From Physcomitrium patens (Eukaryota; Streptophyta; Bryopsida; Funariales; Funariaceae): 64,000 nt of DNA. The stretch is from positions 18,550,405 to 18,614,404 of the forward strand of contig NC_037254.1 of assembly GCF_000002425.4 (NCBI RefSeq), written 5' to 3'. The translations under genes and the position numbers were made by a program. The notes beneath the pieces are model-generated. The model searched no databases and had not been told where the DNA came from. It saw only the letters and a program-made list of their open reading frames with translations. Below are positions 1 to 64,000 of this stretch, piece by piece. The stretch's first letter is position 1, and each line of letters opens with the position of its first letter.

Positions 1-901
1 AGTAACTCTATCTTGTTACTTAATGACACTATATATATTGATTATACTCAGCCTTTCTTTGAATTTCTCAAATAAAGAGTATTCCAAAGGTTTAGTGAAT
101 ATGTCATCTACTTTTTCTAAAATCAGTATGTATTTAAGGTTGATTTTTTCAAATTTAATATTTTTTCTTATAAAGTGATAATGTATTGCAAAATGTCTTG
201 TCTTTGGATTTACTCCTAGATTTTTTGCTATTTTAGTACTTCTTGCATTATCACAATGTATTATCTTTGGTAGTTTTATTTCAACGTGTAAGTCCTTAAG
301 TAGCATTGTAAGCTAAGAAACTTTTTTAAATACATCTATAAGTATTCTATATTTGACTTTTGATGATGATAATGTAATGGTAGGTTGTTTCTTTGATGAA
401 ATAAAAGTCCAATTATAGATCAAGCTTGTTCTATATTTTCAACCCAATTTGGATCTACATATCTTGATAGAATTCTCTCATTGTTATTTCTATGTAGAAT
501 TTTATATCCTTGTATGTCTTTAATGTATAATAAAGTTTTTTTTGCTAATAATAAGTGAGATTGTTGAGGTCTTATCATAAAGCAATTGTCAACTTCAGTT
601 GCAATTTGAATGTCAAAACTCATATGAATTATGTGGAGATATTTTCTTATAATGTTATAATAATGTTATTAATGTACAATTTTTCATTCTAAAATTTGTT
701 AATATATTTTGAACATAAGCCTTTTGGATCATAAAAATCCCTTCTTTTACTTATATGCATTATGCTTTTAGATATAAAATGACTTAACCCTTAAAAAAAT
801 TGACATTTCAAATTTTTCATATAATTCTCTTTTACATTAGATCATATTTTCTTCACAGTTTTCAATTATGAGTAGATCATCTATATAGAGAGTAATGAAA
901 A

Positions 902-936
<35 letters not shown>

Positions 937-3270
937 TTATAAGAATTTGGCATATAAATTGTAATTACATGTTCCTTGTTGAAAGCCAACTTCCTCTAAG
1001 TATGAATAAATTTTCTCATACCATGCTCAAGGTACTTGTCATAATCCATATAGAGCCTTTTTTTTAATTTGCATACTAGTTATTCCTTTCTTGATTCTTT
1101 AAAACCTTGAGGCTGAGTGATATGGACTTCTTTAGGTTTTCTATGAAGAAATATTGGTTTGAAATCTATATGACATAATTTTTAATTTTTTAGTGCTGCA
1201 ATTAATATTATGACTCTAATTGTTGTCCATTTTATAACTGGTGCAAAAGTTTCTTCATAGTCTGTCCCTTTCTTTTATTCAGATCTCCTTGCTATCAGTC
1301 TTACTTTGTATTTTTATAAAGTTACATTATTATTTAATTTTGCTTTTTAGATCTATTTTATAGAAATAGCAGATTTACCTAGTGAAAGGGTCATAAAATA
1401 CCACATTTTATTTTTGTATGTAGAATTCATTTCTTCTATCATTCCTTGCTTCCAACCTTGGTATTTTGAGGCTTTACAATAGTTTGTAGATTCTAATTTT
1501 GATATTTGCATAAGTCTTACAAAATGATGATGTAACTAACTTATGTGTTGAGTTTGTTGTCTTGCTCTTGTTTGAATTGGTGCTATCCATGTTGGGGTTG
1601 GTGAAGTATTTGTGCTTGGTAATTCATAGGTCTTAGTAGATAATACATCATTGTTTGTTTTTGAAATTTGTCATTCATTTAGTTCATCCAGGATGTAGCT
1701 GAATTTTTTATAATCTATTTGAGTTGGTAATGAACTTCTGTACAAAATTATTTCTTTTAAGATGTCAATATTATTTTCTTTGCTTGCTCCTATTAATTTT
1801 AGTATCTTTGTTATCATTATTGAAGGATCTTTACATGATGATGATGAGACTATTTAATTATTTTTTTGCAATGAGTCTATGATGAAATAATCCATGGAGT
1901 TTCTCTCCAGTAATTCTCTTGCTGTATCAAACTCTGAATTAGTTTGATGTTGATTTTCTCCCAATTCAATGAACTGCTATAGTAGGTTATTTTTCTCATT
2001 GTTATATTTGATTTTTCTAAAATCAAGAAATTTTGATTCTTCAAAAATTATATCTTGATACTATAACCTTTATGCATTGATGTAGATATATCCCTCCATT
2101 TGTTCAACATATCCTACAAAACTACCCATTGTTGATTGCCATTGCAAATTGTTTCTAGATTGGTAATTTATATGCATATAAAATAAGCATCTAAATACTT
2201 TTAGGTGATTGAGGTGAGGTTTGTTATCTAAAAATATCTCCTTTGGTGGTTTTTTTTAATTATTTACCCTTGTAGACAATCTATTCAAGATATATACTGC
2301 CATTTTTGTTGCATCTAGACATCAATATGTAGGTAGTTTTTCCTATAATAACATGCATCAAACCTTGTCCATAATTGTGTGATTTCATCTCTCCACTACT
2401 CCATTTTGTTGGAATGTATACAATTGCATCTACTATCAAATAATACTATACTTTGAATAATAATCTCAAAATCCTTGTGAGATGAATTCCCCTCCATTGT
2501 TAGTTCTCATCCGCTTGACTGGTTTTCTTGTTTGTCTTTCAATTATAGTCCTGAATTTCATAAATTTTTCCAAAATCTGGTGTTTATTTTTGCTAAAGTA
2601 AATCCACATTTTCTTGCAGTGATCATCAAAAATTAAAAAAATATTTAGTACTTGACAGGGATGCCACGGGCATTGGGCCACATAGGTCAGCATGGATTAA
2701 ATCTATGTCGTCAGATCTGCTAGTTCCAGTCTTGGGTATGGATTCACGTGTATGTTTTCCTTCGAGGCAGAACTGGCACACGATCGGCTCTGTAATAAGG
2801 TTTGGAATGTGCTCCAAATTAATCATCTGCATTGTTTATTGGCTTGAATGGCCTAGGCGGCTGTGCCACAGGCGGGTGAGTTGTTCTGAAGGTGGCGCTG
2901 TATTCTGAGGACACCCAATCGAAGCTGATTTCGATTGAGAACTTTCTGTGCTGTATTCTGGTGCAGACGATTGTGTTTTCTCTGTGCCGAGGAATGGCGC
3001 CGTTGTCAGTAAATTTTCAGTGCTGTGTAATAGTGTCATTGTTGGTGGTTTTTTTGTGTTACTTAATCGTGCCATTGGATTTTCAGAATGAGTTAATACA
3101 CTCGAGGCTAAGTTCGTATCCTTATTGAGCTTGTATAATCTGGATTTTCCATCCCAATAGCCTAGGTTGATAATTTTTGGTGGACTTTATCTGGTTAGTG
3201 CCAAACAGTGTTCTTTCCCAAAAATCAAGAGTTGATTTGTATTACGTACATATTCCCCTACAGACATTAA

Positions 3271-3333
3271 ATTCTGTCTTAAGCCTGGTATGTAAAAAAC
3301 ATACGCTTTTACATACCAGGCTTAAGACAGAAT
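3271..3333. repeat. Perfect 27-bp inverted repeat with a 9-bp loop inside the copia pol region
   Basis: Arms 3271-3297 and 3307-3333 are exact reverse complements, separated by nine bases. The right-hand sense copy encodes the conserved V-x-Y-I-P-G-L-R-Q-N type block between protease and integrase. The other arm is the same DNA flipped, and it brings a stop codon into the reading frame. It looks like a fold-back duplication from template switching rather than a functional hairpin. Confidence 0.9.
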
Positions 3334-4612
3334 ATATACGTCGCGAAGGCGGTTTATTTCATCATTTTGATTCACAATTTTGATGTTCCCTTGCCCCCTC
3401 ACATTATGAGTTTTCCCATCCACAGTGGCAATTGTGCAACGATGAGAAAGAGGCTCTAATTTTGAAAACACGATTTGATTTCCAGAGAAGTGTCTCGACG
3501 CGCCACTGTCGATGATTCACTCCTTGTCATGTGTCGAAGCCACGGAAAGTACATGTAGAGCTTTTTGGATCTCATCTGATGTTGGGAATTGGTCGCCTAT
3601 GGTTTCTTTTGCGATGTTTGCCCTGGCTTGATACCTGTTCAGTTCCTGTGATCGATAGAATTGGGAAATGTGTCGCGATTTGCCACACCGCTGACACAGC
3701 CGCTCTGACACTGATTTAAACTGCTGTTTATACTGAGGTGTTGTCATGCAATAAGAAATTGTTGGATGAGCTCAACGCCTTATACCCAATAGCTGATCGA
3801 TATCTATTTCCAACGTTGTTCTTGAATTTTAATGAGAACGCTTCTTCGCTTTGTTTTGTGCGTAAATTAATCTCAATTTCTTCCATATGAAATCAGCTTG
3901 CCAAACTTACCAGGGTCGGAGTCACCCTCTCCGATTTCAGAACTTTTACAAAGGTTTCAAACTTTGCGGGAAGACTTTTCAACACTTTGTGAACTACCAC
4001 TATGTCTGATGGTAGTTCATTAATCTCTCTTTGGTTGTTCAATACACATATTGCATAAATACAGACACCGACATTCCATCCATCATCTGGAGGTTTTTCT
4101 ATCTATCAAGAGTTTTCATAATGTCTGCGATGGTTTGCGTTGAGTAAAGATTAGCAACAGTTTTCCAAGCAATTTCAGGATCGGTTATGATTGGGATATA
4201 TGGCTGTACCATTTCTGTTATTGAAAGTTGTATGAAGTCCATTGCTCTCGTTCTTCTTCTTTTGACGTTCTCTCGTTTTTGTGGTGTCTGCTTCGTAATG
4301 TTTGAATTGATGTTGTTTACACCATCAAATGCATTTGTTCCTTCCAATTCATGTTTTGCCGTGGCTGTGTTCGATGATGCCTCGTTATCGGATGATGTTG
4401 TCCCTGCATTGTGTGCTTGAGAAGTTGTGTCGTTTGGTGCTACTACCTCCCACAAGTCTTCTCTCTCTAATACAATCTAGATCGTGCTCTTCTATGATTT
4501 GTAGTTCTCTGGTCCCGCCAACATCTTTGATGGTGCTTTCACTGTATCCATTATTTACATTTCCTTTTGAACGATCAGTTTTCACTGCGACGCTCTCTCT
4601 ACTGCGTTGTTC

Positions 4613-4624
4613 GCTCTGATACCA
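4613..4624 (-). other. Primer binding site complementary to initiator tRNA-Met
   Basis: The minus strand reads TGGTATCAGAGC, the standard plant copia primer binding site that pairs with the 3' end of initiator methionine tRNA. It sits directly inside the putative LTR edge and just upstream of gag, which fixes the element's orientation. Confidence 0.9.
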
Positions 4625-4847
4625 TGTTGACTGCATTCACTCAACTTACTGGGACTGTTCCTTCTAACTAAGCCCGCTGTGGCGTAGAATGACTCAACAA
4701 AGTAATACAAGCAGAAAACGTAGAGAAAACAACTCATCATCTTCGCTACAGGAGCTCTATGTTTTTACTGCTTGACTCTTACACAGAATTGGTTATCAAG
4801 ACAATGGCCAATATCCACGTGGGGGGGGGGTGTCAATGTTGTCAACT
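4625..4847 (-). repeat. Putative 5' LTR of the first copia element
   Basis: The inner edge is firm: it begins TGTTGAC on the plus strand, directly next to the primer binding site, as expected for the 3' end of a 5' LTR (…GTCAACA on the element strand). The outer edge is inferred from an imperfect matching end, GTCAAC, near 4841-4846. The length of about 220 bp fits the 243-bp 5' LTR of the other copia element here. No partner LTR is visible, so the outer boundary and any target-site duplication are unproven. Confidence 0.6.
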
Positions 4848-5013
4848 CTTTGAACTGCATCCACCAAACTGCCAGGTCTTTGAACTGCATCGACCATTGC
4901 TCACATTTTGTAAGGGGATAGTATTGTGTCATCTTGTATTGTGGTGTTTGCTAGGTCGTTATTTTATGTCGACCATTGTTCACATTTTGTAAGGGGATAG
5001 TATTGTGTCATCT
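4847..5013 (+). repeat. Two nested direct repeats beside the LTR
   Basis: An 18-base unit beginning ctttgaactgcatc occurs at about 4847 and again at about 4878. A unit of about 45 bases beginning gaccattg occurs near 4892 and near 4970 with one mismatch. Both lie immediately outside the putative LTR edge. They may be older flanking repeats or LTR remnants. Confidence 0.75.
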
Positions 5014-5039
5014 TCTTTTCAAGTTTGAAGTTGCAACTT

Positions 5040-6008
5040 GAGAAACATAGTGAATATAAGTCTATTAATAGTACTTTGGGATCTCATTTGGTTGTGACAT
5101 GGTGCTAGACTTGCAAAAAATGGAGATCATCATTCTAGGCAAATTACTAAATAAACAAAATCCTTGAAAGATTGAATGAGACTATCTTGCTAGTCAAAAC
5201 TACAACAAATTGTATTTATGCAATTGGATCTAAAATCTATTTTTGATCTCATAGTAAATAAAATTTTAGATTTAATTGTTGCACAATCCATTGAAGTATA
5301 AGTACATCAAAATAAGTTGATCCATATGTAAAGTTTGCCTTAGAACGAGAAATTGACAAGTATAAAGTTGACCAGGAAGACTATGTCTATGGATGGAGAA
5401 GATACCCCAATTAGCAAGCTTTTAAAGTAGTAACTAAAGTGAGGAAGTAAAAGGGAACATGAGACTAATGGTTTTATGCAACACAACGGCAATTGAGTAG
5501 TGATATTTTGAATTTTTAAGGATTTATTTAAGATTAGAGTTAGAATTAGAATTTGATGCATTTGTGATTTTCTAAGATTTACATAGAATTAGAATTAGAA
5601 TTGAGATTTGTTATATTTAGGATTTAAAAGAATTAACCTAAGATTAAGATTTATAATTTAGATATATTAAATTTAAGAATAATTAAAATATGCTAAGATT
5701 TATTAATATTTGTGTAAGATTAAGGATTAGAATTAGATTTTATTTAATATTATAAATTAGAATTATATATTTTTTAAATTAGAATTTTAAAGTTAGATCA
5801 TGTAGATTTTGCAAGGAATTACTTAAGTCTATAAGTTTTTATACTTAGATTTTAAAAAAAATTCTTGAATTTAGAATCAAAATTAAATTTATTAAAATTT
5901 ATTATTAAAATTATCAAGATTAGATAAAATCTAATCTATATAACTTTTTATTTACTTCAACTTATTCAAGTAATTCAATTAATTGTGATATTATTTAGTC
6001 TATAAAAT

Positions 6009-6045
<37 letters not shown>

Positions 6046-7440
6046 TTTAATTATGAATTTCATCTTTTTAAATCTATTTTGTTGAAAAAAAATTATTTGG
6101 AAATAATTTTGAGAATTTGTAGATAACTAAAGGTTGTAATGACTTAAAATAACAATATGTTCTAATCTTTTTGAAATTATCAAAAATTTAAAAATAATTA
6201 TGTATAGTTTAATTAATTGACATAGATATAGTAGGATATTCTTTTAATTCCTATATTAAAATAAATTAAAAAATTATTAATAATTTTATTTTCAATTGAT
6301 ATGGATAGAATGCAATCTTCAAACAAGTTAAAGATTTAATGACTATTAAATAATAATAATTATAAAATAATTTTACTCAAAACTTTTTAAACATACCTAA
6401 AAAAGATGAACTGTGAAGACGAGTGAAGAAAAAAGTGTTTTGAGGATATAAAAAATATTGATAGAAATAATTTTTTTTTTTTTCTTTATTTTGATTAATA
6501 ACTTTAAGGTGTCTAAAAAATTACAGTGTTAGAGTTAAAAATTAGTTGACTTTTTTGCTGATATATATATTCTATTAAGGTGGTGAAGGTGGTTATGCAT
6601 ATGTAGAAATATCTTTGCTTGTAATTGATGATAAATGATGCCAATAAAAGAATACATTCACCTTATTACCACCTAACTATAGATACTAATAAGGTCTTCT
6701 TATAGAGCCATGAGATGACATTATAAAAAATAAAACTAAAAATTGAGAAATACAACATTTTTTAATAACTATAATTTTAGAAAAAAAATGGTATTTGATA
6801 AAAACATTGTATTATAATCGATAAATATAGACTAAGATAATTTTATTTTTGTTAATTTGTTACAATTGATTTAAACAATATAATCACAATTATCATTCCA
6901 AAATCTATTATTTGATTTCAAACCTAATTTATACAAAATTATTAAAACTGTAATATAAATTAAGAATAGGAAATATTTTTTATGTGTAACTTTATGTTTA
7001 TAGCAGCTTAAAATGTTGTGTTTATTTTTGCAACTTACAATATTTGAAGAGTAGTGTAAAAGAAAAGTTGATTTCTTTTTGAATTGAATTGATCTGTGAC
7101 TACATTCTTTAATAATATAGGTGTTGTATTCTAGACTTGGGCATAATGCATACATTTTGATGTTTTTTCATAAAAAATATTACTATACATATTTGAATGT
7201 TAAAAACATCTTATCAATAAAAACCTGTGAGTATATTATGCATGCAATTCCCTCAGTTTCCACACACTTCCAAGTCAATTATGTTATTAAGCCTACCATT
7301 CACGTGTATGTGTTTCGCCTGATTTTTATTCACCGAAACTTCTTTGGTGGGTGAAAACCCTAAAATATTGTGAAAACCATGCCAGTTACAAAACCACTCA
7401 CCCCCCCCCCCCTTTGCGAGATTTCATTACATTTCTCACT
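5040..7440. other. AT-rich intergenic DNA, no gene seen
   Basis: The stretch is strongly A/T rich with no convincing ORF. It contains a degenerate array of short agaatt/aagatt units between about 5520 and 5960, a (TA)n microsatellite at about 6012-6042, and a run of about 14 C at 7399-7412. Open frames here look like chance. Confidence 0.7.
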
Positions 7441-7974
7441 ACTTTAACCAATTCTGAATGATTTTTCCATACACATTCTCGTAGCAAGGTTGATTTTTCT
7501 TAACACAAGACTTGTGAAAGAAATGCTCGGCATCATCTTGTGGAGGTCCTCAGAAGAGTCTTGTGAGAACGGATAGTGCGGCGCAATGCCTCGCGTCGTT
7601 GCTAGAAACGGTGCAGGAGCGTCGACCTGACGCATCTGAACTCGTGGGTACGGCAGATCCTCACGCGGTTAAACACAATGTGTACTTTCTCGCTCTGTGC
7701 ATATGAAAATCATGCTTTGTCTGTGCGACCAAGGTGGCCTATTCGCTGGATGCCAGTTTCGGAAGCTTCAGTTTAGTGTAGATTAGCACTACACACGAAT
7801 CCTTCCGACTGCGTCAATTTCTATTTCCAAGCGTTCTTTCCAGCCGTCTGTTCTCCTCAACTTGTTACTGCAATTTCTGCGGTCGTCCAGGTTTGAATTC
7901 GCACACACGGGAACGGTCAGACCGTATGTAGATGTTCACCGAAGGCACTGCCTCGCTGCGACGGCAGCCGAATT

Positions 7975-8705
7975 CTAGACTTTCCCGTTAGATGGGTATC
8001 GGCAGATAAGAGGACTGAAGTAGTGAGGGTGCATCAACCGAAGCAGAGCATTCAGTTGACATGAGCAGTGTAATGGCAGGCAAGTCGTCACACTCCAGGC
8101 AGGAGGTCGTTGACGAAGAAACTCGTGGATCACGACCTTGATGAGCCGTGGCGCGAAACGATCATTAATGTCCAAGCTGTCAATCACTTTGAGGATCGAA
8201 AAATCGGCTTAAGTTGCAGTCAACTGGCTGCCGCTGATCGGATGCACTATAGTCAAAGGGTCTGAGATATTTCTTTCTATAGAATCCGAAATTCGAAGAT
8301 GTGGGGAGCGTTGTTTCGTAGGTTGATTTCTTGGGCTTGTACAGGCCAGATGTTACTGAGGAAGACATCATCTTTTCTCATCTGTCCTAAAGGAGGTCAA
8401 ACCTGGCTACTACGGGTAACCATTGTTTGTTTGACATTTTGGTACACTATTGGAAACTGTCCTGGTTCCACGTCACCAGCTCCACTCACAAAAGATTCGT
8501 TATCTTTCAGTAAAGGAGGAGTAAAACCATAGACATCTTCGTCTGGACAGTACAAGTAAAGGAGGAGTAAAACCATAGACATCTTCGTCTGGACAGTACA
8601 AGCAATCTTCTGCTTGTCCCACAAACAGTCCCAGTTCCATATACTGAGTGTACGTCGGATTGTTTTGTCCTGATCAAGGATTAAACCTGTCGAGAGCTTT
8701 AGCAT
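7975..8705 (-). pseudogene. Possible relic of an unrecognised gene, disrupted by a tandem duplication
   Basis: I do not recognise the product. Base composition rises to gene-like levels between 7440 and 9500. On the minus strand, an open stretch upstream of the duplication and one downstream lie in different frames. They would form one continuous frame of about 65 codons if the 46-bp repeat at 8511-8602 were a single copy. Further open segments follow at 8371-8180 and 8187-7975 in other frames, without obvious splice sites. A young pseudogene, an unusual multi-exon gene or chance are all possible. Confidence 0.25.
8511..8602. repeat. Exact 46-bp tandem duplication
   Basis: Copies 8511-8556 and 8557-8602 are identical over all 46 bases. 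Forty-six is not a multiple of three, so the duplication shifts the minus-strand frame. Perfect identity implies a recent event or an assembly artefact. Confidence 0.95.
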
Positions 8706-9673
8706 CTACAGAATGAGATTCTGTAGCTGTAGGCAGCAGGTTAGATTGGGCCAACTCAGAAACTCTGTGGTGTGATGTGTGAGTAACAGTGAGCTAAGGC
8801 TAGGGTGTAGGCAACAAACTAGTGAAGACACAGCTCATGTCAACTGACGTAAAAAGAGCCCGCGCTCCTGATAGCCTTGTTTCTGCCTCTAAATGTCAGT
8901 CATACACTTCAATGGCAGCAAGTTTCGCGTAGCTCCGACTCCCAACACACAAGTCCAGCTCATCTTTCAAGCTGTGACCAGGTGAGAGCTCTGCTGGTCC
9001 ATAGAATCGAGAGGTTGAGTTGATGAGGCTCTAGCTCCCTCATGCAGCTCGTGGAGAGAGTCACGTCAGAAGCTAAGCACGTAGTTTTGGCGTGTAGTTG
9101 ACGATTTTGTATTCGATAGGCGCACAGGCTCGGTCCAGAGTCTAGATGAGTATAGACAGAGTAGTGACTACTCCATGGTTTTGAACATGGAACGCACCCA
9201 CTCAAGGACATTGTTGTGGTGGTAAACAAGCCAAGGCACGACCACGAACTACAAAAAAAAACGGCCGGTTAACCACACAGGGGAGCATGTGCCCGGTTAC
9301 AGGTTTCAAACTTCTGATGAGGATCACTCGTTGGTTGGAGACGACGTGTTGTAAGTTATGTGGTAGCATCTAGTGATAGTTTGTGAACCAGAGAGCCTGA
9401 TGCATCCCGATTCGGAGTTTTTGATTTAGCAGCTTCTTTTTGGCTTTCTAGTCTTATTCAGGATTCGAATATTGCTGAAGCAAGACGATCTTGTAGTCGG
9501 AATCATCATCAGCAGCTGAACTCGATTATGGAAGAATTCTGAAAATGCAGCTGTGGAAGTTAGGAATGAGAAGTATTAACTCCAAAGAGGAACGTTTTAG
9601 GTATCCAAATTCCAGGAATTTTTCAGACTGAGGGTGAGGAGATTGTGTATAGCAGTAACATGTGAGATTGTAG
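8706..9673. other. Spacer upstream of the receptor kinase, no gene supported
   Basis: Only short open frames without family signatures occur here. The stretch holds the presumed promoter and 5' leader of the receptor kinase starting at 9674. I see no clear TATA element. Confidence 0.5.
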
Positions 9674-16010
<6,337 letters not shown>

Positions 16011-16083
16011 TGAAAGAAGCAGATATCTGATGCATCTTCTCAGCTGTGTACAAGAAGGAATAAGATTTCCCTGAGCATCTTAC

Positions 16084-17457
16084 TCATTGGTTTTCCGGAG
16101 AAATTAATTGCAGAACCATCCTGTAAGCATCCCGATCTGCAGCATAATATGACTTGATGGTTGTCTCTACGTAGAACCCTTTCTTTTTATATAAAGCAAC
16201 AGCAGCAGAACGAGCTGGGTCTACGTGAAGATTCACGCATTGAAGCCTTCTATCACGAATTTGTTGAACAGCTGCATCTATTAGTGCTTCACCATATCCT
16301 TGTTTCCGGCAAGTCTCCCTTACTGTAACAACATCATTGGTCAGCAACCTGTTTCCACTCATGGGATAAAGAAATGAGTTGAATCACATGTGGGCGCAAA
16401 AAATATATATACTATTTTGTTAGAATGTAGCTCACATTGATTTTTTATTCAGTAACTACTGCAAGTACTTCAAATAGCGATTATCAGTGAAGGCAGTCTG
16501 GCCTGATTCTATCACGGTTGCTCACCCGAATCTCGAATTAGGTTCCGTAGTTGAGCTCATTGAAACACACGGTCCAAGATGTAGGTAAAAAAATGTATGC
16601 ACGACTGAAATGGAACGTGAAAAACCCACGAAATACCTGCAAGTTTAGTAATGGAGGCTGCAAGTGACGTCCATGAATACATAAGATAACCAGCAACTTT
16701 AGCTGGATCGGCAGTCTCCTCAGTATCTCCTTCGCCCTTAACTACATCGCCTATCAAAACGTAGAGCATGGTTTGGTTCCTTTTTTTGACTTCCTGTTTA
16801 TAACATTTCAGCTTAGGTCAAAAGTTTCCAGCAAGTATTTCGACAGCTTCAGCTTTAACCTACTCCTCACGAATTTAAAATTGCCTGTCCGATGCTGTCT
16901 TCGGTCACCTTTTAGGGCAGTACGTTTCCTAGCGTGTAATTCACTGCGGTACAGCTTCAGGAAATCACCAGCCAGTGATAGAACCCAGCGAGTTCTACCA
17001 TTGAAACGAAGATAAGCCAGAACGGAAAAGCTGATGAAAGTTAGAGATACAACCTAGATAACTTGGGAAAGGCAGCTTGGAGAAGAGCAGAAGTAAATTG
17101 ACAAACAGCGACGGTCGAAATTTGTAAACCCTATGAACACCTTCAAGGCCTAACAAATATCACTGCTTACCGCATAAATGCTATAAAATGTTTTACAGGG
17201 ACTATTAAAAAGCTAAAAAAACAGATCGACGTCTTCAATTTTCATCCTCAATAACTCAAAGAAGAAAAAGAAGGAAAAAGACGACTCACCTGAGAAAAGG
17301 ACGACGAGAGAGACTCGTGCTTGGGAAAGATTCGGCGCTCTAAGCGCGCAAATTCTTCGACCAGGGCTGTGTCAAGAGAGGAAGATGATGCCCGGGAGAA
17401 GGAGGGAGACAGCGTCCTCACTCGCCACGCCACATGAGCTGCCTCGTCCGTGGCCAT
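16084..17457 (-). CDS. GNAT-family N-acetyltransferase, three exons
   Basis: Minus-strand exons 17457-17290, 16793-16637 and 16322-16084 join to 187 residues with GT-AG borders and compatible phases. The C-terminal half has the GNAT acetyl-CoA-binding signature Arg-Lys-Gln-Gly-Tyr-Gly (114-119). It is followed by the V-N-L-H-V-D-P and A-V-A-L-Y-K-K-x-G-F blocks that are conserved in N-terminal acetyltransferases and related enzymes. The protein resembles short plant GNAT proteins of the Arabidopsis At1g03650 type. That resemblance is from memory of the family pattern; the substrate (protein N-terminus or small molecule) cannot be told. The short N-terminal region before the domain is Ser/Arg rich. 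The start ATG at 17457 is followed directly by the gene's conserved reading frame. Confidence 0.87.
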
Positions 17458-18313
17458 CGCTCCGTCAGCTGAAGCAGCTTGGAATCACTAAGAGCGGAAG
17501 TGAGCAAATCGGGATGCCATGGCAAGCTTTCCGTTGACGATTCCGAAAGTTTCCACCTCTGCAGACTATGTTAAAATAACCATCTGGGTCCCACACGTAT
17601 TAACTGGGGTCGATTTTGTGGGTCCTCGAATTTGCCTGCAAAATATGTCAATGCCACCTTACTGTTTTCAAAAGAATTTGGATTATCATTTTCTTAAACT
17701 GCAAATCTCTATTGCGACTTGACTTTTACATTCGGTTGCGTACCCTAAACGAAGCCATCGAAGCTTCAACACAACATCCACACACAGGATAGGCAAACAA
17801 GAGGGGCTATTAGCTCTTTACATCGGTGGAACATCTAAGCATACTTCGACACGCAGCAGTCAATGACGGAGACAACACGGGGTTGCCGTTGTGGACTTTC
17901 ACGCCACCCTTACCCGAAGCTACAAGCAAGATTTTGCTAGTGTGCATTTCTGCCCGACTAAAATTTTAGACTACTCGTTCAACAGATTCGCTTGGACCCG
18001 CTGAAGGCACAGGTTGCGCAATAGCTAGTGTAGAGAGGGAGTGTTTTGCTTGTATCGTCTCTCGGACGATTGGGCTTCACTTACTCTGTGTTTGTCAAGT
18101 GGCGCTTCTTCTTCAATCAGTTGCTTTTGAATACTTTTGGTAGTCTTTCGGAATTTCATTTGCTGAATTTTCGTGAGTGCATGATATTAATCACAGTCAC
18201 AAGCAATTGGAAAGCGTCGCAGAGTTTACCGTTAAATACACTTCTTTGAATTTCAAGACATCGGGAAATAGTCCAGTTGATATTTCGTCCTCACACATCT
18301 AGTGAATCATCGA
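17458..18313. other. Intergenic, upstream of the GNAT gene
   Basis: No coding signal is supported. The part next to 17458 should contain the GNAT promoter. Small open frames (for example 17519-17722) have no family features. Confidence 0.5.
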
Positions 18314-18694
18314 ATGGAGAAAAGGCTCGTCACTCGAATTATCAACCAGACGAAACAGAGGCTGACGCTAAGAGTCCGAGACCAGAATCACTTTTCAAAG
18401 CTAGTGACCATCGACATCGGAGAGGAGTACAAAATGAAGACTGGCTTGCACTGGGCGCATCAGGAATTCTCATTAGAAACCAGCATAGCAGCGAAGAAGC
18501 TCACCTTCAATACAGACGATTGCTGCGAGAGCGAGCGCATCACCATCCACGATCTACCAGGAGGCAAACTAGAGGCTCACAGAGTTGCTCGGACCCAGCT
18601 TCAACCGGGTGTGGTTGAGAAACCAGCTCCTAGGTTGAACAGTTGGATTTGCCTGCCGGAGACCTTAGTTTGCAGGTTTCTGCAGTGGCAATGA
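18314..18694 (+). CDS. Uncharacterised small protein, 126 residues
   Basis: I do not recognise this protein. The first ATG of the open frame is at 18314. The N-terminal 85 residues alternate hydrophobic and charged positions, suggesting a beta-rich fold, and contain a Cys-Cys pair in an acidic segment. There is no signal peptide or membrane helix. The last 40 residues look less constrained and could be intron read-through: a second open frame at 18826-19104 might be a further exon, but I could not find a splice pair that convinces me. Base composition is gene-like and drops sharply after about 19110. It may be a lineage-specific gene or chance. Confidence 0.4.
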   Translation: MEKRLVTRIINQTKQRLTLRVRDQNHFSKLVTIDIGEEYKMKTGLHWAHQEFSLETSIAAKKLTFNTDDCCESERITIHDLPGGKLEAHRVARTQLQPGVVEKPAPRLNSWICLPETLVCRFLQWQ

Positions 18695-21600
18695 GTATCG
18701 CAGATCTCGCTTATCGACACAATGATGCTTCCTCTACCAAGTATGTCCGACTGATGATTTAACACAGAATCCCACCAAGTGTTACTCACTCGAACCGGCA
18801 GTTCACGATATGGGTTTTTGCAGACGTGTGTTTGTTCTCACAGGTTCTTAACGATCACGTACATATCGATAGCCCTGCGATCAGTGGAAAGTTGGTCTTT
18901 ATCGAACTGTTCATTGTCAGGGCGAAACTGCGAGTGGGACGCTGGGGTCTCGTAGACCGCGAGACGATCACAAGTGCGTGGCTTCGTCTGTTGTCGAGAT
19001 CAACACTGCAGCAGCAGGTGTCTCATCAGAAGTGCTCGACGAAATCGGCAGCGCTAATCGGGATCGCGGCGGACGAAGCGCCGAGATTCCAATCGTGCCA
19101 CTGACTTCTGCTTGGAGTAATTATAATATTTAAACTGATATGCGTTCATAAGTGATTACTGCTGATCAAATATTATGTATTGGTGACTTTTTCTTCTCTA
19201 ATAGAAATATGAAAATAATCGTAAATTTAATATTCAAAATATATACTATCTATTTAATGAAAAAACTTTCATAAGTGATAATGTAATTTAAGTAGCCTAT
19301 ATTATACATATAATAATAATCTTTCAAGCATCACATTGATTCTCTTTCTACAAGAGATTCATCTCAAAAATATTTCCATTGTCTTGTTCTTTTCACCAAT
19401 CTTATTTATTCTTTAATAGTATTAAAATTAAATAATAAAATATTCTCATATTCAAAACATCATGATACATTGTATGCAAATTAATACTTCAACAAAATAG
19501 ATATATATTAACAAATATCAATGTCTATTAATCTTGTTGTCTTATCTTTTAAAGTTAAAGCACAAATTTATAATAATAAAAATAAAAATAAAAATAAACT
19601 CTTGACTAAAAAAAACTTAAAGAAACTATTAGTATTACATTATGTATTTTTTTGAATTCAAGTGAAATTCCACATATCATTAATTTTTTTTTATTAATTA
19701 GTTAGTTTGAAGAAACTAAAACTCTCAAAAGCAAAATTTTATCTACTAAATATACTTTGTATATATTTCAAGGACATAAATCACAAAACTACCAAAGTAT
19801 TGATATACTCTTGTATTACTAGAAGAGAATAAATATTCACTTAAAGATAGTTGTAATATTAAAACTAGAATGACTATTCGCAAAGATGAGACGACTAAAG
19901 ACTCTTGAAATAAGACTAAGAACAAAATAGGCATTGATAAGAGTGAGAAAAGCTTTATTCTTTCCTTTGTATGGACTATCTAACTTAGGAGCTACGTTGC
20001 GAAGTTTTTTAAGTCATTTGACATATGTCCAATTTGCAAGACACATGTCTAATTTGCAATGTAAGTTTCCAATATATACACCACATAGCCAACTTATATC
20101 ACAAATAACCAACATGTACAATACATGGCCAAATTGTTAGATAAGTCATCAACCTATCAATTACCAACAAATACTTGTAAAGTCAAATTCCCGTCTATGG
20201 AGCTTTTAAAAAGCTTTTCTATAAGATATTATCAAATTCATCTACTTTTATTTCCTTCTACTTAATTCCTTTTATTTTAGTAATTACTAGTATTAATGTG
20301 TGTATTTAGGATGATATACAAAAAATATCAAAACAAATCTTTTTAATAAGTCATTTTTATTTAATTAAGTAATAATTTAAATTCTTTAAAATATTTTAAT
20401 TAAAATACAATGTAAATGTTATTTATTAACATTCTAACTATATAAAAATTTAAGAAAAAATTTTAAAAATATTAATTTTATTAACAATTATTATATGATA
20501 TCATTATTTTGTTATCTTTTTTAAAATAATCTTTAAATTTTTCTTTGTTTTTTAGCCAATATTAATCAATAACTTATTCATTCTAGCTATTTCATTCAAC
20601 TTTATTCAAAGATTCACTATAAATCAATTATGCGAGAATGTGTCTTAGATTAAGATCTAAAAAGTACCTTCTATATCCTTTTAACTTAGAAGCATATAGT
20701 CTTAGTCCTTGAAATTCATTGTTGTTGTGTTACATGTTTTCTTGTTTAAGAATATATTTGGTACTTAATCCTAATAAAACTGTAAAGACATCTTTATCCA
20801 ATTCTAACAAATCCTAACAAGACATTGTAATCAAATTCTAAATGAATCCTAAGTAGAATCCTTAAAATACTATAAATATCCGGATTAAATTCTAAATAAA
20901 TCCTAACAAAACTCTATAGAATTTTTAAAACCTCAATAATTATTAATTTAATGATTTATCTTGCTTCAAAATTTGCACACATTTCAATCTATTAATTAAC
21001 AACAAGAATATAAAATTAAACAAGAATTAAACTTAGAAATTACAACAAAAAGCTTCTAATCTACTTGAGTGTTGGCTAGGCCAACAGTAAGATAAGAGAA
21101 GGGTGTCGTCCTTCTTCTCTAACCTTAATATTAATCTATTAGAAAAAATAGTTCTTTATTTCACCATTAACTTGCCTTTAATATCTACAAGAACATTATA
21201 AATTAAGTTTGCTATCAACTCAAAAATAATTTTTTTAATCCAACTTATGTATTGCTTAAGATTATATAAATCCTTACTGACTCTTAAAATAAAATTTCCA
21301 ATATCTTAATTCAATTGAATTTAAATAGCCTTTGATCTAATTATAAGACTATTTTTAAATTCATAAAGTATATTTATAACAAATAAATTTTCAATTCTAT
21401 AAATTATTACTTGTTGATCTATCAAAATGCTCATGAATATTTCAAAATATTAATCCATTTTTATTTTAAGAAATTCCAATTACTTAAAACAACCCTAACT
21501 TTATAAAACTCTCATAAAGTCAATATCTACTCAAATTACTTAATATCAAATCTTTAACAAATCTTATGAAGTTTTTTCCTTAACTTTTCTTTATAATCAA

Positions 21601-22499
21601 CATTAAAATTGTGCAATTGCCGTAGGTACACAGTTCTATGTTTCAAGATCTAGTTTTAACCTTGATTTATAACAAGTCCTATATAAGTACTAATCTCTTT
21701 TTTTATATATAAATTTTGCTAAAAACTACTCTTTATTTCTACTTAATGATGCTTACAATATTATTTGTACTAATCAATCTTATTTTGTCTTGTTTATAGC
21801 CCTACAAAGTATATAGAAGTTTTTTTTTATAAAAAAAGAAGCATTAAAATCAAATATAGTTAGTACCTTACTATTTTTTACTTATATATTTCTAAAGTAC
21901 TTTGCTACTATATTCTTCAATTAAGCTCTCTTAAAATAAAATCTATATTTATTTTCTTTCATCCAATAACCATGTCATAATACTACATTATAAGATTTAT
22001 TACCACTTAAGTAAGAGTGCCATAAAATCTTATTAAGCTACTTAGATTCACAAACAAAATATGTAGTAGGTAGAATTTAAAACAAAATGTAAGTAAAGGT
22101 GATTTGTTTTAGAAGTTGCTAGGCGAACACCTCTCTTTTATTACTTCAACATTTATCTCTCTTCTTCTCCTCTTAATTTCTTCCCTTCATAATTTCTCTA
22201 TATTTTCTATAATACTTTCTTTTTTTATTCTCTAATAACTAAGATAAAAAAAAATCTTGTTGGATGCTTGAAAAAAGAAGAGTAGTTATATTACAAGTAA
22301 GTCTTATTTTTGTGCATATAATTTCTAAATTTACTACATTTTTTTTTGTTTGTAAAAGATTTTGAATCTATTGCCCTAAAACCCATTATAGAGTGTCTGC
22401 TATAATCAAAGCCACTTAAGTAGAATTCAAAAGCACTATCATCAAAGTACTTGTGTTTACAAATAGGCACCTTGCCTAAACACACTTAATGATATTATA

Positions 22500-22540
<41 letters not shown>
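22500..22540. repeat. (TA)n microsatellite
   Basis: About 20 uninterrupted TA units in AT-rich intergenic DNA. Confidence 0.97.
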
Positions 22541-22541
<1 letters not shown>

Positions 22542-24918
22542 CAAGGAATATTTATATAATAAAAGTAATGTATCTATATAGTAAAAGGTGGATATTTAAG
22601 CAATAAAAAAGAGATATTTATATTGTAAAAAGAAAGTGTCCACATAGTAAAAGAGAGATGTCAACTTAGTATTTTTCTTTGTTTTTATAACCAAAAACAT
22701 TGATTATTAAACATGGCAAGAACATATGAATGTTATTAATAGAATTAACATAAATAGATAATTTTAAAATAGATTTTATTCTTGTCAAAAAATCAAGAAT
22801 TTTCTATGACTATATTTTAGTTCTTAAAATCAAATAAATATGTAAGACATATATAGTACACATAAAATAAAATAAAATTATAAATAAAAAAAAACCTTAA
22901 ACTTTGATATTCTTTAAAGTTCTTCAATAATAATTCTACATAATATTAGGCAAATTTTAGATAATATCCACATACACTAATAAAAAAAATTGCATAGGAA
23001 GAAAAAATAATTAATTTAAAAAATATATATATATATGAAAATATTGTAGAAATTTTTACAATAATTTACAAAAATATTATCACAAAGTGAAAAAAAAATT
23101 GCATAAAACTATTTTCACAACTTAAACTACCTTCTAAGTATAATATAATGGCAATATATTAGCTATAATTTTTAATTTACTTAATAAATTCTATTTTTAT
23201 TTTTATTAAAAAAATAATATTATATACATAAAAATATACAAAAATTATAACCAATTTGTACTAAATTTATGAAACTGATTCTAAAATATCTCTAAAATAA
23301 ATTTTTTTATCTTATTTCTTGTATTATTTATGAAGATGTTATTTATACACTTATTGAAAAAATGTATATTATAAGAATTCTTTCAAAATATTTAAAATAA
23401 AATACATTCACACATTTTTTAACTTTCTAAACAATCTATGAAACTTCTTTTATATAAGTTAAGATTTTGGGTTTTTTTCAAATATATTGGATGTATAATA
23501 AAATTCTATTTTTTTTAGACATATTAAGACTTATTAACATTAATTTATTAAAGTAGAAATTTAAATTTATTTAAGCACAATATCTTAAATAATCTTTCTA
23601 CTTAGGCTATAAGGTTATATAAGCATCATGTATTTATGGCCATGTAAAATTATTGATGATGTCTAAAAATAATAAAATAGTATTTAATAATAGCCCTTAT
23701 CTTTGCTCTGAAAAATATCAAGATGCTTCTATTGAAATCTTTTTTGTAATATTATATTATTAGTTAATACAACTAATATTAATTATATTAGTCACATGGT
23801 TGTAAATAAAAATAGATGCAAGCCTATCTTATATATATATATAAATATATATATATATTTCTTTTTTGTTCAAAAATATATTAGATTCTTAGTTGTAGAC
23901 GTATTTATAGCTTTAAATACAAAATGAGCTTTTGATTCTTAATTTTGTCAAATTTTAATCTTATTCTTGTGATTAATTCTAATCCTCACCAATTAAATGC
24001 TAATAAGTTCACTCAAAAATCCTAATCTTAGCCATTCTAATAAAATAATCCTAAACCTAAACATTGTAATAAAAGATCCAAATCTTTTTCATATAACTAT
24101 TATAAATCCTAATTATTAGACTTTAATAGAATAAGCTTTTTTTATTTTAAAATCAATGCAAAAATTCGCAAACTACTTCAAAATCAATTTTTTTACATAA
24201 TTTCATAATTAAAGAATAATCCAGTTTTATAATTAAAAATAAACTTCAAAAAATCACACTAATGTGTCTCTAGGCCTCCTTTCCTAAACTTGATGCAAAA
24301 ATCACAGCCCTAAGATTTTCCGATTTCATAAAAAAAATAAAAAAAATAAAAAAATAAAAATGATCAAAATATTATAATATAATTAAATTTAAAGTATTGT
24401 ACTTGTATAACAGTTTTTGGCTTAACCAAATAAGTCAATCTTTAGTTATTGCATAAAATCTTATTATCTCCACTTTTCTAACTCGTGAAAATTCTTAAGG
24501 CTTGTGTTTCAATATTTCATAACTAGACCATGTAGATAATGATCACGTCAAGTAGCTCAATATACTATTGAGAATACTATTGCTTTACGAAGGAAGAAAT
24601 CTAATGTAAAAACAGTCACAATCCTTAAAAGGTTGGATAACACACCCACCTCACAGCACAAATGTTACACTAAAAAAATACCTTTGATTTTAAAAGCTCT
24701 TTTCTGGAGAAGAAAGGATCAAAAGTTCACATCTACATGCCCCAAAAGTCCAAGTCCTCAAACTCCCCAAATCCAAGTTCCAAATTACACAAAGTCCAAG
24801 TCCACTATCACTTTAGTACAACTAGAATATTGGATTTTTAAATTTCTTTTTTCATTTCAAAAAACATGTTAGTTGATAAATCATTTTTCTTTAAACATGT
24901 TACTTATTTTATGTGTGC

Positions 24919-24919
24919 A

Positions 24920-24955
<36 letters not shown>
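24919..24955. repeat. (TA)n microsatellite with TG interruption at its left end
   Basis: A TA run preceded by an atatgtat variant, in intergenic DNA. Confidence 0.95.
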
Positions 24956-24964
<9 letters not shown>

Positions 24965-25191
24965 AATCATATAACTTAATATTTTAATTTAAGTTTTGGA
25001 CTTTTCCAAGTAGTTCAAGTCATCAACTTATGAGGATTTCTCAAACATTCAAATGTTTTAAAGCAGTAGAGTACACAAAGTGGAAAGGCCCAATAGAATG
25101 AGACTATGGTGGTGCTTGAAGCTCTTCCATTCAAAGGGCTTGAAAAAAAACATATAAAAGTTATGTTAAACTTACTAATATTTTTTTTAAA

Positions 25192-25194
<3 letters not shown>

Positions 25195-25230
<36 letters not shown>

Positions 25231-25245
25231 CATACATACATACAC
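25195..25245. repeat. Compound (TA)n-(CATA)n microsatellite
   Basis: A TA run is followed directly by five catacata-type units. Open frames over it encode only Tyr/Ile repeats and are not genes. Confidence 0.95.
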
Positions 25246-25850
25246 AAGTACAAAAAAATCAATGAGAAATCCACTAAAAGTGGAAGGACACCATTTAGTG
25301 TGCATATACTTTTATATGCACACTTTTGTAAAGCAATGAAAAGAATCATGCATGAATGGATGCCTTCTAAAGAAGCTACCAAATCCTAAAACAAAAACAA
25401 TCCCATCCAATCCTTTCTTCATTGTATCCATGTGCACTCACAAAAAACAAAAAAAATAAAAATAATAAAAAAACATATTAAATTTATATTAAATAAAAAA
25501 AAGTAAGATTTGAACTTTTTGATCAACAAAATCCTATGGAAATGGTTTTTCTATCTTATAATCTACCTCCAATTATATCCATAAGGATTGGTGTTGTGAT
25601 AAAAAAAAGATATGAGTTACATATGAAGTATGTTGTGCCTTTGTATTTTGAAATTTTGATTATGGTTACCTTTGGCTAATTTAAATATCAATTAGGATGA
25701 GACTAAGTACCTAAAACTAAACCAAATACCACAAATACCAGAAAAGAGGCAAATTCAAAAATTTCTTGAAGTAAGTTCTATTCCAATGACAAGACACATT
25801 CTAACCTTCACCTTAAATCTCACAATAACAACAAATCAATCACACTATTA

Positions 25851-26176
25851 GGGGGTTCAAACATGGCACTTTTGCAAAACCAAATAACTAAATTCAACAC
25901 TTGATATTTCTAGGATCACTCAAAATATAAAATCTAAAATATCACCATTCAAACTTTATCTTAAAGCCAAGGAGGCATGATGTTAGGTAGTGAGATATGG
26001 AGCTGAGGTATGGACCCTCTTTTGATATTTGATTTCAAAATCACTCACCTTTCTAGTTGAGTGTGATTTGGTGAAGTATCAAGTGATATTTTGAAATAAG
26101 TCGAGATACTTCAAGTGCAAAATATCACCCAAAAGGGCCTCGTTTGAATCACCAAAAAGGCCATGTTTGAACCCCC
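25851..26176. mobile_element. MITE-like non-autonomous DNA transposon, 326 bp
   Basis: Perfect 17-bp terminal inverted repeats GGGGGTTCAAACATGGC (25851-25867) and its complement (26160-26176) bound the element. Each end is flanked by TA, a possible target duplication; an ATT duplication with an 18-base repeat starting with A is an alternative reading. Sub-terminal stretches also partly pair (cacttgatatt near 25900 against tatcaagtg near 26077), so the element can fold back. It has no coding capacity. The superfamily is unresolved: TA would fit Tc1/mariner, while the TIR style resembles PIF/Harbinger. Confidence 0.75.
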
Positions 26177-26257
26177 TATTGTACAAATATACAAATATGA
26201 TGAATTAAATCAGTTGAAAGCTCTCCACCGAAGGCTGCTCCATGTGGGTATCCAAAA

Positions 26258-26463
26258 TTATCCACCAAAGCAAACCACCGCATGCAACGAAAAACGGCAG
26301 CTGCCGCTGACGCCGCCCGCAGTTCGAAAGCTCGCGCTGAGAGTCCCGCGACTGACTGCATTCCCAGGATGGCTCATGCAAGAGGTGCTGCTACTGAAGC
26401 TGTTGTTGTATAATGAAATCTGTGCCCGCACAAGCAGAGGCTTAGCCGAAGAATCGCTCGCCA
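26258..26463 (-). CDS. Possible first exon or relic with a transit-peptide-like sequence
   Basis: A 68-codon minus-strand frame begins at an ATG at 26463 in a good gccATGg context. It is rich in Ser, Ala and Arg with almost no acidic residues, as in plastid transit peptides. It sits at the edge between gene-like composition and AT-rich DNA. No continuation is found further left, where the MITE begins within 100 bp. It may be a gene fragment cut by transposon insertion, or chance. No family can be assigned. Confidence 0.22.
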
Positions 26464-26529
26464 TGGCCCCCAGAGATTGAGGGTTGAGCAAGAACTGGAG
26501 CTGGACCCACCTTTTGGTTTTTTTCAAAG

Positions 26530-27812
26530 AGATTGCATAAGGAGTGCGTCCGTGTCATTAGTGTGCATTGCCACCTTTGCGCTATTGTCTGGGACCACTT
26601 CGCATACATACGATGAACTCAGGCCATACTTGCAAAATCCAGCTCAAAGACGGGTCAGAATTGCTTTCCCCCATTGCAGCGCATCAGTCTCCCACTCTGC
26701 CATGCCAACGGGTCCATTCTCGGTGTCTCAGTGCGTTGGATCTGCTCAACTGCTCTCTTGTCAGTGTTGATGCAGTTGTGCACGCAACTGTCCGGGTAGT
26801 GGGTCTTCTAGGGTTGGTTTGTGAGGTTCGCTTGCTCGTGTAGTAGGCCACTTCGTTTTGGCCACTTCATCCCCCTGGCTAATCACTAAAGTTTGGTATC
26901 ATTGTGGGTGTGGTGATCAGCTCCTTTCCTGAGTTCCTAGCACTGAATTTGAGGTTTTGTGAATATGATTCGTTCAAGCGGGAATTGGGTTTACGGGCGG
27001 TGCTGAGGTTGGGTTTATTTTGTTTCTTTTTATGAGACGAGGTGAGCATCGTGACGATCGCTATGCTGAATGATTTCTCAGGGAAGGTGAAGGACTCGTT
27101 TCATTCCTATTGGTAGTTTCAGTTGAGTGATGCTGAGTCTATTGTGACTTGCAGCGTGCGTCCGCGAGAGATAGAAAGAGAGATGTTGCGAATTCGCTGG
27201 CATTGCAATTATTTCTGACTCATACAGGAATTGTTGACGACTCACTTGGTCAATTTGATGTGTGGGATTTCAAAACTCGAACTCAAGGGCAATATTAGGT
27301 TTTGATTGACGGGAAAATACTTAGACTTTGGATATCCCCCTGGTTGTTGATTCTATGAGTGGTTATTGTGGGATTTGGACAATTCGTGTTTTTAAGATCC
27401 TCATCACATCCTTCGCGTGAAAAATGCTTGCACTCCAGCGGAACTAATTTTACCCGGAAGGCATAATTAGGAGCTCTTCATCTCCATATGTGGTATCACT
27501 AAATTTCGCAACAGAAGTGGTCCAGTTGCAAAGAGAATCAGATTCTTAGTTCAAGCTGACGAGTAAAATGGGTGCGGTATGGAGCTTGGCGACCGTTCCG
27601 ATGGATCAAGCCGGAAATTCGAAGCCAATTCTGAATTGTTCCGCCTTCGTGCAAATTTCTCTAGCTCTGCATAACAGTTCTAAGGCAACTCGTTAACTCT
27701 TGAACAATGTGACTGTTGAGTGCAGATTTTGAAGGAATAGCTCGTTTTCTATGATTGCAAATTCTTATAAACACTAGGAAAGGCGGCCTGTCACAAGCTC
27801 TAGTGTCACTGA
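26530..27812. other. Upstream region of the beta-glucosidase, no gene supported
   Basis: Composition is balanced and gene-like, but open frames such as 26568-26843 show no family pattern. This stretch probably holds the beta-glucosidase promoter and leader. Confidence 0.5.
27764..27772 (+). promoter_or_regulatory. Possible TATA box of the beta-glucosidase
   Basis: The sequence cttataaac lies about 40 bases upstream of the ATG at 27813, which would give a very short leader. The position is plausible but unproven. Confidence 0.3.
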
Positions 27813-30332
27813 ATGGATCTCATCATGGTCAAGATCATGCTATTGATTGCTGTCTGCACCCACCTCTCGTTGCTGACGCTGGTCTGTGGGGACAAATCTA
27901 CACAAGATGGCGCCCATGACAAGGACTGGACGTCCAAGTTGATGCTCAACACAAGCTCCGAACTGGGAGGCGTAATGCGCCGTAGCCTATTCCCGGAAGG
28001 ATTTGTCTTTGGAAGCAGCGCCTCTGCATACCAAGTAAGTCATCTCATCCCTTCTTAGCGCAATCTTATACTTCGAGCCAGGTTTTCTTGTACACCGACA
28101 TGTCTGGAAAATTCACCAACCGTTTCTCACGTGTCTGTTTGTCAAAGTATGAAGGCGCCGCTGCGGAAGACGGCAGAGGGCCCAGCATTTGGGACGAATT
28201 TGCCAAAAGACCAGGTGGGAAAAAATTCATTCAAGTCAGGCAATTCTTAGCTCAAGGAGAGCAGAACAAGAATTTCTTTCTCGCAGGAGCTCCACATTGC
28301 TAAATTCTTCTTTCTGATTTCCACTGCAGGGACGGTGAAGGACAATGCTACGGGAGACATCGCCGTGGATCAATACCATCGCTTTGAAGAAGACGTTAAG
28401 ATCATGAAGGATATCGGTTTGGACGCGTACCGATTCTCTATCTCCTGGTCTCGAATCCTCCCACACGGACGAGGCTTCATTAACACGGCAGGGGTGGCAT
28501 ACTACAACAGACTCATCAACGAGCTCCACCGCCAGAGCATAGTCCCTTTCGTAACGCTCCACCATTTTGACTTGCCACTCGCGCTAGAACAGACTGGGGG
28601 ATGGCGCAACGCGGACACAGCGTCGGCGTTTGCTGAGTTCGCCGCACTGTGCTTCAGCTTGTTCGGCGATCGAGTGAAGTACTGGATCACGTTCAATGAG
28701 ATCCATATCCTCGCCATGAATGGGTACCGCTTCGGAATTGGCCCGCCAGGCCGCTGTTCTGCCTCTTCCGGAGATTGCTTCGCTGGAGACTCCGATGTTG
28801 AGCCGCCACTTGTCGTGCACAATGCTCTGAATGCTCACGCTTTGGCAGTCAGCGTCTACCGTATGAAGTTTCAGGTCAGACTCTCAACCCCTCTGAAAAT
28901 GTAGCAATATTCTAAAGAAAACTCTTCGCAGGTTCTTGATCAATGGACAATTTTCTCGTGATTTTCTACGTGTTAATTTGTTCAACTGTTTTTGGCTATC
29001 AGTCTAAGCAGAAAGGCTTGATTGGGCTCATCGAAGATGGGTCATGGTTTGAGCCGTGCAAGGATACTGACGAAGACCGTGACGCTGCGCTCAGAGCTAA
29101 CGAGTATTGGCTTGGCTGGTAAGTGATTGTCTTTACCTCGCTCTCACGCTCTCATGCACACACACATATTATATACATACACACACCACACATACATATA
29201 CTAACATTTGCAATCTGTTTATCTGTGTGCAGGATTTTGGACCCTCTCTTCTTCGGGGAGTACCCAGCCTCCATGCGCGCCTTTGACCATCGAAAGACGT
29301 TGCCCAGATTCACAAAGGAGCAATCCGCATTGCTGAAAGGTTCGCTTGATTTCCTTGGTTTGAATCAGTACACGTCCCAATTCGCAACTTACGACAAGCA
29401 CAGCGTGGAGAACAACGACGTCACAAGCTCACGTATGCAGCTTCGTCTCTGACCTACTGTGGCTACTGGCTGTGATCTCATTCCATTTGGCTCCTCATAC
29501 GATGAAATTACATTTGGATTGTCAATGTCGAATTTATCTTCTTCCCCGGCTCTTCACTGACCTGCTAGTACGCTTCGTTGAATTCGCAGCGAGGTGCAAC
29601 GGAGTTCCCATCGGACCCCAAGCAGCGGTAGGTTGGATTTACGTCTACCCAGATGGAATGCGGAAGCAGCTTGACTGTATCAGAACGCGGTATGGAAACC
29701 CGGTCGTTTACATCACAGAAAATGGTGAGCTTCAAAAATTGGCCTTCATTTCCCACACCCATCATACCCTTCTAATGACGCTAATATTCTCCGACAAAGG
29801 CCTTGGTCGATGTGTTTGTTCCTCGGTACAGTAGCATTGATCACAACTTTACCTCATCTTGCTCTACGTCCCAGGCTTTCCCACGAACGCAAACGACGAG
29901 CCGTGGTCTTCACAAGAAGTGCAAGATTTCGACAGGATCAGCTACCACCATGGCTACATGCAAAGCTTATTATCAGCCATAAGGTCATGTTAATCCCCCC
30001 TCATTTCAACGCAAAAAGAAGTATTGCCATCGCCAGTGGTTCACATTCCTGGATTGCCTTCACGTGGGATGGAACCATTCAACACTCGCAAAAATCTCAC
30101 GCTTCTGAGCGGTGTTGTGTGCAGGGGTGGCTCCGATGTCCGGGGCTACTTCGTCTGGTCGCTTCTAGACAACTTCGAGTGGCACGAGGGATTCCGGATC
30201 CGGTTTGGGCTCTACCAGGTAGACATCGGCTCCACTCTGAACCGACAAGCCAAAGCGTCCGCGCGCTGGTTCAAGCTGATGCTCGACAGAGTCGGCGGCG
30301 GCGGCGGCGTAGACGCCAAGACGGCGCGGTGA
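27813..30332 (+). CDS. Secreted family GH1 beta-glucosidase, 8 exons
   Basis: Hydrolyses beta-glucosides with retention of configuration. Natural substrates of plant GH1 enzymes include cell-wall oligosaccharides and glucosylated hormones or defence compounds; the substrate here is unknown. Exons 27813-28034, 28148-28214, 28330-28874, 29003-29118, 29233-29432, 29590-29724, 29875-29983 and 30125-30332 join to 533 residues, near the usual GH1 length. A hydrophobic signal peptide covers about residues 6-25. The GH1 start F-P-x-G-F-V-F-G-x-x-x-S-A-Y-Q is present. The acid/base motif reads T-F-N-E-I (Glu220) where Pro normally follows Glu. The nucleophile motif is I-T-E-N-G (Glu427). The late D-N-F-E-W-x-x-G block is present. 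The C-terminus has a Gly run from a GGC repeat and no ER-retention signal. Confidence 0.92.
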
Positions 30333-31962
30333 TTCAAAATTCTTAACTCCCTCCTCCCCCTCCCTAAAAGTCGAGTGCCGGCATGCTGTCGGTGCTCTTC
30401 CTTGGAGACTCGTGCTTTGTGTCGGTAATTTGTCTTACTGTGTGGTGTGAGGTTGTTGTGGACTAAGGATGAGTTTGTAGACCTCGAAACATCCACAATG
30501 GGTGTTTATTCTGTAGAATTTCTATTTACTCCGCACATGAAAACTCTACCACCAGGATCATGCCCACATGTTTTGCGGATCGTGTGATTCGAGTATGTGT
30601 AATATTTCATTATTCTAATTTATTTCAGAAACAGGGTGAGTTGAAGGGGGATGAGGAAAAACAAATTAAAATGGTTATGTTTTTTGAGATCCCATTGAAA
30701 CAACATTAGTGTAAACAATCACATGAGTGTAAATATGAAAATTAAGTTAAAGTAGTAAATCATGCCAATGTGGAGATCGATTGTTGTACGTTTTGACAAA
30801 ACATGTTGATATTATTGACACGAAAATGTGTTGATATTTCGTGATAGGTATACATTTTGATCTAATTGTATACTCAACCAACGACAAACGCAGGTTGCAG
30901 AGATTATAGCACTTTTCACTTCACGAATTTGAAATCTCGAAGTTGATCCATTAAAGCCTTAACGTAAATTAACCCTCAGTTACCAACCACTTTCCTAACG
31001 AAGTTCAATTCATGAATGCAGTAAATTCGCCATTTGGTTCTTTATGCTGTTCAGCCCAGTTTAATACCCTACCCTAAAAAAGAAATGAAGGCTGGGCAAG
31101 TCAACCTACTTTTCGTACAGAATGAACACACCCCAGTCCATCACTCAACGCAGTACGATGGCAACAGTACTCGGGGTGCAAGAAATTCGGAACCCACAAG
31201 TCCAGAAAGCATGCATCTCTTCAGGCAATCTCCCCCACTATTGATATGAGTTTTTAGAAAAGAATCAAATTGAGTTTCCACCGTGTGATACAATGCCCCA
31301 ACTCGTCAAGCAGCATCAAGAAGGACGGGCGTGGAGGAGCTTTTACATCAGGAGCCTTAAATCCACTACTTCAAAGCTCTCCATTCGATTCAAGTGTTTG
31401 ATGCTTACCCATGCTAATTGATCGACAAAGAGAAAAGCAAGTGCGTTGTCACACTGCTGGTGCACGGAAAGTTGAGTGAAAAAAGTGCAGCAGCACGAGG
31501 GGATTGACCAGTGCCGAGGGAGCACTGCAGTGGTGATAACTCCTTATCATGACAATTTAAATGAGTTGACCTTGTACACTTCATAAAAGTCACTTGACTC
31601 CATAATTCTGCTAGATAGAAAACAAATTATGACAAGGTTAAAGGTAGCAAAAGAAGAACGTATGTGATGAAATGACAACTTACCAGCTTTTTCACTACTC
31701 AGATCCAACTGATAAGCATGCATCATGCCACATTCTTAACAATTTTATCGCAGTTTGAGATCTCTCTGCATTAGTCTGCCACAAGCAGTCAGCAGCGTTT
31801 TAGGCTCTGATATACCCAAAACCTCTGATAGTTCCTAAGCGGCTGGTATTAGAAGCTTACTAATTTTGCTTCACCACAAGAGGGGATCTAAAATTATACA
31901 AAAAACCCACCTTGTCTGATTAAAAACTAGTTGAAGTCAAGGCAAGCGTAGAGTCTACATAA
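30333..31962. other. Convergent spacer between beta-glucosidase and BUD31
   Basis: It holds the 3' UTRs of both genes. No further gene is supported; short frames such as 31034-31249 lack any signature. Confidence 0.6.
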
Positions 31963-33371
31963 TTAGTCTCCGCTTGCACATCCGTGACAACCACAATGGA
32001 CGCACTCGATCACCTTCTCCTCTCGCAGATGCTTGGGTACCCGGCATACGCATGTTGTTCCAAAGTTATGGTCGCGGGGTTGAATGCACCGCAAACAACA
32101 TAAGCGCTCGTAACCAGACTGTCATGCAAGCAAGAACACCAACGTAAGCATATCATTCGACAACAGTACATTGCATGAATCGCAAGAGACAACAAACTCC
32201 AGCTTGAGGGAAGCCGCATTACATAGAACCGCACATGGTATGCGAAAATAACGAAGCATCTAAGTAAGAAATTTTGACGTCAGACTTGAAATGCAAGAGC
32301 AGAATCCTGATGAGCTCACACATTCTCGAAGCAAAACGGGAGCAAACTATAAAACTCGGGACATGACACGGCTCTCACACCAAGTAATGTAGTGACCTCA
32401 TGTGTAATACAGAGCTACTACTATGATCTGCTTTGGATGATGTATGAAGGTACGAAGTACTTACTTTCTTCCATTTGGCAATCAAATTCTTATCTGCGTG
32501 ACCTTGTTCTAAGCAGAAATCAAATAACGCCCTAGAAATGGCCTTTCGTCTGTAAAATAGATCATAAATGTAACGGCTCTTCTGGTGTGAGATCTTGAAT
32601 ATTGGCCACAAAGCCTCACATTTCCTCTTGCCCTCATGAGTCTCATTTTCAGCTGCATCCCATAAAAAAATTCATGTCAGACACTAGAAATCTCAACCGT
32701 GATAAAACATCAACCTGTGAAAACCAACCTGCTTAAGTTACGATAGAAGCATGGACAAGTAGAGAAAGAAGATGTCAACAACCGGATGCTCATAAACGCC
32801 CGGCTACTGTAAGGAAAAAATCTCGCAATGTAACCCTAAAATTAATAGCAACGAACTGAACTAAATAGGATAGAATTCGATTCCGAGAAACACAAATACG
32901 TCAGCAACTAACGCTCAATGTGGTCCTCAAAGCGAAGAAACGAAGACATACATAGAGCTAGCCACAATCACAACCTCCAACTGCTCCTGGTTCTATAACG
33001 GGAAAAAGAAAACCCAAAAGCCCTCCAACCAAATAGCTTCCAAGATGCAGAACCCGAAGACCTAGAAAACGACCCACTTCCAAAATAAACCCTCATAAAA
33101 TCACGCACAATTCCTTCATAGCTTTGATGCAGACCATAAAATACAGATTGAAAAAACTCTAACTCCCACAACAATAAAAATAAATAAATGAATGAATAAT
33201 CCAAAATTTCACGAAAAAACTACAATTAAAAACTACAACAACAAATAAGAAACAGAATCGTCCACAATTGAGCACACCTTCACGCATCTTAGTTTCCAGT
33301 TCGCGCAGAGTAGGCTCGATGAGCTCCCATCCCTCGGGATACACCGTCCGATTAGTGCGCACTTTGGGCAT
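31963..33371 (-). CDS. BUD31: BUD31 (G10) spliceosome protein, three exons
   Basis: Core nuclear pre-mRNA splicing factor, associated with the Prp19-related and activated spliceosome. Minus-strand exons 33371-33278, 32652-32465 and 32118-31963 join to 145 residues, the family's normal length. The N-terminal M-P-K-V-x-T-N-R start, the G-W-E-L-I-E-P-T-L block, the middle W-P-I-F-K-I segment and the C-terminal Cys-rich zinc-binding region ending in C-A-S-G-D are all conserved. Ser replaces the usual Pro at the exon 2-3 junction before G-Y-E-R-L, which is a mild change. All zinc-ligand cysteines I expect are present. The gene should be functional and broadly expressed. Confidence 0.96.
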
Positions 33372-34672
33372 CTTGCCCTCAATCGACTAACCCCCTCTCC
33401 AAGTGGCGCTTCTTCCTCTCCCCTGTTCTTTCACAATTCGATAGAGAGAGAGGTCGCAAGTCCAAAGGAGTCGCTACTGAGGCCAAGCATCAACTATTCG
33501 TAGAAGAGCAGCAGATCCCGCAACCGCTACAGACACACCAAAGCTTCGCTAAAACCAGCTCCTCGCGTCTGTGCCTTCGTCACCAAGCTCCGACGCCGAA
33601 GAGCCCTATGTGAATGAATGTCTCTGTTCGTTGATATCGATCATCCACAACTATCGTTAATCAGCTTTCATACACTAACTTTTTACTTACTGTCATCGTT
33701 GGTGTTACTTTCGCGTAATTTACTGGGATCCCCACATCTTTACACTCTACTTTGTTTACTTTCACTGTTTTGTTCAATTTAAATAAGAGGTTCTGCGAAT
33801 GCATAGAAATCGGGTTCATTCATAAATGGTGTGAATATGGGGGAATTTTTTTGCTCAATTGAAAAGTGATAAAAATAAGTAAAAACAAAAATGTTATTTT
33901 TGTACTTAATCATTTGGATGCAGATATGGGATAATTTTATTGGAATCATTGGACCTGATTTGATTGTCTTACGATTGGAATTATATTTGGAGATAATCCT
34001 CGCGACACAGATTTGTGATGTGGCTGTAGATGGATGGTAAGATTACTCATGTCGATCTATATTGATTAAAAAAGAGTCTTATATTGGCCATACAAGTCTA
34101 TAACATCCGCACTTAGCTAGTAACATTCCCTGAAAAATAAGATAAGTTTTATACACGTATGAGACAAGAATCACTTTGAACAATACGTGAAGGTACAGTA
34201 AGAATTATGATTTACAGAAAGACAACATACTTTGTCAATATCGTTTCTCTCTTTTTTTAACATATATGTCGACAGGATATTAAAACTCAAAAAGACTACA
34301 AAGTTCATAATTTCAAAAGTATATATTAAGGAGAATAATGATGTTGACTGGAGCATATAAATAAAGTCTATAAACTCAGATGACTCCATACTGATGCCAC
34401 ATCAAGATAATCATACGATTGTCTCTGCAAAAGCTAGAAATTTAAAAAATAAAATAAAATAAGATAATTGAGAAGATGCCCCTCGTGGAGATTCCCAAAT
34501 TGATGAATGGAGACCAAATCGACTAATTTCTTCGTTAATATACTTGCAGGAATCATCTGATGGATGCTTTAGAGCACTAGAAAATAAAAGTGCGCTGTGC
34601 AAAAATTTAAGCTGCTCAAGGGCCAGTACAGCTTTTTGTCTCCAATAGAAGCTGTCGATACAGATTTAGATA
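33372..34672. other. Spacer between BUD31 and WARS, no gene supported
   Basis: The part next to 33372 should be the BUD31 promoter; it has a CT/GA-rich leader at about 33410-33450. The rest is AT-rich and includes the WARS 3' UTR. Small minus-strand frames at 34171-34389 and 34411-34602 show no signature. Confidence 0.55.
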
Positions 34673-37600
34673 CTACCCAAACATGTGCGGTAATGGCCTT
34701 GGCGCCATAAATACATCAATCATCTGCAATAACAGACAAGTCCGATAGAGCTTCATAAGTTTAGTGGAGATAAAATAAAGGTAGAGATCTTACAAACTGT
34801 GAACTGAGCTTGAGACTTAGAAGATCGACTGAATTGAACTCAAGCTGTTCCATAGCTCCGAATTCAACAGACTCGAACTGTGACGTTGAAGGACATGCTG
34901 GGTTCAAAGGGAGCCAAAATAACAAAAAGGAAGCAGTTAGTGTAACATACCTCCTCAGTAACTGCAGCGCGAGCCCTACGATGCCGTTCTACCATGGCGA
35001 CCAACACATCAATCAAAATCTTCTTCACTTCTCCAGTCAGTAGTTTTCCAGTTCTATATTCCTGCAAAGAATAAAAGTTGAAAGTTCCCTTCGTCAGCAC
35101 ATAATATTTCTATCAAAAGAGCTTCCGAATCAAAATCCTATGCTATCCAACATCTGATACCACAGCAAGGTTTCAAGTAATTAGTCGGTAGTGACGACCC
35201 TGCAATCAGCTAAAATATTATTTGTGGAGATGCTTACTTCTTTGATGCGCGCAAGTTCCTTGTCATCATCCAAGAAGAATCCCAGGTACTTCACAGCAAT
35301 ATCAACCTACAAGCATTTCCAAAAATGTTCAGATGTGAATCCAATGTGGGAGATGAGACCGTCAACAATAATTGTTTCCACGAGAAGTGTATATAGATCA
35401 GAACCTCAATGTTAGCACCAAATTTTCTTTGTTCCTCGGCAGTATCTCTTCCTCCAGAAAATGACTTGTTGATCTGCACAAAGGTGTTTTAATATTACAC
35501 AAGTTCATGTCAGCATAATCACCAACACCAAACTTGCGGTTAATTGGCACTACCAGAAACGACCTATTGATTGCAAGTCATTGAAGGAAAGAGTCTTCAC
35601 ACGAAAGCAAGGAAGGCAGTGTTCCATACAGTACATATGTGAGCACTAAAAGCGCTACTTACCTTGTCCTTGATTTGTTTTGGATTGTCTGAGACGTAAA
35701 TTGCTGAATTCGGATCACTGGCACTCATCTTCCCACTTTCACCCTGCAACAATCCCCACATAACATCATTTAAATCCAGCGTTATCACCTTTCCGCCGGT
35801 TCAAGTTATTACCAGAGAGATGCAAAGTTGTCAACTCTCTCTGCTATCAACGACGCATTCAAATAACTGGTATTCACCTGTAAAGCAGGGAAAAACGAAG
35901 ATTCAATGAGGGCAGGTTTGTGAAAGCCTAGTCGAGGAGCAGCATCTCTCGTCATTCTGAAGTATGGATCCTGCAAGAGGTTGAGGATGAGTTAGCGGAC
36001 AGAAAGGGTACAATATATTAACAACTACTGGATAGAATACACATAATGAAAGGAAATAAACCTTCACTGCATGTCAATGTGTCACAAGGATATTCATATG
36101 ATGGATGTCGCATCAGATTATTACATTTTACAGAAAGCATCCTCGGCATGATGCCATATCAAAACAAAGAAACAAAAGACAACATGAGACTTACTTGATC
36201 AATAGCGCATGGTATCAGGCATCTTATATTCTTCGATTGATTCGCATCTCCAAACAAGTGCGGAAAGGAAGTTGGGAATGACGGGGCAGCCTGAAGTGCT
36301 TATTAGAGTTCAGTGAACAACCCTTTTGGAAATTCAGACATAACCAAACGACCGATCCGGACATTCCTAAACATGATCAACTCCAAGACAAGGAGAACAA
36401 AACATGCCAATCGGCCTAAAACAACCTCAGTTGATCGCCCCAAGCATGAACCATAGTTGAAATACCATTCCAAGCAAACAAGCAGCAAGAAAGAAAGAAA
36501 GAAAGCAAGGAGAAAAAAACAGGCTTACTTGAATAGGCGGAAACATGACTTTCCCAATGTGATCCTCGCCAACAAACCCAAAGATGCCTCTAACCTGCAA
36601 GTTTGCGTCGCAATTAGGAGGCCCAAAACACCGTTCGTTCACAAAGCCCAGAGCAAAGAAAAATCTCTCTTGGGTAATGAGTTTGCTGTAAAAATAATGT
36701 CTCACCACGTTACTCAAAATACACAAACTCGTCGAAAAAGAGTGAACACAGTATGGAGGAGCTTACCTGATTTAGGGTGACACACTTAGCGATGCGGACC
36801 ATATTCCGGTAAAACTCCCTGAAAAATATATCCACGTCAAAATCAGGTAATTTTAATTACATATGAACCATAAAAACTGAAAAAACGTTCCATTAAAAAG
36901 AACCATCCGATGAATCACTAAAAATATAGCCAAAAACAGTAAGTTTTCCTCCAATTTAACTCAGAATTCTCCAGGTCAGAACTGTTCATTCTCCTTTTCT
37001 TGAAGTCAGAATAAGTGTCTGAAAAAGTACCCTCCAACATATTCGAAGTCCGAGAAAATGAATGTCCTACTAACGTCGAATCCACAAGCTATTATGTCTT
37101 TAGCGTTCTCACGGGCAAGGCGCCTTGCCTCATCCAGCTTCAAATCTTTCCACATGAACTTCTCATCGTCCGTGAGTTGAATCACGAGCGGGACTTTAAA
37201 TGCGTCTTGCAAGTACCTACAACATGATGCGCAGCACATGGTATTCTCGTAAAAGCCTCACCTAAACCCTAAACCCTAAACCTCTAGAATCGACATGAGG
37301 ACGTCAATCAATATAAATAAGAAGACTAACTCCATAAAACCAGGCTGCAATCAGAAGGCTAGTGGACACAGTGACACATACTTGGTGAACATGAACGGTA
37401 CTAAGTGGCCCAAATGAAGTGACTCCGAAGAGGGTCCGCGCCCAGTGTACAGATAGAATTTTTCCCCCTTTTCATATGAGTCAAGGATTTTGTCGAAGTC
37501 CCTGCGAAGTCGCAAAATGGTTTTAGACATACAACCTTAGCATTGGCTACAAAACCCTGAGACATTGACAAACGGTGAAACTATATTATATTATTCATCT

Positions 37601-38211
37601 ATCTAACATTTTAATACATTAAAAACCACCGAATATCAATATATTCAGCACTCCAACAAACAAAATACCTGTGAGCGAAAAATACGTTTCGACGAAGAAA
37701 GGGATGCGCGGGGCGACCCGTCAGGCGCTCAATGCGTGACACCGTGTCGGCATCCATCTTGGTGCATCCAAAGTCCACAATAAGCTTGTCATAATTGATC
37801 TTGCCGCCATCCTTAGACCCTACTTCCCACGGTGTCACGACCTGCGATGCACCAGCCTCCTCTTCCATACCACCACCATCATCCCGCGTTGGGGACGCTA
37901 CCACTACACACGACATTGAAAATGAATCGCCTGAATTCTAACCAAATGTGACGTGCAATTGCTCGGGTTGGAAAATTTTGGATTACAAATGCATTGCAGT
38001 AGCAGGAAAGAAATCGAATAGATAGATGTGAACATCCATTGAAAAGTCCGACGAAGCCAAACTTGAACGTGAACCTTATTCCAACGTTTGGAGAAACAGT
38101 AGCCAACAAGAAAGCCTCTTCCCTTCTAGCTTCTGGACCTCAAACTCCAAAACCCAAAGATAAGAACAACCTCACTACAACAATGTAAAATTTACCTTCT
38201 CCTTCAGGCAT
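34673..38211 (-). CDS. WARS: Tryptophanyl-tRNA synthetase, eukaryotic cytosolic type, 13 exons
   Basis: Class I aminoacyl-tRNA synthetase that charges tRNA-Trp. Minus-strand exons: 38211-38196, 37903-37669, 37501-37382, 37216-37031, 36818-36767, 36594-36529, 36290-36195, 35970-35878, 35743-35663, 35473-35405, 35306-35238, 35061-34951, 34723-34673. They total 414 residues with all phases compatible. The ATP-binding HIGH motif appears as H-L-G-H (113-116) and KMSKS as K-M-S-A-S (293-297). The eukaryote-type block G-I-F-G-F-x-G-E-D-H-I-G-K lies between them and separates this from organellar bacterial-type enzymes. There is no transit peptide. Exon 1 codes for only five complete codons. An ATG at 37916 inside intron 1 could give an alternative start. 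Confidence 0.94.
37261..37282. repeat. Interstitial telomere-like CCCTAAA repeat in a WARS intron
   Basis: Three consecutive CCTAAAC/CCCTAAA units lie in intron 3, about 45 bases upstream of exon 4. This is the Arabidopsis-type plant telomere motif, also known as the telo-box when it occurs near translation-related genes. Confidence 0.9.
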
Positions 38212-39534
38212 GATTTCTTAGACTTTCCTTTCTTAACTCCTCTGCCAACACTGCAAACTTCAGGAAACCAAACGTCCTAAGCCTTTGCCTGCAAGGCCAA
38301 ACCTATTTAAGAGACAACCCACAATGTGAAGTGGTAGGGATTGGTGGAAAACGAGCTCTAATCTGGATTCTTCACAATTTTCGACGGCAAGCTTCAACAG
38401 CGATCCCAAAAAGCTCCGAAACATTCATCTATCACCTTGGTGGGGACTGCTACCATTCATCCATGAAAAAGATAGAGGGAAGCGCTCTGTTAATTCTTAA
38501 ACAGTTCAACACAGTTCTTCTGATAATACTCGTTTTCTGCATGCCAGTAAGATTTCATACTTATTGCTGTCAAATCCATTCCCAAACGTCGGCTTTTCTC
38601 GATATGCTTCACAAACGTGGATTGTCGATTTTGGTTTCCAGACCATTATATGATACTTCTCTCATAGAATCAGATTTCGGTATTCACGATCAATTTTCTC
38701 ATTATCTTCCTGCCTTCACCATGTCTGCAAGTACAATCCAATCATTTATAGGTTACAATGCTATTTGTGACGAGCCCGCTTGCTACACTGTTGTGTGTGT
38801 AACTAGTGCCAAAAGTACCAATTGTTGTGTTTATATCATTCTCGGAATTCTGTGCTTTGTGATTAGCAGGTGACACGAGACAAATAGAAGCTTAGTGATG
38901 TAACTGATTGAGTGCATGTAGAGAGTAAGGGACTGACTGATAAGAAACTTGTGAACCAGCCCGAACCATACACGTTAGGCACTGCTGGTCCCATACACAG
39001 CCAGAACTGTGGTACAATATTCACATCCATTGCTAAAACACGACACACATTGACAGCTTGCAATTCCATGAAGCACGACAGATTACGATGATTGGATGAG
39101 AAAAAGAGTCATCATGCACCCCATTACAGTTATTAAATGGGAATGATCAAACTATAGTGTACAAGAGTGTGTAAAGTACAAACTTTGGCATTGTTTAGGC
39201 TCAAAGCCTACAGCAGTGCAGTACGGATTGCCCTCCATGGCGTAGCATACCAAATAACTGCCTAGAAACCATCCAACTGCTCTAATTTTAGAGTAGCAGC
39301 ATCTATATTCAACGTTTCAGCTTTCGAGTAAGACCCTATCTTCAAGTCTGCTAAGCAATCAGCAAATGATAGAAGTTGCCTTGTAAATTTAAGGAGACGA
39401 ACAGTAGACCAGAATATGTTCATTACATGGCATGTTCAGACATGCAATCTGGGTAATGCTTTGATTGATGAGAAGCCCGTCGTCGACTGGATCATAGTTC
39501 GCAACGAATTCACCATATCTTAACCACGAAGATC
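38212..39534. other. WARS promoter and DXS 3' region; one unsupported ORF
   Basis: The DXS and WARS genes are in tandem on the minus strand, so this holds the DXS 3' UTR and the WARS promoter. A plus-strand frame from an ATG at 38462 to 38873 (136 codons) has two hydrophobic segments and many Cys but no recognised family. I leave it uncalled. Confidence 0.5.
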
Positions 39535-42500
39535 TTAGGTCATGACTTGCAGCGCTTCTCTCGTCTTCCCGAGAACGTTCAGTGCAGTGGCTGCAATGTG
39601 ACCCGCAGTTAGACCTGCTTCGGCATACTGGTCCTTGGGAGCCCCATGCTCGATGTAGCGGTCAGGTAGCACAAGTGGTCTCCACTGTTCAAAAGAAGAT
39701 AGCATGAATAAGAATCACTTTTCTTCACTGTGCTGGACTGGAGTGACAACCATAATTGTCCAATCATGTAAAAAAATCTGCTCAGAAGAGCGGGGACGGC
39801 AGATTTAAGCTCTTCGAACCAAAGTCATTTAACGATACCTAGGTTCTCATAATTTCACAAGAAATTCTGCAGAATTGAACTATAAAAGGACAGGAATAAG
39901 CATTTTGAAGGCACGATTGGACTAAATAGAGTACTTACCTTCAGCTTTCCGTCGAGGAGCCCATCCAATGCCATGAATTGCACAACATGAGAACCAAAGC
40001 CTCCAATAGAACCCTCTTCCACTGTAATAAGCACTTGATGGTTCTTAGCAAGCTGGCGAATAAGATCACGGTCAAGGGGCTTGCAAAACCGAGCATCGGC
40101 GACAGTCGCTGAGACCCCCAGGTCGGCAAGTAAGACGTGAGCAGCCAGGCAATTTTGGACCATTGTACCATAACCTAGAAGTGCCACTTCAGTACCTTCC
40201 AGTAGAATTCGCCCTCTACCGACCTGCGTTCAGGAAACAGATAGTCAAAACAAGACCTTGAAAACAGGATTGAGGAATATCCAGCATGGCAAACAGAGAG
40301 CGACATAGACCAGCTTAATACAAAACTTAGACAACCTTGCTCACTGAAGAATGAAAAGTTATTTGATAAATTATACATACCTCAATAGGAATTCCTTTGT
40401 TCTTTGCAGGCAATTGGACACCAATCCCGTTACCTCTGGGATACCTGAAACAGCTGGGACGGTCATCAATAGCGGCAGCAGTTGCTACCATGTGGAAAAG
40501 CTCAGCTTCATCAGCAGGAGCCATTACAACCATGTTAGGTAGGCAGGCCATGTAGGTGACATCGAAAGCCCCACAGTGAGTAGGCCCATCGGCTCCAACG
40601 AGCCCAGCTCGGTCCATTGCAAATCTAACAGGAAGCTTTTGGAGATCTACATCATGCACGACCTGATCATATCCTCTTTGAAGGAAAGAAGAGTAAATGC
40701 TGCAGAAAGGCTTCAATCCTTCGCAAGCAAGTCCCGCAGCAAACGTCACAGCATGTTGTTCGGCAATGCCCACGTCAAAGCATCTCTCTGGAAACCGCTT
40801 TGCAAATATGTTCATTCCAGTACCCCCTCCCATCGCTGCATGAATTCCAACAACGTCCTTATCGACCTCTGCCTCGGCAATCAATGCCTCGGCGAAGTAC
40901 GTGGTGTAAGCTTGTGTTGGAGCCTTTACCTTGTTCTGCTTCCCAGTAGCTGGATCGAACTTCACAACACCTGCACAACAGCATCAAAACGTAGATTCTC
41001 CATAAATAAAAACAGAAGGAGAAACACCAAAGCCTGGGATATTTTCAAAAGTCCATGCCATAGACCCATCAAAATCGGGGAAGATCAAACATTTATAAGT
41101 ACAGATCTATGCATCAAAGTACGTGCCGCTGACCCATTTTTAAACTAAGAATTAGGTCGTGAACACTCTTCAAACAACAGGCCACAGACTGTCAACAGAA
41201 AATTAACACAGATAGCTGCAACGAATGCTAACCATGGTACTTGTCTGCTGCTCGTTCAGCGTAGGGGTACCCTCGTCCTTTCTCAGTCACAAGGTGGATC
41301 AGCACAGGTCCAGTTGTAGAGGTATTCTTCACTTCCCGCAAGATTGTCACCAAATCGTCCATGTTATGACCATCAACAGGACCAATGTAGTACAGCCCAA
41401 GCTCCTCGAAAAGAGTCGACCCAGAACCACTAATCATACCTCGAGCATATTCGTCAACCTTAGACGCCAACACGTGCGCTGGACCCCCAAGTTGCTTAGT
41501 GACACCCTACAACGACCAAACAAAGAGTAGAGTTCATCATCGAACGCGGAAACAAAACCTTGTAAGTATCCATTTGAGCTAAAATTTTCTAACTGTTTAT
41601 ATTCCACCAACAGCACCACCACCACATCCTAGAGTAAGTATACCAACCTTGGCAACCTCACGGAGCTCACGCAGTGGCCTGCTTGACTGAAGCCTGCTGA
41701 GTGCACTACTCAAAGCACCAACGGGAGGAGCAGGGCCATCAAGAGTAGCTGTAGGTAGAGATACTTGTTTATTGTCGTTGAGGATTACGATCATGTTGCA
41801 ATCAAGATAACCAGCGTTATTCATAGCTTCGTAAGCCTGTCCAGCGGTCATAGCGCCATCACCAATAACGGCAATCACGTTATTTTTCTTGCCCTTCAAA
41901 TCCCGCCCAACAGCCATTCCTGAAACATCCAAAGCGCAGCAGCTTGTTGGTCATTTCCAAGAAGGTAAGCAATGACAGACCGCAATTAGGAACATGACAA
42001 TAGAGACCGCAAAAGCAAAAAAACGAAAACAAAAAAACAAAACAACCATATTCGCAATCGATTCAATATTCGTATATAAAATATAGCTCAGACATGGTCA
42101 TTTTTTAAGAAAACCCACCTAACCCAGCAGAGATACTGGTGGAACTGTGACCAGCTCCGAACGCATCGTACTCGCTCTCAGCTCTCTTCACAAAACCTGA
42201 AAGCCCGTCGGTTTGCCTCAATGTGTGCATTTTGCCCCTTCTCCCGGTCAAAATTTTGTGTGGGTAAGTCTGTGATAATCACGATGATTGCACAGGGTCT
42301 TCAGAAGGCAGGAAATAAGCATAATACAAAGTAACAAAATAACAACTACAAAAGAAAAGAAAAAGAGGAGTAAAAATATCACGGAAAGTGTCTATACTGA
42401 AATTAGTAAATCGCAAGAAACCAATAAAACTAACAATTAAATTAAAACGAGGCGTCTTCTAGCGAGTGCGCACTATCATTCATCCTAACAAATGGTTGTT

Positions 42501-43685
42501 CCTGAACTGTGAGGACGTTCCAATGGAACAGAAGAATTATAATCGCATTTCAACAAGGGGAGGAATGTAACGTAAAACCCAGAGAAGGGCTCTGTATCTG
42601 AAATCACATATAAGCATACTTTCTTGTGTGACTACAACCAGGTGGTATCACTAGGTTCAGTTGGCGACAGAAATACATAATATAGAAACGTGCATACAGA
42701 AGACTAGACAGCTACATGCATTCCCTTCATTAGAGAAAAGACAAAACGCAATCGCTCTGTATTGAAAATGTGAAGAAGAACCACACACCTGATGACCAAC
42801 ATCCCACAAAAACTTATCTTCCGGACAATTGAAGACATGATGAAGGGCCACGGTGAGCTCCACCACACCTAGACTGGAGCCTAAATGTCCTCCAGTCTTC
42901 GACACAGTGTGAATGGTCTCTGCTCTCACTTCATTAGCGAGTTGTTTCAGCTCCTACAAAACAAAATTACATGAAGAAATCTGTAAAACAAAAACGAACA
43001 AAAATAAAAGTACAATAACCAGCAATTAAAAAAAGTTAACGCAGTAAGACTTCTAACAGCACGGTTGCAACAGTCACTTAGACCCGTGCCACAATGGCCA
43101 ATAACAAACACGGAACAGTTTGGCCAAAACATAACCAGAAAACAAAGAAATGTCTATGCAAACACTGGAATTCTGTCGAGATTGAAGACACACGATAGGT
43201 CGGTTCCAGTGCAGAGTGCCAGACGTACTCGCACGGTGAGGTTCTTCATGTGCATAGGATAGTTAATAGTATCCAAAAGGGGAGTCGGTGGCTTCTCAGC
43301 AGGGTACTCTGCAGAGGAGTCCGGCACCGCGGATGCCGCAATCCTGCTCTTTCCCTGCACCCAATCCCAAATTTCAGTCAGCCCGACCCTCAACAAACCA
43401 CCCACATTACAAACAGCCCATCCCCAAAGCGTGAACAATCCCCCAAATTCTGCTCTCAACTCTCAAAAACAAACAAACTCACACAAAAACATAGAAATGG
43501 GCTCCTACATTACTGCGAAGCCGCAACGAAGAGTGATATCCTTTCGATAAATTCAGCTTCTGGGCACAAAAAAACTCGCTGGCATCGCTCTTGAGCAACG
43601 AGGAGGAGGAAGACGCAGAGGTCGATAAACCCTTGAGGGTCACAGCTTGGCCCACAACCGTAGTGGCAGCAGCCAAGGCAGCCAT
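39535..43685 (-). CDS. DXS: 1-deoxy-D-xylulose-5-phosphate synthase, plastidial, 9 exons
   Basis: First, flux-controlling enzyme of the plastid MEP pathway: it condenses pyruvate and glyceraldehyde 3-phosphate using thiamine diphosphate, feeding isoprenoids, carotenoids and chlorophyll side chains. Minus-strand exons: 43685-43509, 43354-43229, 42953-42789, 42269-42119, 41919-41648, 41506-41233, 40970-40381, 40223-39939, 39684-39535. They total 729 residues. The Ser/Ala-rich N-terminus is a transit peptide. Visible motifs: the D-x-x-G-H-Q and G-x-G-H-S-S-T-S-I-S blocks, the thiamine-diphosphate/Mg motif starting G-D-G at 226-228 with N-D-N downstream, and the catalytic-Glu motif G-I-A-E-Q-H-A (Glu459). 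The C-terminal transketolase domain is complete. The exon 1 donor (gtagga) is weak and less certain than the rest. A copia element lies about 700 bp upstream. Confidence 0.95.
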
Positions 43686-44382
43686 AGTGAGAAACAACAA
43701 ACACCCCACCCCTAACACTACAACACAATTCCCCTCAACACATCAACTACTACTACAACAACAACAACAACAACCTCACTCCAAAAAAACTCCCCAAAAG
43801 CTCATAACGCTCAGCTAAAAAATCCCACAAAGCTCGAATCTGGGAACAAGCAGATCCAGGAAACCGTGGAAAAAAAAGAGAGGAACATAATGACTGAGGA
43901 ATCGAAATAAAAAACATAAAAACCCCCCCTCCCCTCCCAACCCCAACTCATACAATTCAATACAATACATAAAATTCTATAATACACTAATAATAATAAT
44001 AATAATAATACAATGGCGCCACCTATCCCTTTCCCCCTCATCTCTCTATATGGCGATCTATTGGATAGGGTCTCCCAGACCCAGATTTCGTTGGATAAAC
44101 CCCGACGTCGTTCGTCTGTTCGTCTACGGGTTCCCGTCGTCGCGACGGTTGACGTGTCACGGGGCGAGGGGTTTAGTGGATGAATCGTCTCCCTCGATTG
44201 AATATTTTGGATGAATTATTAGCCTTGCGGGATGAATGACTTGTCTTGTTGTTTGGGGGGGATGAATGAGTCTCTCCAGGATTTTCTCCGTCCTTCGTCC
44301 ATATTCTGGATGAATAGTCGTCCCTTTTGTGTACTGTGTGGAAAACTAACTTTTGTGTGGTGTCGGGATTCCATTAACTTTA
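43686..44382 (-). promoter_or_regulatory. DXS 5' leader and promoter region
   Basis: The region between the DXS start and the copia target site holds a CAA/GTT trinucleotide run at about 43748-43774 (presumed 5' leader) and an ATA/ATT trinucleotide run at about 43986-44011. No clear TATA box is seen. Core elements cannot be placed from sequence alone. Confidence 0.45.
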
Positions 44383-44387
44383 AGGAT

Positions 44388-44630
44388 TGTTGAGATCATT
44401 AAATGTAGCTAGCGCTCTCCATAATATTTACTGTAGACTATAGTAAATACCATAGCTACAGTATTTAGAGTATAGTGGAGAAGTATTGTTTATCTTCTCC
44501 TCTTTTTTCTTCTTATATACCAGTCACAACCAGATCAATAGATTTGTGTGTGTGAAGCTCTCTCTCCTTAGAAACCCTCTTGTGTGTATGACTTACTATT
44601 ACTCTTGTGTCTTTCTAAACATTCTCAACA
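44388..44630 (+). repeat. 5' LTR of the second copia element
   Basis: 243 bp. It contains one copy of the gtatgacttactattactc unit that is tandemly repeated in the partner LTR, and a TACTGTAG…CTACAGTA inverted repeat at 44429-44463. Confidence 0.95.
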
Positions 44631-44984
44631 CATTATCAATACGACTCTCTTCTACACACTATTACAATTTTTTGCTCTAGTCTTTGACTCTTCAAACCTG
44701 TTGCTACCCTTTCTCAATGTCTGCCTCATGATCTTGTTCTTCTTACTAGCCCCTCACACATTAGCTTGCTTAGAGCACTCTCTGCTCAACTCCACTCTAG
44801 CTTGCTCCTTACTCCCTGCCATGTTCCACCCCTACTACCGCTAAATCCGCCACTGTCGCCGTTGCCACCCTATCGCCGTTGACGCTGCCGCCTGCCATTG
44901 CCTCCCGCTGCTAGCTGTGCCACCTTATTATTGTTCTGTTGCCTTAATCTACTATCTCTTTAATATATATATATATATATATGT

Positions 44985-45019
<35 letters not shown>

Positions 45020-45127
45020 TTGTTTTTTCAAGTTCAAGTTTATCATTTTATTTGACTTTATATTTTAAGGTACGTTTTACTCAACTTTTCTACTTGATCT
45101 TGTATTTTCTTTATAGATTTATTTATA

Positions 45128-48100
45128 ATGAGTGCTTCAACATCTTCAACTGCTTCTACTATGGTTCCAACTATTACTAGTGCATCCCAACATTTTCAAG
45201 CTCTTTTATTTCCACCATTGACTATGGATAGAAACAATTATCTATTATGGGCAAAAATGGCAAAAGCAAATTTATTTGCAGAACAACTCTCGGATGCCAT
45301 TATGTTTGAAGAATCTCCTACAACAAGTATTTTTATATTTCCTGCTATTCGTTAGAAAGCACTTCTTCTCCTTCGTCGTCATCTTGTACCTGCATTACAA
45401 CATCAATGTTTGGAAATGGAAGATCCTGCAGAACTTTGGAAGAATCTTAAATCTAGGTTTGATCATCAAAAGACCATTTTTCTTCCATGTGCACGTCATA
45501 ATTGGACACATTTACGTGTCTTAGATTTTCTAAATTTAAATGCTTTCAATAGTGAAATGTATAGTATTGTCTCACAATTACGATTATGTGGATAAAGCAT
45601 TTCTGAAGAAGAAATAATTGAGAAAAATCTCTCTACATTTCCTCCTGTATCTGCTGTGCTTGCACAACAATACACGAACATGAAATTTCAAAGTCATTTT
45701 GATCTCATGTCTTATCTACTTCTTGTGGAGAAGCAAAATGAACTACTCTTACGCAATGCGGAAGCTCGTCCTATTAGAACTACAATTCCAGAATCTCATG
45801 CACTTAATATTTCAAAGTCTAAGAAGAAATTATATAAACATGGGAAACGTACTTATAAGTATCAGAGTAGTCATAGTCAAGACCATTTCTATCCATATGG
45901 AAAGAATAAACGTTCTACTATTAATTATAGTAGAAAACAAAAATCAAAGATGCGTTCTTGCCATAAGTGCGGAATGTTTGGACATTTAGCACATGCGTGC
46001 CGTACTTCAGAATATTTTATTAAAATATTCCAAGAAAATAAGAAATTGTGAGCTGAGGCTCATGAAGTTCATACCATAGATGCGTCTATGGATTCAATTG
46101 GTGTAGATGACTTAGAGGCTTATATGAATGATAGAATCTCTAATGATGAATCAAATGATGCGCTCATTGATTCTGCAACAATACATACTATCTTGCGAGA
46201 TAGATGATTTTTTATTGAAAAATCTTCAATTGGCAAACTAAAAATATGATGACCATGGTTGGAGCAAATGCGTTTTGTTTCGAAGAAGGCATAGCGATGG
46301 TAAAATTACCTGCGAGTTCCATCATAAAATGTAAACATGCGATGTTTACACCCTCAACACCTCAGAGTCTGATCAGCTACCGAGATGTGCATATTAATGG
46401 TTATCATCTCTCGACCGCCACTTTAAATAGAAAAGAGGTTTTGGTTCTTGCAAAGAATCATAAAGTTATTGAAAAAGCTTTTGCTACAGAAAATGGTTTA
46501 TACCGAATTGTGATTCGGCCTCCTATTATATTTAATTTTGTATCATCTATCTCAGAGAGTCGTGTTTCTCTCTGGCATGGACGATTGGAACATCCATGAT
46601 CCACATTATTTAGAAAGATCATTCCGTGTATAATTGGGCACAATTTAAAGCCTGCAAATGTAGACTCTATGGAATTATGTCATGCATGCATGCAAGGTAA
46701 AATGATTACTCAGCCTTCAATTTGGAAACTTCTACAAGAATTACCACCAATGCTTGAAAGATTGCATGGTGATATTTGTGGTCCTATTAATCCAATATGA
46801 GGACCATTTCGTTATTTTTTGGTCCTTGTTGATGCATGAGGTAAACAATCACATGTTTCATTATTATCAACTCGAAACATGGTGTTTGCCAATCTTATAT
46901 CTATGCTTATTTGCTTTCGGGCATATTTTCTTGATTATCCTGTAAAAACATTGCGTATGGATAATGCAAAAGAATTTGCATCAAAGTCTTTTGAAGACTA
47001 TTGTACTACAACAGGAATCGAATTGACATATTGTGTTCCATATGAACATGCTCAAAATGGACTTGCATAGTCATTTATAAAGCGTATACAATTCATTACC
47101 CCGCCACTCCTCCTTCACGCAAATCTACCTGCATGTATGTGGGGTCATGCAGTTTTACATGCTGCAACATTAATACCCCTCTGTCTTTCTTCTCTTGAAA
47201 TTATTTCACCACATGAGCTCATTTTGGGTCGTGTTCCAAATGTATCTCACTTTCGAGTATTTGGTTCTCGTGCTTAGATTCCAGTACCAAAACTTCAATG
47301 CCGTACCATTGGAGCTCATTGATAAGAAGGCATATATGTTGGTTTTGATTCACCAAGCATTATTTGTATTCTTGATCCATCAACTCGCACATTATTACGT
47401 GCACGTTTGTAAAATTGCCATTTTGAAGAAACTGTATTTCCATCTCTTCAAGGAGGAGTATCCAATCAATAAAGAAATAAAGTACTCATATTTGAAGCAC
47501 CAAAAACGTTTACAATGAATCCCGATCCTAGGATATCTTTGGCAAAAACTGAAGTTGCTAAGATTTTGCATTTAAAACGGATCGCGGTTGAAATACATGA
47601 TGGCTTCAATGATGCACCTAGAATTACCAGAGTTCCTATTAATGAGGCTCAGAATGCACCTGCTCAGATTGTAGTGCCATTGACTACAATACCTCAAGTT
47701 ATAACAACAACAATTAAAAGAACTCGTGGACCAGATAAGCAACCACGTAAGAAGAAAGCTATAAAATTAACTAATCCTAGTATTATTTCTGAAGAAATTG
47801 CCACTCATCTTGCAGGACTACCAATTCATGATGATATATCCATACATAATGTACCTTCAATTCCTATGAAAAATAATCTTGGAATTGGAAGGAATAAGAA
47901 CAAATTGAGTAAAGAATTATCTATTCTGTATTGTGCTACATATGATATTTGGGACAGACAATCTATTATAGTAGATGAATCATTTGCATATATAATTATA
48001 GAAGCCTTCTCTTACAAGGAAGATGATCGTGAACGTCAAACCATCTAAGAGGCGATGTGTCGCTCAAATTGGTCAAAATGAAAAATTGCTATTGAAGAGA

Positions 48101-49642
48101 AGTATGCCTCTTTGCGTAAGAGGAAAGTCTTTGGTCCAATTGTAGACACTCTTACATCTCACCCTATAGGATATAAAATGGTATTAATATGCAAGCGAGA
48201 TACTCAAGGCCAAATAACCCGCTATAAAGCTTGTCTTGTTGCTCAAGGATTTACTCAACGATTTGGCATTGATTATGAATCGACATATTCTCCAATCATG
48301 GATTCAATTATATTTTGATATATTATTGGAATGATAGTTCATGCCACCCTTGAGATGCATCTGATAGATGTAGTAATTTCATATCTATATGGATCTCTTA
48401 ATGCAAATATTTATATGAAAGTTCCACCTGACTTAGAAACAAAAAGTCCAAATTAACCCGATCCAAAAAAATATCGTGGTATTAAATTATGTAAGGCCTT
48501 GTATGATTTAAAACAATCCAAATGAATGTGGTATCAACATCTTCGAGATTATTTAATTACAAATAATTTTATAAGTGATCCACTAATCCCTTGTTTATTT
48601 ATCAAACGAGATAAAACTAGTTTTGTGATCATCACTGTATATATTGATGATCTTAACCTAGTGGATACTACATCTACATGTGTTACAGCTACAAACCTAC
48701 TTATACGTGATTTTGAGATGAAAATGCTAGGAAAAATAACTTTCTACATTGGTCTTCAGATTATGCATCTAATAGATGGTAGCATTTTTCTCTACCAATT
48801 AACGTATATTAGACGAATCTTGCAAAGATTTAATATGATAGATGCTTATCCATTGTCCACACCAATGGTTGGGCGTGGTCGTGATGGTTCATGATCCATA
48901 CCGTCCATGCGAGGAGGAGGAGGAAATATTGGGAGACCAATATCCATACCTAGCAGCGGTTGGAGCACTTTTATATTTAGCTACATCTACAAGACCAGAT
49001 ATTACATTTGCAGTTAGTGTTCTTCCAAGACATAGTGCACGTCCAACACTATGACATTGGAATGGCATCAAATATTTATTATGTTATTTAAAAGGTACTG
49101 AAGACTTGGGATTATAGTACACAAAATTCACAGATCCAAAATAGGTTGGATATTGTGATGCAAGATATAAATCTAATATTGCAACAGCTAAATCTCAAAC
49201 AGGATATGTATTTTTAAGACATAGAGCTGTAATATCATAGAAATCAATGAAACAAACAATAACTGCAACTTCATCCAACCATGCAAAAATTATTGCCTTA
49301 TATGAAGCATCTCAAGAATGTATTTGGTTGCGATCAATTCATAAATTCATTCAAACAACTTGTGGATTTTCATATGATGATTCTCCAACTATCTTGCATG
49401 AAGATAATAGTACTTGTATTCTACAGATGTAAGTTGGTTTTATTAAAGGTGACAGGATAAAACATATTGATCCAAAGTATTTTAGTTATATCTATGACTT
49501 GATTACTGATCAAGCACTTATAATTAAGAAAATTAAATCTACAAATAACCTTGCTGATCTTTTTATCAAAGCTCTTCCATTAAGAAACCATCGTCGACTT
49601 ACTTATAGCATTGGTATGTGGCGACTTGCTTTTCTTGAATAA
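45128..49642 (+). pseudogene. Broken gag-pol polyprotein of the second copia element
   Basis: Gag starts at the ATG at 45128. The zinc knuckle C-x2-C-x4-H-x4-C is intact at 45959-46000. A protease-like D-S-A stretch follows near 46170. GAG-pre-integrase is near 46500-46700 and integrase about 46750-47200. RT lies at about 48110-48890 with Tyr-Ile-Asp-Asp at 48640-48651. RNase H lies at about 49100-49600 and ends with a N-L-A-D-L-F-I-K-A-L-P block. More than a dozen in-frame stops interrupt it while the frame otherwise stays mostly constant, the usual picture of decay by point mutation. Some stops sit where the family has Arg or Trp (CGA to TGA, TGG to TAG), as expected from deamination of methylated cytosine. 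Others do not fit that. Confidence 0.92.
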
Positions 49643-49852
49643 GAAAGTTAATGAGCTCTTTAAATAATTAAAGAAAATGATATTGTACTCTTTTTCCTTC
49701 ATCTATGGTTTTGTTCTTAAATAAAATAAGGTTTTCCTAGATAAGGTTTTAATGAGGCAACAATTGTTGATCTTGTAAGATCACAGAAAAGTATAGATTA
49801 TAATTCTATACAAATTTTATATTATGTAAATATTATGATGAACGAGGAAGAG

Positions 49853-50153
49853 TGTTGAGATCCTTAAATGTAGCCGACGTTCTCCATAATATTTACTGTA
49901 GACTACAATAAATATTGTAGCTACAATATTTAGAGTCTAGTAAAGAAGTACTCTTTATCCTCTCCTCTTTTCTCTTCTTGTATACAAGACACAACCAGAT
50001 CAATAGATTTGTGTGTGTGAAGCTCTCTCCCCTTAGAAACCCTCTTATGTGTATGATTTACTACTACTCTTGTGTGTGTGTATGACTTACTATTACTCTT
50101 GTGTGTGTGTATGACTTACTATTACTCTTGTGTCTTTCTAAACATTCTCAACA
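49853..50153 (+). repeat. 3' LTR of the second copia element, expanded
   Basis: 301 bp, 58 bp longer than the 5' LTR. The extra length is exactly two additional copies of a 29-bp unit (array at about 50051-50134). Confidence 0.95.
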
Positions 50154-50158
50154 AGGAT

Positions 50159-51736
50159 GGTAGAGTGTTCTTTTTTCTTTTTTCTTTTTTCCTACTTTGG
50201 GACATTTTTTAGCTCACTTTTTATTTAAAGCTATGTTTTCCATGTTTTTTTTTCTCTTGGTCTCTTTTGGGATTCATGTCATAGGGAATGTATAATTTTT
50301 GGAGGTTCCCAATGCATAGTGGCTTCTTATTTTTATTTATTTATTTATTTTGTTCCTCTTTTAACTTACTTGTATTCAACCACGTCCAAATTATACTTTT
50401 GAAAAAATTAAGAAGTTAAACAGACATAAGCTGTTACTTTTAATATAGAATATAATATTATTCTAAAGAATACATAATAAAAATAAAATAAAATAAATCG
50501 TGCAAAGTATAATTATTAGTATAAAAATATTATAATATAACTGCTATTCCAATTTATGTTTATATTTGCATATAATAAAACCACAATTGTGCATGGAAAT
50601 AAATTGCAATAATACTTTAAGCATTGAATACATTCTTTATCAAGTTGTGGAGGATTGATTTAGGGAGGTACAATTGTATGTGTATGTGTTTCCAAATGAT
50701 TTTATTTTTAAAATTTGTACTTGGAAAAGTTACATTTCAATATTGAAGTAAAAGCAATTTCTGGACCACCTTCAAAAATTCCATATTGGTTGAATACACT
50801 AAGTTGATTGAACTCATAGCATATTTGATATGCTCACTGATAATAGATTATATATATATATATATATATATATACTTATATGGATAATAAAAACTAACAG
50901 AAATGATATGTGCATCAATTGATAAGACTTGAAAAAGCAACAGTTGACAACAATAATAACTTGCCCCAAATTGACAATTTTGTGACTTTCTATGTTGCAA
51001 ATATTTTGGGGCATTTGGAGATATTATGATATCTTAAAGGCACTTTACAATTGTAATTAAAATTTACAAGAAAAATATATTCATGGCAATGGTAAGTAAA
51101 GTACAATCATATAAATTGCAGTAGAGTTGTTGCAGCATGTTGTGACAATTTTTAAAAAAACTTAAGTATTATATTAGTAACTGAAATAAAAGGACAGAGA
51201 TTTATTTTATTTTATTTTATTCTGTTTTAGAAGCAACATGTTAAAAGCAAGTGATTGAGTAACATAATTTGGATGCTTCAATGGGTGGATAAGTATCTTA
51301 TACTTTCTTAAAGAAGTTTACACAAGACTTTGTATACTTAGGCAACAAGAACAATAAACCTCATGTTTTTAAGTTCACCATGAACACAAAGTTGTAGAAG
51401 TGGATTTAAATGAAACCTACACAAGTAGTGGATGGATTGGAAGATACAATCTAATTCTTTTTGTGAATGAAATAAATTATATAAAGATAAGAATTAGAAA
51501 AACAAAATAATTTATACAAAATAATGTATACCAAAACAACTTAATAATTATACTCTTTGAAAACTTTTGAATATCACGTCAACATATTATGTTAATTTAT
51601 GTGATTTGGAAGCTAAATATAAGCAGAAAGCTACATTTATAATGTTCATAGGTAAAAACATCGTTAAAATGATATTTTCATAATTGGAGGTGGTTTTTAC
51701 CTTTTTAAGAATATATATATTGAATTATCTCTCTTT

Positions 51737-51767
<31 letters not shown>

Positions 51768-52192
51768 ATCTTTTATATATAAAAACACATCGTTTATTCT
51801 TGTAAGAATTTGAGGTCATGTGTATACTCTTCTCAATAGAAGTCTTTTGCATGTGGTTTTGGATATCAATCATCAATTCCCTTTGTGGTGATGTGGTCAT
51901 GATCCTTGGTGTAATAATGTGTGTTTCTAAGATGTATTAAAGAAGTCATAACAAAGAGCAAGTCATTACAAAGACAATGCATACTATGCAATATTCCAAG
52001 TATCATTGTGGTCCATTAGTCCTTGAATTTGTAGAAACATACTTGATGATGATGCCAAATAAAAGCAAGATTTTTTTATTTTATTTTATGTTATTTTTTC
52101 TATTTTTTATTTTTATTTTTGCTACATTTGATCATTGAACAAAGTTACTTTACAACTTCAAACTAATTCTTTTGTTCATTGAAAGAAAAAAG

Positions 52193-52226
<34 letters not shown>

Positions 52227-53100
52227 TTCATTACAAGCTTCACATATAGCCTGTAGTGAAATCTTGAAGTAAGAGAATGAATACAATGTAGAGGCACTTC
52301 ACAACTGTTTGAACAAGGAACCATTATTGACATTATCATGTGACATAAAATTGCCTTATGAATAGAAATACAATTAAGGAGACCCATACAGTAAATGAAT
52401 CTTTTGGAAACTAGAGTTTAATTTATTCTTGCCATAAGGTTTGATATATATACATATATATATATAACCTCGAAATTCATAATATTTATTATGTTTAATT
52501 TATCCTTTCCACAAAGGTTTGATATTATGTTAGATTTATATATATATATATATATATCAAAAGAATTCATTTACTTGCAACCAAGATTTATTTGTGGAAG
52601 AGTGTTGTTTGAAGGCATAATAACAAAATAAAGGTATGGTTTGAAAAAAACGCCCTTGAATATTTCGAGTCCCAATCAACATGATAAAAAAAAATCATTT
52701 AAGATGGCATTAGAATATAACACATTAAAATTTTAAAATTTTATGGTATCATATAATTTATAAATAAAGCTTTTAAAAAAATGAATAAATTATTATCAAA
52801 ATGATATATATATATATATATATATATATAATGATGATCCTGAAATTGATAAACATATATAAAATAACTCCTCGCCTTTGGAAAAACAATCACATATAAA
52901 CTTCTGTAGAGAAATAATCAAAATGTGTATTTTAAAGACATTTTTGCTTGTAACGTGGAGAGAGTTAATTTACATAAATTTTCAACCACAAAAATAAAAT
53001 AATTCAAAATTTAATAATTTATTATTATTAATAATACCATAATAAATTTTGTGAATTCCGAGTTAATTGTTTTTTAACTAATTATAAATCAGGCTATGGA
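50159..53100. other. AT-rich intergenic DNA with microsatellites, no gene seen
   Basis: (TA)n runs occur at about 50849-50874, 51739-51767, 52539-52556 and 52804-52831. A long A-tract of about 35 bases lies at 52188-52223. No ORF or transposon domain is recognisable. Confidence 0.7.
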
Positions 53101-54031
53101 AAAACCCTCACCGGGGCACCCAGTTCCCTCGACTCGGTGACGTAGGATGAATGAAAACGGATTTGGATGTATAACATTCGTTCACGCGAACCGCGCAACT
53201 CTGTTTTTGAACCCGCAGAAAGAAAGAAAGAAAAATCCTAAACCCTGAAAGAGCATTTACTGCACAAGCTCTCTGACGGAGCCTGGAAGGCAGGGGACCG
53301 GCAAGAGCGTCGATAGATTTTGTGGCATTTTCACAATTTCGGCATTGAAGGGTTTGTTTTTCGAAACATTACGTGATGCGCCCAGAAAAGCACGATTGAA
53401 TTCGCTGTTGGGTTTTTATTGAATGCGTACATTCAGGTCAGCCCTGTACCTTGATTTCGTGCGTGAATTTTGAGTAAGGTGTTGATCTAGGAGTTTCTGG
53501 GGTTGTAGTTTGAACTCTGAGTTATTGATCACTTGAATATTCATTGAACAAGCTGGTATTGAATCAGGGGCCGGAGTGTTACGCATATAATGTGTCATTC
53601 TGTAGAGAAAAGAGTTCTGGTTGTTTGTTTCGAAAAGCAATGTTCCTTCGTCTTGTTTGCTGTCTTTTCGTTCTTGTTGGAATTTCCGCATATGGAAAAC
53701 TTGTCACACTTTTGGTTTCGAAGACGTCAAGAGTTGTTTGACTTTTCGGGTCTTAGTTGCTGACAATAATCGTTCTCATCATGTCCCCTTGTGATCCTGT
53801 TGCCACACCCAGTCTACTGTGCGCATATGAGAATTGTATCTCGCTACGTTTTCTTGGTTTAGCTAGAAATCCATGCATTCATATTGACCCAATTGTAGTT
53901 TGTATGCAGAATGCACGCTCCGGCGGTTCGAGCCAGGCAAATTATGGTTTGCAGAGCCACCAAATTGAGGGTTGAGAATGATTGAGCTCATGTTGGATCA
54001 ATGCCTAGAGATTGGTGCTTGATAGTCAGAT
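53101..54031 (+). promoter_or_regulatory. Probable promoter and leader of the PPR gene
   Basis: Composition changes abruptly from AT-rich to balanced at about 53090. Short open frames here, such as 53757-53975, lack signatures and would be upstream ORFs or leader if transcribed. No specific element is identified. Confidence 0.4.
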
Positions 54032-56212
54032 ATGGCCAAGCGTTGCGTGAGTCGGCAGGTGAAGGGAATCATTAGATTGATTGCCAGCAACGGGGTCGAA
54101 AGGAATCCAGGAATCTGGGTTTCAAGTCAATTGCACCACTTTGGCTCATCTGATATTAAGGATGATTTGCTTTCTTCCTCTACGCCATCACATCAATTAT
54201 TTTTGAGTGGAATACGACATACGCACTATTCAGGTTTCATTTTTTGTAGAAACCGCTTATTTAAACATGCTTCCACTTTGCCAGAATTTCCAGAGGAACC
54301 CGGTGTGAATCCGGATCCACAATGTGAAAAAACTCCTCTCGATAGGCCAGGAGATGTATTAGCTCAAGATACTTTGCCAAATGTAGAAATTTCACCGTCC
54401 TCTGTTGGAAATGTAGCGAAAATGTTAACCATCGTCAAGAATTTACCCTGGACTTCTAGCTCAGAGAAGGCACTTTCGCAGTTTAGGGGAACACTTCATC
54501 CAGATCAGGTTAGTACAGTTTTATGGCGTTTGGAAGGACGCGAAGAGGTGGAGACAGGGTTGAAGTATTTCTACTGGGCCAAAGCACAGAATGGATTCAA
54601 GCATAGCATAACTTCCTTTAACACTATGTTGGTTGTTTTAGCCTCATGGGGCATTCTTGATCCCCTAGAAACCTTGTTGAAGGAAATGGTTGCCGAGGGT
54701 CGTCCACTGCGACCCAACACACTGGTGAAGCTCATCACAGCCTATGGCCGTGGCAATAAATCCGGTGATGCATTTGATCTTTTCAATCAAGCAGAATCTT
54801 TTGCCTGCAGTCCCACAGTGCACGCCTTCACCAAGCTCATAGACATTCTTGTCAACAGCGGAGAGTTTGAGAGAGCAGAACTTGTGTATAAGAAGCTGGT
54901 GCAGAAAGGATGTCAGCTGGACCGTTTTGCGTACAACGTTTTGATCCGCTACTTCGGCCGCTCTGGTCAACTGGATTCGGCTATGGAGATGTTCAGAGAA
55001 ATGAAGATAAAGGGGTCAGAGCCTGATGAATATACTTACGGCTTTTTGGTGAATGCTCTCGGCAAGGCAGGGAGGGTGCAGGAAGCTCGCTCATTCTTTG
55101 ATGCCATGCTTGAGAGAGGTTTAACTCCAAACATCCCCACATACAACCTCCTCATGGACGCTTTCAGGAAGGTCGGCCAATTAGATATGGCCTTGGGACT
55201 CTTCGCTGAGATGAAGAGGAGAGGTTTCCAGCCTTCGGTGGTGACATACAACATCCTCTTGGACGCATTGTGCAGTGCTGGACGTGTTGGGGCTGCTAGG
55301 AAGCTGTTCCACAAAATGACGGGGGATGGCTGTAGTCCGGATTCTTACACATATTCAACTCTAGTGAATGGGTTAGGGAAATCTGGCAGAGTAGAAGAAG
55401 CGCACAAAGTGTTCAGAGAAATGGTGGACAGAGGGGTGGCTGTTGATTTAGTGAATTACAACAGCCTGCTGGCCACTTTGGCGAAGGCGGGGAACATGGA
55501 CCGTGTCTGGAAGCTGATGAAGGAGATGTCTCGGAAGGGATTTCATCCTGATGCTTTTTCATTTAATACTATAATGGATGCGCTAGGGAAAGCTAATAAA
55601 CCAGACGCTGCTCGTGAAGTCTTTGCACGTATGGTGGAGTCGGGCTGTAAGCCCGATCTGATCTCCTACAACATACTTATTGATAGTTATGCCAGGTTTG
55701 GAGATGCAGCCCAGGCAAGACAAATGCTCGAAGAAATGGTGGAAGCAGGCTTTATTCCGGAGACAAAGACATACAATAGTTTGATCCATTGGTTGGCTAC
55801 AGATGGACAAGTGGATGAAGCATTCGCTGTGCTCGAGGAGATGGAAACTGCGGGTTGCAGGCCCGATGTTGTGACGTATAACCGGCTCATGGACATGCTC
55901 GGTAAGAGAGGAGAGAATCAGAGAGCAGCTCGGTTATTTCAGCAAATGAAGGACAAGGGTGTTGAGCCTGACACTCTCTCTTACGCTGTGAGAATTGATG
56001 GACTTGCGTTTGATGACCGGCTGGATGAGGCGCTTGTGCTGTTCAAGGACATGAAGGCAGTTGGATGCCCCGTGGATAAAGCCATGTACCGCATCCTCAT
56101 ACGGGCAGCTCACAGAGCAGGTGACACCGAGCTTGAAGCCCAACTGAAACATGAAAGTCAGTTTATGCCAGTAGAATCTAGGCTTACGTCGCAGAAAGCT
56201 AAGACTAAGTGA
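54032..56212 (+). CDS. P-class pentatricopeptide repeat protein, intronless
   Basis: Predicted organelle RNA-binding protein of 726 residues. P-class PPR proteins stabilise, process or help translate specific organelle transcripts. The Arg/Lys-rich N-terminus is consistent with a mitochondrial or plastid presequence. About 14-15 tandem 35-residue repeats run from about residue 192 to 710, most with the canonical Y-N-x-L-x-x-x-x-x-K-x-G start and P-D end. No E, DYW or SMR domain is present, so it is not an RNA editing factor of the DYW type. The absence of introns is normal for this family. The ATG at 54032 is the first in the frame. The specific orthologue cannot be named; fingerprints at repeat positions 5 and 35 are given in the findings. 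Confidence 0.94.
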   Translation: MAKRCVSRQVKGIIRLIASNGVERNPGIWVSSQLHHFGSSDIKDDLLSSSTPSHQLFLSGIRHTHYSGFIFCRNRLFKHASTLPEFPEEPGVNPDPQCEKTPLDRPGDVLAQDTLPNVEISPSSVGNVAKMLTIVKNLPWTSSSEKALSQFRGTLHPDQVSTVLWRLEGREEVETGLKYFYWAKAQNGFKHSITSFNTMLVVLASWGILDPLETLLKEMVAEGRPLRPNTLVKLITAYGRGNKSGDAFDLFNQAESFACSPTVHAFTKLIDILVNSGEFERAELVYKKLVQKGCQLDRFAYNVLIRYFGRSGQLDSAMEMFREMKIKGSEPDEYTYGFLVNALGKAGRVQEARSFFDAMLERGLTPNIPTYNLLMDAFRKVGQLDMALGLFAEMKRRGFQPSVVTYNILLDALCSAGRVGAARKLFHKMTGDGCSPDSYTYSTLVNGLGKSGRVEEAHKVFREMVDRGVAVDLVNYNSLLATLAKAGNMDRVWKLMKEMSRKGFHPDAFSFNTIMDALGKANKPDAAREVFARMVESGCKPDLISYNILIDSYARFGDAAQARQMLEEMVEAGFIPETKTYNSLIHWLATDGQVDEAFAVLEEMETAGCRPDVVTYNRLMDMLGKRGENQRAARLFQQMKDKGVEPDTLSYAVRIDGLAFDDRLDEALVLFKDMKAVGCPVDKAMYRILIRAAHRAGDTELEAQLKHESQFMPVESRLTSQKAKTK

Positions 56213-58264
56213 AAAGATCCTAGTGACCTGTAATTGTTTGAGTTTAGTGTACTCTTTTTCTGAAAATTATTGCAGTAGTTTAACTGTATGATGTGCATTG
56301 CATTTTTTTTCAGTACAACCTAATACATGGTGCAGTCATCGACACCTCACAAATTGGGGTCCAGCAAACACATCTTGTCTTGAGATGAACTGTTAAAGTA
56401 TCATGCTTGCTGGCCAATTAATATTGCATTCATTGCCACAGACACTAGCTTAATCCAATTATCTTGCATAGAATTTGAGTTTGTTGTCCTTTTCAAACTC
56501 CAGTAAAAGACTGTTTGGTGTAGTGTCATGCTGGACTGAAGCTCGTTCAATTTACAAGTTACACAGACAATTGGCATGACTCACCTTCGTAGGATGAAGT
56601 GTTTTTTTTTGTTTTTTTGTTTTATTTATTTATTTTAAGTCCACTTCCAACTGTTGATCCCATGCCGCCGTAGGAATCATCACCTGTGCTGCAGGTGACC
56701 AATCATGTAACCTAGTTATTCTCTGCATGTTGCTAGAGGGAACAGTAGTTGAACTTGAGGTAACTAAAAGTGAATGCAGGTGATGTAGAGTGGGTGGCAA
56801 TTTCGAACAAAAGAGATTATGTCAGCAAGTCGAAAGAACGCAGCCCAAGGAGACCAAAGCTTTAAAATACATTGCACGTCCATATTCTCAACTTGATGCT
56901 TCGGAATTTGGTAAATAAAACCAAGAGTAAAACGTGCAAATTGTCAATTCTCTTCTGAAAAGATGAAAAAATACAGAACATGTTAAGATAACACGAACAT
57001 AGTATCCGAATTCGTTGAACATCATTCTGTCAATAGCGGTTGAAACCAAAATTTATAAGAATTTTTATTTGAAAAAATGTCACAAATAAAAATAAAAAAA
57101 GTTGTCTCTAGGGTTGCCTTCATATTTCTATTTTTGTAGACAACTTTGAACAGAAAGATGTAATATATTATCACAAAAAACCTCTTTGTCATTCAACATG
57201 ATTGATCTATCATCATCATTATTATTATTATTATTATTATCTTCAAATTAGAAATTATGACAAACAAACATCTGACAATTCAACTTTAAAAAATAAGTAA
57301 TTAAGCTATACATTTTGTAGTAGATACCACTACAATTTGCAATATCAAATTTGGATTAAGCCTAGCAATAATAATTGGCATAGTGTTCTATACTATTTGA
57401 GGATCTATTCTAATTAAAAAACAATCTCAGCATGAACATTGGCAAGACTAAAGATAATTTTAAAATAAACCCTGAGATGCCTCAATATGAACCAAAATTG
57501 GTGCCCACTTCTTCCAAACCAATACCACCTAATCAGTACATCGAACTCAACCTTGACAAACTCAGAACCAAATAGTTCTATCAATAGCACTTCGAAGACT
57601 CGAAGTATGTTCAATTAGATGCCAATATTATAATCTCAATTGAATCGAACTCAAAAAAATCAGGAGACTAGAGTAGGAAAAAATACCCAAATCACATGCA
57701 GAAATCTCTGAAGAACTCCACATATAAATTTACTCCGAAGGTGCAGAATACGCCACATTGTTCAGTTTTCTTCCAGGTGCACATGATTTTATGCATAAAC
57801 AGCAATATGTCTTATACAAGAACCCATTTTTGAGTCAAAACATGCACTATTGAAAGTCCAGACGCAAAGCTCAAACTGCATTGTCTTCCACGAGTTATCA
57901 ATATTAAAGCAAGGAAAGTCATTCAACGACAAAGTCTAATTGCAAAGCCATCCTCATGTCCAGATTGCACATTCACAACTTCAAGAGCTCAACTGGGTCA
58001 CCGTTTTATGCATTCTACACATTCGACAACATTGCACATTCAAACCAAACACCTCAAAATCTGGTCGAATTGGAGTACTGATTTCACGTGAAGATAGAAT
58101 GCCTACATGAAATGTTGCAGTGTTGAAAACATGAAGGAAAAAATCATCAACACATGCTCACCATTCCTACAGATCTACAGAAAGAAACTGGACTGATTCC
58201 AGCTTCGATGTGGCTAATTACTCTATGAGACCAAGGCTGGGTCATACTTGTGACATGAGCTGAA
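56213..58264. other. Convergent spacer between PPR and ClpR4 genes
   Basis: It holds both 3' UTRs. A short ATT trinucleotide run occurs at about 57219-57240. No gene is supported. Confidence 0.6.
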
Positions 58265-59257
58265 TTAGATGAGCTGCGCCTTTTTGAGATCCGAAGCAAT
58301 ACTCCTCTTCTCATCTCCTTCAGCATAGAGAACCTTGTCAATAAGGCCATAGTCCACAGCTTCATCGGGTTTGAAATACTTGGGTCGCCTGATATCGTCG
58401 GTGATCTTTTCCACAGTCTGACCTGTATGTCTTGAGATCAGCTTGACGAGCTCTTCCTTCACATTCCGAACTTCCTTCCGGGCAATGTCAATGTCGGTAG
58501 CTTGGCCCCGGAACTGGGCAATTGGCTGTTTAAGCATGATGGTTGCAGAGGGGAGACAAGCACGGTTACCTTTGGAGCCTGCCGCAAGGAGCAATGCAGC
58601 TTCGCCCCAAGCGTTGCCTACACACAATGTGAAGATGGGGGGTTTTACGTACCGCATGGTGTCGTAAATGGCGAAGGCTTCGGTTTCGTAGCCCAGCTTC
58701 TCGCCATCCTTGGTGGTTCCCGTGGAGTTGATGTACATGTAAATGGATTTCTCAGGGTCATCGTATTGCAGGTACAGCAACTCTGCCATGACGAGTTCGG
58801 TGACGGCGGGAACGAGCGACATCGCTAAGAAGACAATCCGGTTCTTGAACAAATATGATGGCAAATCTGGAGGTGGCTGCTGCCTAGCATCTCCCCGTTG
58901 GAATGGAATAACCATGGTAACGACACCACGGCGGCCGCGGGATTGGGAACTCTGGTGGGTGCGCTCCACAGCTTTCCAGGCAGAAAACATTCCTTCCCCT
59001 GCAATGGAGCTCTGCATGCTGCTGCCCACAAAGGAGCACATGAGCTCATTGTAGAGGCGCAGTGGTTTTGATGATGTCTTCTTATTAGCCCTTGGCAATA
59101 ACTGGTCGTCTCTTCTCATCGACACAGAAGGGAATGAGCAATTGCTGCATGCCAGTGTCAGATATGAAGATGAGGATGTAGGGTGCCGTAGCTCAGCTCT
59201 TCTGCCTGTTGCAGCAGGCACTGATAGCCTCGCCCTCATCACTTCCACGGCAGCCAT
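58265..59257 (-). CDS. CLPR4: ClpR4-like inactive plastid Clp protease subunit, intronless
   Basis: Structural, non-catalytic subunit of the chloroplast ClpPR protease core ring. The protein has 330 residues from the ATG at 59257 (gccATGgc context); upstream in-frame codons lack an ATG. Residues 1 to about 110 are a Ser/Arg-rich transit region. The Clp fold runs from M-V-I-P-F (115) to the C-terminal S-D-L-K-K-A-Q-L-I, which matches my memory of the ClpR4 ending. Compared with bacterial ClpP, all three catalytic positions are changed: the Ser region reads G-N-A-W-G-E (Ser to Gly), His becomes Lys in M-L-K-Q-P (241-245), and Asp becomes Pro in R-R-P-K-Y. This fits a ClpR, not a broken ClpP. 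The lack of introns is unusual next to intron-rich neighbours. Confidence 0.9.
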   Translation of the reverse strand: MAAVEVMRARLSVPAATGRRAELRHPTSSSSYLTLACSNCSFPSVSMRRDDQLLPRANKKTSSKPLRLYNELMCSFVGSSMQSSIAGEGMFSAWKAVERTHQSSQSRGRRGVVTMVIPFQRGDARQQPPPDLPSYLFKNRIVFLAMSLVPAVTELVMAELLYLQYDDPEKSIYMYINSTGTTKDGEKLGYETEAFAIYDTMRYVKPPIFTLCVGNAWGEAALLLAAGSKGNRACLPSATIMLKQPIAQFRGQATDIDIARKEVRNVKEELVKLISRHTGQTVEKITDDIRRPKYFKPDEAVDYGLIDKVLYAEGDEKRSIASDLKKAQLI

Positions 59258-60323
59258 GGCGCCGTCCCCTCTCCTCACCTCCCCTTCAAAGCTTAATACT
59301 GGATTCAGGCACTCGGGTAACCTAACCGGAACCTACACGAAGCTCTGTAACAGCAACACACTCCTCAGTTAAAATAATATATTCGCAATTAGGCTATCCA
59401 GTTTCACACCTCACCACCAAAACAAAACCCACGACGAACCATGTATGGCGTAAATCCGCACTTTTCTCGCAATTCGTGCAAAATTCAGACCCTGTATCTC
59501 CCAACTGGTGGAAGCTCGCTAAGTGTTCTAAATTCGACACGGCAATTTCACTAACAGATTCCTGAAACGTAGGTCGAAAATTTCTGAAGCACCCTTCATC
59601 TCTGACCTAATGCAGAGCCCAGCAGCGAGATGATTTCACACCCGAACCTGTCGTATACTCCCGATTGATACCAAAACATGCACAAGTACATGGAATTGAC
59701 AAATTACAGGAACTCAGTTCGCGAAGAGTCGTAGCACTCACCGACGGAGGTTGATGGAGCAGTATGCGCAATCAGAATTCGTGGAAAAACACCTGAGAGT
59801 GTAGCATGTCCGACGGACGTCAAAGAAACGACATCAGAGGCTATCCACCCAAAAACGAAAGAGAAATGTCGCATCTATGACAGTGCACGCAAAGGTGGAT
59901 GGATGAACGTGCGTTGAGCCCTAAACCCCAGAAAGCCGGTTTGCGACGCCGAAGTCAGGAATTCTCATCTTTACACTCTAGAATTTACACGTATTGTGTG
60001 TGTGGAACCCCCAAAATGCGAGCAGGTTGTGAAATGATTAACAGCAAATTGATTGTGGACAATCGATTACATTTTCTACATTATTTAGCTGAAGATTGAG
60101 CACTTGCATCAGCGCTTGAGTGCACATTCGCCATCTTACTTGGGTTCAATTTTTAACTTTTTGGTGGTTTTTTGGTTCTTGTCGAGGTAGATTGTTAGGT
60201 TTTTCGCAGCTGGGGAATTTAGTGAAGGATGTGAGAGAATTAGGGGATTGTGTGTAAATTGGTAAGTTATTGTTCAGAAAGAGAGCGCGTGCACTGGGTC
60301 ATGTTTGCCAGGAGGGTAAAGAG
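59258..60323. promoter_or_regulatory. Shared intergenic region between divergent ClpR4 and maturase-like genes
   Basis: The two genes point away from each other across about 1.07 kb, so this should contain both promoters. An ATG at 60301 opens a short frame that overlaps the maturase start in another frame, a possible upstream ORF. Specific elements are not resolved. Confidence 0.45.
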
Positions 60324-62200
60324 ATGGCCATCCGCAGTTGGGTGGGCAGTTTCAAGTCCGTTTCCTGTGGGCGGCTCTCGGTCCTGCGTTCCTTGAGTAT
60401 GCTTGCGCAACAGCACTCAGCTGCGGCATTGGCCTCAGATGACCTCGTGAACACTGCTTCAGAGAAAACGATTGGCCCCTTGAATGCATCGCAAGGGACT
60501 TTGACTCATGCGAATTCTGCCAAGGTGAAGTTTCTAGGTGTCTTCATTGGTGTTGTCGATGATTCAAAGAGGAAACGTCAGTATGAAAAGGCTTTGGAGA
60601 AGCGACGCCGTGTTATCCATCGGTTGCGCCAGTTGCAGAAGCAGCGGAAGGAATCGTGGGAAAAGGAAGTTGAGCGGTTGGCATTCAATGCTTTCATTCG
60701 GGGCTATCGCAAGACCCTGAATACTCTCAGATCAGGTTTGTATGACTCTTCTGGTGGCCCTTTTATTTTATCTGTTTCCACATCCAAATTACAGAATTGC
60801 TAATTGGCCCATTTCCGTTTCGCTTGGTGGGAATGAATGAGTGGGGACATTCCTTGCAGGCAAGTTTGATCACCTTCGTATTTGTCTCTTGAACCGTTTA
60901 GGATTTGTTTTGCACACTTAAGCTCTCCATTGGACGGAAACTGTGTTTTTCCTTCTCTAGCATTAACATGGTTGATGAATTAGGCTCGAAGGCGAAGCAG
61001 ACTATTTTCGACAAGGCCACCGAACTTGGGATGAAGGCTGCTTTGACCCTGACGGACCATCACCCTCTGATGAGTAGCGATGACCTGAAGAAGCTGCTTG
61101 CACAGGAGGAGGATCATTTTGCTAGGCTTGGTTGGGATTATCTCCCTGTGTCGGTGAAGACTGCCTACGAAAATCTCATGCTATCTATTGATGAGGCTTG
61201 CGAGGAGCTCAATGCACAGGCTGAAGCTTCCAAGTTGCGACCAGCACTTCCCGCTGGAAAGCAAGAAATGGATATTACTGAATCATGCGATTCGAATCTT
61301 ACCAATGAAGCTGGTTTGGGGCTGCCTGAATCTTGCTCCGCTAGCTTGTCCATTGAGGATCTCCAAACTATGGATCACTGTTACGAGAATATCATGGTCA
61401 GAATGTCCGATCCGGATACTCTGTACGATGCTTATGAACGAATTAAACCAAAGCTTCAGTTGTTGAGTGGCAAGAGTGATGAAGACTGGAAGGATTTTAG
61501 TTTGAGTTCATTTGATCACATAGCATATAGTTTGCGATCAGGGACATATCAATTTTCTCCGGTTTCTCATATCCATGTCAGAAAACCTGGAAAGGAAGGC
61601 GATGTGAGAACAATTACAGTTGTCAATCCAAGAGACCAGATTGTTGCGGAGGCTATTAGAGCAGAGTTGGAGAGAATCTATGAGCCAGTGTTTTTGGTAA
61701 GTGCTGTTAGGCACAAATTGGCCAGGTCTAGCCACATGGCTCTGAAGTTGATCAAGAATAGTTGGAAAGGAACTACCTGGTTTATACATTACAAATCTCC
61801 AATAGAGTTTGGAAATGCACAATTTGAGAACCTATTGCGTATTCTATCAGCGAGGATAAAGGACGAGGATTTTTTGCATCTACTTCAGCAACTGTTCAGG
61901 ACTGGCATGATTAGGTTGGGTGACCATGGAAATCGATTGTCTGCTCTTTTTTGCAACATCTACTACCACCAGCTAGATATGGAGGTTACGCGCATGCAGG
62001 CAGAGCAGAATTCAGGCTCCAACAAGCGGGGAACGAACCAGTTGAGCAGCGCTGCAATTGTTCCGCTTGTCAGGGTGAGATACGTAAGATATGCTGAAGA
62101 ATTCCTGTTCGGCATTACGGGTAACAAGGTCATGGCTCTGGATGTATTAGGGAGGGTGCACGAGTTTCTACGACGCGAGTTGAAGCTGCGAAGGCTTTGA
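60324..62200 (+). CDS. Nuclear group II intron maturase-like protein with RT domain only, two exons
   Basis: Resembles plant nuclear maturases (nMAT family), which splice group II introns in organelles, mainly mitochondria. Proposed exons 60324-60739 and 60961-62200 give 551 residues. The N-terminus is Arg/Ser rich without acidic residues, like a mitochondrial presequence. The junction joins in phase (donor gtatga, acceptor ctctag); other donors nearby break the frame, but the splice is inferred. The RT-like part shows R-T-I-T-V-V-N-P-R-D-Q-I-V-x-E-A-I-R, then a block equivalent to R-L-G-x-H-G-N-R-L-S-A-L-F-C-N-I-Y. Last comes Tyr-Ala-Glu-Glu (516-519) where active RTs have Y-A-D-D. The protein ends only about 32 residues later, so the maturase X domain is missing. 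It could be a degenerate paralogue, a structural variant, or split by an intron I cannot see. Confidence 0.8.
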
Positions 62201-64000
62201 TAGGGACTCCATGAACCTGCGGAATACTCGGTCACGGCGAGAGGAATGGCTTAGCATCACTTTCGTGTGGGTGGGTTGGAGCCAAAAACGAAATTATATT
62301 GCTCTTTCTACTCTGCCTAAGTGAGCGAATCCGTATATTGTTCAACTTTCTGAATTGAAATTTTCAGGGTATGTGCCAAGTCCGAAAGATCCATTCGTTG
62401 GTGTGTGTTGCTACTCGTTCTTCGATTACCAGTTTTAGCCAATGAATGATTTCAATCCACTGCTAGTTCTTTTGTAAATATAAATGATTTTTCCTGCACA
62501 GTAGCATCACAGGTCTTACACAGTATGAAGTTTTGGGACTTCTCTCGCAAAAGGACGGTTAGCTGTTTTTGCAGCAAGAATCGGTGGTTTGATTTTTGCA
62601 GCAGGCCTTTGTTCTAATCTGATGTGCAGTTCTTGCGTACAGCTTGAAGTTGAAGTTGAACGAGACGTTGGGCGCAGCATCATATCTAATGACGGGGGCG
62701 TCAAGGCACCGCGGCCTAGTCAAACTGAGACACTGGGAATAATTTTGTAAGTTGCCAGGCACCATTGTCTCGAAGGAAAACGGGACTCTACATGCTTTTG
62801 CATGGATTGATGAATGCCTTTATACTTGCTTGGACAAGTATAGTAGGGAATTTTAGCAATGCATTAGTGGTTATATTAATATTGATATTCCCCTTTCCGA
62901 GAGTACAGTATCTATGTCTGGCAATTGTCGCTCTCTTAGTATTTTCACTTAAGCCGGATTGGTTCCCGGGTTGGAGTTACCAACGTACTCAACTAGGATG
63001 GATTTCGAGACAGCGTTGACGGACTTAACGTGGTCTGATTACACTTCATTCTGTATTACGCGAAACGACGTGTGAATTTTTCCTACTCATGTGTTTGTGC
63101 ATCAACATATCAATGACCTGGGTGAGTACGCACGAAAGATGTGTCAACCTCTGTAATCTCAAACATATCATGTGATACAGACTTTTGTCGGTTTGTTGGT
63201 TCGTTTGATTCTCCAAATCCTCGTAAATCAAGCTCTAGAGTATGAGATACATTTGTGCTGTTGCTTTCATAATTTTCTTAATGTTTATGTATGCATAGCA
63301 ACACCTTGTTTATATTAAGCTCAGAAATGGGCTTCCATTGCGTTAGGTCGGTAGGCAAGTGTATTCACGACATTCGAATCTGCGACAATAAATTCGAGTA
63401 TGCTTCGCAAAATTAGTTAATTCCATAATCTGCCAGTTTCATTAGTTAATTTGGAATGATTAATTGCATACTTGGTCTCGAGAACCATCTTCGCTCTTCT
63501 TTTTCTTCGTTCAATCACCTCGCACTGTGCTTTACAAATGCAACCTGTATTTGTCAACACCATTACATTCCTGTTTTCGTTTTCCACCTTTTAGTACCTA
63601 GCACCACATCAACTGCTCGGCCTCCAAACGCTTTTGTAGTGATGACCGTTGTATTTCCAGAGCATTGTAGACACATACAACACTTGGCTGCATTCGAGCA
63701 CGTCGGTGACTGTGTCCCGACTTTAATGTGGAATAAAACTGAGCGCCAGCGATGAGAGGATGAAGAAGGGCAGGGGGGAGAAAAAGAAAAAAATGTTGGG
63801 GCAAACTTATCTTCAGCACTTGGGACATTCAATAGAAGAGAAGAACTACGCCGTTTGTAGACATTTTTGTAGACATCTGGAGGAGTGCCCTGGCTCTGTA
63901 GTACCGCAATGAAGGTCCCCTCTATTGAGCATTCTTCAGAGCAATGCCCGTGATCAGTCCTCGTTAAAGAGGCTTGCAGCAGATGTTTCGTGTTTGGACT
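62201..64000. other. Region after the maturase-like gene, no gene supported
   Basis: I searched for a maturase X domain in all forward frames and saw none. A frame ending at 63019 has a Leu/Ile-rich stretch that could be a membrane segment but begins at a TTG; its first ATG is at about 62792. The frames at 63456-63832 on both strands lack signatures. Confidence 0.5.

Follow-up and report, generated by a model that had tools for sequence, protein, structure and literature searches.

A maturase-derived gene of Physcomitrium patens with RT7-like sequence ahead of its reverse transcriptase domain and no detectable X domain

Results

A two-exon gene derived from a maturase

The window, by which we mean the whole 64,000-nucleotide stretch of DNA analysed, carries towards its 3' end a gene of maturase descent, whose parts are listed with the other features of the window in Table 1. 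A PPR gene lies close to it, and it is adjoined by a Clp protease family gene which is probably of CLPR type. The rest of the window holds a transketolase-like exon, presumably DXS-like, a glycosyl hydrolase exon, a frame of the DUF7748 family and a very AT-rich tract.

Table 1. Features of the window, in order of position.
Feature	Position	Strand	Basis or remark
Frame of family DUF7748	18302-18694	+	Pfam, E 5.9e-25
Very AT-rich tract	20001-26000		GC 0.20-0.27; GC skew -0.30 at 20001-22000
Glycosyl hydrolase family 1 exon	28335-28904	+	Pfam, E 6.2e-64
Transketolase-like exon	40327-40965	-	Pfam Transket_pyr, E 3.7e-52
PPR gene, single 726-codon open frame	54032-56212	+	Pfam PPR_2, E 1.1e-145
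Clp protease family gene	58265-59278	-	Pfam, E 9.6e-54
Maturase-derived gene, two exons, 551 codons	60324-60739 and 60961-62200	+	ATG at 60324; TGA at 62198-62200
N-terminal leader, residues 1-53	60324-60482	+	Targeting-peptide-like; composition
RT6 strand and RT7 'LTHANSAKVKFLG', residues 54-78, at the N-terminus	60483-60557	+	HMM; alignment with paralogues L103 and L113
Linker of the RT7-to-X type, residues 79-243, split by the intron	60558-61273	+	Match to L103
Spliceosomal GT-AG intron, 221 bases, GTATGA...TTCTCTAG	60740-60960	+	Removal restores a single 551-codon open frame
Fingers and palm from RT0 to the RT6 helix, residues 277-551, RT7 not included	61373-62197	+	54-protein profile, TIGR04416, Foldseek
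Motif A Asp replaced by Lys, residue 417	61793-61795	+	D160K, alignment with 54 bacterial proteins
YAEE for YADD, residues 516-519	62090-62101	+	D308E and D309E, same alignment
TGA TAG double stop, the permutation break lying just upstream	62198-62203	+	Profile positions of the two blocks

The 60739/60961 splice proposed in an earlier note on this DNA does yield an open frame of the expected length; its exact position is not certain, an alternative at 60736/60984 (intron 60736-60983) giving 542 codons, nine fewer. At the local base composition, 412 consecutive open codons would arise by chance with a probability of about 2e-11. We trained codon scores on the window's PPR and Clp genes; they are positive for each exon as a whole (0.21 bits per codon for exon 1, 0.16 for exon 2) and negative in every frame of the intron and 3' of the stop, where no other frame continues; within 61501-62190 the gene's own frame falls slightly below zero in two of seven 150-base intervals. 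Residues 1-35 include 4 K/R, no D/E and 13 S/T/A, a composition like that of a targeting peptide; the targeting peptide named in the earlier note is putative.

Mobile group II elements have their proteins encoded within a surrounding intron RNA; no group II intron RNA was matched around this gene in a search of 57000-64000 against Rfam at E up to 1. Nor were relatives of the protein found in viral contigs.

A group II intron reverse transcriptase with a replaced active site

The identity of the gene as a group II intron reverse transcriptase (RT) relative is firm. Exon 2 matches the NCBIfam model TIGR04416 over profile positions 3-242 of 353 (E 4.7e-20; 72 bits, below the model's cut-off of 300), and its best PDB match by sequence is LtrA (E 3.4e-22); the Pfam RT family gives no score on this exon. 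Against a profile of 54 bacterial intron proteins, the remainder of 84 usable proteins (from 92 loci) once near-duplicates of more than 80% identity had been removed, the window protein itself being excluded, we obtained 121.7 bits at positions 12-250 and 28.0 bits at positions 303-341. An AlphaFold2 model of exon 2 (mean pLDDT 75.3) has as its top Foldseek matches in the PDB LtrA (E 8.5e-12) and crystal structures of the RT domains of bacterial maturases (E about 5e-11). The likeness to LtrA and the bacterial intron proteins thus comprises both the RT0-RT6 sequence and the predicted fold, and the observation of a maturase-like frame with YAEE where YADD is usual is confirmed.

The active site is more altered than had been noticed. 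The Glu-Glu in place of the usual pair of aspartates is as the earlier note described it, but the third catalytic residue, that of motif A, had been missed: in alignment with the 54 proteins D160 is replaced by Lys and D308 and D309 by Glu, and the trio of aspartates needed for an active reverse transcriptase is absent. In this the 12 bacterial proteins aligned differ, since they retain both the Asp of motif A and the RT5 DD; their domains run in the order RT, X, D/En-like tail. Seventy-five columns are at least 95% conserved in the 54 proteins. The count covers the 60 that fall no further than the end of the window RT block (L338) and leaves out the 15 beyond it; of the 60 the window protein keeps 33 and loses 27. 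The losses concentrate in the active site, where 14 of 17 columns are affected; of the other 43 columns, 13 are (Fisher p 4e-4), the active-site set being our own choice on the basis of the general RT motifs. The best reading of this pattern is that the protein would be catalytically dead with the residues of its fold retained. Since the paralogues described below are degenerate in other ways (FGDD in L113, YADD in L105, FADD in L119, FADN in L115, YGDR in L104), YAEE is particular to the window gene among the loci seen.

The X domain is missing from the gene and its surroundings

The frame does stop 32 residues past YAEE, as had been stated, but not where an X domain should begin: it ends at profile position 341, inside RT6, and RT7 is absent from the C-terminus. 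The X domain that the earlier note proposed seeking 3' of 62200 was not found as far as the end of the window. Neither the spliced protein nor a six-frame translation of 62081-64000 matched a Pfam X family, and HMMs of bacterial X domains gave none in the window gene or in any frame downstream. An HMM made from eight X segments of this genome matched, in the window protein, the RT7 stretch (6.2 bits) and two stretches at less than 0 bits, and detected nothing more in the 7.8 kb 3' of the stop. In the genome as a whole (470,438,890 bases, 101 contigs) Pfam X occurs at eight places, none of them near the window gene, the nearest on the same contig (C2) being 2.4 Mb away.

Because X was found neither in the 7.8 kb downstream nor on the contig within 2.4 Mb, it is very unlikely that an exon was missed or that the frame shifted recently. 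A frameshift near 62200 was rejected in that no downstream frame holds a remnant of X and the coding signal stops at the stop codon; an X exon outside the window is excluded for the next 7.8 kb and by the genome search. The nearest paralogues, moreover, are only 30-32% identical to the window protein (36-37% across shorter stretches), too little for a newly truncated copy of any locus found. The view that this is an open frame without X, and no recent frameshift, therefore stands.

An incomplete gene model, with the X exon past a long intron or an assembly error at 62200, might still be entertained on the grounds that the window ends 1.8 kb past the stop and that some neighbour loci look broken by introns. 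We consider it very improbable: besides the searches just described, coding homology reaches the double stop, so that an intron starting earlier would cut into it, and the segment missing past the break is located instead at the other end of the protein.

RT7 and the linker precede RT0

When the whole window was scanned with an HMM of 12 bacterial RT6/7+X segments, the best match was to exon 1 of the same gene (E 0.0038). The exon 1 piece scores 13.1 bits, compared with a best of 9.0 among the 1779 listed of 2000 shuffles; of 2641 control peptides from the fetched loci, those above 13.1 bits comprised 86 intron proteins together with a single further peptide, which scored 47.7 bits and which we take for a fragment of such a protein, and the next scored 9.1. 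A full-length HMM that includes the window protein places exon 1 at positions 342-401, its RT match reaching 340; with the 54-protein profile, which does not include it, the N-terminal piece falls at 349-395 and the RT match ends at 341, although the RT7 piece scores low there, at 4.0 bits within the complete protein and 5.9 bits when the N-terminal part is scored by itself. A profile forced to align end to end scores 39.9, where 300 shuffles reach at most 29.8, and hhalign of the RT7 match to the bacterial proteins gives a probability of 9.8% and a score of 24.2, the highest of 200 shuffles being 22.6. AlphaFold2 modelled exon 1 alone as helices only (pLDDT 69.8), with no RT7 strand, and so does not support the strand. 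By bacterial profiles alone, then, the RT7 match appears suggestive, not decisive.

The stretch after RT7, taken by itself, has a score reached by 6 of 300 full shuffles and 27 of 300 block shuffles. We had considered whether residues 79-290 hide an X thumb; the signal does not rise above those block shuffles, and the paralogues show a linker before X.

Two paralogues from the same genome carry the argument further. Window residues 61-243 align with residues 162-334 of locus L103 (also L100) at 27.7% identity, E being 4.8e-14 or 1.8e-13 in two sets. L103 is a 502-residue stop-to-stop frame on contig C23, in which RT5/6 (residues 115-154), the matched segment and X (340-441) follow one another without interruption, and its residues 115-154 match the other end of the window protein, residues 509-548 (E 0.001 to 0.009). 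The nearest RT paralogue, L113 on contig C15, is a 617-codon stop-to-stop frame (30% identity, E 5e-42) of conventional order, RT0-RT6, RT7, linker; to the N-terminal segment of the window protein alone its likeness is weak (E 0.043). By eye, the C-terminal 'FLRRELKL' and the N-terminal 'LNASQGTLTHANSAKVKFLG' of the window protein together make up the contiguous L113 stretch 'FLQSNLQLQVDSENTRLAHAVSDRTLFLG'. The break is clean: the two ends are contiguous in both L113 and L103 (by eye), and the profile resumes at position 349 after stopping at 341. RT6, RT7 and the linker are thus common to the three genes, but L103 and L113 have them in the usual order; they differ from the window gene also in that L103 has X and no RT0-4 nearby, and in that L113, with no X in the 10 kb fetched, keeps FGDD.

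Relative to these homologues two blocks are swapped within one reading frame. Exon 2 holds the second part of the linker and the RT with no stop between them; since residues 140-551 share this uninterrupted exon, the arrangement is a single permuted frame rather than a pair of adjacent genes.

Could the N-terminal likeness to RT7 and linker be due to chance, or to a coiled-coil composition held in common? The segment is rich in K/R and in E, and draws weak unrelated matches too, for example to DNA polymerase I (E 0.018). Against this, the match to L103 extends over 183 residues at a composition-adjusted E of 1.8e-13, includes the FLG of RT7 and lies at the correct place relative to RT6, which leaves a chance origin highly improbable. 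We hold it very probable that the window gene is a circular permutation, RT6/7 and linker followed by RT0-RT6, without the X core. The break would separate the RT6 helix from the RT6/RT7 strand, so that RT7 and the linker which formerly led towards X now stand ahead of RT0; such an arrangement might have arisen by a tandem duplication whose outer parts were lost, or by insertion of a circular or re-joined copy. The X-less maturase form put forward earlier is accordingly retained as regards the missing X, but not as a simple truncation, RT7 and the linker having been relocated to the N-terminus.

A decaying pseudogene has to be weighed at this point: the gene would then descend from an ancient duplication, have been rearranged and deprived of X, and now be subject to drift. 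The X core is gone and all three catalytic aspartates are replaced, several partial maturase loci (L112, L114) exist in the genome, and a gene truncated and dead at its active site can be a slow pseudogene; on the other hand the gene has an intron, 551 open codons and coding-like codon use, and a neutral copy old enough to share only about 30% identity with its nearest paralogue should contain stops. Retention of fold residues alongside loss of those of the active site also speaks against drift, though the pattern was possibly inherited from before the rearrangement. Because 551 codons are still open at about 30% identity, a neutral relic seems unlikely to us, if by no means negligible as an explanation.

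Other maturase loci of the genome

A search of the genome for paralogues, another check that had been proposed, did bring to light loci where RT and X occur together: L104, L105, L119, where the RT starts at RT2, and the matK-like L102, with a low score for its RT. The 518-codon frame on contig C101 is presumed to be matK-like. L103, running from RT5 through RT7 and linker to X with no RT0-4 frame in the preceding 3.8 kb, is the complement of the window gene.

At three loci, L113, L114 and L115, the 10 kb fetched yielded an RT but not an X peptide (3.6, 4.7 and 4.5 kb of it downstream, respectively). L115 (G000:C20:1023101-1033100, 4346-5449, + strand) runs from RT0 to RT7, with FADN at the catalytic site, and ends right after FLG, no X having been found in the following 4.5 kb. 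At three others, L116, L117 and L118, there is an X and no RT peptide in about 10 kb (6.6, 6.5 and 7.5 kb upstream), an opposite-strand RT match at L118 (E 1.7) being taken as chance. In L116 (G000:C11:15112000-15121990) a 254-codon stop-to-stop frame, 6604-7365 on the + strand, has a Ser/Leu/Arg-rich leader directly before X, and looks like a stand-alone X-domain protein. L118 (G000:C13:3096000-3105990, 7475-8254, - strand) comprises X and a remnant of a D/En HNH-like tail, and begins just after RT7. L118, and perhaps L117, may be a terminal exon set apart from the rest of its gene by a long intron, and at other loci an intron of more than about 4-7 kb could conceal a partner exon.

These loci bear on the possibility of a split maturase, in which RT-only proteins, the window protein among them, would be completed to one working maturase by X-only or RT5-to-X partners, either nuclear-encoded or the plastid MatK. 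It would account for RT without X at the window gene, L113, L114 and L115 in the 10 kb fetched, for X without RT at L116 with its own leader, L117 and L118, and for the complementarity of L103; a precedent is MatK, whose RT is partial and which, according to PMC13172542, acts in a four-protein complex. Doubt arises from L117 and L118 in so far as they belong to long-intron genes, and we rate the proposal as possible rather than probable. The earlier suggestion that the protein works with a separate partner gains some ground from the occurrence of RT-without-X and X-without-RT loci in the one genome.

Discussion

Like nMAT1 and nMAT2, the type I proteins of angiosperms, which PMC3927076 and PMC9321910 describe as nuclear group II RT relatives with a degenerate RT and no D/En domain, the window gene is a nuclear relative of group II RTs whose own RT is degenerate. 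The nMAT proteins differ in running from RT to X: in nMAT2, by the account in PMC5713396, RT occupies residues 104-461 and X residues 486-625 of 735, whereas the window protein has RT7 and linker before RT0, and no X. Of what marks an nMAT-type maturase it therefore shows the relation to RT, but neither an X in the same protein nor the order RT0-RT7 then X.

MatK provides a different likeness, that of a maturase with a partial RT which works with protein partners. According to PMC13172542, MatK consists only of RT5-7 and X and belongs, in Arabidopsis and tobacco, to a four-protein complex whose other members are MKIP1, ValRS2 and EMB3120/SWL1, a protein of unknown molecular function. The parts retained are different, MatK keeping X without RT0-4 and the window protein RT0-6 and RT7 without X. 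Our literature search, the wider part of which was made by title among the matches listed, found no description of a permuted, split or fragmented maturase protein. Moss nuclear maturases have been surveyed by Guo and Mower (2013), as cited in PMC3927076, and some of the paralogues reported here may already be listed there.

From the observed anatomy of the sequence (the gene structure, RT homology, order permuted relative to two paralogues, replaced aspartates and lack of X) we arrive at an overall best explanation that we think more probable than not: a permuted, catalytically dead scaffold for organellar splicing. The protein would be a nuclear, probably organelle-imported descendant of a group II intron maturase, in which the RT fold is retained to bind intron RNA through fingers and palm, the palm being completed from within the chain by the RT7 strand at its N-terminus. 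It could then aid the folding and splicing of organellar group II introns without catalysis, a splicing role for which we put the chances at about even. X may be contributed by a separate X-bearing protein; that X function is supplied in trans is a tentative suggestion, and one we lean against. More speculative still is the proposal that nuclear RT-only scaffolds (the window gene with its permuted RT block, and up to three others) and X-only proteins (L116, perhaps L117 and L118) reunite as organellar heteromers.

If the scaffold explanation is true, selection would have kept the RT portion of a group II intron protein as a scaffold, separate from the domain presumed to do the work of splicing. 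Together with X-only genes in the same genome, it would allow a direct test of the break-up of an intron-bound maturase into trans-acting pieces, which is the route proposed for the spliceosome and is partly seen in the MatK partner complex. Heteromers of RT-only and X-only proteins, if they prove real, would represent a step towards a spliceosome-like division of labour.
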